Of a DNA stretch of 64,000 nt, positions 1 through 64,000 are shown one piece after another. The first letter of the stretch is position 1. Each line of letters begins with the position of its first letter. The stretch is from positions 620,001-684,000 of the forward strand of contig NZ_JAPRAQ010000001.1 in the NCBI RefSeq assembly GCF_029989365.1, read 5' to 3'. Both the position numbers and the translations under genes were made by a program. Source of the DNA: Bradyrhizobium sp. Arg816. GTDB lineage: Bacteria; Pseudomonadota; Alphaproteobacteria; Rhizobiales; Xanthobacteraceae. Below the pieces are notes generated by a model. That model was not told the origin of the DNA. It saw nothing but the letters and a program-made list of their open reading frames with translations, and searched no databases.

Positions 1-10
1 CGCGTGGCAC

Positions 11-42
11 GACGGACGGCGTGGATCACAACGCCGCCCGTC
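11..42 (-). terminator. Hairpin downstream of the sugar-binding protein gene
   Basis: Bases 11-22 and 31-42 form 12-bp inverted arms with one mismatch around an 8-base loop. The hairpin lies about 40 bases past the stop codon of the binding-protein gene that reads leftward. A second short palindrome (TCCCGCGGGA, 61-70) lies between them. There is no T-run after the stem on the minus strand, so it is not a classical intrinsic terminator. It may mark the 3' end of the transcript or protect it. Confidence 0.35.
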
Positions 43-79
43 ATCTCGTGTTTCGACCGCTCCCGCGGGAGGCGGCGTT

Positions 80-1027
80 CTACTGAGAACGATCCGAGGT
101 CCAGCCCTTGTACTCGGCGACGTTGTCCCTGGTCACGAGCTTCGAGGGCAGGAGCTCGACGGTCGAGGCCGGCTTCTGGCCGTTGAGAATGCCGACACCC
201 ACCTGCACCGCACGCCGCGCCATGAAGAACGGATCCTGCGAAGCGGACGCCTGGACCTGCGGCGCCGCCGGATCCTTCAGCGCGGCCTCGATGTCGGGCG
301 CGCCATCGACCGCGGTGATGACGATGCCGCTGCGGTTTTGCTGGCGCGCCGCGAGATCGGTGCCGATCGCCTGCGGATCGTTGATGGCGAAGATGGCGTC
401 GATCTTGGAAAAGCGCGTCAGATAGCCCTGCGCGATGGTGAGACCGCCTTCACGCGAGCCTTTGCCGTCCTGGTCGCTGGACAATACCTTGATGCCGGGA
501 TTCTTCGAGAGAACGTTCTTGCAGCCGACGACGCGGTCGATCACGGCCGAGACCTGCGGCCCGTTCTCGATGATGACGTCGCCCTTGCCCCCTAACTTGT
601 CAACGATGTACTGGCATGAGATTTCGCCGGCCTGCACGTTGTTCGTGGTTATGGTGGCGTCGGCGCCTTCGGCCGCGGTGTCGACCGCGACGACCACGAT
701 GCCCGCCGCCTGCGCCTTCTTGATCGCCGGCCCGATCGCCTTGGGATCGCCGGGGTTCAACAGGATCAGGTCGACGCCGGCGGCAATGAAATTGTCGATC
801 TGGGTGACCTGCTTGCCGAGGTCGTATTCGAAGCCGACCGTCGTGATCTTCACATTGGGATTGGTCTTCCTGGCCTCGAACTCGGCGCCCTTCGACAGCG
901 CGACGAAGAACGGGTTGCCCATCGAACCCAGCGAGACGCCGATCGATTTGAGTTCCTTGGCGAAGGATGGCGCTGTGCTTAGGGCAAGCGCCATCGCGGC
1001 GCCGGCGAGCGTGATCGTCTTCAACAT
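80..1027 (-). CDS. Ribose-type sugar ABC transporter, periplasmic binding protein
   Basis: This 315-residue protein captures a sugar or sugar-like solute in the periplasm. Residues 1-23 form a typical Sec signal peptide ending at SFA before KELK. The mature part has the Peripla_BP_4 (RbsB-like) layout, with the early motif GSMGNPFF and a C-terminal lobe containing AINDPQAIG and AVDGAPDIEAA. Length fits RbsB relatives. It is the last gene of a minus-strand unit, 122 bases after the permease gene. The gene order LysR, kinase, ATPase, permease, binding protein suggests one carbohydrate system. The solute cannot be read from the sequence: ribose, xylose or a polyol are all possible. Confidence 0.9.
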   Translation of the reverse strand: MLKTITLAGAAMALALSTAPSFAKELKSIGVSLGSMGNPFFVALSKGAEFEARKTNPNVKITTVGFEYDLGKQVTQIDNFIAAGVDLILLNPGDPKAIGPAIKKAQAAGIVVVAVDTAAEGADATITTNNVQAGEISCQYIVDKLGGKGDVIIENGPQVSAVIDRVVGCKNVLSKNPGIKVLSSDQDGKGSREGGLTIAQGYLTRFSKIDAIFAINDPQAIGTDLAARQQNRSGIVITAVDGAPDIEAALKDPAAPQVQASASQDPFFMARRAVQVGVGILNGQKPASTVELLPSKLVTRDNVAEYKGWTSDRSQ

Positions 1028-1149
1028 TGGCTTCCTCCCTGGTCTGTATTCTTATCCGGCACGGCAGACCAGTTGCCGCAACGGAACCTCGCATCACACC
1101 ATGCGCACTCAGGTGCGCGCCGAACCCTTTCAGGTTCTGGCAGAGCCTT

Positions 1150-2190
1150 TCACGTTCTGGCGGAGCCTTGCAGCCGGTAGCGGTCCAGCGCCACGGCGCC
1201 GATGATCACCAGGCCCTTGATGACATATTGCCAGATGTCCGAGACGCCGACGAGGATCAGGCCGTTCGACAGGACGGCGATGATCAGCGCGCCGACCAGC
1301 GTGCCCCAGATCGAGCCGATGCCGCCGACGAACGAGGTGCCGCCCAGGATCACGGCGGTGATCGCATCGAGCTCGTAGGACTGACCGAGCTGGAGACCGT
1401 TGGCCGCATAGAGCCGCGCCGCCTGCATGGCGCCGCCGAGCCCGGCGAAGAGTCCCGAGACGCCGTAAACGAAGGTCAACACGGCCCAGACCTTGATGCC
1501 GGCAAGCCGCGCCGCGCTTTCATTGCCGCCCACCGCATAGATGTGCACGCCGAGCACCGTCCGCCGTAGCACCAGCCACGAGACCAGGATCACGAGCAAG
1601 GCGATCACCGAGAGCCACGGGATCGACGCGACGCCGGGAACGAGCGTCAGCGAGCCGTTGCCGATGAAGGCATAGGGAATGGAGGGATTGAAGACGGTGG
1701 TGTCGGCGCCGAGCAGTCGCGCCAGGCCGCGTACGGCGGTGAGAGAGCCGAGCGTGACGATGAAAGGCGGCAGGCGCAGGAGCGCAATGAGGGCGCCGTT
1801 GATGACGCCGAAGCCGAGGCCCGTGAGCAGCGCGGCCGGCAGCCACAGCATCCCGAGCTCCGGCAGCTTGGAGAGCGTCAACCCGGCCATCGCGGACGCC
1901 GCCAGGATCGAGCCGACCGAGAGGTCGATGCCGCCGGTGAGGATGACGAAGGTCATGCCTGCGGCGAGCACGGTGTTCACTGCGGCCTGCTGCAACACGA
2001 TGCCGAGGTTTTGTCCGGTGAAGAAACGGCCCTCCGACAGCACGTGGAAGCCGATGCAGAGGATCAGCAGCACCGGCAGCATGCCGAGCGCGCTGATCAG
2101 CACCCTCATCCGCTGGCGCCTTGTCTCTGCGGCAGCGCCGTTGGTCGTCGTCACAGCGGGCTTGGCCTCCGAAGCAGCATTGTCAGGCAT
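1150..2190 (-). CDS. Ribose-type sugar ABC transporter, permease
   Basis: This 346-residue inner-membrane permease belongs to the BPD_transp_2 (RbsC) family. It has a short polar N-terminus and then about eight to ten hydrophobic segments. The family hallmarks [10 protein letters not shown] (early) and [15 protein letters not shown] (late) are visible. I chose the ATG at 2190 because it overlaps the end of the ATPase gene by 8 bases, a usual coupling in this family; an upstream in-frame ATG at 2214 is less likely. This transporter has a single permease gene, so it probably works as a homodimer, unlike the second importer at 12372-16832. Confidence 0.9.
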
Positions 2191-3706
2191 CGAGATGCTC
2201 CATCCCCGTGGCAAGCGCCATAATGTCTTCCTGGTTCAACGGCGCCGTCTCGGTTCGCCTGACCTCGCCGGCGATATGCCCCGCCCGCATGACGACGACG
2301 CGGTCGCAGATGCCGATGATCTCGGGCAGATCGGACGAGATGACGAGGATCGCGGTGCCGGATTTGGCAAGATTGTCGATGATCGAATAGATCTCGGACT
2401 TGGCGCCGACATCAACGCCGCGCGTCGGCTCATCGAGGATCAGGACCTTTGGCGTGGTCGCAAGCAGGCGCGACAGCAGCACCTTCTGCTGGTTGCCGCC
2501 GGACAGCGCGCCGACGGTGACGTTGATGTCGGCGGCACGAATGCCGAGCGCCGCGAACGCCCTGTTGGCGCGGTCGCGGGCCTTGTCGCGATCGAGGATG
2601 TAACCGATCCGGGCATCCCGGCCGAGCACCGCGAGGTTGATGTTGTCCAGGCACGACATGTCCAGGAACAGGCCGAGCGCCTTGCGGTCCTCGGTCAGAT
2701 AGGCGACGCCGATGTCGAGCGCCTCACCCGGCGTGCGGATGTCGACCGGGCGTCCCTCCAGCTCGAGACGGCCGGAGGTCCTGGGCGCCGCGCCAATGAT
2801 GAGATGCGCAAGCTCGGTGCGACCCGCGCCGATCAGGCCGGCGAGACCGACCACCTCGCCCGCATGCACGGTCAGCGAGCAGCCCTTGACGCGCCGGCCG
2901 TCGGCCATGTCGATCGCTGCGAGCACGGGATGCCCCCGCCCCGCCTCCGGATCGTGATCCTTCTTGTAGAACGAGGAGACGTCGCGCCCGACCATCAGCC
3001 GAACGATGGTGTCGGCGCGGATGTCCTGCTTGTCGAGCGCCCCGACCAGCCGGCCGTCGCGTAGCACGGTGACGCGGTTGCCGAGCGCGTAGACCTCGTC
3101 CATGCGGTGCGAGATGTAGATGATGGCAAGCCCCTCGGCGCGAAGCTGGCGGATCAGCGCGAACAGCCGTGCGCTCTCGCCGGCCGACAACGCGGTGGTC
3201 GGCTCATCCATGATCAGGATTTTTGATCTCGCGTGCAGCGCACGCGCGATCTCCACCAGTTGCCGCTGGCCCATGGAAAGGTGCGCCACCAGCGTCGACG
3301 GCAGGAAGTCTGCGCCCAGCCGTTTCAGGATGGGGCCGACGCCCTCGCGCATGGTGCCGCGCGCCAGCAAACCTGCACGCGATAGCTCCCGGCCGAGATA
3401 GATATTCTCGGCAACACTGAGATTGGGAGCCAACGACAGCTCCTGGTAGATGATGGAGATGCCCGCCGCGCGGCCGCCGAGCGGACCTTCGATCCGCACC
3501 GGGCTTCCTTCAATGCGGATCTCGCCGCCGGGATCGGGCCTGTAGGCGCCGGACAAGATCTTCATCAAGGTCGACTTTCCGGCGCCGTTCTCACCCATCA
3601 GGGCATGAATTTCGCCGGCATAGACGGTGAGATCAACGGAACGCAGCGCCTTGATGCCAAAGAAGGATTTTGAGACCCCACGCATCTCGAGGATCGGATC
3701 GTTCAT
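2183..3706 (-). CDS. Ribose-type sugar ABC transporter, ATP-binding protein
   Basis: This 507-residue protein carries two fused ABC ATPase domains, as in RbsA, MglA and XylG. The first domain has Walker [10 protein letters not shown] at residues 38-46 and signature LSMGQRQ. The second has the degenerate Walker [10 protein letters not shown] usual for this family and signature LSGGNQQK. It powers uptake through the adjacent permease. A GGGAGG Shine-Dalgarno sequence sits just upstream of the ATG. A 130-base gap separates it from the kinase gene upstream, long enough for its own promoter. Confidence 0.93.
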
Positions 3707-3836
3707 CGTGCCTCCCGACGCACAATGCGTTTCCTACCCGCGTCTCAATGATTTTGTCAGCGCGGTTCACGCATTAAACAAAAGCCCGCGGCACAGAGCA
3801 ATACCGAAGACACGGGAATACAACGTCGAGGCGATG

Positions 3837-5282
3837 CTAGTGGCGCGGCCGATACAGTTCGCGCCACGCGGGAAGCCGCTCGGCATAGGCATCGACCAGT
3901 CTTGCGTCGGGTTCGAACGTCTCGATGCGCTGCGGCCGCGTGCACACGGCGGCGATCGCCTCACCGGTGACAGCAAGCCGCCCCAATCTCGCCGCACCGA
4001 ACGCCGCGCCGGTCTCGCCTCCGGCAAAGCGATGGACCGGAACATTCAGCACGTTTGCCAGCACCGAGAGCCAGAACCGGGACCGTGAACCACCGCCAAT
4101 GGCGTCGGCTTCCGTGATCGCAATGCCGGCATCCGCGAGCGCATCGCGGCAATCGGCGAGCGCGAAGGCAACGCCCTCAAGCACCGCCTGCACGATCGTC
4201 CCGCGATCGGTGCCATGGCTCAAACCATCCAGCATGCCGCGCACGGCGGGATCATCGTGCGGCGTCCGCTCACCCGCCAGATAAGGCAGGAAGCTCACAG
4301 GCGACGGCGCCTGCGGGCGCAATCCAAGCGGCGCCAGCAACTCGGCCTCGGTGGCGCCGAACAGGCGCGCGATCCAGGCCAGGCAGGAGGCGGCCGAGAG
4401 GATCGCGCCGGCCTGAATCCACATGTCGGGAATGGCGTGGCAGAACGTATGCACCGCGCGGTCCGGGTTGGCGGCGATTCTGCTGGTCGGTGCCAGCAAG
4501 GCACCCGAGGTTCCCAGAGACACGAACGCGGTTCCCGGCCGGATCGCGCCGATGCCGACGGCGCCCGCCGGATTGTCGCCGGCACCGCCCGCGATCACCG
4601 GCTGTCCGGTCATGCCCCAGCGCCGCGCCAGCTCGCCGCGCAGCGTGGTCGCGGGCGCACATCCCTCGACCAGACGCGGCATGTGATCGCGCGACAGGCC
4701 GGTCGCCGCCAGTGCTGCGTCCGACCAGTCCCGGCGCGCGGCGTCGAGCCACAGCGATCCCGATGCATCCGAGACGTCCTCGATGGCCTCGCCGCTCAGC
4801 ACCAGGCGCAGATAGGCCTTCGGCAGCAGCACGAGTTTCGTCGCCGCAAAGATTTCAGGCTCGTGCGTCGCGATCCAGAGCAGTTTTGGCGCGGTGAATC
4901 CCGGCATCGCCTTGTTGCCCGTCACCGCACGCAAGGCGGGCCAGCGTCGTTCCAGGACACGACACTCGGCGGCGGAGCGGCCGTCGTTCCAGAGGATGCA
5001 GGGCCGCAAGGGTCTCCAGCTCGCATCGAGCAGCATGGCGCCATGCATCTGGCCGGACAGCCCGATGCCTTCGACGGCCGCCAACTCGCCGGCATGCGTC
5101 GCCTTGAGGGCATCCAGTGTGGCAAAGGCCGCATCGATCCACTGTGCGGGGTCCTGCTCGTAATAGCCTGATTGCGGCGAGGCGGTCGCGAGCGGCCGGC
5201 TCTCGCTCGCAATCACGCGCTGGGCACCGTCGACGAGAACGGTCTTGACCGCCGAGGTGCCGAGATCGATGCCGAGATACAT
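3837..5282 (-). CDS. xylB: Xylulokinase-like FGGY carbohydrate kinase
   Basis: The 481-residue product starts MYLGIDLGTSAVKTVLVD, the phosphate-1 loop of the FGGY/actin-like fold, and near the C-terminus has GGGSRSRFWLSVLANVLNVPV, the typical adenosine-binding region of xylulokinases. It would phosphorylate D-xylulose or a related ketose or polyol with ATP. The start at 5282 is chosen because the family begins at this DLGTS motif; the open frame extends 38 residues upstream into the regulator gene's 3' end. It begins 13 bases after the LysR gene and precedes the sugar importer, so the kinase probably acts on what the importer brings in. FGGY substrate specificity is hard to predict. Confidence 0.8.
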   Translation of the reverse strand: MYLGIDLGTSAVKTVLVDGAQRVIASESRPLATASPQSGYYEQDPAQWIDAAFATLDALKATHAGELAAVEGIGLSGQMHGAMLLDASWRPLRPCILWNDGRSAAECRVLERRWPALRAVTGNKAMPGFTAPKLLWIATHEPEIFAATKLVLLPKAYLRLVLSGEAIEDVSDASGSLWLDAARRDWSDAALAATGLSRDHMPRLVEGCAPATTLRGELARRWGMTGQPVIAGGAGDNPAGAVGIGAIRPGTAFVSLGTSGALLAPTSRIAANPDRAVHTFCHAIPDMWIQAGAILSAASCLAWIARLFGATEAELLAPLGLRPQAPSPVSFLPYLAGERTPHDDPAVRGMLDGLSHGTDRGTIVQAVLEGVAFALADCRDALADAGIAITEADAIGGGSRSRFWLSVLANVLNVPVHRFAGGETGAAFGAARLGRLAVTGEAIAAVCTRPQRIETFEPDARLVDAYAERLPAWRELYRPRH

Positions 5283-5295
5283 GGCTGCTACCCGC

Positions 5296-6219
5296 TCACT
5301 TGGTCGCGTCCATCCAGATGCCCGGCTCCGAATGCTCGCGGATGTGGGTGACGAGGAAGTCGGAAAAAGCCCTGATCTTGGCGGGCAGCCCGGCACGGTT
5401 CTGGTAGGCGATGTTCATGGTGAGCAGCGGCAGCTCCCAATCCACCAGCACCGGGACGAGACGGCCCGCCGCGATGTCGCTTTGAACGATATAGAGCGGC
5501 TGGATGAGGATGCCGAGCCCTGCCAGCGCCGCACCGCGAATGACCTGGCCGTCATTGCTGTCGAGCGTCGGCGTGATGCGGACGGTCTGCGCGCCATGGC
5601 TCTTGCGCAGGCGCAGCGAATAGGGATCGTTCGCGAGATTGTAGACCAGCATGTTGTGGCGCGCGAGATCGGCGGGCTGCTCCGGCTCGCCGGCGCTTGC
5701 GAGATAGGAAGGCGCGGCGGCAAGCACGCGCCGCATCTGGCCGATGCGGCGGACGATGATGTTCGAATCCGGCTCCTGCTCGCGCGTCCGGATCGCCACG
5801 TCGATGCCAGCCTCGATGAAATCGGGATAGCGGTTGGCGGTCGTGATCTGCATGTTGAGCTTCGGATAGCGCGCGCGGAAGGAAGGCAGCATCGGCGCCA
5901 GATAGATCACCGCGAAAGACAGCGAGCTCGTGACCCGCAGCGTGCCCTGCGGCGACAGCGCGCGATCGCTGACGATGTCCTCGGCCTCCGCCAGTTCGCT
6001 CAGCACCCGGCTGGAGCGCTCCAGCAGCTCCTGCCCCGCCTCCGTCAACCACAGCCGGCGTGTATTGCGTTCGATCAGCCTGACCGCAAGGCGCTCTTCG
6101 AGCGCGCTGAGATGGCGGCTCGCCGCCGCATTCGACATGCGCAAGGCCTCGGCGGCTTTTGACAGGCTGCCGAGCTCGGCCGTCTTGGAGAACACCTCCA
6201 ATTGCAGCAGGCGATCCAT
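5296..6219 (-). CDS. LysR-family transcriptional regulator
   Basis: This 307-residue protein has an N-terminal winged helix-turn-helix (residues about 1-60, containing AELGSLSKAAEALRMSNAAASR) and a periplasmic-binding-protein-like effector domain, the standard LysR plan. It leads the minus-strand kinase and importer genes and is divergent, across 108 bases, from the hydroxyquinol-type operon on the plus strand. LysR genes commonly control the divergent operon, so it is the best candidate regulator of the 6328-17196 genes. The effector may be the aromatic intermediate or the imported sugar-like compound. The assignment to targets is inference. Confidence 0.9.
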   Translation of the reverse strand: MDRLLQLEVFSKTAELGSLSKAAEALRMSNAAASRHLSALEERLAVRLIERNTRRLWLTEAGQELLERSSRVLSELAEAEDIVSDRALSPQGTLRVTSSLSFAVIYLAPMLPSFRARYPKLNMQITTANRYPDFIEAGIDVAIRTREQEPDSNIIVRRIGQMRRVLAAAPSYLASAGEPEQPADLARHNMLVYNLANDPYSLRLRKSHGAQTVRITPTLDSNDGQVIRGAALAGLGILIQPLYIVQSDIAAGRLVPVLVDWELPLLTMNIAYQNRAGLPAKIRAFSDFLVTHIREHSEPGIWMDATK

Positions 6220-6327
6220 TTTTCCACTTTTAGAAAAAGAGACTTACAAATATTGACCTTTATTTCCACATCCCGCAAGTCAAAATGGCCAGAACACAAG
6301 CAAGATAGCAGGCGAGGAAACTGGGAA
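6220..6327. promoter_or_regulatory. Divergent promoter region between the LysR gene and the hydroxyquinol-type operon
   Basis: This 108-base stretch is strikingly A+T-rich for this genome. It must contain the promoters of the LysR gene (minus) and the Dabb-led operon (plus). An inverted repeat TTTTTC / GAAAAA lies close to the LysR start at about 6219-6239, a plausible autoregulatory site. A TTGACC hexamer at 6253-6258 is a candidate -35 box on the plus strand, but no convincing -10 box is seen at the right distance. Confidence 0.5.
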
Positions 6328-6651
6328 ATGTCGGGCCCGATCAGGCACATCGTGATGTGGCGGCTGCGCGGGGAGACGCCCGCGGAGCGTTCCGCGGCCC
6401 GTTCCAAGGTCAAGACCCTGTTCGAGGGCCTGCGCGGCCGGATCGACGGCCTCACCCACATCGAGGTCGGCGTTGACGTCAGCGATGTCGACTACGCCTG
6501 CGACGTGGTGCTGTTCTCCGAATTCACCGACCAGGCCGCACTCGCCGCCTATGCCACCCACCCGGAACATTTGCGCGTCCGCGAGGCGCTGGGCGACTTG
6601 CGGATCGGACGCTTCCAGGTCGATTATCCCATCAAAGAGACCGGCGCATGA
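6328..6651 (+). CDS. Dabb-domain (stress-responsive alpha/beta barrel) protein
   Basis: The 107-residue product matches the Dabb family of small dimeric ferredoxin-like barrels: HIVMWRL near the start, the GLTHIEVGVDVS strand-turn, and HPEHLRVREAL near the end. Members act as small enzymes or are of unknown function. The ATG at 6328 is chosen because the Dabb fold begins there and a GAGG sequence precedes it; an upstream frame reaches 6202 but only encodes promoter DNA. It overlaps the maleylacetate reductase gene by ATGA, so it is translationally coupled to ring-cleavage metabolism. A specific reaction cannot be assigned. Confidence 0.8.
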   Translation: MSGPIRHIVMWRLRGETPAERSAARSKVKTLFEGLRGRIDGLTHIEVGVDVSDVDYACDVVLFSEFTDQAALAAYATHPEHLRVREALGDLRIGRFQVDYPIKETGA

Positions 6652-7727
6652 TCGGTTCGTTCACCTTTGAAAACCTGCCCTGCCGCGTCGTATTCGGCAG
6701 CGGAACGCTGGCCTCGGCCAAAGCCGAGATCGAGCGGCTCGGCGGCAAGCGCGCGCTGGTGCTGACGACGCCCCAGCAGGAGGCGCAAGGCAAGAGATTA
6801 GGCGCAGCGCTCGGCCCGCTCTATGCCGGCATCTTTCCCGGCGCCACGATGCATACGCCGGTCGAGGTCACCGAGCGCGCGCTCGCGGCGATGAAAGCAT
6901 GCGAGGCCGACTGCGTCGTTTCACTCGGCGGCGGCTCGACCACCGGCCTCGGCAAGGCGCTGGCCTTGCGCACCGGAATCAACCAGCTCTGCATTCCCAC
7001 CACCTATGCCGGATCGGAAATGACGCCGATCGTCGGCCAGACCGAGAACGGCCTGAAGACCACGGTGCGCGACGCAGCCGTGCTGCCGGAGACCGTGATC
7101 TACGATGTCGACCTCACCCTGACGCTGCCGGCGAGCCTCGCTGCGACATCCGGCATCAACGCGATCGCGCATGCCGTTGAAGCGCTCTATGCCCGCGACA
7201 CCAATCCCGTGACGTCGCTGATGGCGGAGGAAGGCATCCGCGCGATCGCGCGCGCCCTCCCCGCCATTGCGGCCAAAAGCGATGACCGCGAGGCTCGCAC
7301 CGAAGCACTCTATGGCGCCTGGCTCTGCGGCGTCTGCCTCGGCACGGTCGGCATGGCGCTGCATCACAAGCTCTGCCACACGCTCGGCGGCACCTTCGAT
7401 CTGCCGCATGCCGAAACCCACACCATCGTGCTGCCGCATGCGCTGGCCTACAACGCACCGGCGGTGCCCGATGCGATGGCGCGGATATCGCGCGCGATCG
7501 GCGCGGCCGATGCGTCCCAGGGGCTCTACGAGCTCGCGAAGCGGCTGGGTGCGAAGCTGGCGTTGCGCGACATCGGCATGCCCGAAAGCGGCATCGACAA
7601 GGCGGCCGATCTCGCCGTCACCAACGCCTACTGGAACCCGCGCCCGCTCGAGCGCAATGCCATCCGCGAGCTGATCGCTCGCGCCTGGGCCGGCGAGCCG
7701 CCTGTTACCATCAAAGCGGCGGCCTGA
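6648..7727 (+). CDS. Maleylacetate reductase (iron-type alcohol dehydrogenase family)
   Basis: This 359-residue protein reduces maleylacetate to 3-oxoadipate with NAD(P)H, the step after hydroxyquinol ring cleavage. Visible features are the nucleotide-binding GGGSTTGLGKA, the CIPTTYAGSEMT segment typical of maleylacetate reductases, and the His-rich block HHKLCHTLGGTFDLPHAETH. Length equals the family norm. Its gene is coupled to the Dabb gene and followed 5 bases later by the amidohydrolase gene. Co-occurrence with the hydroxyquinol dioxygenase at 10044 strongly supports the call. Confidence 0.93.
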   Translation: MIGSFTFENLPCRVVFGSGTLASAKAEIERLGGKRALVLTTPQQEAQGKRLGAALGPLYAGIFPGATMHTPVEVTERALAAMKACEADCVVSLGGGSTTGLGKALALRTGINQLCIPTTYAGSEMTPIVGQTENGLKTTVRDAAVLPETVIYDVDLTLTLPASLAATSGINAIAHAVEALYARDTNPVTSLMAEEGIRAIARALPAIAAKSDDREARTEALYGAWLCGVCLGTVGMALHHKLCHTLGGTFDLPHAETHTIVLPHALAYNAPAVPDAMARISRAIGAADASQGLYELAKRLGAKLALRDIGMPESGIDKAADLAVTNAYWNPRPLERNAIRELIARAWAGEPPVTIKAAA

Positions 7728-7731
7728 AGCG

Positions 7732-9105
7732 ATGCGGCGCACGCTGATCAAATCCGCTGTCATCATCAGCATGGATGACGCGATTGGCGACCTCAACACC
7801 GGCGATGTGCTGGTCGAGGGCAGCCGCATCGTCGACGTGCGTCCATCGATCGACCTCGGCAGCGGCGCTTCCGAAACCGAGATCGTGGACGGCACCGGGC
7901 GCATCGTCATCCCCGGCCTCATCAACGCGCACATGCACACCTGGCAAACCGCGTTGCGCGGCTATGCCGCCAACTGGACGCTGCTGGAATATTTCCGTCG
8001 CATGCATGCCGGGCTCGCGACCGTGTTCCGGCCCGACGACATCCACATTGCGACCCTCGTCGGTGCGTTGAACCAGATCAATTGCGGCACCACCACGCTG
8101 GTCGACTGGTGCCACAACAATCCGACGCCTGATCATACCGATGCCGCCGTGCGTGGCCTGATCGAGAGCGGCATCCGCGCCGCCTTCTTCCACGGCTCGC
8201 CCAAGCCAGAGCCGAAGCCCGGCGAGCCGCATTTCTCCGAGATTCCGCATCCGCGCCGCGAAGTCGAGCGGCTGCTGGCCGGTCCCCTCGCCGACCGCGA
8301 TGGCCTCGTCACGCTCGGGCTTGCGATTCTGGGTCCGCATTATTCGACGCTCGACGTCGCCATGCACGATTTCCGCCTCGCGCGCGAACTCAACCTGATC
8401 GCATCCATGCATCAGGGCGGCGGCCCGGCCAAGACGCCCGGCGGCTGGGAGAAGCTGATCGAAGCCGGCCTCGTCGGCGCCGGCACCAACATCGTCCATG
8501 GCAACGACCTGCCCGACGATCTCCTCGACAAGATGGTCGGCCTCGGCGTGTCCTTCTCGGTGACGCCGGAGAATGAGATGATCCAGGGCCACGGTTTTCC
8601 GATCACCGGACGGCTGCTCAAGCGCGGCGTTCGCCCGACCATCGGGACCGACCTGGAATCCGTGCTGGCCGGCGATCTCTTCTCCGTCGCCCGCGTCGCG
8701 TTGTCGATGCAGCGGGCGCTCGACAATGCGGAGTCGCGTCAAGTGAACGGCACCATTCCGGCGACGACCACGATCCCCGTCCGCGAGGCGCTGCGCTGGA
8801 TCACGACCGAAGGCGCCCGCATGCTCGGCCGCGAGGGCCAGATCGGCTCGCTGACACCGGGCAAGCTCGCCGACCTCGTCGTCATCAACGCATCCGATCT
8901 CAACCTTGTCCCGGTGCACGATCCCGTCGCGACCGTCGTGATGCAGACGAGCCTCGCCAATATCGAGGCCGTCATGATCGGCGGCGCCTGGAAGAAGCGG
9001 GACGGCCGGCTTTTGGTTGACGGGCTGGACGCGAAGAAAGAGTTGCTGGCCCAATCTGGCCGGCGGCTGGTGCAGGATATCGAACGACAGGGACTCCCCG
9101 CCTGA
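7732..9105 (+). CDS. ATZ/TRZ-type amidohydrolase (aminohydrolase/deaminase family)
   Basis: This 457-residue protein is a metal-dependent hydrolase of the subfamily that includes hydroxyatrazine hydrolases and 8-oxoguanine or S-adenosylhomocysteine deaminases. The metal site is visible as NAHMHTWQ, a His in ASMHQGGGP, a His in IVHGNDL, and the Asp of IGTDLESVL. C-terminal LTPGKLADLVV is typical of amidohydrolases. It would remove an amino or other leaving group from a heteroaromatic or aromatic ring. Within a hydroxyquinol operon such an activity could deaminate or dehalogenate an intermediate, which is inference; the true substrate is unknown. Confidence 0.85.
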   Translation: MRRTLIKSAVIISMDDAIGDLNTGDVLVEGSRIVDVRPSIDLGSGASETEIVDGTGRIVIPGLINAHMHTWQTALRGYAANWTLLEYFRRMHAGLATVFRPDDIHIATLVGALNQINCGTTTLVDWCHNNPTPDHTDAAVRGLIESGIRAAFFHGSPKPEPKPGEPHFSEIPHPRREVERLLAGPLADRDGLVTLGLAILGPHYSTLDVAMHDFRLARELNLIASMHQGGGPAKTPGGWEKLIEAGLVGAGTNIVHGNDLPDDLLDKMVGLGVSFSVTPENEMIQGHGFPITGRLLKRGVRPTIGTDLESVLAGDLFSVARVALSMQRALDNAESRQVNGTIPATTTIPVREALRWITTEGARMLGREGQIGSLTPGKLADLVVINASDLNLVPVHDPVATVVMQTSLANIEAVMIGGAWKKRDGRLLVDGLDAKKELLAQSGRRLVQDIERQGLPA

Positions 9106-9117
9106 AGGCGCCAATGG

Positions 9118-10029
9118 ATGAGATCAATGACCGACGCTTCAAGGAATGTCGCTTTCATCGGGATCGGCAAGATGGGCCTGCCGATGTCGGCGCTCGTCGC
9201 CAAGGCCGGCTACGCCGTGACCGCATTCGATCAGAGCGCCGCCCGGATCAACGAGGCGCGTGCGCAAGGCATTTCGATCGCCGCTTCGCCGGCGCAGGCC
9301 GTGAGCGGCAAGGCCGCAATTATCACATCCCTGCCCGATGACGCCGCCTTGCGCGGTGCGTTGCTCGGCCCCGCTGGCCTGATCGCCGCAATGGCTGCTG
9401 GATCTGTTCTGATCGAGACCAGCACCGTGAGCGTCGAGGCCTCCACCGAAGTTGCGGCCGCGGCTCAAGCCCGTGGCATCGCCTATCTGCGTTCGCCGGT
9501 CTCCGGCAATGCCAGCATCGTTTATACCGGTGCCCTGACCTGCTTCGTCTCCGGGCCGAAGGATGCCTTCGAGAACGCAAAGCCGCTGTTCGCCGCCTTC
9601 ACCCGCGCCCAGACCTATCTCGGGCCGGCCGAGGAAGCGCGCTACGCAAAGCTCTCGGTCAATCTGATGATCGCGGTGTCAGCCGCGATGATGGCCGAGA
9701 GCCTTGCGCTGGCGCGCAAGGGCGGCATCGCCTGGCAGGACATTTTGAAGGTGCTCGATGATAGCGCGGTGGCCTCGCCAATGGTGAAGTACAAGACCGC
9801 GCCGCTGCGTACGCGCGATTTCGAGTCCACCTTCTCCTGCAAGCAGATGGCCAAGGATCTCGATCTCATCCTCGGCGCAGGCCACGCCGTCGGCGTGCCG
9901 CTGCAACTCGCAGCGCAGGTGCGCGAGACCTATGGCTCGCTGGTCGCGCAGGGCGACGGCGACACCGACTTCATCGCGACCGTCAAGCACCTGGAACGTC
10001 TGTCCGGGCTTGGCGAACCCAAGCTCTGA
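9118..10029 (+). CDS. 3-hydroxyisobutyrate dehydrogenase-family NAD(P)-dependent oxidoreductase
   Basis: The 303-residue product is a beta-hydroxyacid dehydrogenase. It has the N-terminal Rossmann motif GIGKMGLPM, the substrate-binding segment SPVSGNASIVYTGALTCF, and the catalytic lysine region YAKLSVNLMI. It would oxidise a hydroxyacid or reduce the corresponding aldehyde. Two starts are possible: 9118, with GAAGG nine bases upstream, and 9127, which begins MTDASRNVAFIG; they differ by three residues. It sits between the amidohydrolase and dioxygenase genes in one operon. Its role in hydroxyquinol metabolism is not evident from known pathways. Confidence 0.85.
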   Translation: MRSMTDASRNVAFIGIGKMGLPMSALVAKAGYAVTAFDQSAARINEARAQGISIAASPAQAVSGKAAIITSLPDDAALRGALLGPAGLIAAMAAGSVLIETSTVSVEASTEVAAAAQARGIAYLRSPVSGNASIVYTGALTCFVSGPKDAFENAKPLFAAFTRAQTYLGPAEEARYAKLSVNLMIAVSAAMMAESLALARKGGIAWQDILKVLDDSAVASPMVKYKTAPLRTRDFESTFSCKQMAKDLDLILGAGHAVGVPLQLAAQVRETYGSLVAQGDGDTDFIATVKHLERLSGLGEPKL

Positions 10030-10043
10030 TCGCGGAGACACCT

Positions 10044-10928
10044 ATGCGTAACTTCAACGAGACCACGATCACGGACGCGGTGCTGGAGCGGATCAAGGAC
10101 GCGACCGATCCGCGCATCAAACAGGTCAGCGAGGCGCTGGTACGCCACCTGCATGCCTTCGTCCGCGAGATCCGTCCGACCCAGAAGGAATGGGAATACG
10201 GCATCGACTTCCTGACCCGCACCGGGCACATGTGCGACGACAAGCGCCAGGAATTTATCCTGCTGTCCGACACGCTCGGCGTCTCCATGCTGGTCGACGC
10301 GATCAACCATCCGGTGCCGGAAGGGGCGACCGAGACGACGGTGCTCGGCCCCTTCTTCGTCCAGGCCGCGCCGGAGAAGGACAGCGGCGCCGATATCTCC
10401 GGCCCGATGGAAGGCGATCCGATGCTGGTCACCGGCTCGGTCTCGACCGTCGACGGACAACCGCTTGCCGGGGCCATCGTGGATGTCTGGCATTCCGACG
10501 ACGACGGCTATTACGACGTGCAGCAGCTCGACGACATCGGCGATCTCGCGATGCGCGCGCGCTTCCATACCGACGCCAACGGCCGTTTCCATTTCTGGTC
10601 GATCAAGCCGGCGGCGTATCCGATCCCGCATGACGGCCCGGTCGGCGAGATGCTGGAGGTGCAGGGCCGCCATCCCTGGCGTCCCGCGCATGTCCATTTC
10701 ATGATCTCCGCGCCCGGTTTCGAGCAGCTCGTGACCCATGTCTTCGTCGCTGGCGACAAATATCTCGACAGCGACGTGGTGTTCGGCGTCAAGGACAGCC
10801 TGATCCGCGAATTCACTGGCCATCCTGCCGGCCGTGCGCCCGATGGTCGCATGGTGGAGCGCGACTATTTCCACCTCAATTACGATTTCGGCCTGAAGCA
10901 GGTCGCGAGCAACGCAAGGGCCGCCTAG
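10044..10928 (+). CDS. Hydroxyquinol 1,2-dioxygenase (intradiol ring cleavage)
   Basis: This 294-residue iron(III) enzyme cleaves hydroxyquinol (benzene-1,2,4-triol) to maleylacetate. It has the helical N-terminal dimerisation domain (about residues 1-100, ending at VLGPFF) and the intradiol beta domain. The four iron ligands are visible as Tyr157 in DGYYDVQ, Tyr192 in AYPIPHDG, and His216 and His218 in RPAHVHFM. The PMEGDPMLVTG region is typical of hydroxyquinol rather than catechol enzymes. A GGAG Shine-Dalgarno sequence precedes the ATG. The maleylacetate reductase gene four genes upstream supplies the next enzyme. Confidence 0.93.
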   Translation: MRNFNETTITDAVLERIKDATDPRIKQVSEALVRHLHAFVREIRPTQKEWEYGIDFLTRTGHMCDDKRQEFILLSDTLGVSMLVDAINHPVPEGATETTVLGPFFVQAAPEKDSGADISGPMEGDPMLVTGSVSTVDGQPLAGAIVDVWHSDDDGYYDVQQLDDIGDLAMRARFHTDANGRFHFWSIKPAAYPIPHDGPVGEMLEVQGRHPWRPAHVHFMISAPGFEQLVTHVFVAGDKYLDSDVVFGVKDSLIREFTGHPAGRAPDGRMVERDYFHLNYDFGLKQVASNARAA

Positions 10929-10980
10929 GCTAAACGAAGGACCAACAAGAGTCCGACAAGGGAGCAGACGGGAGCTAGGG

Positions 10981-12375
10981 ATGGGACCGCGGGTCAGCAC
11001 GAGCATATTGGCCGATCGCCTCACCGGCATGATCGGCCCGCGCGCGAGCGTTGCGCGCGGCGTGCTCGATCAGCACGGGCAGAGCGAATCGCATTATCGC
11101 AATTTGCCGCCCGACATCGTCGTCTTCCCTGAAACCACGCAGGAAGTCGCGGAGATCGTGAAGCTCTGCGCCAGCGCTAGTATGCCGCTCGTTCCGTTCG
11201 GCGCGGGCACCTCGCTCGAAGGCAATGCGGCCGCGGTCGCCGGCGGCGTCTGCTTCGACTTCGCCCGGATGAACAAAGTGCTGACAGTGCACGACAGCGA
11301 CATGGATGTCGTGGTGCAGCCCGGCATTACGCGAAAGCAGCTCAATGCGGAGCTGCGCGGCACCGGACTTTTCTTCCCGATCGACCCCGGCGCCGACGCC
11401 TCGATCGGCGGCATGACGTCCACGCGTGCCTCCGGCACCATGGCGGTGCGCTACGGCACCATGAAGGACAACGTCATGGCGTTGGAGGTGGTACTGGCCG
11501 ACGGGCGCGTGATCCGCACCGCCAGGCGCGCGCGCAAGTCGGCCGCCGGTTACGACCTGACGCGGATGTTCGTCGGCGCCGAAGGCACGCTCGGCGTCAT
11601 CACCGAGGTCACATTGAAGGTGCATCCCGTGCCGCAGGCGATCTCGGCCGCGGTCTGCAGCTTCGACACCCTGCACGATGCTGTCGACACTGCGATCTCC
11701 GTGATCCAGTCTGCGATCCCCGTCGCCCGCATCGAGCTGCTCGACGACGTCATGATGCGCGGCATCAACGCCTACGCCAAGCTCGGCTATCGCGAAGCCC
11801 CGACCCTGTTCTTCGAATTCCACGGCTCCGAGAGCTCCGTCGCCGAGCAGGCCGAAGCCGCGCAGGCGATCGCCGCCGACCATGGCGGCCATGGTTTTGC
11901 CTGGGCCAAGGCGCAAGAAGACCGCAGCCGGCTCTGGCACGCCCGCGACAACACGCTTTATGCGGGCCTGGGCTTGCGGCCCGGCGCACGCGCCGTGATC
12001 ACCGATGTCTGCGTGCCGATCTCTCGGCTGGCCGAATGCCTGACCGAGACGCGGCGCGACGCGGACGAGCACGGTTTTACCGCCCCGATCGTCGGCCATG
12101 TCGGCGACGGCAATTTCCATATGCTGATCCTGATCGACCCGGCCAAGCCGGATGAGGCCAATGGCGCCAAAGCGCTGCAGGCCCGCATGGTCGCCCGCGC
12201 CATCGCCATGGACGGCACCTGCACCGGCGAGCACGGCATCGGGCTCGGCAAGATCGAATATCTCACCGATGAGCTCGGCGAGGCCGTCGACGTGATGCGA
12301 TCGATCAAGACCGCGCTCGATCCTGATGGACTGATGAATCCCGGAAAGATCTTTGCGAGCGGAGTGCACGCATGA
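10981..12375 (+). CDS. FAD-linked oxidase of the GlcD / D-lactate dehydrogenase family
   Basis: The 464-residue product has an N-terminal PCMH-type FAD domain (about 40-215; motifs VPFGAGTSLEGN, DPGADASIGGM and FVGAEGTLGVIT) and a C-terminal FAD-oxidase domain (GTCTGEHGIGLGK, MNPGKIF). Such proteins oxidise 2-hydroxyacids or sugar-acid-like alcohols and pass electrons to the respiratory chain. It follows the dioxygenase gene after 52 bases with no visible terminator, and overlaps the importer ATPase gene by ATGA. This ties the flavoenzyme to whatever the importer delivers, so it may catalyse an early oxidation of the imported compound. Confidence 0.88.
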   Translation: MGPRVSTSILADRLTGMIGPRASVARGVLDQHGQSESHYRNLPPDIVVFPETTQEVAEIVKLCASASMPLVPFGAGTSLEGNAAAVAGGVCFDFARMNKVLTVHDSDMDVVVQPGITRKQLNAELRGTGLFFPIDPGADASIGGMTSTRASGTMAVRYGTMKDNVMALEVVLADGRVIRTARRARKSAAGYDLTRMFVGAEGTLGVITEVTLKVHPVPQAISAAVCSFDTLHDAVDTAISVIQSAIPVARIELLDDVMMRGINAYAKLGYREAPTLFFEFHGSESSVAEQAEAAQAIAADHGGHGFAWAKAQEDRSRLWHARDNTLYAGLGLRPGARAVITDVCVPISRLAECLTETRRDADEHGFTAPIVGHVGDGNFHMLILIDPAKPDEANGAKALQARMVARAIAMDGTCTGEHGIGLGKIEYLTDELGEAVDVMRSIKTALDPDGLMNPGKIFASGVHA

Positions 12376-13898
12376 GCAGCGCCGCATTGGCCATCGAGCC
12401 CGCCTCACCCACGCCGCTGCTGGAGCTGCGCGGCATCAGCAAGGAGTTTCCCGGCGTCAAGGCGCTGGATGATGTGTCCTTTGCCGTCTTCCCCGGCGAA
12501 GTCCACATGCTGCTCGGCGAGAACGGCGCCGGCAAGTCGAGCCTGATGAAGGTGCTGTGCGGCGCCTACCGCGCCGATGCCGGCGAGTTCTACTACAAGG
12601 GCGACAAGGTCGCGATCTCTTCGACCGCGGATGCGCAGAAGCTCGGCATCGCCGTGATCTTCCAGGAATTCTCGCTGGTCCCCCATCTCGATATCGCCCA
12701 GAACATCTTCCTCGGCCGCGAGCCGAAGGGCCGCATTCCCGGCACCATCGACCGCCGCAAGATCCTGGCCGACGCCAGGCGCGTGCTCGGCACGATCGGG
12801 TTCGAGATCGACCCCTCCACCACCGTCGACAAGTTGGGGGTGGCGCAGCAGCAGATGGTCGAGATCGCCAAGGCGATCAGCCAGAACGCGCGCATCCTGG
12901 TCATGGACGAGCCGACGGCGGCGCTGTCCGACCGCGAGACCGAGCTGCTGTTCGCCCTGATCGCGCGGCTGAAGGCCGACGGCGTGTCGATCGTCTATAT
13001 CTCGCATCGCATGGCCGAGGTGTTCGCACTCGGCGATCGCATCACGGTGATGCGCGACGGCCGCCGCATCGACGGCGTTCGCCCGCCCGACGTCACGCCG
13101 GACCAGCTCGTCCGCATGATGGTCGGCCGCAACGTGGACATGACCTATCCGCGCAACTTCGCCGACCAGCCCGGCGAGCTGTTGCTCGAGGTCAAGGGCT
13201 TGAGCTCGTCGACCGGCATCTCCGATATCAACATCGAGGTGCGCCGGGGCGAGATCGTCGGCCTGTGCGGCCTGGTCGGCTCCGGCCGCAGCGAGGTCGC
13301 CCGCGCCATCTTCGGCGCCGATGCCGTGACGTCAGGCGAGATCATTTTCGACGGCAAGGCTATCTCAGGCGAGCCTGACCTTGCCGCCCGCCGCGGCATC
13401 GCGCTGATCCCGGAGAGCCGCAAGAGCGAGGGCCTCGCGCTACTGCGCTCGGTGAGCGACAATCTGGTGGTGTCGGCGCTGCGAAAACTGTTCCCGAGCG
13501 GCCTGTTCGACCAACGCAGCGCGCAGCGCACCTCCGATGGCCTGATCCGGCAGTTGCGCATTGCCACACCAAGCGCGCGCCAGACCGTCGGCCTGCTCTC
13601 GGGCGGCAACCAGCAGAAGGTCGTGATCGGCAAGTGGCTGGCGGCCGGCTCAAAGCTCTTCATCTTCGACGAGCCGACGCGCGGCATCGACATCGGCGCC
13701 AAGTCCGAGATCTTTGCGCTGATCGACCGGCTGGTCGCCGAAGGCGCGGCGGCCTTGATGATCTCGTCCGAGCAGGTCGAGATCTGCCATGTCTGCGACC
13801 GCGCCTATGTGATGCGCGAGGGTCGCATCGCCGGACACCTGACCCGCAGCGAACTGACCGAGGAGAACATCGTGCGACTGGGGATGCATCATGCGTGA
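12372..13898 (+). CDS. Second ribose-type ABC transporter, ATP-binding protein
   Basis: This 508-residue double ATPase has Walker [10 protein letters not shown] at residues 49-57 and a degenerate second nucleotide site (GLVGSGRSE) with signature LSGGNQQK, the RbsA/MglA pattern. It overlaps the flavoenzyme gene upstream (ATGA) and the permease gene downstream (8 bases), so all are co-translated. It energises import through the two permeases that follow. It is homologous in plan to the ATPase at 2183-3706 but clearly diverged, so this is a separate transporter. Confidence 0.92.
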   Translation: MSSAALAIEPASPTPLLELRGISKEFPGVKALDDVSFAVFPGEVHMLLGENGAGKSSLMKVLCGAYRADAGEFYYKGDKVAISSTADAQKLGIAVIFQEFSLVPHLDIAQNIFLGREPKGRIPGTIDRRKILADARRVLGTIGFEIDPSTTVDKLGVAQQQMVEIAKAISQNARILVMDEPTAALSDRETELLFALIARLKADGVSIVYISHRMAEVFALGDRITVMRDGRRIDGVRPPDVTPDQLVRMMVGRNVDMTYPRNFADQPGELLLEVKGLSSSTGISDINIEVRRGEIVGLCGLVGSGRSEVARAIFGADAVTSGEIIFDGKAISGEPDLAARRGIALIPESRKSEGLALLRSVSDNLVVSALRKLFPSGLFDQRSAQRTSDGLIRQLRIATPSARQTVGLLSGGNQQKVVIGKWLAAGSKLFIFDEPTRGIDIGAKSEIFALIDRLVAEGAAALMISSEQVEICHVCDRAYVMREGRIAGHLTRSELTEENIVRLGMHHA

Positions 13899-14841
13899 AG
13901 CCGCGGTCGTCTCACAACCCAATCCGCTGCAGCGCATTCCCGGCGTTGCGATCGTCTTGGTGCTCCTGATCGCGCTGTTCAGCGCGATCGCGCCCGGCTT
14001 CCTCTCGGTCGCCAACCTCTCCAATGTGCTGGTGCAGTCGACCATCCTGACCATGCTGGCGCTACCGATGACCTTGATCATCATGACCGAGGGGCTGGAT
14101 TTGTCGATGGGCGCGGTGCTGACGCTGACCTCGCTCTGCGTCGCCATCGTGTCGCTTGCGACCAAGTCGATGCTGCTGGGCCTCGGCGCCGGGCTTCTCG
14201 TCGGCGCGGCCTTCGGCTTCGCCAACGGCTGGCTGGTCGCCATCGTCGGCATTCCGCCCTTCGTCGCGACGTTGGGCACGCTCGGCATGGCGCAGGGCCT
14301 GTCGCTGATCGTCAGCGACGGCCAGAGCGTGGTCGGTATCCCCCACAGCGTGCGCGACATCTATTCGGCGACGCTTCTGGGCGTGCCAGTGCCCATCGTG
14401 ATGGCGCTGGTGACCTATGCGGCCTTCCACGGACTGCTCTACCACACCCGCTTTGGCACCTACATCTTCGCGCTCGGCGGCAACCGCGAGGCGCTGCGCT
14501 ATGCCGGCCTCTCGCCGAACAAGCTGCTGATCGCGGTCTATGCGATCGGCGGCGCCATGGCCGGTATCGCGGGCCTGCTGATGACCGCGCGGATGAATTC
14601 CGGCCACCCGACTGCGGGCCTCGGTCTCGAATTCGACGCCATCGCCGCTGTCGCGGTCGGCGGCACCTCGTTCGAGCGCGGCAATGGCTGGCTGCTTGGC
14701 ACGTTGCTCGGCGTGATCGCGGTCGGCGTGCTGCGCAATGGGCTCAACCTGATCTCGATGCCCTCCTCGGTGCAGGTCGCAAGCGTCGGCGTCCTCGTCA
14801 TCGTCGCTCTGTTCCTCGACGGCCTCAGGAGCCGCGCATGA
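13891..14841 (+). CDS. Second ribose-type ABC transporter, permease 1
   Basis: This 316-residue membrane protein of the BPD_transp_2 family has the hallmarks MTEGLDLSMGAVLT and AVAVGGTSFERGNG, with hydrophobic segments throughout. It begins inside the 3' end of the ATPase gene and overlaps the next permease by ATGA. It probably pairs with the product of 14838-15815 as a heterodimer. Confidence 0.9.
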   Translation: MREAAVVSQPNPLQRIPGVAIVLVLLIALFSAIAPGFLSVANLSNVLVQSTILTMLALPMTLIIMTEGLDLSMGAVLTLTSLCVAIVSLATKSMLLGLGAGLLVGAAFGFANGWLVAIVGIPPFVATLGTLGMAQGLSLIVSDGQSVVGIPHSVRDIYSATLLGVPVPIVMALVTYAAFHGLLYHTRFGTYIFALGGNREALRYAGLSPNKLLIAVYAIGGAMAGIAGLLMTARMNSGHPTAGLGLEFDAIAAVAVGGTSFERGNGWLLGTLLGVIAVGVLRNGLNLISMPSSVQVASVGVLVIVALFLDGLRSRA

Positions 14842-15815
14842 CCGACATCTCCAAAGAGGCGATGATGCCGTCCCGCTCATTCCTGTCGCAGGACGCGATC
14901 CAGGTGTTTTACCGCCTGCTCGCAGCGCTGCTGATCTGCGCGGTGCTCGCCGTGCTCAGCGATTCCTTCCTGAGCCTCGGCAATATCCTCAACGTGCTCC
15001 GACAAGCGAGCCTGACCTTCTTCATTGCGTCGGGACTGACGCTGGTGGTGCTCACCGCCGGTCTGGATCTCTCCGTCGGCGCCAATGTCGCGCTGTCCGC
15101 CTGTATCGCCGGCACCGTGATCCACAAGACCGGTTCGCCGGCGCTCGGCATCCTCACCGGGCTCGCCTGCGGCGGCATCGTTGGTCTGCTCAACGGCATC
15201 ATGGTCACCGCGCTGCGCATCCCCTCTTTCATCGCCACCTATGGCATGCTCTGGGTGCTGAACGGCCTCACCTACTGGTACATGGCGGGCGAAACCCTGC
15301 ACGGTTTCCCGGCAGGATTCCGCCAGATCGGCAGCGGCTATCTGTTCGGCCTGCCTATCCCGGTCTATCTACTGCTGGTGTTCCTCGGGATCGGGACGCT
15401 GTTTGCGCAACGCACGATCTGGGGCCAGGAGATCTATGCGATCGGCGCCAATCCGGTCGCCGCCCGCCTCTCCGGCATTCCGGTCGCGCGGCGATTGCTG
15501 CTGGTCTATGCGGTATCAGGCACCATGGCAGGGCTGGCCTCGATCATCTTCCTGTCGCGCCTCAATTCGGCCGAAGCCGACATCGGCGAAAGCCTGACGC
15601 TGCCGGCGATCGCGGCCGTGCTGATCGGCGGCACCTCGCTGTTCGGAGGTGTCGGCACCGTGTTCGGCACCTTCATCGGCGCGCTGATCCTGACGCTGGT
15701 GCTGAACGGCATGAACCTGTTGTCGGTCAGCGCCAACTGGCAGCCGCTCGTCACCGGCATCATCGTCATTCTCGCGGTCTGGCTCGACATGAAGACCCGC
15801 CGCCGCGCGCAATGA
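14838..15815 (+). CDS. Second ribose-type ABC transporter, permease 2
   Basis: This 325-residue permease of the same family has TAGLDLSVGANVA and AVLIGGTSLFGGVGT. AGGAG precedes the ATG by seven bases, and the gene overlaps permease 1 by four bases. Two separate permeases distinguish this importer from the one-permease system at 1150-3706. The C-terminus ends in the basic tail MKTRRRAQ. Confidence 0.9.
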   Translation: MTDISKEAMMPSRSFLSQDAIQVFYRLLAALLICAVLAVLSDSFLSLGNILNVLRQASLTFFIASGLTLVVLTAGLDLSVGANVALSACIAGTVIHKTGSPALGILTGLACGGIVGLLNGIMVTALRIPSFIATYGMLWVLNGLTYWYMAGETLHGFPAGFRQIGSGYLFGLPIPVYLLLVFLGIGTLFAQRTIWGQEIYAIGANPVAARLSGIPVARRLLLVYAVSGTMAGLASIIFLSRLNSAEADIGESLTLPAIAAVLIGGTSLFGGVGTVFGTFIGALILTLVLNGMNLLSVSANWQPLVTGIIVILAVWLDMKTRRRAQ

Positions 15816-15857
15816 GCTCTTAGAAATCCAACAAGCAAAATGAGGGATGGAGGCTAC

Positions 15858-16832
15858 ATGAAACAGACACTGGGCTATCTGGCGCTGCCGCTGCTGATGG
15901 CGGCCGCGTTCAATACGCAAGCGCGCGCCGACGGCGAGACCATCGCCGTGTTCACCAAGAACCAGACCAATCCGTTCTTCCAGACGGTGCGGGTCGGTGC
16001 CGACAACATGGCGAAAGCGCTGAACGCGAAGACGCTGCAGTACATCCCGACCAAGCCGGACTCGATCCCCGAGCAGCTCAGCCAGATCGAGGACGTCGTG
16101 GTGAAGAAGCCGAGCGCGATCGTCTTCACGCCGGTCGACTACAAGGCGATGGTGCCGGGCGTCGAGAAGGTCAACGAGGCAAAAATCCCCGTCGTCAACA
16201 TCACCGACCGTTCCGCCGGCGGCAAGTTCCTCTCCTTCGTCGGCGCCGACGATTACAGCCTTGGCCTCGAAACCGCGCGCTTCCTGCTCAAGACTTTGGG
16301 CGGCAAGGGCAACATCGTCATCATCGAGGGCGTCAAGGGCTCGCTGACCAACGTCGACCGCGTCCGCGGCTTCAACGACGCGCTGAAGGAGAATTCGGGC
16401 GCCAAGCTGCTGGCCTCGCAGCCCGGCAACTACCAGCGGCTGCAGGCGCTCCAGGTCATGGAAAACCTGATGCAGTCGAACGCGCAGATCGACGGCGTGC
16501 TGGCGGCCAACGACGCCATGGCGGTCGGCGCGATCGAGGCGCTCGACGGTGCCAATCGCAAGGCCCAGGTGATCGGCATCAACGGCACCAAGGAAGCGAT
16601 CGACGCGATCAAGTCCGGCAAGCTGCTTGCGAGCGGCGACTACAACGGATTTGCGCAAGGCTGTCTCGGCACCATGATGGCGATCCGCAGCTTGCGCAAC
16701 CAGCCTGTCATTTCCGAGATCGTGCTGAAGCCGACCGTCATCACCAAGGACAATTACCAGCCGTTCGACGTGCCGCTGGAGCAGCGGACCTGCCCGACCT
16801 TCGAGGACGCCGGCAAGCTCGGCGCCAAGTAG
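15858..16832 (+). CDS. Second ribose-type ABC transporter, periplasmic binding protein
   Basis: The 324-residue protein has a signal peptide of about 24 residues ending ARA before DGETIAVF, and a Peripla_BP_4 fold (KNQTNPFFQTV, LAANDAMAVGAIEAL, GINGTKEAIDAI). The ATG at 15858 is preferred over the in-frame ATG at 15840 because a good GGAGG lies a few bases before it and the signal peptide starts there. It supplies solute to the permease pair just upstream. The ligand is not known; operon context suggests a hydroxylated ring or sugar-like compound that feeds hydroxyquinol metabolism. Confidence 0.9.
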   Translation: MKQTLGYLALPLLMAAAFNTQARADGETIAVFTKNQTNPFFQTVRVGADNMAKALNAKTLQYIPTKPDSIPEQLSQIEDVVVKKPSAIVFTPVDYKAMVPGVEKVNEAKIPVVNITDRSAGGKFLSFVGADDYSLGLETARFLLKTLGGKGNIVIIEGVKGSLTNVDRVRGFNDALKENSGAKLLASQPGNYQRLQALQVMENLMQSNAQIDGVLAANDAMAVGAIEALDGANRKAQVIGINGTKEAIDAIKSGKLLASGDYNGFAQGCLGTMMAIRSLRNQPVISEIVLKPTVITKDNYQPFDVPLEQRTCPTFEDAGKLGAK

Positions 16833-16854
16833 CCCAACCGCTGATCACAAGCAC

Positions 16855-16878
16855 GGACGGCCGCCTCCGCGGCCGTCC
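16855..16878 (+). terminator. Perfect 10-bp hairpin after the binding-protein gene
   Basis: GGACGGCCGC (16855-16864) and GCGGCCGTCC (16869-16878) pair perfectly around the loop CTCC. No T-run follows. It lies between the binding-protein gene and the YciI gene and could be a partial terminator or a 3' stabiliser that sets higher expression of the upstream genes. Confidence 0.5.
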
Positions 16879-16908
16879 CAACAACACCAACACGTCAACG
16901 GAGACATC

Positions 16909-17196
16909 ATGCTGTTCGCCATTCACGCCCTCGACCGCGCCGGCGCGCTGCCGACCCGGCTCGCCAATTACGACGCCCACAAGGCCTTCCTGAGCGACAC
17001 ATCGCGCTTCGGCGTCAAGATCGTGATGTCGGGGCCGCTGGTCTCCGACGACGGCGCCAACATGATCGGCAGCCTGTTCCTGATCGAGGCACCCGGCCGC
17101 GCCGAGGTCGAAGCTTTCAACCGCGCCGATCCCTTCGCCGCAGCCGGGATTTGGGAAAAGGTCACGATCACAGGCTTCCTGCGCCGCCAGGGCTGA
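16909..17196 (+). CDS. YciI-family protein
   Basis: The 95-residue product is a single YCII domain: a ferredoxin-like barrel with the putative catalytic His24 (YDAHKAFL), the SGPLVSDDG turn at 41-49 and NRADPF at 71-76. GGAG precedes the ATG. The family contains TftG, which eliminates chloride from 5-chlorohydroxyquinol in 2,4,5-T degradation and is encoded beside a hydroxyquinol dioxygenase and a maleylacetate reductase. The same three gene types share this operon, so a related elimination on a hydroxyquinol or quinone intermediate is possible but unproven. It ends only 5 bases from the convergent peptide-transporter genes. Confidence 0.82.
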   Translation: MLFAIHALDRAGALPTRLANYDAHKAFLSDTSRFGVKIVMSGPLVSDDGANMIGSLFLIEAPGRAEVEAFNRADPFAAAGIWEKVTITGFLRRQG

Positions 17197-17201
17197 GGGG
17201 C

Positions 17202-18179
17202 CTACGGCGCCTCTTCGAGGTGACAGGCCACCCATTGCTCGGGTCCGGTCGAACGCAGCGTCGGCTCCTCCGTCCGGCAGCGATCGAAGACGTATGGGCA
17301 ACGGGTGTGGAAGCGGCACCCGCTCGGCGGATTGATGGGGCTCGGCACGTCCCCCTTGAGGATGATGGGATTGCGCTGGGCTCCGGGCTCGGGCAGCGGG
17401 ACCGCGGAGAGCAGCGCCTTGGTGTAGGGATGCCTTGGCACGGCAAAAATCTCGCGGCGCGGCGCCACCTCGACGATCTTGCCCAGATACATCACCGCGA
17501 CCCGATGGGTCATGTGCTCGACGATGGCGAGGTCATGGCTGATGAACAACAGCGCAAGGCCGAACTCGCGCTGGAGATCCTGCAATAGATTGACGATCTG
17601 CGCCTTGACCGAGACGTCGAGCGCGGAGACCGCCTCGTCGCAGACGATCAGCTCGGGCTCGGCTGCCAGCGCCCGCGCGATGCCGATGCGCTGACGCTGG
17701 CCGCCGGAGAATTCGTGCGGCCGGCGGTTCAGCGCCTCGCGCGGCAGCCGCACGGTGTCCATCAGCGCCGTGACGCGCGTTTCGAGATCGATGGCTGACT
17801 TGGCGAGGCCGAAATTGCGGATCGGCTCGGCCAGGATGTCGCGCACGCGCATGCGCGGGTTGAGGCTGGAGAACGGATCCTGGAACACCACCTGCACGCG
17901 GCGGCGCATCTGGCGCATCGTGCTTGGATGGGCGTCGTCGATGCGCTGGCCGTCGAGGATCACCTGGCCCGAGGTGATGTCGAACAGCCGCAGGATGGCG
18001 CGGCCGACCGTCGACTTGCCGCAACCGGACTCGCCGACCAGCGACAGCGTCTCGCCACGCGCGATCTCGAAGGATACACCGTCGACCGCATAGACCCATT
18101 CGGACTTGCGGCCGAACAGGCCGGTCTTGACCGGAAAGTGCTTCTTGAGGTCGTTGACCTGGAGCAACGGAGGGCTCAT
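17202..18179 (-). CDS. Dipeptide-type ABC transporter ATP-binding protein (DppF-like), system A
   Basis: This 325-residue ATPase has Walker [10 protein letters not shown], signature [15 protein letters not shown] and the C-terminal oligopeptide-transporter tail with cysteines ([10 protein letters not shown]). The start at 18179 is chosen because it overlaps the DppD-like gene by ATGA. It is the last gene of the long minus-strand cluster and meets the YciI gene tail to tail. With the DppD partner it powers uptake of a peptide-like solute. Confidence 0.9.
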
Positions 18180-19165
18180 GCCGCGATGGCCCCCTTGGCG
18201 GCGTAGTGGCATGCGGCGACGTGGCGAGGCGCCTTCTCCTCAAGGCCCGGCGCGTATTGGCGGCAGAGATCGGTCGCGAGCGCGCAGCGGCCGGCGAAGA
18301 CGCAGCCAATGATGGGCTTGCGCAGATCGGGCACCTGCCCCGGGATTTCGGCCAGCCGCCGCGCGGTGCCTGTTAGTGACGAGCCGAGCCGCGGCACTGC
18401 GCCAAGCAGGCCCTGCGTATAGGGATGACGCGGCGAGCGGAACAGCTCGGCCACCGGCGCCTCCTCGACCTTGCGGCCGGCATACATCACCATGACGCGC
18501 TCGGCGATCTCGGCGACGACGCCGAGATCGTGGGTGATCAGGATGATCGCCGCACCGACCCGGCGCTTGAGATCGAGCATCAGCTTCAGGATCTGTGCCT
18601 GGATGGTCACGTCGAGCGCGGTGGTCGGCTCGTCCGCGATCAGGAGCTTTGGATTGCAGGCCAGCGCGATCGCAATCATCACCCGCTGGCGCATGCCGCC
18701 GGAAAGCTGATGCGGATATTCGCGCACACGCCGCTTCGGCTCGGGAATGCCGACCAGCGTCAGCATCTCGATCGCATGCGCCTCGGCCGCCTGCTTGTCG
18801 AGGCCCTGATGGATCATCAGCGTTTCGCGGATCTGGCGCCCGACCGTCAGAACCGGGTTGAGGCTCGTCATCGGCTCCTGAAAGATCATCGAGATGTCGT
18901 TGCCGCGGATGGCGCGCATCTCGCGGTCGGACAGTTGCAGCAGGTCCCTGCCCGCGAAGCGGACGGCGCCTGCGATCCTGCCCGGCGGCTCCGGAATCAG
19001 CCGCATCAGCGACATCGAGGTCACCGACTTGCCGCAGCCGGATTCGCCAACAATGGCGAGCGTCTCGCCTTCGTTGACATGAAAGGACACGCCGTCGACC
19101 GCACGGTTGATGCCGCCGGGCGTGCGAAAGTGGGTCTGGAGGTTCTCGACTTCGAGCAAAGCCAT
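18176..19165 (-). CDS. Dipeptide-type ABC transporter ATP-binding protein (DppD-like), system A
   Basis: The 329-residue ATPase starts [13 protein letters not shown], with Walker [10 protein letters not shown], signature [15 protein letters not shown] and the C-terminal oligo_HPY region ([13 protein letters not shown]). The ATG at 19165 agrees with the family; the frame runs 18 residues further upstream into the intergenic spacer. It forms a heterodimer with the DppF-like ATPase, whose gene overlaps its 3' end. Confidence 0.9.
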
Positions 19166-19184
19166 CTCGATCAACCCCTCGACA

Positions 19185-20108
19185 TCAGAGGCTCTTGGCC
19201 ATGCGCGGATCGAGCGCATCGCGAAGGCCGTCGCCGAGCAGGTTCACGGCGAGCACGGTGACGGAGAGGAATGCCGCCGGGAAGAACACGATGTAGGGCT
19301 TGACCTGCCACAGCGCGCGGCCTTCGGCCATGATGTTGCCCCAGGACGGAATGGTCGGCGGCGTGCCCGCCCCGATGAAGGACAGGATCGCCTCCGTGAT
19401 CATGGCGCTGGCGCAGATGTAGGTTGCCTGAACCAGCATCGGCGCCAGCGTGTTGGGCAGAATGTGGCGCAGGATGATCATCGGCGTGCGCGTGCCGCAG
19501 GCGACCGCCGCGTCCACATAGGGCTGCTCGCGCAGCGACAGCACCACACTCCGGACAAGACGGGAAACCCGCGGGATCTCGGCGATGGTGATGGCCAGGA
19601 TGACGTTGCCGACACTGCCGCGCGTCAGCGCCATCAGCGCAATCGCAAGCAGGATTGGCGGGATCGACATCAATCCGTCCATGAAGCGCATCAAGATGCC
19701 GTCGGCCCAGCGGACGAAGCCGGAGACCATGCCGATGGCGAGACCCGCCACGGAGGCGAAGATCGCAACTGACAGGCCGACCGTGAGCGAGACCCGCGCA
19801 CCGAACAGCACGCGCGAATAGATGTCGCGGCCAAGCACGTCGGTGCCGAACCAGTAGAGTGCCGACGGAGCCCGCGTACGCTTGGCGGGCGCGAGCGCAG
19901 TCGGGTCGACTGTCCAGAGGTACGGCGCGAAGATCGCAATGAAGACGAGTGCCAGCAGCAGTGCGCCGCCGATCGCGACGGTGGGATGGCCGCGCAAGAA
20001 TCCCAGGAAACCACGCCTGATCGTGACCGGCCGCAGGATTTCGGGCAGTTGCGGCGCGAGAACGAAGCCGGCCGGCAGCGATTGCGGATTGACGGTCGTA
20101 TCGGTCAA
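19185..20108 (-). CDS. Dipeptide-type ABC transporter permease (DppC-like), system A
   Basis: The 307-residue permease has an N-terminal cytosolic stretch, then BPD_transp_1 segments with the EAA-type loop ([22 protein letters not shown]). The start codon is TTG at 20108, overlapping the permease-B stop as TTGA, with GAGG eight bases upstream; no earlier in-frame ATG fits. It forms the membrane channel with the DppB-like protein. The C-terminus [14 protein letters not shown] is typical of DppC. Confidence 0.88.
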
Positions 20109-21046
20109 TAGCGGATCCTCGGGTCAACGAGCGTATAGACGACGTCGATCATCAGATTGACGAGGACGTAGACGAAGCTGAAGAGAAGCACGATGCCCTG
20201 GATGACGGGATAGTCGCGGCGCAGGATCGCGTCGATCGTGAGCCGGCCGAGGCCGGGAATCGCGAACACGCTTTCCGTGACGACCGCTCCGCCGATCAGG
20301 AGCGCGATGCCGATCCCGATCACGGTCACGATCGGGACCGCGGCATTCTTCAGCGCGTGAACGAAGAGGATGCCGCCCTGCCCGAGGCCCTTGGCTCGCG
20401 CGGTGCGGATATAGTCCTGCTGCAAGACCTCGAGCATGGTGGCACGCGTGATGCGCGCGATCAGCGCGATGTAGACGCAGCCGAGCGCGATCGACGGCAG
20501 GATCAGGTTTTGCAGCCACGGCCAGAAGCCCTCCGTGAGCGGCGTGTACCCCTGCACGGGCAGCCATTCGAGCTCCAGCGCGAAGATGTAGGCAAGGACA
20601 TAGCCGACGACGAAGACGGGCAGCGAGAAGCCGAACACGGCGAACGCCATGATGGCGCGGTCGATGAAGCTGCCGGCCTTCCACGCCGCCACCACGCCGA
20701 GCGGCACGGCGACGACGATCGTGAGCAGCAAAGTGACGGTCATCAGCGACAGCGTCGGTCCGAGACGCTGTCCGATCATCGCGGAGACCGGAAGGCTGGT
20801 GAAGATCGAGGTGCCGAGATCGCCGTGCAGGATGCGCCAGACCCAGCTTCCGAACTGGATCAGGAAGGGACGGTCGAGACCGAGGCCCTGGCGAATGCGC
20901 TCCACATCCTCCGGGCTCGCCTGATCGCCCGCGATCACCACGGCGGGATCACCCGGCGCGATGTAGAGCAGGCTGAACACGAACAGCGCGACGATTGCCA
21001 TTACCGGCAAGGTCGAGACGATGCGACGGAGGATGTAAGAGAGCAT
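20105..21046 (-). CDS. Dipeptide-type ABC transporter permease (DppB-like), system A
   Basis: This 313-residue protein begins MLSYILRRIVSTLPVMAIVALFVF, a DppB-style first helix, and has YIAPGDPA and the EAA loop DYIRTARAKGLGQG. It ends [11 protein letters not shown] as DppB proteins do. It lies 17 bases after the binding-protein gene and is coupled to the DppC-like gene. Confidence 0.92.
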   Translation of the reverse strand: MLSYILRRIVSTLPVMAIVALFVFSLLYIAPGDPAVVIAGDQASPEDVERIRQGLGLDRPFLIQFGSWVWRILHGDLGTSIFTSLPVSAMIGQRLGPTLSLMTVTLLLTIVVAVPLGVVAAWKAGSFIDRAIMAFAVFGFSLPVFVVGYVLAYIFALELEWLPVQGYTPLTEGFWPWLQNLILPSIALGCVYIALIARITRATMLEVLQQDYIRTARAKGLGQGGILFVHALKNAAVPIVTVIGIGIALLIGGAVVTESVFAIPGLGRLTIDAILRRDYPVIQGIVLLFSFVYVLVNLMIDVVYTLVDPRIRY

Positions 21047-21063
21047 CTGGCTTCAGCGTACCA

Positions 21064-22665
21064 TCATGCGGATTTCGACACGTCCCAGAAGAACGGCAGC
21101 GGCCCCTTGGTGATGCCGGAGACGTTCTTGCGCCATGCCGTGTAGGTCAGGAAGAAGCCGGTCGGCGCGTAGACGACATCCTCGAGCGCCGCCTTGTTGA
21201 CCTGCCCGATCGCGGCCTTCTCTTCCTCGAGATTCTTGGCGTCGAACCAGGCCGTGATCTCCTTCTCGGTGTTCGGGCTGTTGGGCCAGCCGAACCAGGC
21301 CTTGTCGCCATTGGCGCGGATGGCGGTGTAGGCGGCCGGATTGATGCAATCGGCGCCGGCGTGCCAGCTGTGGAACATGTTCCAGCCGCCCTGCCCCGGC
21401 GGTGTCTTCATCGCGCGGCGCGCGCCCACCGTGCCCCAATCGGTCGCGACGAAATCGACATTCATGCCGAGCTTCTTGAGCAGATCCGCGGTGACGTCGC
21501 CCTGCGCCTTCGTGATCGACTGGTCCTGCGCGACCACGCATGTGACCGGCTGGCCGGAATAGCCGCTCTCGGCGAGCAGCTTCTTGGCCGCATCGAAATC
21601 GCGCTTTCCTTTCAGGATCTCGCCGCCCAACTCGGTGTAGAGCGGCGTGTCCGGCGTAAAAAAGCCGGGCAGCGGTTTCCACAACGTATCGTCGTCGCCG
21701 ACCAGCGCACGCATATAGTCTTCCTGGCTCAACGCCATCAGCACCGCGCGCCTCGCCTTCACATTGTTGAAGGGTGGGTGCAGATGGTTCATGCGGAAGG
21801 AGCCGATATTGCCGAGGGGATCGCCGATATCGACGCTGATGTTCTTGTTCTTCTTCAGCACGGGCACGAGATCGGAGATCGGGTTCTCCCACCAGTCGAC
21901 CTCACCGTTCTGCAAGGCGGCCGCAGCGGTGGCCGGATCCGGCATCACCAGCCACTCGACGCGATCGACCAGGATGTTCTTGCCGCCGGCAAGCCACGAC
22001 GCCTTCTCCTGTCGCGGCACGTAATCGGTGAACTTCTCGAACACCGACTTGGCGCCGGGCACCCATTCGCTCTTGGCGAACTTCATCGGACCCGAGCCGA
22101 CATATTCGGTGATCTGCTTGAACGGATCGGTCTTCGCGATGCGCTCGGGCATGATGAAGGAGCACGGCGCGTTGTTCTTGGCCAGCGCGTACAGCATTTT
22201 CGGGAAAGGCTGCTTCAACACCCATTTGAAGGTGCGGTCGTCGACCGCTGTCAATTCCTGTTGGATAGCGAGGATCATCAGGCCCATTGGGTCGCGCGCG
22301 GCCCAGCGCGACAGGCTCGCGACGACGTCCTTGCTCAGCACGGGCTCGCCGTCATGGAACTTGAGACCCGGGCGCAGCTTGAAGGTCCAGGTCTTGCCGT
22401 CGTCGGTGGTCTCCTCGGATTCGACCATCTGACGCTGCGGCTGGAGCTTGGCATCGACGCCGTAGAGCGTGTCCCAGACCAGCGCCGCCGCGTTGCGCAC
22501 GACATATTGCGTGCCCCAGATCGGATCGAAATTGGCGAGGTTGGCTTGCGGCACGAAGCGCAGGGTGCGCGCAGAGGCGCCTTGTGCGATCGCCGGGGCC
22601 GAGAGGCCGGTCAACGCCAGACCGCCCGCGCCGGCCAGTCCCTTCAATACGGTCCTGCGATCCAT
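21064..22665 (-). CDS. Peptide-type ABC transporter solute-binding protein, system A
   Basis: This 533-residue SBP_bac_5-family protein has the N-terminus MDRRTVLKG followed by a hydrophobic stretch and APAIAQGA, which resembles a Tat (twin-arginine) signal. The family motif FHDGEPVLSKDVVASL is present. It would bind a peptide-like or other polar solute outside the inner membrane and deliver it to the permeases encoded next. A 141-base gap with a dyad (22733-22753) precedes the gene, so system A probably has its own promoter. The solute is not identifiable. Confidence 0.9.
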   Translation of the reverse strand: MDRRTVLKGLAGAGGLALTGLSAPAIAQGASARTLRFVPQANLANFDPIWGTQYVVRNAAALVWDTLYGVDAKLQPQRQMVESEETTDDGKTWTFKLRPGLKFHDGEPVLSKDVVASLSRWAARDPMGLMILAIQQELTAVDDRTFKWVLKQPFPKMLYALAKNNAPCSFIMPERIAKTDPFKQITEYVGSGPMKFAKSEWVPGAKSVFEKFTDYVPRQEKASWLAGGKNILVDRVEWLVMPDPATAAAALQNGEVDWWENPISDLVPVLKKNKNISVDIGDPLGNIGSFRMNHLHPPFNNVKARRAVLMALSQEDYMRALVGDDDTLWKPLPGFFTPDTPLYTELGGEILKGKRDFDAAKKLLAESGYSGQPVTCVVAQDQSITKAQGDVTADLLKKLGMNVDFVATDWGTVGARRAMKTPPGQGGWNMFHSWHAGADCINPAAYTAIRANGDKAWFGWPNSPNTEKEITAWFDAKNLEEEKAAIGQVNKAALEDVVYAPTGFFLTYTAWRKNVSGITKGPLPFFWDVSKSA

Positions 22666-22732
22666 GAAATCCTCCCAGTAGTGCCGTGATGCCGGCCATC
22701 GTTGGCCAAAGGCAGGTGAAACCAGAACCCGT

Positions 22733-22753
22733 TGGCGTGCAAATGGTATGCCA
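22733..22753. promoter_or_regulatory. Imperfect dyad, candidate operator upstream of importer system A
   Basis: The 21-base sequence TGGCGTGCAAATGGTATGCCA has 7 of 10 symmetric base pairs around its centre. It lies about 70 bases before the binding-protein ATG at 22665, where an operator would be expected. The outer TGGC/GCCA arms and the TGGTATGCCA half resemble sites of GntR-type repressors, but no GntR repressor gene is adjacent. Confidence 0.35.
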
Positions 22754-22806
22754 CTAACCGGGCCTTCGCCAGCGCGATCTCATCGGGATTTCGACCGGTC
22801 CAAGCA

Positions 22807-24477
22807 TCAAAGCGCGGCCGCCAGCGCCGGTCCGGTCTCGATATGAGGGATCGCTTCGACCAGCTTGCGCGTGTAGTCGGTCTTGGGATTATCGAACAGC
22901 GCCCGGCTCTCCCCCTGCTCCACGATGCCGCCGTTGCGCAGCACGATGGTGCGGTCGCAGAGCATGCGCACGACATTGAGATCGTGGCTGACGAACAGCA
23001 GCGCGATGTCGTTCTCGCGGCGCAAACGGTCGAGCAGTTGCAGCACCACCGCCTGCACCGAAACGTCGAGCGCGGCGGTCGGCTCGTCCAGCACCAGGAG
23101 CCGCGGCCGGCAGGCGATGGCGCGGGCAATGCCGACGCGGGCCTTCTGGCCGCCGGAGAGCTGGTGCGGAAAGCGCGGCAGCAGATCGAGCGGCAAGCCC
23201 ACCCGCTCCGCACACTCTTCCACACGCTTGCGCAGCGCATCGGCCGCACGCATGCCGTCGAGCCGCATCAGGGGATGGGCGATGCAGTCGAACGCCGTGA
23301 AGCGCGGGTTGAGGCTCTCGTTCGGGTCCTGGAAGACCATCTGGATGTCTTTGCGCAGCGGCGAGCGATGGAAGTCGCGCGAGGCGACATGGCCGATCGA
23401 CTGCCCGTCGAACACGATATCGCCTTCGCTCGGGTCGATCAGACGGCAGATCATCCGCGACGTCGTGCTCTTGCCGGAGCCGGACTCGCCAACGAGCCCG
23501 ACGCTCTCGCCGCCGGCCATCGTCATCGAGAAATCCGCGACCGCCGCGGAGCCCTGGTCAAAACGCTTGGCGAGCTTCCGCACCTCGAGGAGCGGCGGCG
23601 TCCCGTGCGGGAGCTGTTGCCTTGGCTTGCTGACGATCGTCGCGTGCCGCTCCCGCTCCTCCTCCGTCACGAGGTCCTCGATCCGCGACGTCGCGGTCGG
23701 CGATGCCGCAACGAGGCGGCGGGTATAGGCGTGCTGCGGTGCGCTGAAGAGCTTTTTGGGGCTCGCTTCCTCGACGATGCGTCCGCGCTCCATCACGGCG
23801 ATGCGGCGGCAATAGCGCGCGGCGAGACCGAGATCGTGCGTGATCAGGATCGTCGCCATGCCACGCGCGGCGGCAATATCTGCGAGCAGATCCATCACCA
23901 CCTTCTGGGTGGTGACGTCGAGGCCGGTGGTCGGCTCGTCGGCGATCAGCAGCGCAGGATTGCACGAGATCGCGATCGCGATCATCACGCGCTGGCACAT
24001 GCCGCCGGACAGCTCGTGCGGATAGGCGTTCATCCGCGTCTCGGGGTCGCGGATCTGGACCGCGCACAACAGCTCCAGCGTCTCGGCGCGCGCAGCGTCC
24101 TTCGATATCTTCTTATGCGTGAGGATCGCATCCGCGATCTGCAGGCCGATCGCGCGGATCGGGTTGAGCGCCGCCCGCGGATTCTGGAAGATCATGGACA
24201 TCGCGGCGCCCTGGAGCTGACGGAGGTCATCGCCCCTGAGTTTTGTGACGTCCTGCCCGCGAAACAGGATCTTGCCGCCGGTGACGCGCCCGGCCGCATC
24301 GAGCAGCCGCGTCGTCGCAAAGCCGGTGACCGACTTGCCCGAGCCGCTCTCGCCGACGAGGCCGAGCATCTCGCCCTTCTCGACCGAGAGCGTCACGCCG
24401 CGCACGGCCTCGACCATGCCGCGCCGCGTCGAGAACGAAACGTGGAGGTCGTTGATTCCTAGCAGCTCCTCGCTCAT
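22807..24477 (-). CDS. Fused dipeptide-type ABC transporter ATP-binding protein (DppD-DppF), system B
   Basis: The 556-residue protein combines two complete peptide-transporter ATPases. The first half has GESGSGKSV and [15 protein letters not shown]; the second has GESGSGKST and LSGGQKARVGIARAI. This replaces the two separate ATPases of system A. The ATG at 24477 overlaps the DppC-like gene by ATGA and begins MSEELLGINDLHV; the longer frame upstream is not supported. It drives uptake by the system B permeases. Confidence 0.92.
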   Translation of the reverse strand: MSEELLGINDLHVSFSTRRGMVEAVRGVTLSVEKGEMLGLVGESGSGKSVTGFATTRLLDAAGRVTGGKILFRGQDVTKLRGDDLRQLQGAAMSMIFQNPRAALNPIRAIGLQIADAILTHKKISKDAARAETLELLCAVQIRDPETRMNAYPHELSGGMCQRVMIAIAISCNPALLIADEPTTGLDVTTQKVVMDLLADIAAARGMATILITHDLGLAARYCRRIAVMERGRIVEEASPKKLFSAPQHAYTRRLVAASPTATSRIEDLVTEEERERHATIVSKPRQQLPHGTPPLLEVRKLAKRFDQGSAAVADFSMTMAGGESVGLVGESGSGKSTTSRMICRLIDPSEGDIVFDGQSIGHVASRDFHRSPLRKDIQMVFQDPNESLNPRFTAFDCIAHPLMRLDGMRAADALRKRVEECAERVGLPLDLLPRFPHQLSGGQKARVGIARAIACRPRLLVLDEPTAALDVSVQAVVLQLLDRLRRENDIALLFVSHDLNVVRMLCDRTIVLRNGGIVEQGESRALFDNPKTDYTRKLVEAIPHIETGPALAAAL

Positions 24478-25322
24478 GTGCGCATCCGCGGATCGAGAAT
24501 GTCCCGCATCCCGTCGCCGAGGAGATTGAAGCACAGCACGGCCATCATCAGCGCAAGGCCCGGAAAGGCCACCAGCCACCATCGCCCGGTCGAGATGAAG
24601 CGCGCGCCCTCCGCGACCATGATGCCCCATTCCGGCGTCGGCGGCTTAACGCCGAGACCGATGAAGGACAGGCCGGCCGCATTGAGAATGGCCCAGCCGA
24701 GATTGAGCGAGATCTGCACCGCCATCGCCGGCAGGATATTCGGCAGCAGGAAGCGCAGCACCACCGAGAAATGGCTCTCGCCGCAGGCGCGCGCGGCCTC
24801 CACCCAGCCGACATTGCGGCGGACGTTCACCTCGGCGCGCGCGAAGCGGATGTAGAAAGGAAGATTGATGATCGCGGTCGCGATCACGATGTTCTCGATC
24901 CGGTTGCCCAGGGCGGCAACCATCGCCATCGCCAGCACGAACAGCGGAAAGGCCATCATCACATCGACGAAGCGGCCGACGCCGCGATCGAGCTTGCCGC
25001 CGGCATAGCCGCAGAACGCGCCGACGACGGCGCCGATCACGAAGGAGATGCCGACCGCAGAGACCGCAATGGCAAGATCGAGCCGCGTTGCGACGATGAG
25101 GCGGCTGAAGACGTCGCGTCCGAGCTGGTCGGTGCCGGCGAGATGCGCCGCGCTCGGCGGCAAAAGAGCCTCCGAGACATTCGAAACCACGGGATCATAG
25201 GGCACGATCCACGGCCCGAAGATCGCAATCAGGACGAACAGCGCAACGCCGGCCGCGGCGACGGCGGTGAGCGGATTGCCGCGCAGGATCCAGACCGAAT
25301 GACGGAGAGTTGCGCTGGTCAT
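24474..25322 (-). CDS. Dipeptide-type ABC transporter permease (DppC-like), system B
   Basis: This 282-residue permease has an N-terminal helix (LTAVAAAGVALFVLIAIFG), the HLAGTDQLGRDVFSR segment of DppC proteins, the loop VEAARACGESHFSVVLRFLLPN and the C-terminal LLGDGMRDILDPRMRT. It overlaps both neighbours by four bases. It forms the channel with the DppB-like protein of the same system. Confidence 0.92.
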   Translation of the reverse strand: MTSATLRHSVWILRGNPLTAVAAAGVALFVLIAIFGPWIVPYDPVVSNVSEALLPPSAAHLAGTDQLGRDVFSRLIVATRLDLAIAVSAVGISFVIGAVVGAFCGYAGGKLDRGVGRFVDVMMAFPLFVLAMAMVAALGNRIENIVIATAIINLPFYIRFARAEVNVRRNVGWVEAARACGESHFSVVLRFLLPNILPAMAVQISLNLGWAILNAAGLSFIGLGVKPPTPEWGIMVAEGARFISTGRWWLVAFPGLALMMAVLCFNLLGDGMRDILDPRMRT

Positions 25323-26353
25323 GCGATCGACACCCTGGGATCGGCGATGCCGTAGCAGATGTCGACCACGAGATTCACCAGCACGAACAGGCTGGCCATC
25401 AGCAGCACGAAACCCTGCACCGGCGCATAGTCGGAGGATAGGAGCGCATCAAGCGCGTAGGAAGCGACGCCCGGCCAGGAGAACACCTTCTCCACCAGGA
25501 CATTGGCGCCCAGCATGGTCGAGAACACGATGCCGGCGATGGTGATGACGGGCAGGATCGCGTTCCTCAACGCATAAGTGACGACCACCTTGCGCCAGGA
25601 CAATCCGACCGAGCGCGCGGTGCGCACGAAATCGCTGCCGAGCGAGACCAGCATCGAGGCGCGCGTGATCCGCGCCAGCGGCGCGATCACGAACAGGGCC
25701 ATGCTCACCGCCGGCAGGATCAGCTGCTTGCAGGCGGCCCACCAGCCCTCGATATCACCCGCAAGCAGGAAATCGATCGACAGGAAGCCGGTGCGCTGCG
25801 GCGGCAGCGAAGTGAAGACGTCGACCCGCCCGGTCGGATCAGGCGCCAGCCCGAGCAGGTAGTAGAAGACGTAAATCAGCAGCAGGCCCGAGACGAAGGT
25901 CGGCACGCAGACGCCAAGCGCGCAGAACAGCCGCACACCGTGATCGACGATCGAGCCGGGCTTCAGGGCCGCGACTACGCCGAGCGGCACAGCCGCGATC
26001 AGCGCGATCAGGAGCGCCGTGAAGGTGAGCTCCAGCGAGGCCGGCAGCCGCTCGCGCAGGTCCTTCAGCACCGGCTGCCCCGTCATCATGGAGCGGCCGA
26101 GATTGCCGTGGCCGATGTCGGAGAGATAGAATACGAGCTGCTCCGGCACCGACCTGTCGAGCCCCATCTGCTTGCGGATCTGCTCGATCTCCTCCTTGCC
26201 GGCATTGGGCCCCGAGGCGAAGAACACCGCGGGGTCGCCGGGCAGCACGCGCATCAGGAGAAAGGTGAACACCAGCACCCCGAACAGCGCCGGCAGCGAC
26301 GACAGAAGCCGCCTGCCCGCCCGCACCATGGTTGCACCAAGACCGGTCGTCAC
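25319..26353 (-). CDS. Dipeptide-type ABC transporter permease (DppB-like), system B
   Basis: The 344-residue permease contains RVLPGDPAVFFA and the loop DFVRTARSVGLSWRK of DppB relatives, and ends DICYGIADPRVSIA. The start is GTG at 26353, with GAGGAG nine bases upstream; an internal ATG at 26329 is a less likely alternative. It follows the binding-protein gene after 28 bases. It is longer than the system A homologue because of an extended periplasmic region between the early helices. Confidence 0.88.
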   Translation of the reverse strand: MTTGLGATMVRAGRRLLSSLPALFGVLVFTFLLMRVLPGDPAVFFASGPNAGKEEIEQIRKQMGLDRSVPEQLVFYLSDIGHGNLGRSMMTGQPVLKDLRERLPASLELTFTALLIALIAAVPLGVVAALKPGSIVDHGVRLFCALGVCVPTFVSGLLLIYVFYYLLGLAPDPTGRVDVFTSLPPQRTGFLSIDFLLAGDIEGWWAACKQLILPAVSMALFVIAPLARITRASMLVSLGSDFVRTARSVGLSWRKVVVTYALRNAILPVITIAGIVFSTMLGANVLVEKVFSWPGVASYALDALLSSDYAPVQGFVLLMASLFVLVNLVVDICYGIADPRVSIA

Positions 26354-26381
26354 CTCTGAGAGCTCCTCTCGTTGTCCGCCA

Positions 26382-28001
26382 TCACTTGCGGCTGACGTCG
26401 CGATAGTCGACCTGGCGGTGGAACTCGTAAGTGTAGCCTTCGACCGACGACGCCATCACCGCATCCTGGTTCGGCTGCCACAGCATGATCTGCGGCATCA
26501 GATCGGCATGCATCGCGTTGAGCTTGCGGCCGGCTTCCTCATACTTGGCCTTGTCCGGCTCGAAGCGCGCCTCCTGCGCGATTGCGGCAAGATCCGGGTT
26601 GTTGATCGAGCTGTAATTCCAGCGCTGATTGCCGGTGTAGAAGTTGCGGTAGAAGTAATCGGTCGACGGCAGCCAGGCTACGATGCCCTCGGTGTAGAAG
26701 GGAAGCTTCTTCTCGTTGATCTGCGTCGACATCTGCGCATCCGGCAGCTTCTGGATGTCGACCTTGATCCCGATCTTGCCGAGCGATTCCTTCACCAGCG
26801 CCGCCATCGGCTCTGCGGTCGAGGACTGGCCGACGTTGAAGCTGAAGGTGGTCGAGAAACCCTCGGGGAGCCCGGCCGCCTTGAGATATTCCCTGGCCTT
26901 GTCGAGGTCGAGCTTCACCGGCTGCTGGAACGGATAGATGCCGTTCAGCGGCTTGCCGTCCGGCCAGGTCGCGCCGAACAGCGGCGCACCGCGGCCGAAC
27001 AGAGCGGCCTTGAACATGTCGTCATAGGGCAACGCGTAAGCGATGGCGCGGCGGACATTGACGTTGTCGAAGGGCGGCATCTGGTTGTTCATCGAGACAT
27101 AGGTGATCGCATTGTACTGCGGGGTCGAGACCACCTTGAGCTTGCCCTTGGCCTCGAGCGACTGCACGTCGCTGGCCTGGAGATCGACGACGAGGTCGGC
27201 ATCGCCGCGCTCGACGAGATTGGCGCGGGTGGCCGGCTCCGGCACCGACTGAATGATCACACGCTTGAAGAACGCGGGCTTGTTGGCCGTGCCTCGATTC
27301 CAGGCCTCATCTCGCTTGATGATGACCTGCTCGCCCGGCTTGAAGGTCTCGACCACATAGGCGCCACTGCCGGCTGTGTGCTCCTTCAGCCACGCGGTCG
27401 CCCAGGGATCATCCGCCGTCGCGTGCTCTTTCGCGACCTTCGAGTTGATGATCATGGGATAGACAGTCGCGAGATTGGGCAGCGCGAGCTTGTCGGGTTT
27501 CGGCAGCGTCACCTCGATGGTGAGGGGATCGATCACCTTGAACTGGTCGGCCGAGGTCAACGATCCCGTCAGCAGCTGCGCCTTGCCGAGGATCGGCGCG
27601 GTGACGCAGCGATCGAGCGACCATTTCACGTCCTCGGCCGTGACAGGCGAGCCGTCCTGGAACTTGGCGTCCTTGCGCAGGCGGAAGGTCAGCTTCAGTC
27701 CATCGGGGCTGACGTCGTAGGATTCGGCGAGCTCGCCGGTAATCGTGTCGAGATCGAACACCCATTTGCCGTTGAGCTGCTTGCGGCCGAACGCTACCAG
27801 CCGATCGTATGTGCTCATGCTCAACGCGAAGGATTCGCGCGTCGATCCGGGAATGTTGGGATCGAGCGTGTTGACGGCAGAGCCCGTGACATAGCGCAAC
27901 GTCTCCGCTCTCGTCTGTGCCTGCGAAGGCGCGGTGGCAATGAGCAACAGCGCAGTGGTGGCGAGGACTGAGGCCGCGGGCCTGAAAGACACAAAACGCA
28001 T
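26382..28001 (-). CDS. Peptide-type ABC transporter solute-binding protein, system B
   Basis: This 539-residue SBP_bac_5 protein has a Sec-type signal peptide (about residues 1-29, ending PSQA before QTRAETLRY) and the family motif FQDGSPVTAEDVKWSL. The ATG at 28001 gives a clean signal peptide; an ATG 12 codons upstream does not. It would deliver its ligand to the system B permeases. It starts 107 bases after the flavin monooxygenase gene. The ligand may be a cyclic amide or peptide handled by the enzymes upstream, which is inference from context. Confidence 0.9.
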   Translation of the reverse strand: MRFVSFRPAASVLATTALLLIATAPSQAQTRAETLRYVTGSAVNTLDPNIPGSTRESFALSMSTYDRLVAFGRKQLNGKWVFDLDTITGELAESYDVSPDGLKLTFRLRKDAKFQDGSPVTAEDVKWSLDRCVTAPILGKAQLLTGSLTSADQFKVIDPLTIEVTLPKPDKLALPNLATVYPMIINSKVAKEHATADDPWATAWLKEHTAGSGAYVVETFKPGEQVIIKRDEAWNRGTANKPAFFKRVIIQSVPEPATRANLVERGDADLVVDLQASDVQSLEAKGKLKVVSTPQYNAITYVSMNNQMPPFDNVNVRRAIAYALPYDDMFKAALFGRGAPLFGATWPDGKPLNGIYPFQQPVKLDLDKAREYLKAAGLPEGFSTTFSFNVGQSSTAEPMAALVKESLGKIGIKVDIQKLPDAQMSTQINEKKLPFYTEGIVAWLPSTDYFYRNFYTGNQRWNYSSINNPDLAAIAQEARFEPDKAKYEEAGRKLNAMHADLMPQIMLWQPNQDAVMASSVEGYTYEFHRQVDYRDVSRK

Positions 28002-28108
28002 TCGTTTTCCCCAAAATTTCGGCAAGAACGCCAGCAAGGCAGGTCAAGAAGGAAGCAAGTTGCGCGCCAATCCCGCAGAGGCGCTTCGTCGCGGCGGTGC
28101 ATGGATGA

Positions 28109-29545
28109 TCATCGCTGCTCCTCCATTTTTCGCGCGGGCCGCGCAACCACGGCCTGCGGCACGTCATAGGCGCTGAGCGAAGCCCAGTGACGTTCAACAT
28201 CGGCGCGAAATAGGCCGCGCGTCAGGCCGTCGATCAGCTTGGGAACGGCTGTCGTCATCGCGTTGATCGACGATCCCGACGGACCGAAGCTCATGGTGGA
28301 GGCGATGGCGAAAAGATGGATGTCGGAGATCCACGGCGTCTCGCCCGGCACGCGCTCGGTGAAGGCGTAATCGTCGGCCAGATAGGGAAAGCGACCGAGC
28401 CGTGCGTTGCGCTCGCTCGAAGGCGGCTGGTAGCGATCGGCCCAGGTCGCGATATTGCCGGCAAAGCGGCGCAGCTCGCCGCGGCCGGCAAAGTTCATGT
28501 CGATGCCGGTGCCGCAAATGACGAAATCCGCAGGTATCGTGCCACGCGGCGTCTGCAATTCAAGACCGATTTCGATCTGTCTGACGCTCTCGATAGGCGC
28601 GCCCTCGTGCAATGTGAAATTGGTATGACGCGCACAGCGGTCAAAGGTCGGCTGCGGAAAGCCTTCGCGCATCTCAAGGATCTTGCGCATGAAGCGCCAG
28701 CGCCAGGCATCGTCGAGATCGCTGAGATGGCGCAGGAAGCCGCGAAAGGTCAGCCAGCGATAGGGCTGGATCACCTGGATCTGCGCACGGCGGCACAGCA
28801 GATGCACTTCGGCTGCGCCCGCCTCCAGCGCTGTTGCCGCATTGTCAAAGGCGGAGGCGCCGGCGCCGATCACGGCCACGCGCTTGCCGCGCAGGCTTTC
28901 GAAGTCGATATCGCCGACAACGGTTGCGACTGAGCCGGCCGGCAGATCGCGCAGCGGCTCCGGAATCATCCAGTCGCCCATACCCTCCTGCCCCGTCGCC
29001 AGCACGATCTTGCGGGCGTACAGCGTCTCAATCGCGTCTGCACGCTTCACGCGCGCGACGAGCAGGCCGTCGGCCGCTGGCGCAATCTCCAGAAGCTCGC
29101 AGCTATTGCGCACAGGCAAGCGGATCGTGCGTCGCAGCCACAGCAGATAGTCCGCCCAATGGCCACGCTGGATCAGGTCGAGTGTCTGCCAGCTCTCTCG
29201 TCCAAAACGGGCCTCGTGCCAGGACTGATAGGTCAGGCTCGGAATATCAAGGTCCGGACCGGTGTAATCCTTTGGACTGCGCAGCGTCGGCATGCGGGCA
29301 TAGGTGAGCCACGGGCCCTCCTTCCCCTCCTCGGCCTTGTCGAGCAACAGGATGTTGCTGACGCGCGAGCGCATCAGGCCGAAGCCGATCGCGATCCCGG
29401 ACTGGCCGGCACCGACGATAAGAACATCCAGCGCAGGCTTGCCGTCCGGTCCGGTCTTCGGTTCGAGCCATGCCGCGCCGGGATGCGCGATCCTGGCTAG
29501 ATCGGCGCGAATATCAGCTTCGAGCTCTGTCAGCGCGTCGCTCAT
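28109..29545 (-). CDS. Flavin-dependent monooxygenase-like FAD/NAD(P)-binding protein
   Basis: The 478-residue protein has an FAD-binding motif GAGQSG at residues 45-50 and a second dinucleotide motif GAGASA at 227-232, the two-site plan of flavin-containing monooxygenases and N-hydroxylases. VLATGQEGMG lies between them. It could oxygenate a nitrogen, sulfur or carbonyl in the imported compound. The gene overlaps the SDR gene by ATGA and precedes importer system B, so it is probably part of the same catabolic unit. The exact reaction cannot be inferred; a Baeyer-Villiger type reaction is also possible. Confidence 0.8.
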   Translation of the reverse strand: MSDALTELEADIRADLARIAHPGAAWLEPKTGPDGKPALDVLIVGAGQSGIAIGFGLMRSRVSNILLLDKAEEGKEGPWLTYARMPTLRSPKDYTGPDLDIPSLTYQSWHEARFGRESWQTLDLIQRGHWADYLLWLRRTIRLPVRNSCELLEIAPAADGLLVARVKRADAIETLYARKIVLATGQEGMGDWMIPEPLRDLPAGSVATVVGDIDFESLRGKRVAVIGAGASAFDNAATALEAGAAEVHLLCRRAQIQVIQPYRWLTFRGFLRHLSDLDDAWRWRFMRKILEMREGFPQPTFDRCARHTNFTLHEGAPIESVRQIEIGLELQTPRGTIPADFVICGTGIDMNFAGRGELRRFAGNIATWADRYQPPSSERNARLGRFPYLADDYAFTERVPGETPWISDIHLFAIASTMSFGPSGSSINAMTTAVPKLIDGLTRGLFRADVERHWASLSAYDVPQAVVARPARKMEEQR

Positions 29546-30291
29546 GCCGCGAGCCAGCCTCCGTCAACCACCATCACGGTGCCGGTCGTGAAAGAAGATG
29601 CGTCGCTGGCGAGATGCAGCGCGCTCTGTGCGATCTCCTCCGCCTGGCCGAACCGCTTCATGGCATGACGGTTGCGGGAGGCTTCGCGCACCTCGTCCGA
29701 ATTGGCGTGACGGGCAAAGCTGCGGCGCAGCATCGGCGTGTCGATCGCGCCGGGCGCAATCGCGTTGACGCGGATGCCGTCGGTTGCGAAATCCACCGCC
29801 ATCGTCCGGGTCAAGCTGACGATCGCGCCCTTGGCGGCGATGTAGGCGCTGTTGCCCTTGCCGCCGGCAATGGCGAGTTGCGATGCCAGTGTGATGATCG
29901 AGCCGCTCTTCTGCCGCTGCATCTGAGGCACCGCCGCCCGCGCCCACAACCAGGTGCCGCCGACATTGGCGCGGAACACCGCGTCCCAGTCGTCCGGGCT
30001 CGTCGTCAGCACCGTGCCGCCGCAGGAGAAGCCGGCGGCCGTCATCAGGATGTCGAGCCGGCCGTGTCGCGCCACGACATCGTGCACAACGATTTCGGCG
30101 AAATCGGCGTCGCCGACGTCGCCGACATGCGTTGTCGCTTCATCGACCAAGCTCAGCGTCTCCTGAAGGCCGGCCGCATCGCGATCGACCAGGGCCAGAC
30201 GCGCGCCCTCCTCCGCGAACAGTTTTGCACTCGCACGACCGATGCCCGAAGCTGCTCCCGTGATGATGGCCGTGCGCCCCTGCAGCCGCAT
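29542..30291 (-). CDS. Short-chain dehydrogenase/reductase
   Basis: This 249-residue classical SDR has the cofactor motif TGAASGIG (11-18), Ser137 and the catalytic Tyr150-x3-Lys154 pair (SAYIAAK). An Asp at the end of the second strand (VDRD) favours NAD over NADP. It would interconvert an alcohol and a ketone. It lies one base after the epimerase gene and overlaps the monooxygenase gene, suggesting three linked oxidoreductase steps. Confidence 0.9.
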   Translation of the reverse strand: MRLQGRTAIITGAASGIGRASAKLFAEEGARLALVDRDAAGLQETLSLVDEATTHVGDVGDADFAEIVVHDVVARHGRLDILMTAAGFSCGGTVLTTSPDDWDAVFRANVGGTWLWARAAVPQMQRQKSGSIITLASQLAIAGGKGNSAYIAAKGAIVSLTRTMAVDFATDGIRVNAIAPGAIDTPMLRRSFARHANSDEVREASRNRHAMKRFGQAEEIAQSALHLASDASSFTTGTVMVVDGGWLAA

Positions 30292-30292
30292 T

Positions 30293-31267
30293 TCAGATCC
30301 ACTCCTTGTGATGGGACAACCACGCGCTCATCGCGGCGGCGGATTCAGCGCAGCCGAACTGCGCGCGCCAGCCGAACTCATCCGCCATCCGCGTCACCGA
30401 CAGCGGCGCGCGATAGGATCCATGCAGCTTGATGGCCGTCTGCTCGCCGGACACCGCAAGCCGGCATTGCAGGCCGGGATGCAGCGCCGCAAAGGCCTCG
30501 CCCCATTGCAGCGCTGGCCATAGCTCGCGGCGGGAGATGTTGTAGAGCCGATGGCGCGGCCGCTCCGCTTCGATGAGCAGTGCGACGGCTTCGGCCACAT
30601 CCGGCGCGTAGATCCAGTCCCTCATGCCTGCTTCAGGCATGACCGCCGGCTCGCCGCGCGCGAATGCAGCCAGGATCTGGTACTGGAGACTTGGCGTGTC
30701 GCGTACCGAGCCGGGCCGCTCCCATGGACCGAACACGGCGCTCAGACGCACGTTCAGGAAATCACCGCCAAAGAGCTCGGCATGGCGCGCCACCGATCGC
30801 TCCGAGGTGAACTTGCTGATGGCGTAGAACGAGACCGGATCGCAAGGCGTTTCCTCGTCGAGAACCTCGACCCGCGCGCCAGCGGCGCCATAGGCCGACG
30901 CCGATGAGAGATTGACAACGCGGCGCACGCCATGACGGATCGCGGAGAGCAGGACCGGGATCTGCGCCATCACGTTGATCTCGAGGACGCGCGCGGTTGA
31001 CGCACGCTCCAGCTCGTCACCCGCCGTGATGGCAGTACCCAGCACGATCGCATCGCAGCCCGAGGCGATGAGGGCGTCGATGGCATCTGCGTCCGTGATA
31101 TCGCCCTGCACGGCCTTGAGCCGTGCGCCGTAATCCGCAAGAGTTCGCCGCGCTGATGGCGGCAACTCTGCGCGGTCATACAGCGTCACATCGTGGCCGC
31201 GCGCGAGCAGCGCCTCCGCAACATTGAGGCCGACAAAGCCGGTGCCGCCGAAGATGACGATCTTCAT
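30293..31267 (-). CDS. NAD-dependent epimerase/dehydratase family protein
   Basis: The 324-residue extended SDR starts MKIVIFGGTGFVGLNVAEAL, with the nucleotide loop GGTGFVG at 7-13, a serine-rich LSSASAYG and a YAISK catalytic pair. Members act on nucleotide sugars or on other carbonyl compounds. The start at 31267 is set by this motif. It is not near sugar-nucleotide genes but between hydantoinase and SDR genes, so a non-sugar substrate is likely. It is 16 bases after the hydantoinase gene. Confidence 0.83.
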   Translation of the reverse strand: MKIVIFGGTGFVGLNVAEALLARGHDVTLYDRAELPPSARRTLADYGARLKAVQGDITDADAIDALIASGCDAIVLGTAITAGDELERASTARVLEINVMAQIPVLLSAIRHGVRRVVNLSSASAYGAAGARVEVLDEETPCDPVSFYAISKFTSERSVARHAELFGGDFLNVRLSAVFGPWERPGSVRDTPSLQYQILAAFARGEPAVMPEAGMRDWIYAPDVAEAVALLIEAERPRHRLYNISRRELWPALQWGEAFAALHPGLQCRLAVSGEQTAIKLHGSYRAPLSVTRMADEFGWRAQFGCAESAAAMSAWLSHHKEWI

Positions 31268-31283
31268 CGCGCGCGATCCACCA

Positions 31284-32753
31284 TCACAGCAGTTTTGCCC
31301 CGAAATTCCGCTCGGGATCCATGTCGGCGACGAGCCGCCCCGTCGGCTTTGCCGCCTCACCGCCGCTGCGCGCCAGGAATTTTCCGCTGCCGGCGTCCGC
31401 GAGGCACTTGTTGCCGTCGATGATCACCCGGCCGCGCGAGAGAACGCTAACCGGCCAGCCCTTCAGCTTGCGGCCTGCGAACGGCGTGTAGCCGGCGAGA
31501 TCATGCATCATCTCGTCGGCGATCGTCGTCTCGCGATTGGGATCCCAGATCGCGATATCGGCATCGGCGCCGACGGCGATCGAGCCCTTGCGCGGATGCA
31601 GATTGTAGATCTTTGCCGGCGCCGTCGCGGTCAGCTCAACGAACTTTTCAAGGCCGAGCCGGCCCTTCGACACCATCGCATCGAACAGCAGCGGCAGCCG
31701 CAGTTCCAGCCCGGGCAGTCCGTTCGCTACCTGCTTGAAGTTCGGATTGGGGCCGGCGCGCAGCTTGCCCGTCTCGTCGTAGCGATACGGCGCATGATCC
31801 GACGAGATGGTCTGGAGATCGCCGAGCGACAGCGCCTGCCACAGCGCCTCCTGGTCGGAATGCGTGCGCGGCGGCGGGCTGCACATCCACTTGGCGCCCT
31901 CGACGCCGGGCTTGTCGAGATCGTTTGCCGTGAGGAACAGATATTGCGGACAGGTCTCGGCGAACACCTTCAACCCCTGCCCGCGCGAGTCGCGGATGAC
32001 CTTGGCGCCTTCGGCCGTGGACACATGGAAGATCATGATCGGCTGGTCGATCAGCGCCGCCATACCGATCAGCCGGGTGAAGGCTTCCGCCTCCGAGACG
32101 CGGGCGTGGCTGACGGCGTGGTATTTCGGCATCGTGTAGCCGCGCGCAAGCAGACGCTTCACCATCCAGGCGATGATGCCGTGATTTTCGGCATGGGCGC
32201 ACAGCATCGCGCCGGACTGGCGTGCGGCCAAGAGGATGTCGAGCAACGGCTCGTCGTCGACCTTGAGCCGGTCATAGGTCATGAAGATCTTGATCGAGCC
32301 ATGGCCCTGCTTCACCAGCGCCGGAATGTGCTCCTCGACCGTCTCCCAGGTCGCGTCCGCGATGATCATGTGAAAGGCGTAGTCGATCACGGCGCCTTTC
32401 TTGGCGAGCGCGTGATAGTCCTCGACCACCTGCGGCAGCTTCATGCCGACATGCTGCGCGGCGAACGGGATCACCGTCGTCGTGCCGCCGAAAGCGGCAG
32501 AGACGGTCGCGCTCTCGAAGGTGTCGGCGTTCATGATGCCGGCCGCGGACAGCTGCTCGATATGGGCGTGACTGTCGACGCCGCCGGGCAGCACCAGCTT
32601 GCCGCGCGCATCGATCTCGCGTTTCGCCGCCGGAAGCCCGCGGCCGATCGCCGCGATGGTCTCGCCGGAGATCGCGACATCGGCCTCGAACACATCGGTC
32701 GTGGTGGCGACGCGGCCGCCGCGGATGATCAGGTCGTAGGTGGGTTCAGTCAT
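31284..32753 (-). CDS. D-hydantoinase / dihydropyrimidinase, copy 1
   Basis: The 489-residue cyclic amidase opens hydantoin or dihydropyrimidine rings to N-carbamoyl amino acids. All metal-site residues are present: His62 and His64 (GGVDSHAH), carbamylated Lys155 (GSIKIFMTYD), His187 (CAHAEN), His243 (IFHVST) and Asp319 (SSDHAPYRYD). The ATG at 32753 has GGAG six bases upstream and is preferred to the ATG at 32765. It is divergent by 56 bases from the racemase gene, and heads the operon that continues through the oxidoreductases and probably the importers. Confidence 0.93.
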   Translation of the reverse strand: MTEPTYDLIIRGGRVATTTDVFEADVAISGETIAAIGRGLPAAKREIDARGKLVLPGGVDSHAHIEQLSAAGIMNADTFESATVSAAFGGTTTVIPFAAQHVGMKLPQVVEDYHALAKKGAVIDYAFHMIIADATWETVEEHIPALVKQGHGSIKIFMTYDRLKVDDEPLLDILLAARQSGAMLCAHAENHGIIAWMVKRLLARGYTMPKYHAVSHARVSEAEAFTRLIGMAALIDQPIMIFHVSTAEGAKVIRDSRGQGLKVFAETCPQYLFLTANDLDKPGVEGAKWMCSPPPRTHSDQEALWQALSLGDLQTISSDHAPYRYDETGKLRAGPNPNFKQVANGLPGLELRLPLLFDAMVSKGRLGLEKFVELTATAPAKIYNLHPRKGSIAVGADADIAIWDPNRETTIADEMMHDLAGYTPFAGRKLKGWPVSVLSRGRVIIDGNKCLADAGSGKFLARSGGEAAKPTGRLVADMDPERNFGAKLL

Positions 32754-32809
32754 GAGGCACTCCATGATATGCCTGAGCTAGATGATCGCCATTTCAAGGG
32801 AAGACCAAC

Positions 32810-33472
32810 ATGCCCCGGCCGCGCATTCTCGTCATCAATCCGAACTCCAACCCCGCGGTCACGCAAGGGCTGGAGGAAGCCCTGAAGCCGCTCGGTTTCG
32901 AGGGTGGGCCTGAAGTGGTCTGCCAGTCGCTGGCCGAGGGGCCGTTCGGCATCGAGAGCCAGGCCGATGTCGACAACGTCGCCATGCCGCTGCGAAAACT
33001 GGTCGAGGGCGACAACAGCTCGGCCGCCTTCGTCATCGCCTGCTACAGCGATCCCGGTCTTCAGGTTTGCCGCGAGGGCACCGACCGGCCCGTGTTCGGT
33101 ATCGCCGAGTGCGGCGTGCTGACGGCGCTGGCCCGCGCCGAAACCTTCGGCGTCATCGCCATTGCCCAGCGCTCGATCCCGCGTCACATGCGCTATCTCA
33201 GGCAGATGGGATTGACCGACCGCCTCGCCGGCGAGCGGCCGCTCAACATGAGCGTTGCCGAAACCGCGTCGGGCGAAGGAACGCTGGCCAGGATGATCGA
33301 AATCGGCCGCGCGCTGCGCGACGAGGACGGTGCCCGCGCCATCGTGATGGGCTGCGCCGGCATGGCGCGCCATCGCCGTCCGCTGGAAGACGCGCTTGGT
33401 ATTCCCGTGATCGATCCGACGCAGGCGGCCGTCACCATGGCATTGGGTACGGTGCAGTTCTCGGCTCACTAG
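32810..33472 (+). CDS. Hydantoin racemase-like protein (Asp/Glu/hydantoin racemase family)
   Basis: This 220-residue protein has the family N-terminus ILVINPNSN and both catalytic cysteines: Cys78 (IACYSDPG) and Cys182 (MGCAGMA). It would interconvert D- and L-5-substituted hydantoins so that the D-specific hydantoinase and carbamoylase can use both. It is the only plus-strand gene in the cluster and is divergent from hydantoinase copy 1. Its TAG stop shares the palindrome CTAG (33469-33472) with the stop of the convergent flavin reductase-like gene. Confidence 0.9.
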   Translation: MPRPRILVINPNSNPAVTQGLEEALKPLGFEGGPEVVCQSLAEGPFGIESQADVDNVAMPLRKLVEGDNSSAAFVIACYSDPGLQVCREGTDRPVFGIAECGVLTALARAETFGVIAIAQRSIPRHMRYLRQMGLTDRLAGERPLNMSVAETASGEGTLARMIEIGRALRDEDGARAIVMGCAGMARHRRPLEDALGIPVIDPTQAAVTMALGTVQFSAH

Positions 33473-34137
33473 GCGTCCTTCAGCTCTTTGCCGTCCTGGC
33501 GCGCGAGCCATTGCGAATGGCTCTCGCGCGCAAGCGCGAACGTATCCCGCTGCGTCGTATAGAGATTGCCGAACATGCGGCCGATCGGCCGGTAGGCGTC
33601 GAGATCCACATACATGTTGGTCTCGTCGACGAGACCCTCCCGAGCATGAACCCTGAGCACCTCGCCGACCAATAGCTCGCGATCGGGCGAAAAATTCAGC
33701 ACCACGTGGCGCCGGCATTCCAGCGCAAAGGGTGCCGCGGCCAAGCGCGGCACTTTCACATCGATCGAGGGAAGCGTGGCGAGCCCGGTCGCCGCGACCT
33801 CGCTGTCGCCGGAGGGAAAATCGACCGCGCAATCATTCATCGCGGCAGACAGCGCTTCATCCACCATGTGAACTACGAACTCGCCGTCGCGATGGATGTT
33901 GCGGGTGGTGTCCTTCGGGCTGTGATCCGGCTTGTGTTGGAGCCCGAGCACGATCAGTGCGGGGCTTTCGGAGAAGACGTTGAAAAAGCTGAACGGCGCG
34001 GCATTGACCGCTCCGTTCGCGTCCAGCGTCGTCACCAGCGCGATCGGCCGCGGCACGACCACCCCGCAAAGCAGCTTGTAGCGGTCGCGCGGATCGAGCT
34101 CGCACAAGGAAATGCCGGATGCGCTGTTGCCTGCCAT
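33469..34137 (-). CDS. Flavin reductase-like / flavoredoxin-family protein
   Basis: The 222-residue protein belongs to the flavin reductase-like FMN-binding split-barrel family: VVPRPIALVTTLDANGAVNAAPFSFFNVFSESP is its typical FMN-binding start. It could supply reduced flavin to a monooxygenase, or be a flavoredoxin. The ATG at 34137 is used because the 3' end of the carbamoylase gene lies directly upstream (34143). Its stop overlaps that of the racemase gene on the other strand. A link to the flavoenzyme at 28109 is possible but indirect. Confidence 0.85.
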   Translation of the reverse strand: MAGNSASGISLCELDPRDRYKLLCGVVVPRPIALVTTLDANGAVNAAPFSFFNVFSESPALIVLGLQHKPDHSPKDTTRNIHRDGEFVVHMVDEALSAAMNDCAVDFPSGDSEVAATGLATLPSIDVKVPRLAAAPFALECRRHVVLNFSPDRELLVGEVLRVHAREGLVDETNMYVDLDAYRPIGRMFGNLYTTQRDTFALARESHSQWLARQDGKELKDA

Positions 34138-34142
34138 CGGCG

Positions 34143-35075
34143 TCACTTCTCCGGCGGCGGCACTGCGCCGGTCTGGCTGGCGATCAGCCCGTAATGCTCG
34201 ATGCGGCGGTGCTGGGCAAAATTGAAGATCGTGGTCTTGCCGAACGTGGTGGCGTCGAGGTCGCAAGCGTGAACCAGAACCTCGTCGTCTTCCGTCTTGG
34301 CCTCGGCGACGATCTCGCCATTGGGATCGACGATCAGGCTGCCGCCGAACAGCGGATGGCCGTCCTCGACACCCGCCTTGGCCACCGCGACCACCCAGGT
34401 CGCGTTCTGATAGGCGCCGGCCTGCACCGAGAGACGATTGTGGAACAGGCGCTTCTCGATGCCCTCGTCGCTGCTCTCCGCATTCACCGACGGCGTGTTG
34501 TAGCCGATCAGCACCATCTCGACGCCCTGAAGGCCCATGACGCGATAGGTCTCGGGCCAGCGCCGGTCGTTGCAGATGGCCATGCCGATGATGCCGCCCA
34601 GCTCGCGCCAGACGTTGAAGCCGAGATCGCCCGGCTCGAAATAGCGCTTCTCCAGATGCTGGTGCGACCGCTTGGTATCGTATTCAACATGGCCTGGCAG
34701 ATGGACCTTGCGGTATTTGCCGACGATCTTGCCGGATTTGTCAGTGAGGATAGCGGTGTTGAAATGATGGCCGTCGGGCGTCAGCTCGGCATAGCCGAAG
34801 TTCATGGCCATCTGATGCTGCGCCGCACGCTCGAACAGCGGCTTGGTTGCCGCGTTCGGCATCTCGCGCTCGAACCAGGTGTCGAACTCCGCCCGGTCCT
34901 CCGCGTACCAGCGCGGGAAGAACGTGGTCAGCGCCAGCTCCGGATAGACGATCAGGTCGGCGCCTTTTGCCTTGGCTTCGTCCATCAGCGCAATCATGCG
35001 CTTGACCACGGCCTCGCGGCTGTCGGCCTTCTGGATCGGGCCCATCTGGGCGGCGGCAACGTTGATGATACGCAT
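34143..35075 (-). CDS. N-carbamoyl-D-amino acid hydrolase (nitrilase superfamily)
   Basis: This 310-residue enzyme converts an N-carbamoyl-D-amino acid, the product of the hydantoinase, into amino acid, carbon dioxide and ammonia. The Glu-Lys-Cys triad is seen as Glu46 (IVYPELALTTFFPRW), Lys123 (KYRKVHLPGH) and Cys168 (GMAICNDRRW). Length and motifs match D-carbamoylases rather than beta-ureidopropionases. The ATG at 35075 starts MRIINVAAAQMG, the family start; a longer open frame reaches 35492 but overlaps the synthetase gene. Confidence 0.92.
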   Translation of the reverse strand: MRIINVAAAQMGPIQKADSREAVVKRMIALMDEAKAKGADLIVYPELALTTFFPRWYAEDRAEFDTWFEREMPNAATKPLFERAAQHQMAMNFGYAELTPDGHHFNTAILTDKSGKIVGKYRKVHLPGHVEYDTKRSHQHLEKRYFEPGDLGFNVWRELGGIIGMAICNDRRWPETYRVMGLQGVEMVLIGYNTPSVNAESSDEGIEKRLFHNRLSVQAGAYQNATWVVAVAKAGVEDGHPLFGGSLIVDPNGEIVAEAKTEDDEVLVHACDLDATTFGKTTIFNFAQHRRIEHYGLIASQTGAVPPPEK

Positions 35076-35181
35076 CAGCGGGTTCCTGATTTCTTGGTGA
35101 GGCTGGGGATCGCAGCTTGAGGGGCGTGCCGGCGCGCGCAGCATAACGCGGTCTTGCACCGTTTTTCCAGCCAAGCAGCTT

Positions 35182-36858
35182 TCATGCCGTCCGCCCCCAT
35201 TCGGCATCCTGCAAAAGCCGCCAGTTGATCTTGTTGCTGGCGGTGCGCGGCAGCTGCTCGACGAAGACGACGGCGCGCGGCGCCTTGTAGCTTGCCATCG
35301 CGCCGCGGGCCCAACCGACGATGTCGTCCGGCGACGTCGTCGCGCGCGCGGCTTCATCGAGCACCACCAGCGCCTTGACGGTCTCGCCGCGGTAGTCGTC
35401 GGGAGCCGAGACGATGCAGCATTCCCGGATGGCGCGGTTCTGGTACATCGCGGCTTCGACCTCGGCCGGCCACACCTTGAAGCCGCTGACATTGATCATC
35501 CGCTTCAGGCGGTCGACCGCAAAAAAGTAGCCCTCGGCATCGCGATAGCCGAGATCGCCCGTGCGCAGGAACCGCTTTCCCGAGAGCTCGATGAAGGAGT
35601 CAGCGTCGGCCTGTGGCCTGTTCCAGTAGCCTTGCAGCACCTGCGGCCCGTGCACGACAATCTCGCCGACGACATTGTCGTCGAGCTCGATCAAGGTCTC
35701 GGGATCGACGACCCTCGCATCGGTCTCCTGCACGGCAATGCCGAGACACTGGCGCTTCGGCGCAGCCATCGGATTGAGATGGGTCGGCGACATGGTCTCA
35801 GTCATGCCATAGCCTTCGACGAAATCGAGGCCGAAGCGGCCCTTCAACCGCTCGGCCACTGCGGTCGGCATCGCCGCACCGCCGCCGGTCAGCACTTTCA
35901 GCTTGGCAAAGCAGCGGTCACGAAACCTGGCGCTGGCGAGCACGTCGACGATCATGGTCGGCGCCGCGTTCCAGAACGTCACGCCATAGGTCTCGAACAG
36001 GTCCGGCAGCAGATCCTTGTCCCAGCGCGCCATCAACACCAGCGTAGCGCCTGTCACCATCGTCGCATTCATCGAGCCCTGCATGCCCGCGACATGGAAC
36101 AGCGGCATGAAGCCGGTCATCACGTCGCTGCCGTCGAGTCCGTACCAGCGTGCCTGCAAGACGGCCGTGAACAGCGCGCTGTGATGCGTATGCATGCAGG
36201 CCTTGGGTTTGCCTGTTGTCCCCGACGTGTAGGGCAGGATCATCAGATCGTCCGGGCCCGCCCTCATCGGATCAGGCTGCAAGCCTTTCGTGATCGCGGA
36301 CGACCAGGAATGCCAGCCCGATGACGACGGCACGTCCGACTGCGCCTCGGTGACGCATGATGGCAGCGTATAGGGCGTGGCGGCCGGCACCTCGTCGCGA
36401 TAATGCGCAACGATCACATGCGCGATAGCTTCACCCACCAGCGGCGCAAAGACATCGCTCAGCTCGCTTCCGATGATCGCGACCCTGGCGCCGCTGTCTT
36501 CGGCGAGATACGCGAGCTCCGCGGTCTTGTTCATGGGATTGACCGGCACGATCACGGCGTCTGCCCGCATCACCGCGTAGTAGGCGATGACATATTGCGG
36601 CGAGTTTTGCAGCGCGATCATGACGCGGTCGCCGCACTTCACGCCGCAAGCGCTTTGCAGGAAGCCGGCCAAGGCATCGACCCGCTCGCGTAGCTCGGCA
36701 TAGCTCAGGCTCGCACCATAAAACACCGTCGCCGGGTGCGACGGCCGATCCTTCGCCGCACGTGCCAGCGCGTCGTACAGCGTCCCCTCCGGCATCGCGA
36801 GATGCCAGGGCTCGTCCGCCGGCCAGGCCGGCGAGCGTGTTGCGGGGCCTGCGTTCAC
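35182..36858 (-). CDS. AMP-dependent acyl-CoA synthetase
   Basis: The 558-residue protein of the ANL superfamily activates a carboxylic acid to its CoA thioester with ATP. Visible are the P-loop YTSGTTGKPKACMHTH, GYGMTETMSPTH, the hinge FLRTGDLGYRDAEG and INVSGFKVWPAEVE. The catalytic Lys of the C-terminal domain lies in RTASNKINWRLL. The start is GTG at 36858, overlapping the aminotransferase stop as GTGA. In this cluster it would activate the keto or other acid left after deamination. The true substrate, medium-chain or aromatic, is not known. Confidence 0.9.
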   Translation of the reverse strand: MNAGPATRSPAWPADEPWHLAMPEGTLYDALARAAKDRPSHPATVFYGASLSYAELRERVDALAGFLQSACGVKCGDRVMIALQNSPQYVIAYYAVMRADAVIVPVNPMNKTAELAYLAEDSGARVAIIGSELSDVFAPLVGEAIAHVIVAHYRDEVPAATPYTLPSCVTEAQSDVPSSSGWHSWSSAITKGLQPDPMRAGPDDLMILPYTSGTTGKPKACMHTHHSALFTAVLQARWYGLDGSDVMTGFMPLFHVAGMQGSMNATMVTGATLVLMARWDKDLLPDLFETYGVTFWNAAPTMIVDVLASARFRDRCFAKLKVLTGGGAAMPTAVAERLKGRFGLDFVEGYGMTETMSPTHLNPMAAPKRQCLGIAVQETDARVVDPETLIELDDNVVGEIVVHGPQVLQGYWNRPQADADSFIELSGKRFLRTGDLGYRDAEGYFFAVDRLKRMINVSGFKVWPAEVEAAMYQNRAIRECCIVSAPDDYRGETVKALVVLDEAARATTSPDDIVGWARGAMASYKAPRAVVFVEQLPRTASNKINWRLLQDAEWGRTA

Positions 36859-38150
36859 CCGTGCTCCTCGTCTGCGATATCGAGGCCGTGATCGAGTGCA
36901 TCCAGAAGCAATTCGGCCTCATGCTCGGAGATGACCAGCGGCGGCGCCAGGAACAGCGAAGTCTGCTCACCGCTGGTGCCGATCACCGCGCCCGCCTCCA
37001 GCGCGCGCTCCGCCACGCGCGAGGCGATCGGGACCTCCGTTGTGTCGGCATGCCAGGCGCGCCAATCCGGCCCGTGCAACTCCACCGTCCAGTGCAGTCC
37101 CTGTCCCGCCACGCGCTGCACGCTCGGATGCTTTTGCGCGATCGCGAGCAGGCGGCGGATGAACAGCTTTTCCAGGCTCGCTACGTGCTCCAGGATCTTC
37201 TCTTCGCTGACGACCTTCAGATAGGCGCTAACCGCGGCCATGCTGATCGGATGGCCGCGCAGCGTGCCGTAATTCTGCCAGCTCGTGCCCTTGAGCCGCT
37301 CGACAATGTCCTTCGACACCACGACGGCAGCAACGGCTGCCGCACCGCCACCGAGCGATTTCCCGAGCGTCACGATATCGGGGCGACTCTGCGCTCCCTG
37401 GAACGCGAACCAGCGCCCAGCGCGGCCCGCACCGGTGACGACCTCGTCCGCGATCCAGTACGAGCCCGCCTGCCGCGCGCAGCGCGCCACCTCGTCCTGA
37501 TAGGCGCCGTCGTAATAGATGCCGCCCTGAGTGTAGTCGATGATCGTCGCGGCCGTGTCCGAGAGCAGGCGCGTGGCATCCGCCAGATATTCGCTGGGCG
37601 AGGTGTTGTTCGCCGATCCGCCATAGATCGCACCATCCGGCGCCGGGAGGATCCGCACCGGTGCCATCGGCGCCGGCAGCTTCGAGCCGCCTGCGTGCAC
37701 CGCGAGGCCGCCGTGCCATTGCGGCTGCACCGTCATGGCGCGGGAGAGGCCGGTGATGCCGTGATAAGCGCGCTCGCGCGTCGCCAGAGCCGACCGCTGC
37801 GTCAGCGCCTGGCAAAGCGACAGCGCCATGTCGTTGGCCTCGCTGCCGCTGATGCAGAACCGCACTGCGCCGACCCAGTCGTCTTCGCCCTTGAATGCGG
37901 TGGCCATCAGATCGTCGGCGGCCTGCTCGCGGCCGACCCAGGACCAGCCTTCGTTCACGACCGGCGTATCCGCCGCGCGGCGGATCGCCTCCACCATCGC
38001 GGGATGGCGGTGGCCGAGGCCGCCGCCGGTGTTGCTGCCGTCGATCAGCTTGCGGCCATCGGACAAGTGAAAATAGACGCCCTCGCCGCCAACGACGGCC
38101 ATCGGCGCGGCTTCGCCCGCATTCAGCCCGGTTCGCAACAATCTGCTCAT
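36855..38150 (-). CDS. Class III PLP-dependent aminotransferase
   Basis: The 431-residue protein has the class III fold with Asp235 (WIADEVVTGAGR) contacting the pyridine nitrogen and Lys264 (TLGKSLGGGA) forming the Schiff base. SGSEANDMAL matches the PLP phosphate site. It would transfer the amino group from an omega- or beta-amino acid, such as one freed by the carbamoylase. The ATG at 38150 lies 10 bases after hyuB. It resembles glutamate-1-semialdehyde- and beta-amino-acid-type aminotransferases, so substrate choice is open. Confidence 0.88.
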   Translation of the reverse strand: MSRLLRTGLNAGEAAPMAVVGGEGVYFHLSDGRKLIDGSNTGGGLGHRHPAMVEAIRRAADTPVVNEGWSWVGREQAADDLMATAFKGEDDWVGAVRFCISGSEANDMALSLCQALTQRSALATRERAYHGITGLSRAMTVQPQWHGGLAVHAGGSKLPAPMAPVRILPAPDGAIYGGSANNTSPSEYLADATRLLSDTAATIIDYTQGGIYYDGAYQDEVARCARQAGSYWIADEVVTGAGRAGRWFAFQGAQSRPDIVTLGKSLGGGAAAVAAVVVSKDIVERLKGTSWQNYGTLRGHPISMAAVSAYLKVVSEEKILEHVASLEKLFIRRLLAIAQKHPSVQRVAGQGLHWTVELHGPDWRAWHADTTEVPIASRVAERALEAGAVIGTSGEQTSLFLAPPLVISEHEAELLLDALDHGLDIADEEHG

Positions 38151-38160
38151 CGCAATCCCC

Positions 38161-39741
38161 TCACTCCGCAGCCACGGCGCCATAGCCGCCGCCGCCGCAC
38201 ATCTCGATCGTGACGAGATCGTCTTGCTGCAACACCAGGTTCGATTTGCCGTCGATGGCGACGTTCGCGCCCTGCCTGATCAGCGAGATGCGGCAGGCCT
38301 TGCCGGGATAGCCGCCCTGCATGCCGAATGGCGCGATCACCATGCGCTCGATGCAGGTGGTCAGATGCATCGAGGGTGCCAGGATGCGATAAGTGCGGAC
38401 GGAGCCGTCACCGCCGCGATGGGCGCCCGCGCCGCCGGACTGCCGGCGAATGGCCTGCTGCTCCAGGCGGATCGCGTAGTTCGCCTCGATCACCTCGACC
38501 GGTGTATTCGACGTGTTGGACAGATGCACGCGCGTCGCCGACATGCCGGCCCGATCATACCGCGCGCCTTCGCCGCCGCCGTGGACCTCGTAGAGCATTT
38601 TCCACGAGCCGTTTTGCCGCGGCTCGGCGAAGAACAGAACGCCCGCGGTGGTCGCGCCACCGGCCGACAGTCGTTCGGGGATGGTGTCCTGCATCGCGCG
38701 AAAAATCGCATCGACGATGCGCATGGACGTCTCATGGTTGCCGGCGGCAACGGACGCCATCCAGCCCGGCTCCAGAATCGAGCCCGGGCGCGTAACGATG
38801 GTCAGAGGCCGGAGCGCACCCGCATTCTGGTGCATGTCGCGTCCGCTCATGATGCGCGCGGCATAGGCGACCGCCGAGCGCGCCATGAACGGCGTCGTGT
38901 TGCAGAAATTCGAGACGCGATCGCAACTGCCGGAGAGGTCGAAGGTCGCCTCGTCGCCGCGAATGGTGATTTTCACATGGATGCGCGCAGGTGCATTGTT
39001 GACGCTGCCGTCGTCGAGATAGTCTTCGCCCTCGTAGACGCCGTCCGGCAGGTCGCGAAGCGCTTCCCGCATCTCGATTTCGGAGAGATCGTGCAGGCGC
39101 GACTGCGTCGCCGTGAACACCGCCTTGCCATGCTCGCGGCAGAGCTCGAGGATGCGCTTCTCGCCGGCCTTGGTCGCGGCGATCTGGGCGAGCAGATCGC
39201 CCTCGCAGGACTCGGGATCGCGGACGTTGGCCTTGAGCAGCTGCACGATCGGCGTATTGACGCCGGCTGAGGTTGCGATCAGCACCGGCGGAATCCGCAT
39301 CGCCTCCTGGAAAGTGTCGATGGCTTTCGCGAAATAACTGCCGGGCCAGGTGCCGCCGATGTCGGGCCAGTGCGCGAGGCTGACTGCGAAGGCGACGATC
39401 TCGCCGTCGACGAAGACGGGACGCACGACCTTGACGTCGTTGAGGTGATTGCCTCCGAGCGCGCCGACATTATAGATCACGACGTCACCGTCGTTCAGGC
39501 TGTCGCGCGGCATCACCTTCAGCAACTCGGGGATGGTGTAGGCCATCGCGCCGAGATGGATCGGGATGTCGCGGCCCTGCCCGACCAGGCCGCCGCGGCC
39601 ATCCGTGATTGCGGATGACAGGTCGCCGGCCTCGCGCAGCAGCGGCGAGCGCGCCGAGCGCGTCATCACCAGGCTCATTTCCTCGGCCGCGGCCGAGAGC
39701 CCGTGCCTGATAACCTCGACGACGAACGGATCGAGCTTCAT
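38161..39741 (-). CDS. hyuB: Hydantoinase B / 5-oxoprolinase B-type subunit
   Basis: The 526-residue protein matches the HyuB family: MTRSARSPLLREAGDLSSAITDGRGGLV, GDVVIYNVGALGGNHLNDV and the glycine-rich C-terminus ending GGGGYGAVAAE. With HyuA it opens a cyclic amide (hydantoin, N-methylhydantoin or 5-oxoproline) at the expense of ATP. The ATG at 39741 overlaps the HyuA stop by ATGA. This family is related in plan to acetone carboxylase subunits, so the exact ring substrate is uncertain. Confidence 0.9.
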   Translation of the reverse strand: MKLDPFVVEVIRHGLSAAAEEMSLVMTRSARSPLLREAGDLSSAITDGRGGLVGQGRDIPIHLGAMAYTIPELLKVMPRDSLNDGDVVIYNVGALGGNHLNDVKVVRPVFVDGEIVAFAVSLAHWPDIGGTWPGSYFAKAIDTFQEAMRIPPVLIATSAGVNTPIVQLLKANVRDPESCEGDLLAQIAATKAGEKRILELCREHGKAVFTATQSRLHDLSEIEMREALRDLPDGVYEGEDYLDDGSVNNAPARIHVKITIRGDEATFDLSGSCDRVSNFCNTTPFMARSAVAYAARIMSGRDMHQNAGALRPLTIVTRPGSILEPGWMASVAAGNHETSMRIVDAIFRAMQDTIPERLSAGGATTAGVLFFAEPRQNGSWKMLYEVHGGGEGARYDRAGMSATRVHLSNTSNTPVEVIEANYAIRLEQQAIRRQSGGAGAHRGGDGSVRTYRILAPSMHLTTCIERMVIAPFGMQGGYPGKACRISLIRQGANVAIDGKSNLVLQQDDLVTIEMCGGGGYGAVAAE

Positions 39742-41747
39742 GCCGCCCTCCGCGTCAGGGACAGGTTGCCGGCGGAATCGGGTTTGGCTTGCCAGCCGGG
39801 CGGGACCACCACCGTTGACCATGCGTCTTCGATGATCGCGGGGCCGCTGACGACATCGGTCAATTTGGCGCGATCGATGATGGCGGTCGGGATATCGTGG
39901 AGACCGTCGAATGAGCAGGCCCGCTTGCCTGACGACACCGCCCTCACCGCCGTCGCCGGCCGGCTCACCACCGTCGTCGACGGGCGCCGCGCCTGCACGC
40001 GCACGGATTCGATGACGCAGGGCTCGCTGGTCGCGTAGCCGAACAGTTCGTGATGCCGCGCCAGAAAGTCCTTCTTCAGCTTGGTCACGTCGAGCGGCAA
40101 CGTGAACGGCACCGGGATGGCATCGTTCTGCGCCGCGTAGCGCATCAGCGCCACCAGCTCGACCTGAATCTCCGCCTGCGCAACGCCGTTGGCGATCAGC
40201 GGCGCCGAAGCATCCTCAATCAACGTCCCGATCCGTTCCGACACGCGCGCGAGATCGATGCCATCCAGGGCCGCGCGTAGCGTCTGCTGCTGAAGGAAGC
40301 TGAAATCGGCGGTGAGACAGCCAAGCGCCGAGAACGCGCTCGAGGCGCTGGGCACCACGACCCCTGCAATCCCGTAGAGATCGGCAAGGCCTGCGGCATG
40401 CATCGGGCCGCCGCCACCGAAGGCGAGCAGCGTGCAGTCGCGGCCGTCGATGCCGCGCTCGACCGTGACGCGGCGGAGCGCGCGCGCCATCGTCGCGTTC
40501 GCGACCTTGATGATGCCGAGTGCGGTTTCAGTCAGGCTCAGCCCCAAGGCGCGCGCAATCGGCGCGATGACGCGTTCCGCGGCCTTGATGTCGATGCCGA
40601 TGCGGTCGCCAAGCTTGGTCTCGGGATTGAGATAGCCGAGCACGGCGTTCGCGTCGGTAATGGTCGGCTCGGTGCCGCCGCGGCCATAGCAGGCCGGCCC
40701 CGGCTGGGAGCCGGCGCTCTCCGGCCCGACCGTCAGGCCGCCCGGACCGTTTCGCACGATCGATCCGCCGCCGGCCCCGATCGAATGGACCGCAAGCATC
40801 GGCTGACGCAGCGGCTTGTCGCCGAGCATGCGGCCGTCGGTCATCTCGGCCTGACCGTCGACGATCAGGCAGACGTCGGTCGTGGTGCCACCCATGTCGA
40901 AGGTGAGCATGCGCGATGTGCCGAGCTGGCGCGCGATGCTGACGGATGCAGAGACACCGGCGGCCGGGCCTGACATCGCCATCACCAGCGGCCGCCGCTT
41001 CACGGCTGAGATCGGGACCATGGCTCCGGCCGAATGAAACACCTGCAAGCCGGCGCCGATCGGCAGCCGCTGCTCCAGCTCGCTGAGATATTCGACCGCG
41101 ATCGGCATTGCCGCCGCGTTGAACACGGTGGCCGACGTCCGCTCGTATTCGCGCGCCTCGGGATTGACCTCGTGCGACAGCGAGACGTGGGCGACGACGC
41201 CCTTGAGCCGTTCGCCGAGCATTTTTTCGTGGATGGGATTGGCATAGGCGTGAAGCAGCGCGACCGCGACGCTCTGTACGCCGGTCTCCTTCAGCCAGGC
41301 CACCAGACGTGCGATCTCGGTCTCATCCAGCGCCTTGAGCACCCGGCCCTCGTGATCGAGGCGCTCGGCGAGCCCAAAGCATCGTTCGGGCGGCACCAGC
41401 GGCGGCGATTTCGGCGGAATGTCGAGACGATAGAGATCGCGGCGGCGATAACGCGCGATCTCGAGCACATCGGCGAACCCTTCGGTCGCGACCAGCGCGA
41501 CCTTCGGCAGCCGCTTCTCGACAATGGCGTTGGTCACGCGCGTGGTGCCGTGCACGAAGCGCTTGACCTCGCTCTTGCGCAGGCCCACCGCCTCGATCGC
41601 CTCCAGCATCGCCTGAACCGGCGCGTCGGGGCGCGACGGCACCTTTGCGATCCGCGCCTCCGCGGAATCGCGCCTGATGGCAATAATGTCGGTGAAGGTG
41701 CCACCGATATCGGTGCCGACTTCCCAGTGATGTCCGGAGGAACTCAT
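39738..41747 (-). CDS. hyuA: Hydantoinase A / 5-oxoprolinase A-type ATPase subunit
   Basis: This 669-residue subunit has the actin-like ATPase start VGTDIGGTFTDIIA, the second phosphate motif DMGGTTTDVCLI, GAGGGSIV and GPACYGRGGTEPTITDAN. These are the marks of HyuA/acetophenone-carboxylase-type subunits. It activates the lactam with ATP for the HyuB partner. It is the first of a tightly packed set hyuA, hyuB, aminotransferase and synthetase, preceded by a 425-base gap that should contain the promoter and regulator sites. Confidence 0.92.
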   Translation of the reverse strand: MSSSGHHWEVGTDIGGTFTDIIAIRRDSAEARIAKVPSRPDAPVQAMLEAIEAVGLRKSEVKRFVHGTTRVTNAIVEKRLPKVALVATEGFADVLEIARYRRRDLYRLDIPPKSPPLVPPERCFGLAERLDHEGRVLKALDETEIARLVAWLKETGVQSVAVALLHAYANPIHEKMLGERLKGVVAHVSLSHEVNPEAREYERTSATVFNAAAMPIAVEYLSELEQRLPIGAGLQVFHSAGAMVPISAVKRRPLVMAMSGPAAGVSASVSIARQLGTSRMLTFDMGGTTTDVCLIVDGQAEMTDGRMLGDKPLRQPMLAVHSIGAGGGSIVRNGPGGLTVGPESAGSQPGPACYGRGGTEPTITDANAVLGYLNPETKLGDRIGIDIKAAERVIAPIARALGLSLTETALGIIKVANATMARALRRVTVERGIDGRDCTLLAFGGGGPMHAAGLADLYGIAGVVVPSASSAFSALGCLTADFSFLQQQTLRAALDGIDLARVSERIGTLIEDASAPLIANGVAQAEIQVELVALMRYAAQNDAIPVPFTLPLDVTKLKKDFLARHHELFGYATSEPCVIESVRVQARRPSTTVVSRPATAVRAVSSGKRACSFDGLHDIPTAIIDRAKLTDVVSGPAIIEDAWSTVVVPPGWQAKPDSAGNLSLTRRAA

Positions 41748-42172
41748 GTGCGGCGTCAGTTACGGATGACGTCCGAACCGGACGCTGGGTGCTTGCCGGC
41801 CATCGCAACGTCCAATGCCAAACCGAGAGCGCTCATCATCATCCCCTGTCATGCCACCGCCTGCGAGCGTGCGACAGAGCGATGGGCTCGGGATAGGGCC
41901 AGAGTTGTCGCAAACCACTAGACCAGCGCAGGGCCGGCATCATGCGGTGCAACACCGGCTGCACGTTTTGGTGCAGCCGTGCCCGCGCAGAGAGCACGCG
42001 AACGCGAACCGTTCCACGCGACGAACGTGCAGCGCACCACGGATTTCTCCGCGCAAATCGCGACGCCCGCTGCACTGCAATCGGATCACTCAAAAACGTC
42101 TGTCTAATTTGCAGGCGATTGAACGGCGTTGCGGGATAGCCGGATGCCTACGAGCTATGCATAGCGGTCGGC
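41748..42172. promoter_or_regulatory. Long intergenic region upstream of hyuA with repeated GTGCA boxes
   Basis: This 425-base gap separates hyuA from the MocR regulator. It has several copies of a GTGCA-containing motif: GGTGCA at 41946-41951 and 41970-41975, a perfect hairpin at 41956-41979, and GTGCAGCGCACC at 42027-42038. Such repeated sites next to a MocR gene suggest operator sequences. An open frame of 128 codons on the plus strand crosses it, but has no recognisable product. It should also contain the hyuA promoter. Confidence 0.5.
41956..41979. promoter_or_regulatory. Perfect 9-bp inverted repeat in the hyuA upstream region
   Basis: CGGCTGCAC (41956-41964) and GTGCAGCCG (41971-41979) are exact inverted arms around the loop GTTTTG. 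It is about 210 bases upstream of the hyuA start. It could be a regulator site or, less likely, a terminator for the MocR gene, about 190 bases past its stop on the same strand. Confidence 0.45.
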
Positions 42173-43720
42173 TCAGCCTCTCTTTATTGTACGAACAGTA
42201 AGAGAGGATTTCGCCGGCTCGGATGGCGCATTGCGGCAGCCGCTGCCGATGCAAGCCGCGATTCTCGCAAGCAGCGGCGCGGCATCCTCGACCCGCAGCC
42301 GTCCGTAGCCGAACACCAGGCCCTGCCGCGTCGGCTGCTCCAGAAAGTTTTGCGAGAGCGGCTGGACGTGGATGCCGGCCTGCTTCAGGACCGCGGCCGC
42401 CTCGCGGTCGCTCATCCGTGCCTGCATCGCATCGGTAAACAGCGCCACCAGATGCAATCCCGTGACGGCGGAGGATACGGTGAGATCGTCAGCCATCAGC
42501 GCTGCGATCGCATCGATCAGCGCCTTCCGACGTGCGGCGTAGATCCGCCGCATCCCGCGCAGATGCCGCAGCAGGTGCCCTTCCCGCATGAACTCGGTCA
42601 GCGCGAGCTGACCGATGCCGGAGGTGTGCACATCGATGCGCGCGCGGCCCTTGGAAAAGCCCTCGATGAAATGCCTGTTGGCGACGATGTAGCCGAGCCG
42701 CAAATTCGGCATCATGATCTTCGAGAAGGTGCCGAAATAGATCACCCGCCCCTCGCGATCGAGCGAGCGCAACGAGGCGATCATGCTGTCCTGGTGTCTG
42801 AACTCCGAATTGTAATCGTCCTCGATCACCCAGACGTCGTTCTTGTTGGCCCAGTCGAGCAGTTCGAGCCGCCGCTCCAGGTGCATGCTGACGCCGAGCG
42901 GATATTGATGCGACGGCGTAACCACGATCAGCTTCGCACCCGGTGCGCGCCTGATACCTTCGGAGACGACGAGGCCCTTGTCATCGACCGGAATTGGAAC
43001 GAGCTTCGCGCCGGCGGCCGTGAGCGCCCACCGGGCCTCGACGAAGCCGGGCTCCTCGACCCAGACCTCGTCGCCGGGATCGAGGATCATCCGACTACAG
43101 AAATCAAGCGCCCCCGATGTGCCTGAGGTGACGACGACCTCTTCCGGCGCGCAGACGAGCCCGCGCACCGAGCCGAGAAAGTTCGCGATCTCGCTCCGCA
43201 AGCGCGGATGGCCTTCCGAGGGAAGATCGAGACACTCCTGCTCTCTCGGATTTTGCCAGGACAGCCGCAGCAGGCGCGACCATTCCTTGAACGGGAAGGT
43301 CGAGACGTCGGGTGCGCCGGGCGCGAACACAGACGGCCAATTGGTCTCGTAATCCAAACCAAGCAGCGATCGCCAACGCTCCGACATGTGGGCGGGCTTG
43401 CTCGCAGGCGACGTAGTGGATGAAGGCTCCGCATGCGGGGCTGCAACGGCGGCCACCATGACACTGCCGCGCGGCATCGATGCAAGATAGCCCTCGGCGT
43501 AGAGCAGTTCCCAGGCGGTCAGCACCACCGTGCGCGAGCAGCCCAGTTCGCGCGCGATCTCGCGCGAGCCGAGGAATTGCGTTCCGGCCGGAAAGGTGCC
43601 GCGCAAAATGCCGGCGCGGATGTGCGCCGCGATCTGCAGATGCAGCGGCACGGCCGAATTCCGGTCGATATGCATCCCGGCAAGGGACACGCGCTTGCTC
43701 GGGTGACGGCTGTTGTCCAT
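42173..43720 (-). CDS. MocR/GabR-type PLP-dependent transcriptional regulator
   Basis: The 515-residue protein joins an N-terminal GntR winged helix (residues about 18-95, containing SREIARELGCSRTVV) to a class I aminotransferase-like domain. That domain keeps Lys334 (FGTFSKIMMPNLRLGY) for PLP and the EDDYNSEFR motif. MocR proteins sense amino compounds such as GABA, taurine or PLP itself. The ATG at 43720 is chosen; the frame upstream runs into the palindromic repeat and encodes no domain. Its position just upstream of hyuA and after an aldehyde dehydrogenase gene makes it the likely regulator of the amino-compound part of the cluster. Confidence 0.9.
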   Translation of the reverse strand: MDNSRHPSKRVSLAGMHIDRNSAVPLHLQIAAHIRAGILRGTFPAGTQFLGSREIARELGCSRTVVLTAWELLYAEGYLASMPRGSVMVAAVAAPHAEPSSTTSPASKPAHMSERWRSLLGLDYETNWPSVFAPGAPDVSTFPFKEWSRLLRLSWQNPREQECLDLPSEGHPRLRSEIANFLGSVRGLVCAPEEVVVTSGTSGALDFCSRMILDPGDEVWVEEPGFVEARWALTAAGAKLVPIPVDDKGLVVSEGIRRAPGAKLIVVTPSHQYPLGVSMHLERRLELLDWANKNDVWVIEDDYNSEFRHQDSMIASLRSLDREGRVIYFGTFSKIMMPNLRLGYIVANRHFIEGFSKGRARIDVHTSGIGQLALTEFMREGHLLRHLRGMRRIYAARRKALIDAIAALMADDLTVSSAVTGLHLVALFTDAMQARMSDREAAAVLKQAGIHVQPLSQNFLEQPTRQGLVFGYGRLRVEDAAPLLARIAACIGSGCRNAPSEPAKSSLTVRTIKRG

Positions 43721-43741
43721 GTCTCGCCCGTCAGGCAATTG

Positions 43742-43864
43742 AGCCCGCATGGAGCGAAGCGAAATGCGGGGACACCGTCCCGGATTGCGCTTCGCTCCAT
43801 CCGGGCTACACGGCCCCACATACAAGTGCGTGGGGCGGGTCAGCGCAAGCCTAACCCACCCCAC
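43742..43864. repeat. Composite palindromic intergenic repeat
   Basis: Two palindromic modules lie side by side. Module 1 has 20-base arms 43742-43761 and 43788-43807 that match in 19 of 20 positions (core GGAGCGAAGC / GCTTCGCTCC). Module 2 has 11-base arms 43830-43840 and 43854-43864 that match in 10 of 11, with an extra GCCCCAC/GTGGGGC pair at 43813-43819 and 43830-43836. The look is that of a dispersed REP-like element of Bradyrhizobium genomes. It fills most of the space between the aldehyde dehydrogenase and MocR genes. Confidence 0.75.
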
Positions 43865-43874
43865 GAAATCTCGC

Positions 43875-45308
43875 TTACGCGCTCGCCTGCGTCACGAACT
43901 TCGTGTTGAGATAACCCTCGATCGCCTCGAGGCCGCCCTCGGAGCCGTAGCCGGAATCCTTGATGCCGCCGAACGGCACTTCCGGCAGCGCGAGGCCGTG
44001 GTGGTTGATCGACACCATGCCGCTCTCGATGTCGGAGCCGATCGCCTGCATCGTCTTGGTCGAGGTGGTGTAGGCATAGGCGGCAAGGCCGTACGGTAGG
44101 CGGTTCGCCTCGGCCACCACCTCCTCATAGCTGCGGAACGAGGTGATCGGGGCAAGAGGTCCGAACGGCTCCTCGTTCATGATGCGGGCATCGCGCGGCA
44201 CGTCGGTGATCACAGTCGGCTCGAAGAAGAAGCCTTCGTTGCCGATGCGCTTGCCGCCAGCCTGGACCTTGGCGCCGCGCTGCACGGCATCGGAGACCAG
44301 ACCTTCCATGGCGTCGACGCGGCGCGGGTTCGCCAGCGGACCCATGCGGGTGTCCTTGTCGAGACCATTGCCGACCTTGAGGCTCTTGGCCGCGGCGACG
44401 AACTTGTCGACGAAGGGCTGATAGACGCTTTCGTGCACCAGGAAGCGCGTCGGCGAGACGCAGACCTGGCCGGCGTTACGGAACTTGTTGGCCGAGAGAA
44501 TCTTGGCGGCGTTGTCGAGGTCCGCATCCGCGAACACGATCGCCGGCGCGTGGCCACCGAGCTCCATGGTGACGCGCTTCATATGCAGGCCCGCGAGCGC
44601 GGCCAGATGCTTGCCGACCGCGGTCGAGCCCGTAAAACTGATCTTGCGGATGATCGGGTGCGGAATGAGATATTCGGACACGTCCGACGGCACGCCGAAC
44701 ACCAGCTGGACGACGCCGGCCGGAATGCCCGCGTCGGCATAGGCGCGCACCAGCTCCATGCAGCTTGCCGGGGTTTCTTCCGGGCCCTTGACGATGATCG
44801 AGCAGCCGGCGGCGAGCGCGGCCGAGATCTTGCGGACCGCCTGGTTGATCGGAAAATTCCAGGGCGTGAACGCGGCGACCGGGCCGACCGGCTCCTTGGT
44901 CACGAGCTGGGAGACGTTGCCCATCCGCGGCGGCACGATGCGGCCATAGGCGCGGCGGGCTTCCTCGGAGAACCAATCGATGAGGTCGCCGGCCAGCATG
45001 GTCTCGCCCTGCGCTTCCACGACCGGCTTGCCCTGCTCCATGGTCATCACGGGTGCGATCTCGGCGGCGCGCGAGCGGATGATGTCGGCGGCCTTGCGCA
45101 TCAGCTTGTAGCGGTCGAACGGCGAGGTCTTGCGCCAGATCTCGAAGCCGGCCTTGGCGGCCTCCAGCGCGCGGTCGAGGTCCTGACGCGAGGCGTGCGG
45201 CGTCTTGCCGATCGGCTGGCCGGTGGCGGGGTTGAGGATGTCCTCCGACTTGCCGGAGGTGCCGTCGGTCCACTCGCCGGCGATGAACATCTGAACTTTG
45301 GGGTACAT
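43875..45308 (-). CDS. NAD(P)-dependent aldehyde dehydrogenase, succinate-semialdehyde dehydrogenase type
   Basis: This 477-residue aldehyde dehydrogenase has all catalytic residues: Asn151 (TPWNFP), Glu249 ([10 protein letters not shown]) and Cys283 (NAGQVCVSP). Similarity in the TPWNFPIN and [14 protein letters not shown] regions is to succinate-semialdehyde dehydrogenases. It would oxidise an omega-semialdehyde formed by the class III aminotransferase. The ATG at 45308 starts [13 protein letters not shown], the usual start; upstream Mets are not supported. It lies between hydantoinase copy 2 and the MocR gene. Confidence 0.9.
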
Positions 45309-45490
45309 CCCTGGTGTCTCCTGCATGATTTCGGCGGCGATCAGCATTGGCGCCCGGCCGCTTAACAAGTGGGCGCAGAGCTACACCGAAAGGCGGCCGG
45401 CGAAAAGGGATCAATGATGCCGCAGCGGCGCGAGGATGGTATGCGCAACAGACGACATGGTGGCGTCGTCACGATGCGATTATTTTTCCG

Positions 45491-46915
45491 TCACACCAGG
45501 CTCGACTTGCCACGGCTGAGCACCTCGCCCGCGCCCTTGTCGCCGACGATTTTGCCCTGCTCGTACACCACGCGGCCCCGCGCGATGGTGGTGACGGGCC
45601 AGCCGGTGACGTCAAAGCCTTCCCACGGCGTATAGTCGGAACCATGGTGCAAATCGGCCTGCCGGATCGGCTTCTTCAATTTGGGATTCCATAGAACGAC
45701 GTCGGCATCGAAGCCGACGCCGATCGAGCCCTTGCGCGGATAGAGCCCGTAGATCCGCGCATGGTTGGTCGTGGTCAGCTCGACGAATTTCTGCAAGCTG
45801 ATCCGCCCCTTCGAGACGCCCTCCGAGAACAGGATCGGCAACCGGGTCTCTACGCCGGGGATGCCGTTCGGCACCCAGCGGAACGAGGTGCGGGAATTCG
45901 GCGTCAGCTTGCCCTTGGGATCGTCGTAGCGGAACGGGCAGTGGTCGGACGAGAAGGTCTGGAATACACCCGTGGTGATGCCCTCCCAGATCGCCTGCTG
46001 GCTTTCGGCATCGCGTGGCGGCGGCGAACAGACATACTTTGCGCCTGACATGTCCATGTTCAGGCCTTTCATGTCGTCGGCCGTCAGCGTGATGTATTGC
46101 GGACAGGTCTCGGCATGAACAGGCAGTCCGCGCTGCTGGGCCCAGCGCACCTGCTCCATCGCCTCGCGGCCGGAGACATGCACGATCATGATGGGCACGC
46201 CGATCACCTCGGCATGGCTGATGGCGCGATGCGTCGCCTCGCGCTCGACCGCCTGCGGCCGCGACACGCCGTGATAATACGGCGCGATATGGCCCTCGCG
46301 CTCCAGCTTGGCGGTGAGGAAACGGATCGCGTCGTAGCCCTCGCAATGGACCATGACCAGCGCCTCTTCGCGGCGCGCGACATCGAACACCTCGAGCAAC
46401 TGCTTGTCGCTGAGCACGAGATCGTCATAGGTCATGAACACCTTGAACGAGGTGTAGCCGTCCTTGACCAGCGCCGGCAGCTCCTGCCCGAGCACGACCG
46501 CGGTGGGGTCGGAGATGATGAGGTGGAAGGCGGTGTCGATGTAGCACTCGCCCTCGGCGAGCTTGCGGTAGTTCTCGACGCAGGTGCGGAGCGACGTCCC
46601 CTTCTCCTGGAGCGCGAAGGGCAGCACCATGGTGTTGCCGCCAGCCGCCGCCGCGCGCGTTGCCGAAGCAAAATCGTCGGCCATCACCACGTCCGGGCCT
46701 GACGATTGCGAGATATGAACGTGGCTGTCGATCCCGCCCGGCAGCGCCAGCAGACCCGTCGCGTCGATCTCGCGCACCGCACCTTCAATGCGGTCGGCGA
46801 TGCTGACGATGCGCCCGTCGCGAATGCCGATATCGGCGCGAAACTCGTCGCTGGCCGTCACGATGGTGCCGCCGCGAATGGCGAGATCGAGCTGCGTCAC
46901 AGGCGTCTCCGTCAC
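45491..46915 (-). CDS. D-hydantoinase / dihydropyrimidinase, copy 2
   Basis: The 474-residue cyclic amidase has a full metal site: His65 and His67 (GGIDSHVH), Lys158 (TSFKVFMTYDDL), His190 (MVHCEG), His246 (IVHVSG) and Asp324 (SSDHCPFRYD). The start is GTG at 46915, overlapping the stop of the preceding gene as GTGA. It is clearly diverged from copy 1 at 31284-32753, so the two probably have different ring preferences. The neighbouring decarboxylase-like gene suggests carboxylated or malonate-like substrates. Confidence 0.92.
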   Translation of the reverse strand: MTETPVTQLDLAIRGGTIVTASDEFRADIGIRDGRIVSIADRIEGAVREIDATGLLALPGGIDSHVHISQSSGPDVVMADDFASATRAAAAGGNTMVLPFALQEKGTSLRTCVENYRKLAEGECYIDTAFHLIISDPTAVVLGQELPALVKDGYTSFKVFMTYDDLVLSDKQLLEVFDVARREEALVMVHCEGYDAIRFLTAKLEREGHIAPYYHGVSRPQAVEREATHRAISHAEVIGVPIMIVHVSGREAMEQVRWAQQRGLPVHAETCPQYITLTADDMKGLNMDMSGAKYVCSPPPRDAESQQAIWEGITTGVFQTFSSDHCPFRYDDPKGKLTPNSRTSFRWVPNGIPGVETRLPILFSEGVSKGRISLQKFVELTTTNHARIYGLYPRKGSIGVGFDADVVLWNPKLKKPIRQADLHHGSDYTPWEGFDVTGWPVTTIARGRVVYEQGKIVGDKGAGEVLSRGKSSLV

Positions 46916-47652
46916 TTGATAACCGCTGATGTCTGGAAGATCCGGCCCCAAGCCGCAAGGGCTGCGACGTCGCCACCGGCGAGTTCGAGCGTCCGCCACA
47001 GCGTGACCGCGACCGAGTCCAGCACGGCGATGCCCAACTCCCGTTCGAGCGAGGCGGTCAGCGCGGCGCCGTCGAGATTGGTGCAGAGAATGACGACGGC
47101 ATCGGCGCCGTCCGCCGCGACCGCGCGGATCATGTCGGCGATCGTCGCGGGCGTGACCTCACCGAAGGAAAAATTATCGCGCAGGCCGAGATGCCGCTCG
47201 ACGTGAGGGGCGATCCCCTCCTCGGCCCAGACATCGCCGATACGCCGTTGCACATCGTCCGTATAGGGGGAGACCAGGCCGACGCGTCCGGCGCCGAGCG
47301 CGCGGACGGCGTCGATGCAGGCGAGCGTGGAGGTCGTCGCCGGGATATCGGTCCGCGCCGCGATCGCCTCGCACAGGCTCCGGTCGCGGCCGATACCGAG
47401 CCAGCTTGCCGACGTACCGTTCCAGGCAATGGCATCGACCTTGGCGTCCGCCAGCAGATCCGCCGCCGGCAGCATCACCGAGGCATCGAACTGGTTCAGC
47501 ACCGCGGCATCGAGCGCGATCTCGGTGACGCGGAAGCGCGAGAAATGCGCGGTGACGCCGTCCACGCCATGCAGCATGGAATAGGTGACAGGCTCCAGCA
47601 CCGAGTTGGACGACGGGGTCATCATGCCGAGGCGCTTGCGCTGAATTGACAT
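46912..47652 (-). CDS. Arylmalonate decarboxylase / maleate isomerase-family protein with one catalytic cysteine
   Basis: This 246-residue protein belongs to the Asp/Glu racemase superfamily, in the branch with maleate isomerase and arylmalonate decarboxylase (AMDase). Two-cysteine members have Cys in the first half; here the site reads WNGTSAS, with Gly79-Thr80-Ser81. The second cysteine is present (Cys190, VILCTNL). Gly-Thr-Ser plus a single cysteine is the AMDase arrangement, which favours decarboxylation of a malonate-type acid. It is coupled to hydantoinase copy 2 by GTGA. The exact substrate is not known. Confidence 0.75.
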   Translation of the reverse strand: MSIQRKRLGMMTPSSNSVLEPVTYSMLHGVDGVTAHFSRFRVTEIALDAAVLNQFDASVMLPAADLLADAKVDAIAWNGTSASWLGIGRDRSLCEAIAARTDIPATTSTLACIDAVRALGAGRVGLVSPYTDDVQRRIGDVWAEEGIAPHVERHLGLRDNFSFGEVTPATIADMIRAVAADGADAVVILCTNLDGAALTASLERELGIAVLDSVAVTLWRTLELAGGDVAALAAWGRIFQTSAVIK

Positions 47653-47774
47653 CGATTGCGATCGCCCAATTGAGGGAATGTACCGCTGCGCCCCCCTCGG
47701 ACGATCATCCGCGCCTGCCATCGCCCGCGCAACCCGCAATTTGCATGGCGCATATGATTTGTTCGATACGCAGC

Positions 47775-49196
47775 TCAAGCCGCGAAGGTCGACCGCAAGC
47801 GCCGCCAGCCGATGACGATGCCGGTGACGGAAAATGCCAGCCCGAGCAAGCAGAGCCCGACGACCAGGACATCGCGCAGACGCGGATGCGCCATGAGAAC
47901 GGGAAAATCGAGCGTGTGCAGCGCGCTGTAGAACCAGCGATAGGCCCGCCGCGAGGCATCCAGGCGTTGCAGCACGCGGCCGTCGGCACCGTCGATGTCG
48001 AACCAGAGGTCGCCGCATCGGGAGCGATAGGCGGGCGCTCCGGGGACGGCGGAGCGCGCGGGATAGTCGTCATTGTCGGCAAGAACGGACGGGGCGCCGC
48101 AGCCCGGCGCAAGGCGCGTCGTCAGGTCATGGACATCCCTCTCGCCGAGGAATGCCACCTGCCGGCTGCGGATCGCCTCCTCCGTTTTAGTCAAGGTCTG
48201 ACTGGCGAGGCCGGTCCGGTCGCGCCGGTAGACAACACCGTTGACGGCGAACCATTCGACTTCGCGAGCCGACGGCTGACCGAACGGCGGGGCGGTCGTC
48301 CAGTCCGGCGCGGCATACACCACGCCCGCTTCGGTCGGGGTCAGCTCCCCGCGCGAGAACAGCCGGCCGTGATCCATCGAGAGCCAGCCACTGAAACTCC
48401 AGGTCAGCACGAAAACGGTCGCGACGAGACCAATGATGTGATGCAGCGCGTGCCAGCCGCGATAAGGCGACGAGATCCGGCGGCCTCGAATCCTGATCCT
48501 GATAATTCCGAGCACCGCGCCGAGCGTCGCCGCGATAAGAGCCACAAGCGACAATGTCGAGACCACCTGATCCCAAAGGGACCAGTTGCTCCTCAGGACT
48601 GTCGGATAGATCCAGTGCAGGACGCTGCCGGCCCAATTCCACCCGCGCTCGCTGCGGGTCGTATCCAGCACGACTTCGCCGGTGCGCGAGGAGACATAGA
48701 TCTCGGTTCCGGCCGCATCCCCAAGAGCGACGCGCAACAGAGGCCGATGTCGATCAAAGCCGTTCGGTACGCTCCATTGATCATAATCCGCGCCCGCAAT
48801 CATCGCCGCCCGCGCAGCATCGAGCCCGCGTTGCCGGGCATGATCCCGCGCGATACCGACCGCGACGCCGGCGGACGCCACCGATGCATCCCGTCCGTCG
48901 GAGGCATGGACCGCGCGCACACGCGACGGGCTCGATACGACATAGACCGGCCCGTCGCTCCGCTGGACCAGGCGAACGCGCGTGGCGTCCGCGATCCCGC
49001 CCGCGGCAACGGCATCCGCGACCGCAATCTTCACCTCTCTGCGATCAACCGGCGCGAGCCCGGCAAAGCGTTCCGCTTCCGTCAATGACGGAAACGGGAC
49101 GAAGTGCATCACGATTCCGCTCGCGAACCACATCGCGAACAGCAGGCAGAACGCGATCCCGATCCAGCGATGCAGCAGGACGATCGCGTTCATCAT
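47775..49196 (-). CDS. PepSY-associated transmembrane protein
   Basis: The 473-residue membrane protein has four clear hydrophobic helices: one at the N-terminus (LLHRWIGIAFCLLFAMWFAS), two central (near residues 200-225 and 250-275) and one near the end (VLVVGLCLLGLAFSVTGIVIGW), with long periplasmic loops. This is the PepSY_TM plan, whose members often accompany TonB receptors and are thought to reduce ferric or other metal chelates. It follows the receptor gene by 12 bases and is therefore probably under the same cobalamin riboswitch. Confidence 0.85.
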   Translation of the reverse strand: MMNAIVLLHRWIGIAFCLLFAMWFASGIVMHFVPFPSLTEAERFAGLAPVDRREVKIAVADAVAAGGIADATRVRLVQRSDGPVYVVSSPSRVRAVHASDGRDASVASAGVAVGIARDHARQRGLDAARAAMIAGADYDQWSVPNGFDRHRPLLRVALGDAAGTEIYVSSRTGEVVLDTTRSERGWNWAGSVLHWIYPTVLRSNWSLWDQVVSTLSLVALIAATLGAVLGIIRIRIRGRRISSPYRGWHALHHIIGLVATVFVLTWSFSGWLSMDHGRLFSRGELTPTEAGVVYAAPDWTTAPPFGQPSAREVEWFAVNGVVYRRDRTGLASQTLTKTEEAIRSRQVAFLGERDVHDLTTRLAPGCGAPSVLADNDDYPARSAVPGAPAYRSRCGDLWFDIDGADGRVLQRLDASRRAYRWFYSALHTLDFPVLMAHPRLRDVLVVGLCLLGLAFSVTGIVIGWRRLRSTFAA

Positions 49197-49208
49197 GTGA
49201 TCAATGCC

Positions 49209-51554
49209 CTACCATTTGAACGCGGCCGAGAGCTCATAGGTCCTGGGCGCACCGAGCAGGATCTGGTCGGGATAGAACGGATCGCCCCAGATCGCGTAGC
49301 GCTTGTCGGTGATGTTGCGCACGCGGAAGCCCAGACGGGCCTGGTCGACCGCGTTGAACACCGTCTTCGGGATGTCGACGAAGGCGTAGACGTCGGCGAC
49401 GGTGTAGGCCTTCATCGTCACGACGTTGGCATCGGTGTTGTAGCGGTCGCCGACATAGCGGCCCGTGATGCCGAGTTCCACCGGCCAAGGCGTGAAGAAC
49501 CGGTACGACGCACCGGCATTGGCCACGATGCGCGGCACGTTCGGCGGCGTATTGCCAGAGAACGAGCCGCCGACGAAGTTGTAATCGGCATAACGGGCAT
49601 CGACATACGCGATGTTGCCCCAGAGGCGCAGCGGCTCGATCGGGCGCACCGCGGCGGCAAGCTCGACACCTTTCGATTCCTGCCGTCCCGCGATGTTGAG
49701 CGTCTGGCCGCCGGCTGCCGCATAGACGTTTTTGCGCACGATGTCATAGGCCGAGAACGACCACTCCGCCCGGTTGTCCCAGAACAGGTGCTTGACGCCG
49801 GTCTCGTAGGTGCGCGCGGTGGTCAGGTCCAGGTTCTGGGTCGGAGCAAGCAGGAATATATTGTTGGCCGAGATGTCGGCGCCGGTGGCGTATTGGCTGA
49901 AGAAGGTTAAGCCGGGGACGGCGTCCCACGTATAACCGATGCGACCCGTCGTCGGGACCCAGGATTGTGAGAACGGGAAGCCCGCTTTCTCCAGTCCGTT
50001 CTTGTCGGTCGAGTTGCGGTCGAGCCCGATATGCTCGACTCGCAAACCACCAATCAGCGCGAAGCTGCGGGTCAGCTTCAGCCGGTCCTCGAACGACAAG
50101 GCCTCGTTGTCGATGCGCGCGGTCTGCTGCTGCGTCGTCAGCAAACCGTAATAGCCGCGATTGGGATCGATCAGCGAAACGGAGTCGCCTGGGAAGTTTG
50201 CGGCGCCCGGCCGGACGAAATCGAGATAGCTCGACGACAGTGTCGTAACCAGCCGGTTGTCGAAGCCGGCGATGTTCGTGTCCCAGATCAGGTCGGTGAT
50301 ATTGCCCACCAGCCGTTGGCTGTGTGCGACGTAGAAGCGTTCACGATCGACCAGGTTCGTACCGGAATTGAACGCCTCGACCTCATTGTTGAACCAGGTA
50401 CGCTCCGCGCCATAACCATAGGCTTGGCTCTTCAACGTCAGATCAGGCGCGAGCTTCAGCTCGAAACCGCCGCGCAGCCAGACTTCCTGCGCCACGTTGC
50501 GGTTGTCGAGGACGTTGTAATTGGTGTTGAAGGTTCGGTCGTCGATGGTGACCGCACCGAGATCGGTTTTGTTGTAGTTCGAGACGTAATTTCCGGAGAC
50601 AATCCCTGCCGTCGCATGCGAGCCGCTGAAGGCGACCGGCACCAGCGGTGCGCCCCAATAGGCCTTTCCGCGATCCTCGCGGTACTCGATCGCGCCCCAG
50701 ACCTTGAGGCTGTCGGAGATGCGGTAGTTGAGCTGGCCAGACACATCCAGCGTCTTGGTATTGGTGTCGTCGGCAAAGCCGTTGAGCGAGGAGCGGCTGA
50801 TGTCGAAGCGGTAGTCCAGCCCCTGCACATTGGTGCTGCCGCCCGAGCCGTAATGGGCGCGGAATGAGTTCAGCGAGTCCCAGGAGAAATCAGCCTCGTT
50901 GCGGATCGCTCCGGTGTGCGGCTGCTTGGTGACAAGATTGATCGAGCCGCCGGCGGCGCCCTCGCCCGAGATCAGCGAGGCCGGGCCTTTGAGGAACTCC
51001 ACGGCCTCCAGATTGGCCGTGTCCATGATCCGCGAGGTCATGTTCTGCGGGCCGATCTTGATGCCGTTGTAGAGCGTGTTGATCTGGCTGTTGGTAAAGC
51101 CGCGCATCGAGAAGCCCGCCGGCTCCCCCGGCGCGTCGCCCGAGGTCACGCCGACCGCGCCCTGCGCCACCTCGGACACGGTACGATAGCCCTGCTCGCG
51201 CATAGTCTCGGCCGAGATGACTTCCACGGTGGCCGGTATCTCCCGCACGGTCAGCCCAAGGCGCGAGGCGCTTTCGGCCACCGCATTGGTGTTGAGCGGC
51301 GTCTGCGCCGTCGCAGGCGTCACGGCGGGTTTTGGCGCTGCGGATGCGGCCGGCCTGCGTGCGGCCGCGCGGCGCGTGCTCTGGGCTTCCCGGGCAGCCG
51401 GCTTGCGGGATTGGGCGGGCGACACCTCCACGGGCGGCAGCGGTTCGCGGGCCTGTTGCGCCAGCGCGGTGGGCAGATCGAGAACGGCAAAGGACGTGAG
51501 CGCGGCGGAAGCGAGCAGGACGCTGCGCGGTCGTACGATACGGATGGAAGACAC
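49209..51554 (-). CDS. TonB-dependent outer-membrane receptor, siderophore-receptor type
   Basis: This 781-residue receptor has a signal peptide (about residues 1-33, ending ALAQ), a proline- and alanine-rich linker, the plug domain (REIPATVEVISAETMREQGYRTVSEVAQG, then GFSMRGF and FLKGPASLISGEGAAGGSINLVTKQP), and a beta-barrel ending in a terminal aromatic AAFKW. The start codon is GTG, with GAGGT nine bases upstream. By family it imports ferric siderophores, yet a cobalamin riboswitch lies about 126 bases upstream, so it more likely imports a cobalt chelate or corrinoid. It is cotranscribed with the PepSY gene. Confidence 0.9.
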   Translation of the reverse strand: MSSIRIVRPRSVLLASAALTSFAVLDLPTALAQQAREPLPPVEVSPAQSRKPAAREAQSTRRAAARRPAASAAPKPAVTPATAQTPLNTNAVAESASRLGLTVREIPATVEVISAETMREQGYRTVSEVAQGAVGVTSGDAPGEPAGFSMRGFTNSQINTLYNGIKIGPQNMTSRIMDTANLEAVEFLKGPASLISGEGAAGGSINLVTKQPHTGAIRNEADFSWDSLNSFRAHYGSGGSTNVQGLDYRFDISRSSLNGFADDTNTKTLDVSGQLNYRISDSLKVWGAIEYREDRGKAYWGAPLVPVAFSGSHATAGIVSGNYVSNYNKTDLGAVTIDDRTFNTNYNVLDNRNVAQEVWLRGGFELKLAPDLTLKSQAYGYGAERTWFNNEVEAFNSGTNLVDRERFYVAHSQRLVGNITDLIWDTNIAGFDNRLVTTLSSSYLDFVRPGAANFPGDSVSLIDPNRGYYGLLTTQQQTARIDNEALSFEDRLKLTRSFALIGGLRVEHIGLDRNSTDKNGLEKAGFPFSQSWVPTTGRIGYTWDAVPGLTFFSQYATGADISANNIFLLAPTQNLDLTTARTYETGVKHLFWDNRAEWSFSAYDIVRKNVYAAAGGQTLNIAGRQESKGVELAAAVRPIEPLRLWGNIAYVDARYADYNFVGGSFSGNTPPNVPRIVANAGASYRFFTPWPVELGITGRYVGDRYNTDANVVTMKAYTVADVYAFVDIPKTVFNAVDQARLGFRVRNITDKRYAIWGDPFYPDQILLGAPRTYELSAAFKW

Positions 51555-51679
51555 GGTCTTGGACCTCGGTATGACGTCAGTGGCACGTCACAGCGAACCA
51601 GGTCCAACCTTCGGCCTTCCAGCCTTCCGATGAAGCCGAATGTCTGTACTCCCCGACCGACATCTTCGCGTGTGACCAC

Positions 51680-51832
51680 GGCTGACGGCAGGTCTCCTGG
51701 CTCGCGGGTCAGTACCTTGCATCGCCTTCCCGGGACCGAGATACCCAGTGGCTCGTGACGCAAGATTCGCCGCTTACAGTTGCGGGGGCAGCCGCGGCAT
51801 TGGGGACAAATCCCCGCACCGCATTCCCTTTT
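51680..51832 (-). promoter_or_regulatory. Cobalamin riboswitch controlling the TonB receptor gene
   Basis: The minus-strand sequence has the conserved cobalamin-riboswitch order: GGGAATGCGGTG, then GCTGCCCCCGCAACTGTAAGCGG, then CCACTGG, then CCGGGAAGGC, and finally the B12 box AGCCAGGAGACCTGCC (51687-51702). It lies between the receptor gene start (51554) and the divergent phosphatase gene (51942). Cobalamin binding would close the leader and shut off the receptor and PepSY genes. A 126-base expression platform follows. Confidence 0.93.
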
Positions 51833-51941
51833 CATCCCCACTCGGGGAAACCGTCAAAGCCATCTAGGATTACCAACAAGACGGAGTCAATGTGCCGGTG
51901 CGACGTTATTGCCGCAGCGACCAACTTCCTTGGAGATAAGC

Positions 51942-52514
51942 ATGGAAGGCGAGACCTTCCTCTGGCTGATACGGCATGCGCCCGTTGACGGCGTCAAAGG
52001 GACGATCCACGCGGCCGACGCGCCCGCCGATCTCGGCGATCGCGTGCAGCTGGAGGCGTTGCGGCAGAGGCTCCCGCCAGATGCTGCGAGCTTGGCGAGC
52101 CCGGCGCGACGCACGGTCGAGACGGCGCGCGCGCTGGGACTCGAACCCGCGTTGGTGCCCGAGTTCAGTGAGCAGGATTTTGGCAACTGGACCGGCCGGC
52201 GGCATGACGAGCTCGCGGCGACCGGCGGTGAGGCCTATGTGCAGTTCTGGAGCGATCCGGTGCACGGGCGGCCGCCTTGCGGCGAAAGCTTCGAGGATCA
52301 GGTCGCGCGCGTCCGGCTCGGTCTCGCGCAAATCGGCGCCGGCTCGGCAACGCTCGTCGTGCACTCCGGCACGATCCGCGCCGCACTCTGCATTGCGCTG
52401 GACCTGACACCACAAGCGGCCCTGCGCTTCGTGATCGATCCGTTGTCACTGACCCGGATCGACCGGCTCGCCGCGGGCTGGCGCGTCGTCGCGGTCAATC
52501 AGCGCGCGGCTTGA
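51942..52514 (+). CDS. Histidine phosphatase-family protein, possible alpha-ribazole phosphatase
   Basis: The 190-residue protein of the phosphoglycerate mutase-like family has His12 in LIRHAPV, Arg57 (SPARRT), Glu77 (FSEQDFG) and His141 (VVHSGT), a full catalytic set; the usual RHG is RHA here. ATG at 51942 follows GGAG by seven bases. It ends 6 bases from the convergent cobT gene, so it may act in nucleotide-loop assembly as the alpha-ribazole-5'-phosphate phosphatase. The neighbourhood is the main reason; the family is broad. Confidence 0.8.
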   Translation: MEGETFLWLIRHAPVDGVKGTIHAADAPADLGDRVQLEALRQRLPPDAASLASPARRTVETARALGLEPALVPEFSEQDFGNWTGRRHDELAATGGEAYVQFWSDPVHGRPPCGESFEDQVARVRLGLAQIGAGSATLVVHSGTIRAALCIALDLTPQAALRFVIDPLSLTRIDRLAAGWRVVAVNQRAA

Positions 52515-52520
52515 GCCGGA

Positions 52521-53573
52521 TCAGGCCGGGCGATCCGGCACGTTGGCCTGCGCGAAGGTCGCCATGCCGTTGTGAAGGCTGCACGCGAGCCGCACCAGCG
52601 GCAGCGCGATGGCCGCGCCCGATCCTTCGCCGAGCCTGAGATCGAGGCTGATCAACGGCTGCACGTTCAGCGCACGCAGCACCAGCCGATGTCCCTGCTC
52701 CGCCGATTGATGCGACGGCAGCAGGAATGAGTGGCACGACGGGTTCAGCCGCACCGCCGCCAGCGCTGCCACCGATACGATGAAGCCATCGATCAACACG
52801 GGAATGCGGGCTTGCGCAGCCGCAATGATGGCACCGCAAATCGCCGCGATCTCGAGGCCGCCGACGGCGCACAGAATCTGTTCCGGCAAAGCGCCCGCAA
52901 CGCCGTGACGCGCAATCGCCGCATCGATCACACCCGCCTTGTGCGCGCGGCCGGCCGCATCGACGCCGGTACCGCTGCCCGCGATCTCCTCGGCACTGAT
53001 GCCGAGCAGGCTCGCCGCAATCGCCGCCGACGTCGTGGTATTGCCGATGCCCATCTCGCCGAAGATCAGGAGATCGGGCCTGCCGGCTGCCGCGCGCGCG
53101 ACTGCGCGCTGACCGGCCTCGAAGGCGAATGCCAGCTCCGTCGGGGTGAGCGCGGCTTCCACGCTGAAATCGCGCGTGCCCTGGCGCGGCTTGTCGGTGA
53201 CAACGCCCGCGATCGCCTCCTGCGCCAGCGTGCCGGCGTCGACGACCTCAAGGTTTGAGCCAAGCTCACGCGCCAGCACCGAGATCGCGGCACCGCCCGA
53301 GGCAAAATTCGCCATCATCGCGATGGTCACTCCTTGCGGATAGGCCGACACGCCCTGCGCGACGATGCCGTGATCGCCGGCGAAGACGATGATCGGCACC
53401 CGCGCGGCGCGCGGCTGCTCGGTTGCCTGCAGGCCCGCAAGCTCGACCGCAAGCTGCTCCAGCCGGCCGAGCGCGCCGGCCGGTTTTGTGAGTTGCGCCT
53501 GACGCGCGAGCGCCGCCTCGCGATGAACCGCGGAAATCTCGGGGCATTTTTGGGTGACCCATTCGGGGAGCAT
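52521..53573 (-). CDS. cobT: Nicotinate-nucleotide:dimethylbenzimidazole phosphoribosyltransferase
   Basis: The 350-residue enzyme makes alpha-ribazole phosphate, the lower-ligand precursor of cobalamin, from nicotinate mononucleotide and dimethylbenzimidazole. Visible are the FAGDHGI segment, FGEMGIGNTTTSAAI and the C-terminal LGEGSGAAIALPLVR with the catalytic Glu. The ATG at 53573 begins MLPEWVTQKCPEIS; the frame upstream overlaps the cobF gene. It lies 10 bases after cobF and ends the cbiM-cobF-cobT unit under the second riboswitch. Confidence 0.93.
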   Translation of the reverse strand: MLPEWVTQKCPEISAVHREAALARQAQLTKPAGALGRLEQLAVELAGLQATEQPRAARVPIIVFAGDHGIVAQGVSAYPQGVTIAMMANFASGGAAISVLARELGSNLEVVDAGTLAQEAIAGVVTDKPRQGTRDFSVEAALTPTELAFAFEAGQRAVARAAAGRPDLLIFGEMGIGNTTTSAAIAASLLGISAEEIAGSGTGVDAAGRAHKAGVIDAAIARHGVAGALPEQILCAVGGLEIAAICGAIIAAAQARIPVLIDGFIVSVAALAAVRLNPSCHSFLLPSHQSAEQGHRLVLRALNVQPLISLDLRLGEGSGAAIALPLVRLACSLHNGMATFAQANVPDRPA

Positions 53574-53583
53574 GCTGCCTCGC

Positions 53584-54354
53584 TTACGGCCTGCGCTTGA
53601 GAATGTAGCTGTCCATGATCCAGCCGTGCCACTCGCGCGCATCCTGTCGTGCGGCAACGATGCGCGGGCCGATCTCGGCCAGAACGCCCGACATGGCAAT
53701 CTGATCGGGCATGCCGAGATAGGCGCCCCACCAGATGTGCAGCCCGCTTGGATCGAGCGACTGGAATGCCGTGCCACCGTCGAGCATCACCACCACGGTA
53801 TCGACGCCCTGCGGCCAGCCGCCTTCGCGCAAGCGACGGCCCGTCGTGACCAGGAAGGGCTCGCCGATGTCGTTGAGCGGGAGCGCATGCGCCGCGCAGA
53901 GCGCCTGGATCGAGGTGATGCCGGGCACGACCTCGATATCAGGCAAGGGATCGAGACGCCGCGCAATGCGCAGCGAGGAATCGTAGAGCGAAGGATCGCC
54001 CCAGATCAGCAGCGCGACCTTGCCGTCATCACCGAGCTGGCTCGCGATCGTCCGCGACCACGCCGCGGCCACGGCCTCGTGCCAATCGTCCACGCCCTTG
54101 TGATAGTCCGCTTCACCGGCATCGCGCACGGGAAGGTCGAACTCGGCAATACGCGTCGTTTGATTGGTGAGCACATCCGCGCAGATCGTCCGCCTGAGAT
54201 CTGCGAGATCGGATTTTGCGCTCCCCTTGCGCGGGATCAGGATGAGATCGGCCGCGTTGATGGCTTGAACGGCGGCGCGCGTGAGCTGCTCGGGATCACC
54301 GCAACCGATGCCTATCAGGGAGAGCGTGAGCATCGCGCGTGCAGGGGCGGCCAT
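53584..54354 (-). CDS. cobF: Precorrin-6A synthase (deacetylating)
   Basis: This 256-residue SAM-dependent methyltransferase methylates precorrin-5 at C1 with loss of the acetyl group, an aerobic-route step. It has the tetrapyrrole-methylase start LSLIGIGCGDPEQLT, and LLIWGDPSLYDSSLR, typical of CobF. The ATG at 54354 has AAGGGG eight bases upstream, inside a hairpin; an internal ATG at 54333, seven codons later, is nearer to the family start but has no good ribosome site. The gene lies 19 bases after the cbiM-like gene and 10 before cobT. Confidence 0.9.
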   Translation of the reverse strand: MAAPARAMLTLSLIGIGCGDPEQLTRAAVQAINAADLILIPRKGSAKSDLADLRRTICADVLTNQTTRIAEFDLPVRDAGEADYHKGVDDWHEAVAAAWSRTIASQLGDDGKVALLIWGDPSLYDSSLRIARRLDPLPDIEVVPGITSIQALCAAHALPLNDIGEPFLVTTGRRLREGGWPQGVDTVVVMLDGGTAFQSLDPSGLHIWWGAYLGMPDQIAMSGVLAEIGPRIVAARQDAREWHGWIMDSYILKRRP

Positions 54355-54366
54355 CGCGGCCGCCCC
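54344..54366. other. 9-bp hairpin at the cbiM/cobF junction
   Basis: GGGGCGGCC (54344-54352) and GGCCGCCCC (54358-54366) pair perfectly around a 5-base loop. It covers the candidate cobF ATG at 54354 and its AAGGGG ribosome site, so it could limit cobF translation relative to the permease gene. On the minus strand no T-run follows. It may alternatively just be a 3' stabiliser of the permease message. Confidence 0.45.
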
Positions 54367-54373
54367 TTGTCTC

Positions 54374-55051
54374 TTAGGCCGCGTTGTGAAGGCGCGGCGT
54401 GACGAAGCCGGGCGCGGTGACGCCGCGCAGCGATTTCGCCAGCGCCAGCACGGCGAGATCGGCGAGCGGCTCGATCACGATGACGAGCGCGTAGGAGGCC
54501 GCGAAGGTTGCGATGTTGACGAGATTGGTCGCACCGAAGCCGGAGCCATAGAGCGCCCAGAACGCGACCCAGGCGATGACGCCGGCCTGATACGTGGTCG
54601 ACAGCGCCAGCGCCTGACGGTACTTCAAATCGACATAGGCGGTGTTGCGGGCAATGATCCGCGAGGCAATCGCCTGGATCCCGAACAGCGGCACCAGCAG
54701 CGTGGTGACGTTCATGCCGAATTGCGGCAGATCGGGCGGCTCGAAGAAGATGCCCTGGAACAACAGTCCGAACGCAAGGCCGAAGGCCGCCGGCGCTGCC
54801 CCAAACAGCAGGAACAGGGTCGAGCCGAGGATGAAGTGCACCTCGGAGACGCCGACCGGGAAGTGCGGCAGGATCTCGAAGAAGACGAACACGAGGCCCG
54901 TGGTGGCGAGCGTCCGCGCCGCGAACGACGTGATGCCCTGCTCGCGCACGGTCTCGACCGCGAGCTTCAACGCAACGCCGCCGACGGCGATGCCGGTTGC
55001 GTAACTCAACACGAGCTTGGCGCCCGATACTATCCCGGGTTCGATATGCAT
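54374..55051 (-). CDS. CbiM-like energy-coupling-factor cobalt permease
   Basis: The 225-residue membrane protein starts MHIEPGIVSGAKLVLSYATG; the extreme N-terminal Met-His-Ile is a hallmark of CbiM/NikM, where it takes part in metal binding. It contains GVSEVHFILGSTLFLLFGAAPAA and LPQFGMNVTTLLVPL, and about six hydrophobic segments. It would import cobalt for corrin synthesis. AGGAAGGA lies just before the ATG. No CbiN, CbiQ or CbiO gene is seen next to it, so it acts alone or with components elsewhere. It is the first gene after the second riboswitch. Confidence 0.85.
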   Translation of the reverse strand: MHIEPGIVSGAKLVLSYATGIAVGGVALKLAVETVREQGITSFAARTLATTGLVFVFFEILPHFPVGVSEVHFILGSTLFLLFGAAPAAFGLAFGLLFQGIFFEPPDLPQFGMNVTTLLVPLFGIQAIASRIIARNTAYVDLKYRQALALSTTYQAGVIAWVAFWALYGSGFGATNLVNIATFAASYALVIVIEPLADLAVLALAKSLRGVTAPGFVTPRLHNAA

Positions 55052-55103
55052 GGTTCAGTTCCTTCCTGCCGTCACACCCGACGGCCTTGGCCACAAAACA
55101 TGC

Positions 55104-55254
55104 ACGGCCGGTCTCCTGGCTCGCGGTTCACTGGGGTTCTCCGGCCTTCCCGAGCCTCGCGGCCCAGTGGCTGATCGGAGCCCCTCACCGCTTACAGTCG
55201 CGGGGGCGGCTGGGGTTTTGGGCGGCGCAATTGTCCGCCCACCCCCATTCCCGA
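55104..55254 (-). promoter_or_regulatory. Cobalamin riboswitch controlling the cbiM-like, cobF and cobT genes
   Basis: On the minus strand the element shows GGGAATGGGGGTGG, then CCGCCCCCGCGACTGTAAGCGG, CCACTGGG, CGGGAAGGC, and the B12 box GAGCCAGGAGACCGGCC near 55105-55122. It lies 52 bases upstream of the cbiM-like start. High cobalamin would switch off cobalt uptake and the two biosynthesis genes behind it. The cobA gene ends 97 bases upstream of the element, so this forms a separate transcription unit. Confidence 0.93.
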
Positions 55255-55350
55255 TTATGCTCCGGCGGTTTGCGCCACCTCGAGCACCATGCATCTCCTG
55301 TGTGCCCCTTTCGCCAGCCGGGCGTCAAGGGCGAAGGGCGGCCGGGACGG

Positions 55351-56082
55351 TCATGACGGATAATCCCCCGCCAGCGCGCCAAACAGGATCACGGCGGCCG
55401 TCGAGGCCGCGCCGCCCCGTGCAAGCTGTTCGGCCAGCTCGGCAATGGTGGTGCGGACCAGCCGCTCGTCGGGACGCCCGAGGGATTCGGCGAACAGCGC
55501 CGGGGTATCAGGGGCGAGGCCGTGCTCGATCAATTTTGCGACAAGCGCCGGAAAGGTGCGCCGGCCCATATAGACCACGGTGGTCGCTTCGGGGTCCGCC
55601 AGCGCCGCCCAGTTCAAATTCTGCGGCAGCTCGCCGGTGACATCGGCTCCGGTCACGAACTGCACCCGGCGCGAGGTGTGGCGCCGGGTCAGGGGAATGC
55701 CGGCTTGCGCGGCGGCGACACAGGCCGAGGTGATTCCGGGAATGATCTCGTAGCCGATGCCGGCTTCGCGCAGCGCCTCCAGCTCCTCCTCGAGCCGGCC
55801 AAAGATGCCGGCATCGCCCGATTTCAGCCGCACCACACGGACGCCTGCCGCGGCGTAGTCGACCAGCAGCCGGTTGACGTGGTGCTGCTTGGTCGAGGGC
55901 CGCCCCGCGCGCTTCCCGACCGCGACGAGATTGGCGCCCGGCCGGGCCAGATCGAGGATCGCGCCGGAGGCGAGGTCGTCGTAGAGCACGACGTCGGCAT
56001 CGCGCAGCCGCGCGGCGCCTTTGACCGTGAGGAGCTCGGGGTCGCCGGGGCCGGCCGAGATGAAAGTGACAAAACCGCTCAC
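55351..56082 (-). CDS. cobA: Uroporphyrinogen-III C-methyltransferase
   Basis: The 243-residue enzyme adds methyl groups at C2 and C7 of uroporphyrinogen III to give precorrin-2. It has the tetrapyrrole-methylase signature VTFISAGPGDPELLTVKGAARL and VVRLKSGDAGIFGRLEEE. The start is GTG at 56082, overlapping the cobB stop as GTGA. It ends a five-gene run cobL-cobE-cobM-cobB-cobA. Confidence 0.93.
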   Translation of the reverse strand: MSGFVTFISAGPGDPELLTVKGAARLRDADVVLYDDLASGAILDLARPGANLVAVGKRAGRPSTKQHHVNRLLVDYAAAGVRVVRLKSGDAGIFGRLEEELEALREAGIGYEIIPGITSACVAAAQAGIPLTRRHTSRRVQFVTGADVTGELPQNLNWAALADPEATTVVYMGRRTFPALVAKLIEHGLAPDTPALFAESLGRPDERLVRTTIAELAEQLARGGAASTAAVILFGALAGDYPS

Positions 56083-57389
56083 CGGTCCTCCGCGATCAGA
56101 TGGAAGAACGTGCCGGTGGCACGACCGCGGCGCGAGCCGGTCTCGGCGATAACGGCGCCTGTTGCGTCTTGCACGACCGCCAGCGGCGTATCCGGCTGCG
56201 CGACAATCGTCGAATAGTGGAACTCGTGACCGCGCAGGCGCGCGCCGACCTGATGGCCCGGCATCGGCGCGGCGAGCGCAGCGAGACGATAGCCCAGATG
56301 CATGCGGCGCTTGGCAAAGCTCGTCTCCAGTCCGAGCAGGCCCGTCATCTCATGGCGAATGCCGTCGGCATCGGTCAGAGCAGTTCCCAGCACCATATAG
56401 CCCCCGCATTCGCCGTGCACCGGCCGTGTGTCAGCGAAGGCGCGCAAGCCGCTGCGAAAGCGGGCATTGGCGGCGATCGTGCCGGCATGGAGCTCGGGAT
56501 AACCGCCGGGCAGCCAGCAGACATCGGCGCTGGCATCGGGCGCTTCATCGGCAAGCGGCGAGAAGGTCGAGATCTCGGCGCCGGCCGCGCGCCAGGTCTC
56601 CAGCATGTGCGGATAGATGAAGGAGAACGCGGCATCGCGGGCAAGCGCAATGCGCTGTCCGGGCGGCGTCACATTCATGCCGTTTGCCGCCGGTTGCGGC
56701 AACCAGCTTGCGGCCGATCGCAGCACCGCATCGAGATCGACATGCTCGGCGACGAAGCGCGCGGCTTCGTCGATCAGCTTGCCGATCTCGGCCTGCTCTT
56801 CGGCCTGCACCAGGCCGAGATGCCGTTTCGGCAGGCTGATCTCGGCATGGCGCGGCAGCGCGCCGAACACGGCGATGCCGGCGTCGTTGAGTGCACGCCG
56901 CACGAGATCTTCATGACGCGGGCTGGCGACGCGATTGAGCACCACGCCGGCGAGGCGCACACCCGCGCGATAGTCACGAAGGCCTGCGGCGATCGCCGCC
57001 GCCGTCTGCGCCTGTCCGGAGGGATCGATCACCAGCAGCACCGGCCAGCCCAGCATCTCCGCAATGTCGGCGGTGGCGCCGGTGCCGGAGACGCCGCGCC
57101 CGGCGACGCCGTCGAACAGGCCCATCGAGCCCTCCGCGAGCACGATGTCCGCGTCCGCACCGCGGCTGACGAGATGCGCGATTGCTTCGCGACCCATCGC
57201 CCAGCTATCGACGTTGACGGAAGCGCGCCCCGTCGCGGCGGCATGGAAGGCGGGATCGATATAGTCGGGTCCGCTCTTGAAGCATTGCACGTTCAGTCCG
57301 CGATTGCGCCAGGCGCGCGCCAGCGCCAGCGTCAGCGTGGTCTTGCCGACGCCGGAGGCCGGCGCGGAGATGACGAGCCCTGCCGACAT
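56079..57389 (-). CDS. cobB: Hydrogenobyrinic acid a,c-diamide synthase
   Basis: The 436-residue ATP- and glutamine-dependent amidase converts hydrogenobyrinate to its a,c-diamide. The N-terminal P-loop domain reads ISAPASGVGKTTLTLAL with CFKSGPDYIDP; the C-terminal triad glutaminase domain has its Cys in HGECGGYMVLG. The ATG at 57389 has GGAGG seven bases upstream and overlaps the cobM stop by one base; a GTG one codon earlier is possible. In the aerobic pathway this precedes cobalt insertion by CobN-CobS-CobT. Confidence 0.93.
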   Translation of the reverse strand: MSAGLVISAPASGVGKTTLTLALARAWRNRGLNVQCFKSGPDYIDPAFHAAATGRASVNVDSWAMGREAIAHLVSRGADADIVLAEGSMGLFDGVAGRGVSGTGATADIAEMLGWPVLLVIDPSGQAQTAAAIAAGLRDYRAGVRLAGVVLNRVASPRHEDLVRRALNDAGIAVFGALPRHAEISLPKRHLGLVQAEEQAEIGKLIDEAARFVAEHVDLDAVLRSAASWLPQPAANGMNVTPPGQRIALARDAAFSFIYPHMLETWRAAGAEISTFSPLADEAPDASADVCWLPGGYPELHAGTIAANARFRSGLRAFADTRPVHGECGGYMVLGTALTDADGIRHEMTGLLGLETSFAKRRMHLGYRLAALAAPMPGHQVGARLRGHEFHYSTIVAQPDTPLAVVQDATGAVIAETGSRRGRATGTFFHLIAEDR

Positions 57390-58171
57390 CACGATGCCTC
57401 CGGAAAGCGCGGATCGGCGCCGAGCGGCCGATAGCGGCGGTCGTAATCGGCGGCATAGAGACGGCTCTCGGCAAAGTCCGCAGCGCCAAGCGTCTTGCCG
57501 ACCAGGATCAGCGCGGTGCGCTCCATCTCTGTGCCGACGGCGGCATCGAGCGTCGCCAGCGTGCCGCGAACGATGCGCTGATCCGGCCAGCTCGCGCGCC
57601 AGACGATTGCGACGGGGCAGTCCGCGCCGTAATGCGGCGTCAGCTCGGCGACGACCTTGCCGAGCAGATGGATCGACAGATGGATCGCGAGCACCGCACC
57701 GGTGGCGGCAAACGCCGCGAGCTGTTCGCCCTCAGGCATCGCGCTGGCGCGGCCCGGCGTGCGCGTCAGCACGACTGACTGGGCAAGACCGGGCAGCGTC
57801 AGCTCGGTCTCCAGCGCGGCTGCTGCAGCCGAAAACGACGGAACACCCGGCGTGACCGTGTAGGGAATGGCGAGCGCGCGCAGACGTCGCAGCTGCTCGC
57901 CCATCGCCGACCAGATCGCGAGATCGCCGGAATGCAAGCGGGCAACATCCTTGCCGTCGGCATGCGCGGCCGCGATCTCCGCGATGATCTCGTCGAGCGA
58001 CAGAGGTGCGGTGTTGACGATACGCGCGCCGGGCGGGCAATGCGCCAGCACGCCCTCGGGCACCAGCGAGCCCGCATAGAGGCAGACCGGACAGGCCGCG
58101 ATCAGGTCGCGTCCGCGCAACGTCAGCAAGTCCGGAGCGCCCGGTCCTGCACCGATGAAGTGCACCGTCAT
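57389..58171 (-). CDS. cobM: Precorrin-4 C11-methyltransferase
   Basis: This 260-residue SAM methyltransferase converts precorrin-4 to precorrin-5. It starts [22 protein letters not shown] and has [22 protein letters not shown], characteristic of CobM/CbiF. The ATG at 58171 overlaps the cobE stop by ATGA, and its end overlaps cobB by one base. Confidence 0.93.
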
Positions 58172-58536
58172 GGGCCGTCTCCTTCCGCGATCGCGGCGGT
58201 CGCGGTGCGATCCCGCGAGACCGCCCGCGTCGCAATCAATCGCGCGCGAGGGCCAGCGGCAACGAGCGCAGCGGCTTCAGCGACCGAGCCCGTGCCGAAC
58301 TTTTCCGCTACGAGTTTTGACTGCGTCGGCGTCTCGATGCCGGCCAGCATGTCCGCCGGAACCGGCTTGATCGGCACGCCGCATTCACGCGCGAGCTGCT
58401 TGAGCGGCTCCGAATCGGCCTTGTCGCTGACAGTCGCGACCGCTGCAAGGCCTTCGGGACCGCCGGCTGCCATAAGCGCCTCGCGCAACGAAGCGAGCGT
58501 GACATCCTTTTTGAATCCGAGTCCGGCGACTTTCAT
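58168..58536 (-). CDS. cobE: CobE (CbiG C-terminal domain-like) cobalamin biosynthesis protein
   Basis: The 122-residue protein matches the CbiG C-terminal/CobE family: [37 protein letters not shown] and [11 protein letters not shown]. It takes part in aerobic corrin synthesis by an incompletely understood role. The ATG at 58536 overlaps the cobL stop by ATGA, and its own stop overlaps cobM. Confidence 0.85.
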
Positions 58537-59726
58537 CGAACCGCACTCCATTGCACCACGGGCCGCGACGCTTCCCAGGACCTGTAGCGGCCGAGCGGGC
58601 CGGCATGTGCGATCTCGACCCGCATCAACTCACCGCCATGGCGCTGGTGCAGTTCGCCGAGCAGCGCCTCCGTCTCCAGCGTCACCGCATGCGCGACGAG
58701 GCGCGCACCCGGCACAAGCCGCGGCCAGATGGCATCGAACATTGCGATATCGAGACCGCCACCGATAAAGACGGCATCCGGCGCTTCCAGTCCGGCAAGA
58801 GCTTCGGGCGCGGTCGCCGCGATGACATTAATCCGATGCGCCAATCCGAACGCAGCTGCATTGCTGCGGATGTTCGCGGCGCGATCCTCGCGCGCCTCGA
58901 TGGCGCTCGCCGTCCCGCCGCACAGCGCCCATTCCACCGAGATCGACCCCGAGCCGGCGCCGATATCCCACAGCCGTTCTCCGGGACGCGGCGCCAGCGC
59001 CGAGAGCGCGAGCGCGCGCACCGGCCGCTTGGTGATCTGGCCGTCGTGCATGAAGAGATCGTCCGACAGCCCGGAGCTGCGGGAAATGCCTTGCCTGCCC
59101 CTCGCCTCGACGGCTACTGCGACTAGGTTTTCGGCGAGATCGCCCGCAAAGCTGTCGGCACGATGCTCAGCGATGCTCTCGCGCGGTCCGCCGAGCGCGG
59201 CGAGAGTCCAGAACGCCGAGGCGCCCCACCCGCGCTCGCGCAGCCATGTCGCGAGCTCGCCGGCCGCCTTGCCGTCACGCACGAGGCAAATGATGCGCGC
59301 ACCTCGGACCAGATGCGGCACGAGACGCTCGAACGGGGCGGCATGAAGCCCGAGACAGGCAATGGCTTCGAGGCGCCAGCCAAGCCGCGCGGCGGCGAGC
59401 GAGAAGGTCGATGGCGCCGAACGCGCGATCCACTCGTTGGCATCGAGCTTCTCGGCGAGACTTGCACCCGCGCCGTGCCAGAACGGATCGCCGGAGGCGA
59501 GCACCACCGTCGGCCGGCCGCGGCAGCTCAGCACGATGTCTACGTCGAACGGCACCGGCCACGGGCGACCGCGCCCCCCCACATCAGCAAGCGCGAGATG
59601 ACGCTCGCCACCAAAAACAGTTTCTGCCTTGGCGAGCGCCTTTCGGCTTGCCTCGGACAGCCCGGCAAGGCCATCTTCGCCGATACCGATGATGGTCAGC
59701 CAGGGATCAGCCAAGGAATCAACCAT
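58533..59726 (-). CDS. cobL: Precorrin-6Y C5,15-methyltransferase (decarboxylating)
   Basis: This 397-residue fusion enzyme methylates C5 and C15 and removes the C12 acetate carboxyl. The N-terminal half is the CbiE-type methylase (LTIIGIGEDGLAGLSEASRKAL), the C-terminal half the CbiT type with SAM motif GAGSGSISVEWAL. The ATG at 59726 and the cobK ATG at 59725 overlap in the palindrome CATG, on opposite strands; GAGGG eight bases upstream of the cobL ATG lies inside cobK. It heads the leftward cobL-cobE-cobM-cobB-cobA run. Confidence 0.92.
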   Translation of the reverse strand: MVDSLADPWLTIIGIGEDGLAGLSEASRKALAKAETVFGGERHLALADVGGRGRPWPVPFDVDIVLSCRGRPTVVLASGDPFWHGAGASLAEKLDANEWIARSAPSTFSLAAARLGWRLEAIACLGLHAAPFERLVPHLVRGARIICLVRDGKAAGELATWLRERGWGASAFWTLAALGGPRESIAEHRADSFAGDLAENLVAVAVEARGRQGISRSSGLSDDLFMHDGQITKRPVRALALSALAPRPGERLWDIGAGSGSISVEWALCGGTASAIEAREDRAANIRSNAAAFGLAHRINVIAATAPEALAGLEAPDAVFIGGGLDIAMFDAIWPRLVPGARLVAHAVTLETEALLGELHQRHGGELMRVEIAHAGPLGRYRSWEASRPVVQWSAVR

Positions 59727-60471
59727 GATTCGCGCCCTCATTCTGGGCGGAACCGCCGATGCGAGCTTGCTCGCCGCGGAAATCGCACGCGCGCGCATCG
59801 ACGCCGTGTATTCCTATGGCGGCCGCACCCGCGCGCCCGCCGATCAGCCGCTGCCGACCCGCATCGGTGGCTTCGGCGGCGTGAGCGGGCTTGCCGGCTA
59901 TATTCGCAGCGAAGGCATCACGCATGTGATCGACGCGACGCACCCCTTCGCCGCCGAGATGAGCCGCCACGCGGTCGAGGCGTGCGCGAAAACGGGCACG
60001 CCGCTGATCGCGCTCGAGCGCGCGACCTGGACGAAGGCGCCCGGAGACAATTGGATCGAAGTCGCCGATGTCACCGCCGCGCTCGCTGCGCTGCCCGAGA
60101 CGCCGGCAAAAATATTCCTCGCCATCGGCCGCCAGCACATCGCACCGTTCGCGACGAAGCCGCAGCACGCCTACACGCTCCGTTTCGTCGATCCGCCCGA
60201 GGCACCCCTGCCCTTCGCTGCCGACGTGATCGTGTCGCGTGGACCATTCACGCTTGACGGTGAGCTGGAAATGATGCGCACGCGCGGCATCGCGTGGATC
60301 GTCGCCCGCAATTCCGGCGGCGACGGCGCACGCGCCAAGATCGACGCGGCCCGCAAGCTCGGCCTGCCCGTGATCATGATAGCGCGACCGGAGCTGCCCG
60401 ATCGCCAGCGGGTCGAGAGCGTGGCCGAGATCATGCAGTGGCTCGGTCATCGGACCTGCCTCGGGGCATAG
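59725..60471 (+). CDS. cobK: Precorrin-6A reductase
   Basis: The 248-residue NADPH-dependent enzyme reduces precorrin-6A to precorrin-6B (6Y). It has the start MIRALILGGTADASLLAAEI, then GYIRSEGITHVIDATHPFA and FLAIGRQHIAPF, typical of CobK/CbiJ. Its ATG shares the palindrome CATG with the cobL ATG, with AAGGA seven to eight bases upstream inside cobL. It is the only corrin gene here on the plus strand, and its 3' end overlaps that of cobJ by 25 bases. Confidence 0.92.
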   Translation: MIRALILGGTADASLLAAEIARARIDAVYSYGGRTRAPADQPLPTRIGGFGGVSGLAGYIRSEGITHVIDATHPFAAEMSRHAVEACAKTGTPLIALERATWTKAPGDNWIEVADVTAALAALPETPAKIFLAIGRQHIAPFATKPQHAYTLRFVDPPEAPLPFAADVIVSRGPFTLDGELEMMRTRGIAWIVARNSGGDGARAKIDAARKLGLPVIMIARPELPDRQRVESVAEIMQWLGHRTCLGA

Positions 60472-61181
60472 ACCCAGCGGCCGACGCGGCGCGTCTGCGA
60501 ATTGCCGACGATCACCAACGTGCGCATGTCAGCCATCTCAGGCCGCGCGTCGTTCAGCGCGACGGTTTCGATCCGCTCGTCCGACGAGCTGATCGCGCGC
60601 GCGAAGATCACAAGGCGCTCGCCGCAGCCGGCGTCCTTCAACACCGCAAGCGCACGGCCAAAACCCTCCGGCCGGCTCGCAGAGCGGGGATTGTACATCG
60701 CAATCGAGAAGTCGGCTTCGGCGGCGAGCCGCAGACGCTTCTCGATCACTGCCCACGGCTTGAGATTGTCGGAGAGATTGATCGCGCAGAAATCATGGCC
60801 GAGCGGCGCGCCGGCGCGCGCGGCGGCCGCCAGCATCGCTGTGATGCCGGGCAAAACACGAATGGGAAGCTCGCGCCATTGCGGCGCCTGTTCGAGCGCC
60901 TCGAACACGGCCGACGCCATCGCGAAGACGCCGGGGTCGCCGGAGGAGACGACGACGACCTGGCCGCCTTCGGCCGCAAGTCGCAGGGCCTCGCTCGCGC
61001 GCTGCAGCTCTTCGCGATTGTCGGAGGGACGCAAGGTGAGCCCCGCCCGCGGTGGCACGCGCGCAACATAAGGCGCGTAGCCCAGAATGTCGGTCGCGGC
61101 GGCAAGGGCGCCGGAGACCTCGGGCGTCACCAGCGCATCGCTACCCGGCCCAAGGCCCGCGATGGTCAGCGTGCCCGTCAT
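60447..61181 (-). CDS. cobJ: Precorrin-3B C17-methyltransferase
   Basis: The 244-residue enzyme methylates precorrin-3B at C17 and contracts the ring, giving precorrin-4. It has LTIAGLGPGSDALVTPEV, VVVSSGDPGVFAMASAVFE and GHDFCAINLSD, CobJ/CbiH hallmarks. Its ATG overlaps the cobI stop by ATGA. The 3' end overlaps cobK tail to tail. Confidence 0.93.
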   Translation of the reverse strand: MTGTLTIAGLGPGSDALVTPEVSGALAAATDILGYAPYVARVPPRAGLTLRPSDNREELQRASEALRLAAEGGQVVVVSSGDPGVFAMASAVFEALEQAPQWRELPIRVLPGITAMLAAAARAGAPLGHDFCAINLSDNLKPWAVIEKRLRLAAEADFSIAMYNPRSASRPEGFGRALAVLKDAGCGERLVIFARAISSSDERIETVALNDARPEMADMRTLVIVGNSQTRRVGRWVYAPRQVR

Positions 61182-61909
61182 TCGGCGGCGTCCAGATGCC
61201 GGCCTTTGCCGTGCACGAGCACGATCGCAAAATAAGGACAGTCGGCGGCATCGATCTCGGCGAGCCGCACCACGCGCTCGCCGGGCATGGTGCCGCGCTC
61301 GACCAGCCAGGCATCGTCCAGCCGCCCGGCGGAGGCCAGCGCGCGGCGCACCTTTGCGAGATTGCGGCCGGTCTTCATGATGACCAGCGCATCGGAATCG
61401 CGCATGCGCCGTTCGAGCTCGTCTTCGGCGAGCGTGCCCATCAGCACCGTCGTCACGTCGTCACCAAGCGCGATCGGCTGTCCGACGCCGTTCCAGCAAC
61501 CAACCATACCGGGAATCCCCGCGATCACCTCGATCTCGACACGGCCTTGCAGGCGCGTGTGCAGATGCATGAAGGAACCGTAGAAGTAAGGATCGCCCTC
61601 GCAGAGCACGACGACATCGACCGCGCGCGAAAGCCGCGCCAGCCGTTCCGCCCATTCGTCGTAGAAGCCGGCGAGCAGTTGCACATACTCCGGGCTATCG
61701 AAAGCGAGCTCCGTCGTAACAGGATATTCCATTGCGTATTCGGTGACGTCGGCGGCCAACATGCCTTCGACGATCCGCCGCGCCTGGCCGGGCCGGCCCT
61801 TCTTGCGGAAATAGGCGACGTGCTTCGCAGCCCGCACCGTCCGGTCGGCGCGCACGCTCATCAGATCAGGATCGCCGGGGCCGAGACCGCAGCAGATGAT
61901 GCGTCCCAT
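61178..61909 (-). CDS. cobI: Precorrin-2 C20-methyltransferase
   Basis: The 243-residue enzyme methylates precorrin-2 at C20 to precorrin-3A. It begins MGRIICCGLGPGDPDLMSVRAD and has VVLCEGDPYFYGSFMHLHTRL, typical of CobI/CbiL. The ATG at 61909 agrees with the family and lies 2 bases after the cobH stop; the longer frame upstream is inside cobH. Confidence 0.93.
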   Translation of the reverse strand: MGRIICCGLGPGDPDLMSVRADRTVRAAKHVAYFRKKGRPGQARRIVEGMLAADVTEYAMEYPVTTELAFDSPEYVQLLAGFYDEWAERLARLSRAVDVVVLCEGDPYFYGSFMHLHTRLQGRVEIEVIAGIPGMVGCWNGVGQPIALGDDVTTVLMGTLAEDELERRMRDSDALVIMKTGRNLAKVRRALASAGRLDDAWLVERGTMPGERVVRLAEIDAADCPYFAIVLVHGKGRHLDAAE

Positions 61910-61911
61910 GG

Positions 61912-62541
61912 CTATTCGCTCCGGCTCGCCAGTGCATTCACGGCGGCGACCGTGATCGCGGATCCGCCGAGGCGGCCCTCGACGGTCAGCGCGGCGACCT
62001 TCGGATCGGCCATCAGCGCAGCCTTGGACTCGGCCGCGCCGACGAAGCCGACCGGGCAACCGATGATCGCCGCAGGGCGCGGGCAGCCCGGGTCCTCGAG
62101 CATGTTGAGGAGATGAAACAGCGCGGTTGGCGCGTTACCGATCGCAACGATTGCGCCGTCGAGATGCGGTCGCCACAACTCCAGCGCCGCAGCCGACCGC
62201 GTGTTGCGCATGGACTGCGCGAGCGCGGGAACGGCCTCGTCGCCGAGCGTGCAGATCACGGCATTGGCCGCCGGCAGTCTCGCGCGCGTAATTCCTTCGG
62301 AGACCATGCGCGCGTCGCACAGAATCGGCGCGCCTCTCTGCAAGGCCGCGCGCGCAGCAGTCGCCATGCCTGATGTGAAGCGGATATGCGCCTCGAGGCC
62401 CACCATGCCGGCGGCGTGGATCATCCGCACCACCACCTGCTCCTCATCCGGCGTAAAGCGGGCAAGATCGGCCTCGGCCCGGATGGTCGCGAAGGATTGT
62501 CGGTAGATCGCCGCGCCATCGGTCTCGTAAGTGTGCGGCAT
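61912..62541 (-). CDS. cobH: Precorrin-8X methylmutase
   Basis: This 209-residue enzyme moves the C11 methyl to C12, giving hydrogenobyrinate. The catalytic His is in VVRMIHAAGMV. CDARMVSEGITR and GNAPTALFHLLNM are also typical. The ATG at 62541 overlaps the last base of the cobG stop (TGATG). Confidence 0.93.
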   Translation of the reverse strand: MPHTYETDGAAIYRQSFATIRAEADLARFTPDEEQVVVRMIHAAGMVGLEAHIRFTSGMATAARAALQRGAPILCDARMVSEGITRARLPAANAVICTLGDEAVPALAQSMRNTRSAAALELWRPHLDGAIVAIGNAPTALFHLLNMLEDPGCPRPAAIIGCPVGFVGAAESKAALMADPKVAALTVEGRLGGSAITVAAVNALASRSE

Positions 62542-63704
62542 CAGTGTCCTCCGACCAGGATGGAGGGATCGCTGACGATGTCGGCACCGTTGAGGCCGCG
62601 CAGGACCGGCTCGTCGCGGGTCGAGCCGTCGCGGACGAGATCGAATCCGGCGCTGGTCGCAATCAGCGTCACCGCGGACGCGCCGGAACGCGCGCAGCCC
62701 TTGGCGCAGCCGGAGACGTGAAGGCGCGTATCGAGGCCGATGCGCGGCGCAAGCGCCGCAGCCAGCGCGCGGGTGTCGGCATGCGCCTCGCGGCAACGCG
62801 GGGCGCCGCTACAGGCGATCACGCGCAACGCCGGATCGTAAGGCTCGGTGATGAGGCCTGCCCCGCTCGGCATCTCACGCTTGCCCTCGCTCAGCACCAT
62901 CCGCCATGGCGTCATGCGCAGCGCATGTCCGCAACCGGAAAATTGATGCAGCGTCGTGTGCAGCATCTGCCCGAACGCGACGCCGACCAGGGCGCCATGC
63001 GGATAATGCCCGGGTCGCGACGCGGCCATGACCGGAGCGGGCTCGGTTTCGCCGCTCAACGACTCCGGCAATACCGCGCCGGCCGCGATATGGGCTGCCA
63101 TGCGCCCACGCCCGCCCGTCGCGCCGCCGGACGTGATGAACCAGTTCGCGAGCGCGAGCGCCGTGCTTACGGCCTCTCCGCGTCCGACCGAGCGGCCGAG
63201 CCTTGCACCATCGGCCCGCACCAGGAGCCGGCCGCCGCGATCGCGTTCGATGCGCACATCGGCGGAATCGCCGGCGAGTACGCGCGACTTTCCATCGTCG
63301 ATGGCGAAGCCGAACTTTGTGGGAAGATCGAGCGCGCTGTCCGCGAGCGCTTCTTCAAGCTCCGCGGCGAGCGCCTGCGTCTCGTCACCGCTGTTCCAGA
63401 ACGGCGTCACCAAAATGTTGCGCCGGGCTTCGATGTCGGTATCGGGGTCGAGCAGCCGCAGTAACGCGAGTCCATCGAGCAGCCGGCGATGGCCCTGTTC
63501 GCTGACCCCCCTGATCTGGAGGTTGGCGCGGCTCGTCACATCGATGAGGCCGTTGCCGTAGCGTTCGGCGAGTTCGGCAAGCCCGGCGACCTGTGCAGCT
63601 TCGAGCCGCCCGCCGAACGGGCGTATGCGAACCACGAGCCCGTCGCCCGATTGCATCGGGCGCAACGCGCCGGGACACCAGCCCTTGATCGCGGCCGCGC
63701 TCAT
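62541..63704 (-). CDS. cobG: Precorrin-3B synthase
   Basis: The 387-residue oxygen-dependent monooxygenase hydroxylates precorrin-3A and forms the gamma-lactone of precorrin-3B. It has the nitrite/sulfite-reductase half-domain plan and the [4Fe-4S] cysteines ACSGAPRC and SGCAKGCARSG near the C-terminus. CobG is limited to the aerobic pathway, so its presence fixes the route. Its ATG overlaps the cobN stop by ATGA. Confidence 0.93.
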   Translation of the reverse strand: MSAAAIKGWCPGALRPMQSGDGLVVRIRPFGGRLEAAQVAGLAELAERYGNGLIDVTSRANLQIRGVSEQGHRRLLDGLALLRLLDPDTDIEARRNILVTPFWNSGDETQALAAELEEALADSALDLPTKFGFAIDDGKSRVLAGDSADVRIERDRGGRLLVRADGARLGRSVGRGEAVSTALALANWFITSGGATGGRGRMAAHIAAGAVLPESLSGETEPAPVMAASRPGHYPHGALVGVAFGQMLHTTLHQFSGCGHALRMTPWRMVLSEGKREMPSGAGLITEPYDPALRVIACSGAPRCREAHADTRALAAALAPRIGLDTRLHVSGCAKGCARSGASAVTLIATSAGFDLVRDGSTRDEPVLRGLNGADIVSDPSILVGGH

Positions 63705-64000
63705 GACGCCTCCTTCAGCGCAGCCGCGATCGAATTGCGGCGCGTTCGCCAGAGCGAGGCTTCGTGCAGGCGCGTGAAGCAGGTCTCCATCGCGGCGAGC
63801 GCCGCCGGATTCTCGCGGGCCATGAAGGTGCGGACGTCGGCGTCGCCGAGCGTCGCGTCATAATAGAGATCGAACAGGTGCGGCGGAACGGCGCCGGCCA
63901 GATGCGCGAAGGCGGCCATGTGCTCCAGCGTCGCGGTGATCTCGGCGGCGCCGCGAAAACCGTGCCGCATCATGCCGGCGATCCAGGCCGGATTGGCCGC
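63701..64000 (-). CDS. cobN: Cobaltochelatase subunit CobN, C-terminal fragment (runs off the window)
   Basis: Only the last 99 codons are present. They read NPAWIAGMMRHGFRGAAEI, LFDLYYDATLGDADVRTFM and end RNSIAAALKEAS, the typical CobN C-terminus. CobN is the large magnesium-chelatase-H-like subunit that inserts cobalt into hydrogenobyrinate a,c-diamide with CobS and CobT. The gene continues beyond 64000. It opens the cobN-cobG-cobH-cobI-cobJ run, whose promoter and any riboswitch lie outside the window. Confidence 0.92.
   Translation of the reverse strand, partial: AANPAWIAGMMRHGFRGAAEITATLEHMAAFAHLAGAVPPHLFDLYYDATLGDADVRTFMARENPAALAAMETCFTRLHEASLWRTRRNSIAAALKEAS

Follow-up and report, generated by a model that had tools for sequence, protein, structure and literature searches.

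The gene clusters for the degradation of resorcinol (graRDBAC), 4-nitrophenol and 2,4,5-T (tft) contain linked two-component or flavin hydroxylases, and have a hydroxyquinol 1,2-dioxygenase (HQD) and a maleylacetate reductase (MAR) in common with the Bradyrhizobium operon that we describe here. In the three families searched, no such hydroxylase is found in our window. The role of the dxnCDEFGHI genes (Swit_4887-4894) of Rhizorhabdus (Sphingomonas) wittichii RW1 is described in an excerpt of PMC3425912. HQD and MAR genes again lie side by side there, encoding proteins 58% and 59% identical to those of our operon. The RW1 cluster differs in containing monooxygenase, CoA-transferase and thiolase genes, and in that a CUT2-type sugar importer, a beta-hydroxyacid dehydrogenase (bHAD), a YciI protein and an amidohydrolase are missing near its HQD. 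Chlorophenoxyacetate degradation was considered as a role for the operon and rejected: according to an excerpt of PMC8446748, Bradyrhizobium RD5-C2 degrades such compounds using tfd/cad genes, with no hydroxyquinol route.

Organisation of the operon and its ring-cleavage enzymes

The window analysed is a 64,000-nucleotide stretch of the Bradyrhizobium sp. Arg816 genome (C1:620001-684000), in which positions 6328-17196 form one tight, intact operon of 11 genes, all on the plus strand, with intergenic gaps of -8 to +76 bases. The genes that a sequence-only reading of this DNA had named were all found in place on the plus strand, and none is broken. A LysR-type regulator (5296-6219, minus strand; Pfam HTH_1 and LysR_substrate) is encoded divergently; with the thresholds used, 72 of 80 loci have it. 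The first gene of the operon (6328-6651; PF07876, E=2.5e-23) encodes a Dabb (alpha/beta barrel) protein, for which the longest ORF opens at 6202 and a start at 6328 is plausible.

The HQD (10044-10928) has as its best solved relatives the hydroxyquinol 1,2-dioxygenase 1tmx and the 6-chlorohydroxyquinol dioxygenase 8r2x; it scores 307.3 bits to 1tmx, against 135.6 to the best catechol dioxygenase (2azq), and lies under the NCBIfam catechol and chlorocatechol cut-offs. Using the positions that we take to be the iron ligands and pocket of 1tmx, 16 of the 17 compared are identical, F108 (here Leu) being the sole change, and the four Tyr/His positions that are presumably the iron ligands are kept. 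The MAR (6648-7727; Fe-ADH families) gives its top match, 450.7 bits, to 3jzd, which is named merely an iron-containing alcohol dehydrogenase, and scores 433.6 and 420.7 bits to the solved maleylacetate reductases 3w5s and 3hl0. It is thus well supported, from these comparisons, that HQD would open the hydroxyquinol ring to give maleylacetate and that MAR would reduce this to 3-oxoadipate. Conversion to 3-oxoadipyl-CoA would follow by a route encoded elsewhere in the genome, where PcaF was found (701.7 bits, cut-off 597).

Hydroxylase genes and conservation of the gene set

There are no matches to PF01494 (FAD_binding_3) or PF08028 (Acyl-CoA_dh_2) within the window, and none to PF11794 (HpaB_N) across the whole genome, and in these three families the window therefore lacks the clustered hydroxylase gene of a classical pathway. 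Thus the statement of the sequence-only reading that no hydroxylase is present stands for the window itself. As an argument for a new route it is weak, because a linked hydroxylase is likewise missing, by the models used, in 11 of 28 independently sampled loci with HQD and MAR, and because 7 of 80 relatives of the operon do have one; the models derive from 18 proteins encoded in the loci examined here, so that other hydroxylase types may be missed.

In these seven loci a flavin monooxygenase gene adjoins the same operon. Its product shares 58% identity with Swit_4892 from the dxn cluster of RW1, which, judging by gene order, would be DxnD, acting on 4-hydroxysalicylate. The same loci carry a MarR gene whose product is 77% identical to the MarR beside the operon of Bosea vaviloviae (L110), where a flavin hydroxylase also adjoins. 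The earlier proviso, that the proposal would fall if this proved to be an ordinary cluster with its hydroxylase nearby, is therefore partly borne out among the relatives. It is possible, if rather unlikely, that the operon belongs to such an ordinary pathway, in which an unlinked hydroxylase would act on a phenolic precursor (for example of resorcinol or hydroxysalicylate type), the operon would cleave the ring, and the importer, amidohydrolase and bHAD would handle the precursor or its side chain. The 42 PF01494 and 28 PF08028 matches in the whole genome offer candidates for this hydroxylase, but when the 12 top-scoring PF01494 loci of this genome are compared with the seven-locus enzyme, the closest relative is only 36% identical; moreover the complete upper module is kept in all seven hydroxylase-bearing loci, the importer is of sugar type, and neither CUT2 nor bHAD occurs in any of 31 hydroxylase-linked HQD loci elsewhere.

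The 11-gene set is not a chance association: of 77 related loci that are not truncated, 65 carry all 11 genes in this order. The sequence-only reading had made its proposal depend on the importer being conserved with the enzymes, and this is what we find: a CUT2 ATPase lies near HQD in 72 of 76 Bradyrhizobium-type loci (counted, like all the neighbourhood counts given here, within 9.5 kb of HQD or up to the contig end), and Tardiphaga, Bosea, Skermanella (L086) and G587 (L165) all retain the group of importer, amidohydrolase, bHAD, HQD and MAR. The importer and amidohydrolase are not strictly tied, since three Bradyrhizobium loci (L067, L072, L078) keep MAR-HQD with the upper genes gone, L077 has importer, HQD and MAR without amidohydrolase and bHAD (the sole amidohydrolase relative in that genome being 36% identical), and L074 is without MAR and amidohydrolase.

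Amidohydrolase, importer and accessory proteins

The amidohydrolase (7732-9105) belongs to family NF006056 (PRK08204; 606.8 bits, cut-off 391), and its sequence places it in the TRZ/ATZ-deaminase branch. This placing is what would favour an amino-substituted ring (aminophenol- or aminocyclitol-like), deaminated by this enzyme, as the substrate. The metal ligands (HxH, H, H and D) and E282 are kept in all 29 distinct family members, but the deaminase glutamate three residues past the strand-5 histidine, which the alignments show in the three best solved relatives (7ww2, 3hpa and 4dyk) as H-x-x-E, is present in 0 of the 29. Its absence speaks against a deaminase, and the amino-substituted ring suggested by the sequence-only reading is therefore disfavoured, to the point of being very improbable. 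Relatives of the amidohydrolase occur in other settings: in L107 and L108 the gene overlaps that of a flavin monooxygenase, and G473 (L166) has a CUT2 importer, an ABM protein and an amidohydrolase, with no HQD at E<=1e-50, although it does not reveal the ligand because its binding-protein pocket differs. The L107 relative is plasmid-borne in a sorghum isolate; sorgoleone was considered as a substrate and set aside, a search of open-licence PubMed Central papers having yielded nothing.

The importer is complete, as had been claimed, with a double-domain ATPase (12372-13898; PF00005 twice, AraG/RbsA-like), two permeases (13891-14841 and 14838-15815; both PF02653) and a type-1 periplasmic binding protein (15858-16832; PF13407), whose longest ORF opens at 15840 and for which a start at 15858 is plausible from the signal peptide read in the translation. 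This layout, with a Peripla_BP_4 binding protein, is shared by CUT2 importers of ribose, arabinose, allose and inositol types, and all of the importer genes score under every equivalog cut-off shown, the binding protein giving 151.1 bits to the RbsB model (cut-off 337). On the list of ribose-contact positions that we assumed for the pocket, the binding protein retains six (pocket columns, 72 rows), but, relative to 2ioy, three polar contacts are changed (R141V, D215N and Q235Y), and it does not have the full contacts of a ribose importer (Rbs). The importer differs from the described CUT2 types in these pocket changes. A sugar-like substrate, one of the two options of the sequence-only reading, fits the findings.

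A sugar-type importer might also suit hydroxyquinol, or a related phenol, in conjugated form as a glycoside, ether or ester: the importer would read the sugar-like part of the conjugate, a dehydrogenase would oxidise that part, and the amidohydrolase or a lyase would free the ring, the side chain proceeding via the D-2-hydroxyacid dehydrogenase. A dehydrogenase of this D-lactate type is encoded in most Bradyrhizobium operons, GMC oxidoreductase genes adjoin related amidohydrolases in L105 and L106 (the latter also with an SMP-30/gluconolactonase family protein), and ThuA is present in Skermanella L086. We consider a conjugate improbable, as no glycoside hydrolase was seen within the operon, the binding protein resembles binders of single sugars, and the FAD-linked dehydrogenase is dispensable. 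This accessory flavoenzyme (10981-12375) had been called GlcD-like, which is a loose label: by score it is closer to 8jdc, a D-lactate dehydrogenase (530.6 bits), with GlcD at 343.9 bits (cut-off 567.9). It is absent or reduced in L046, L070, G587/L165 and Skermanella L086 and so falls outside any required route, which weakens the earlier interpretation.

The bHAD, an NAD(P)-dependent enzyme (9118-10029; PF03446 and PF14833), has homologues in L086 (57% identity), L187 (42%) and L194 (40%). The YciI protein (16909-17196; PF03795) is 54% identical to that of L194 and 45% to that of L187, both from HQD operons, and shares a His and a DPF motif with them. TftG, a 5-chlorohydroxyquinol dehydrochlorinase, has the YciI fold; our YciI resembles it, the features seen being the fold family and the conserved His and DPF motif. 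Dabb is encoded as well at 4 of the 11 hydroxylase-linked HQD loci in the first sample, and so seems to accompany hydroxyquinol pathways in general.

Importer-linked HQD loci and a candidate polyol pathway

Comparative gene content, in our judgement, gives better evidence than hydroxylase absence. Sugar-type importers adjoin HQDs of several lineages, together with bHAD and YciI or with polyol dehydrogenases, and on the HQD tree the CUT2 linkage needs at least six label changes. In Paraburkholderia (L187), CUT2, Zn-dehydrogenase, bHAD, YciI, HQD, MAR and type II dehydroquinate dehydratase genes lie together; the HQD operon of Sinorhizobium (L194) has an SDR, two Zn-dehydrogenases, a Gfo/Idh/MocA protein (nearest to an inositol dehydrogenase model, under its cut-off), bHAD, YciI and CUT2. 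Two further loci came from an independent sample: L226 has HQD, two Gfo/Idh/MocA proteins, a sugar binding protein, CUT2, Dabb and MAR, and L214 has bHAD, MAR, HQD, a TRAP importer in place of CUT2, YciI, Dabb, and CoA-transferase and thiolase homologues. All four share HQD, MAR and an importer with the window operon, all but L226 also have bHAD and YciI, and the models used found no hydroxylase in any of them. They lack the amidohydrolase, in place of which L187, L194 and L226 have Zn-, SDR- or Gfo/Idh-type dehydrogenases. We found no description of these loci, or of an operon like ours, in the titles and abstract starts of open-licence PubMed Central papers.

The enzyme bHAD occurs in 7 of 8 CUT2-linked groups (L226 being the exception), against none of the 31 hydroxylase-linked loci outside these operons, only two of which have YciI. 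A contrast of 7/7 with 0/11 between the two kinds of locus gives p=3e-5, although it was set up post hoc, some rows are close relatives, and the 7/7 side includes L165, which came from the amidohydrolase search. The plasmid sample of HQDs comprised 25 loci (one via H45) from the 40 records listed out of 831 matches; four of these loci had no usable gene table and were scanned by models. The independent sample comprised 50 of 68 distinct HQD places, the other 18 being 17 from Bradyrhizobium, to which the window belongs, and one that was in the set before; CUT2 and bHAD were each found in 1 of the 50, and 28 had none of CUT2, bHAD, YciI, amidohydrolase or hydroxylase, a result that is consistent but underpowered.

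We tentatively favour, while rating it a little below an even chance, the reading that the operon by itself serves the catabolism of a small, sugar-like compound with several hydroxyl groups, which would be aromatised to hydroxyquinol without an oxygenase. We infer both substrate and chemistry, and the likeliest substrate is a carbocycle, for instance a deoxy-inositol (cyclitol). The polyol would enter through the CUT2 importer and bHAD would oxidise a ring alcohol; the amidohydrolase, YciI and Dabb might then carry out, in steps that we do not allot among them, the hydrolysis, water loss and tautomerisation leading to hydroxyquinol. The arithmetic allows this for quercitol (C6H12O5 - 2 H - 2 H2O = C6H6O3), and a ring hydroxylase would be unnecessary. 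The conserved gene set, the related importer-linked loci, the six kept ribose contacts and PcaF speak for this reading; against it stand the flavin hydroxylase adjoining seven related loci and that of Bosea L110, the loci in which importer and amidohydrolase part, the three changed pocket contacts and the monooxygenase overlap in L107 and L108. More doubtfully, the operon could be one of several independently assembled, oxygenase-free pathways in soil bacteria that lead, by dehydrogenation and dehydration, from cyclitols through hydroxyquinol to 3-oxoadipate, so that aromatisation would serve as a step in polyol catabolism.

Cyclitols are abundant in legume roots, and the iol pathway is their known breakdown route. 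If the polyol-aromatisation reading is true, they would gain a second route, through an aromatic ring, and hydroxyquinol would not always be a sign of aromatic-pollutant or lignin breakdown. It would also provide a function for the amidohydrolase family NF006056, named just 'hypothetical protein', and for YciI and Dabb, which are repeatedly encoded next to hydroxyquinol dioxygenases; L187, L194, L214 and L226 would be predicted to share one oxygen balance although their upper genes are unrelated. Should the reading be wrong, the operon would still be a widely conserved importer-linked pathway of Bradyrhizobium.

The genome of the window has two further HQD copies. One, at C12:161489 (L130), was considered as the source of the missing hydroxylase and rejected, as the models found no MAR or hydroxylase there; scanned ORFs around it include kinase, beta-lactamase-fold and NMT1-type transport genes. 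The other, at C11:152643, adjoins PcaF and two further dioxygenase-like ORFs.

Gene content and conservation of the operon

The window (C1:620001-684000) lies in a genome of 9.7 Mb, and at 6328-17196 it carries eleven plus-strand genes with intergenic gaps of -8 to +76 bases, in the order Dabb protein, maleylacetate reductase (MAR), amidohydrolase, beta-hydroxyacid dehydrogenase (bHAD), hydroxyquinol 1,2-dioxygenase (HQD), FAD-linked dehydrogenase, sugar-type (CUT2) importer ATPase, two permeases, binding protein and YciI protein; a LysR gene (5296-6219) is oppositely oriented. The HQD scores 307.3 bits against the solved hydroxyquinol dioxygenase 1tmx, the best catechol enzyme reaching 135.6 bits, and is identical to 1tmx at 16 of 17 positions which we take to be the relevant ones to compare. 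The flavoenzyme, read from sequence alone as GlcD-like, is an FAD-linked dehydrogenase but is closer to D-lactate dehydrogenase (530.6 bits) than to GlcD.

One HQD scan yielded 80 loci, almost all from Bradyrhizobium or Tardiphaga, three of which are cut by contig ends. All eleven genes, importer included, stand in the same order in 65 of the remaining 77, so the importer is conserved with the hydroxyquinol enzymes, as had been anticipated. In the other twelve the flavoenzyme is the sole missing gene (L046, L070), Dabb is not recognisable at the threshold used (L079-L082), amidohydrolase and bHAD (L077) or MAR and amidohydrolase (L074) are lacking, or nothing beyond parts of the front of the operon is kept (L067, L072, L075, L078). 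The genomes of L067, L072 and L074 hold no amidohydrolase relative at E<=1e-60, and that of L077 holds one, at 36%. Beyond this group the unit occurs on two Bosea plasmids (L083, L110); in G587 (L165), a genome from another family of the order, where the flavoenzyme is absent; and in Skermanella rosea (L086), where the importer similarity is weaker and a nitroreductase and a BKACE-type protein are added. A search of the open-access literature, outside which most subscription papers lie, found no published description of such an operon.

Several observations accompany these loci. Behind LysR, on the minus strand at 80-5396, is a second sugar-type set (binding protein/permease-like ORFs, a double ABC ATPase and an FGGY kinase), parts of which adjoin the operon in 25-27 of the 80 loci; next after the operon (17202-24630, minus strand) come oligopeptide-type ABC importer genes with counterparts in 30-34 of the 80. 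The operon also stands, with identities of Bradyrhizobium level (84-96%), on a contig labelled Frankia sp. RB7 (L066), a record that is probably mislabelled or contaminated. The window's own genome has two more HQD-like genes, G000:C12:161489 (55%) and G000:C11:152643 (41%), the latter adjoining PcaF.

Hydroxylases and importers beside hydroxyquinol dioxygenases

The sequence-only reading saw no hydroxylase. Within the window this stands for three hydroxylase families: none of the genome's 42 PF01494 and 28 PF08028 matches falls there, and PF11794 has no match in the whole genome. It does not extend to all relatives, since in seven of the 80 loci (L036, L038, L048, L052, L054, L061, L063), all retaining the complete operon, genes for MarR and for an FAD_binding_3 monooxygenase of 568-569 aa stand directly behind LysR. 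These monooxygenases are 58% identical to Swit_4892, which adjoins MAR and HQD on a plasmid of Rhizorhabdus wittichii RW1; passages of PMC3425912 identify Swit_4887-4894 as dxnCDEFGHI, genes from a paper whose title names a 4-hydroxysalicylate/hydroxyquinol cluster. In Bosea L110 there are likewise two FAD_binding_3 genes, and its MarR shares 77% identity with the one in L036. Thus hydroxyquinol can be common to the operon and an ordinary hydroxylase route. The partial locus L075 has an acyl-CoA-dehydrogenase-like match at 6.6 kb distance.

For HQD loci from plasmid records, the region within 9.5 kb of HQD was scanned for MAR, amidohydrolase, bHAD, YciI, Dabb, the CUT2 ATPase and hydroxylases of three kinds, each represented by a model. 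A hydroxylase is present in eleven loci (Bradyrhizobium and Bosea excluded); CUT2 and bHAD occur in none of them, YciI in one (L193) and Dabb in four. In contrast, bHAD is present in 7/7 and YciI in 6/7 CUT2-linked groups (Bradyrhizobium, Tardiphaga, Bosea, Skermanella, Paraburkholderia L187, Sinorhizobium L194 and G587, which joined through the amidohydrolase search). In this contrast, chosen post hoc, Fisher tests give p=3e-5 for bHAD and p=0.002 for YciI; testing CUT2 against hydroxylase yields p=0.008, which becomes p=0.07 with L110, which carries both, standing for Bosea. This comparison shows importer and bHAD associated with one another and, outside Bradyrhizobium and Bosea, apart from hydroxylase. 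Nine loci have neither CUT2 nor hydroxylase (L084, L085, L087, L106, L196, L198, L200, L088, L191), the last two lacking MAR also.

L187 encodes a type II dehydroquinate dehydratase, CUT2 importer, Zn-dehydrogenase, bHAD (42%), YciI (45%), HQD, MAR and an epimerase-like protein; L194 encodes bHAD (40%), an SDR, two Zn-dehydrogenases, YciI (54%), a Gfo/Idh/MocA protein, HQD, MAR and a CUT2 importer. The models found no close amidohydrolase relative in either, and the L194 Gfo/Idh/MocA protein is no member of its best NCBIfam model, inositol 2-dehydrogenase (109 bits, cut-off 355). The common theme is alcohol oxidation with sugar uptake, not oxygenation. In the same plasmid set, the 246,192-base "Dysgonomonadaceae zrk40" plasmid and a 246,197-base Martelella lutilitoris plasmid (L192; H36, H37) give an identical match (57.2%) and are probably one plasmid under two names.

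To test the CUT2/bHAD pattern on loci not hand-picked, HQD relatives were searched at E<=1e-75 in 398 and 385 genomes (matches in 32 and 27), and 50 HQD places were taken after setting aside 17 from the same genus as the window and one that the set contained before. With a hydroxylase (20/50), CUT2 and bHAD never occur and YciI once (L225); without one (30/50), CUT2 occurs once (L226) and bHAD once (L214). None of the five tallied features is present in 28/50. This sample agrees with the pattern, its positives being too few for proof. L226 comprises LysR, HQD, two Gfo/Idh/MocA dehydrogenases, a Peripla_BP_4 binding protein, CUT2 ATPase, permease, Dabb and MAR, with neither bHAD nor YciI; L214 comprises CoA-transferase, thiolase, bHAD, MAR, LysR, HQD, TRAP importer, YciI and Dabb, and if self-contained would leave hydroxyquinol formation to bHAD, YciI and Dabb alone. 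MAR is present in 28 of these 50 loci, 17 with a hydroxylase and 11 without, so absence of a linked hydroxylase is common. That hydroxyquinol is made by a hydroxylase encoded away from the operon is, in our judgement, rather unlikely.

When 80 HQD proteins are placed on a tree, the nine CUT2-linked rows require at least six label changes, also on well supported branches alone. L187, L194 and L226 fall among hydroxylase-linked rows, separated from the window group and from one another. The link of HQD to a sugar-type importer has thus arisen, or been lost, repeatedly.

A SnoaL-like protein is shared by a further set of HQD loci, most of which have MAR (L084, L085, L087, L204, L205, L229, L230, L232); a xylose-isomerase-like TIM barrel is frequent, L084 and L085 have a type II dehydroquinate dehydratase, and a hydroxylase lies within 9.5 kb in L232 only. 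It is possibly one more hydroxylase-free entry. One stop interrupts the matched HQD frame at G596:C1:1964401, G355:C3:332177, G277:C115:37717, G184:C110:48884 and G378:C22:138761.

Binding protein, amidohydrolase and candidate substrates

The binding protein aligns with the ribose-binding protein 2ioy. At what we take to be the E. coli ribose contacts it retains N13, F15, F16, D89, R90 and N190, and changes F164 to Tyr, R141 to Val, D215 to Asn and Q235 to Tyr. Among 72 aligned rows, N13 and N190 are each Asn in 71, R141 is Val/Ile in 70, and 66 rows have Asn at D215 and 66 have Tyr at Q235. Such a polyol-type site with one half changed would fit a non-ribose ligand. Our favoured, though tentative, reading is that a cyclitol-like polyol would be taken up, oxidised at its alcohol groups, aromatised to hydroxyquinol and passed on to 3-oxoadipate; the ligand class, the order of steps and the lack of any oxygenase are what we infer. 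A conjugate as substrate appears improbable.

The amidohydrolase belongs to NF006056 (606.8 bits, cut-off 391), a family named only hypothetical protein. Its HxH, H, H, D and family Glu (E282) are retained in 29/29 distinct relatives, whereas the H-x-x-E Glu of the best solved relatives occurs in 0/29; because this Glu is missing, the enzyme is unlikely to be a standard deaminase. The proposal of an amino-substituted ring deaminated by the amidohydrolase is consequently disfavoured, and we regard it as very improbable. In Burkholderia anthina L107 and Shinella L108, relatives at 48-49% overlap a gene for a flavin monooxygenase; in L105 and L106 the relatives have GMC oxidoreductases nearby, so the family works beside both kinds of oxidation.

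L166 combines a CUT2 importer, an ABM-domain protein and a window-family amidohydrolase (54%), with an adenine-deaminase-like gene opposite, in a genome with no HQD at E<=1e-50. The monooxygenase/amidohydrolase overlaps (L107:12412-15389, L108:12421-15389) have alpha/beta hydrolases alongside, and one comes from a sorghum root isolate.
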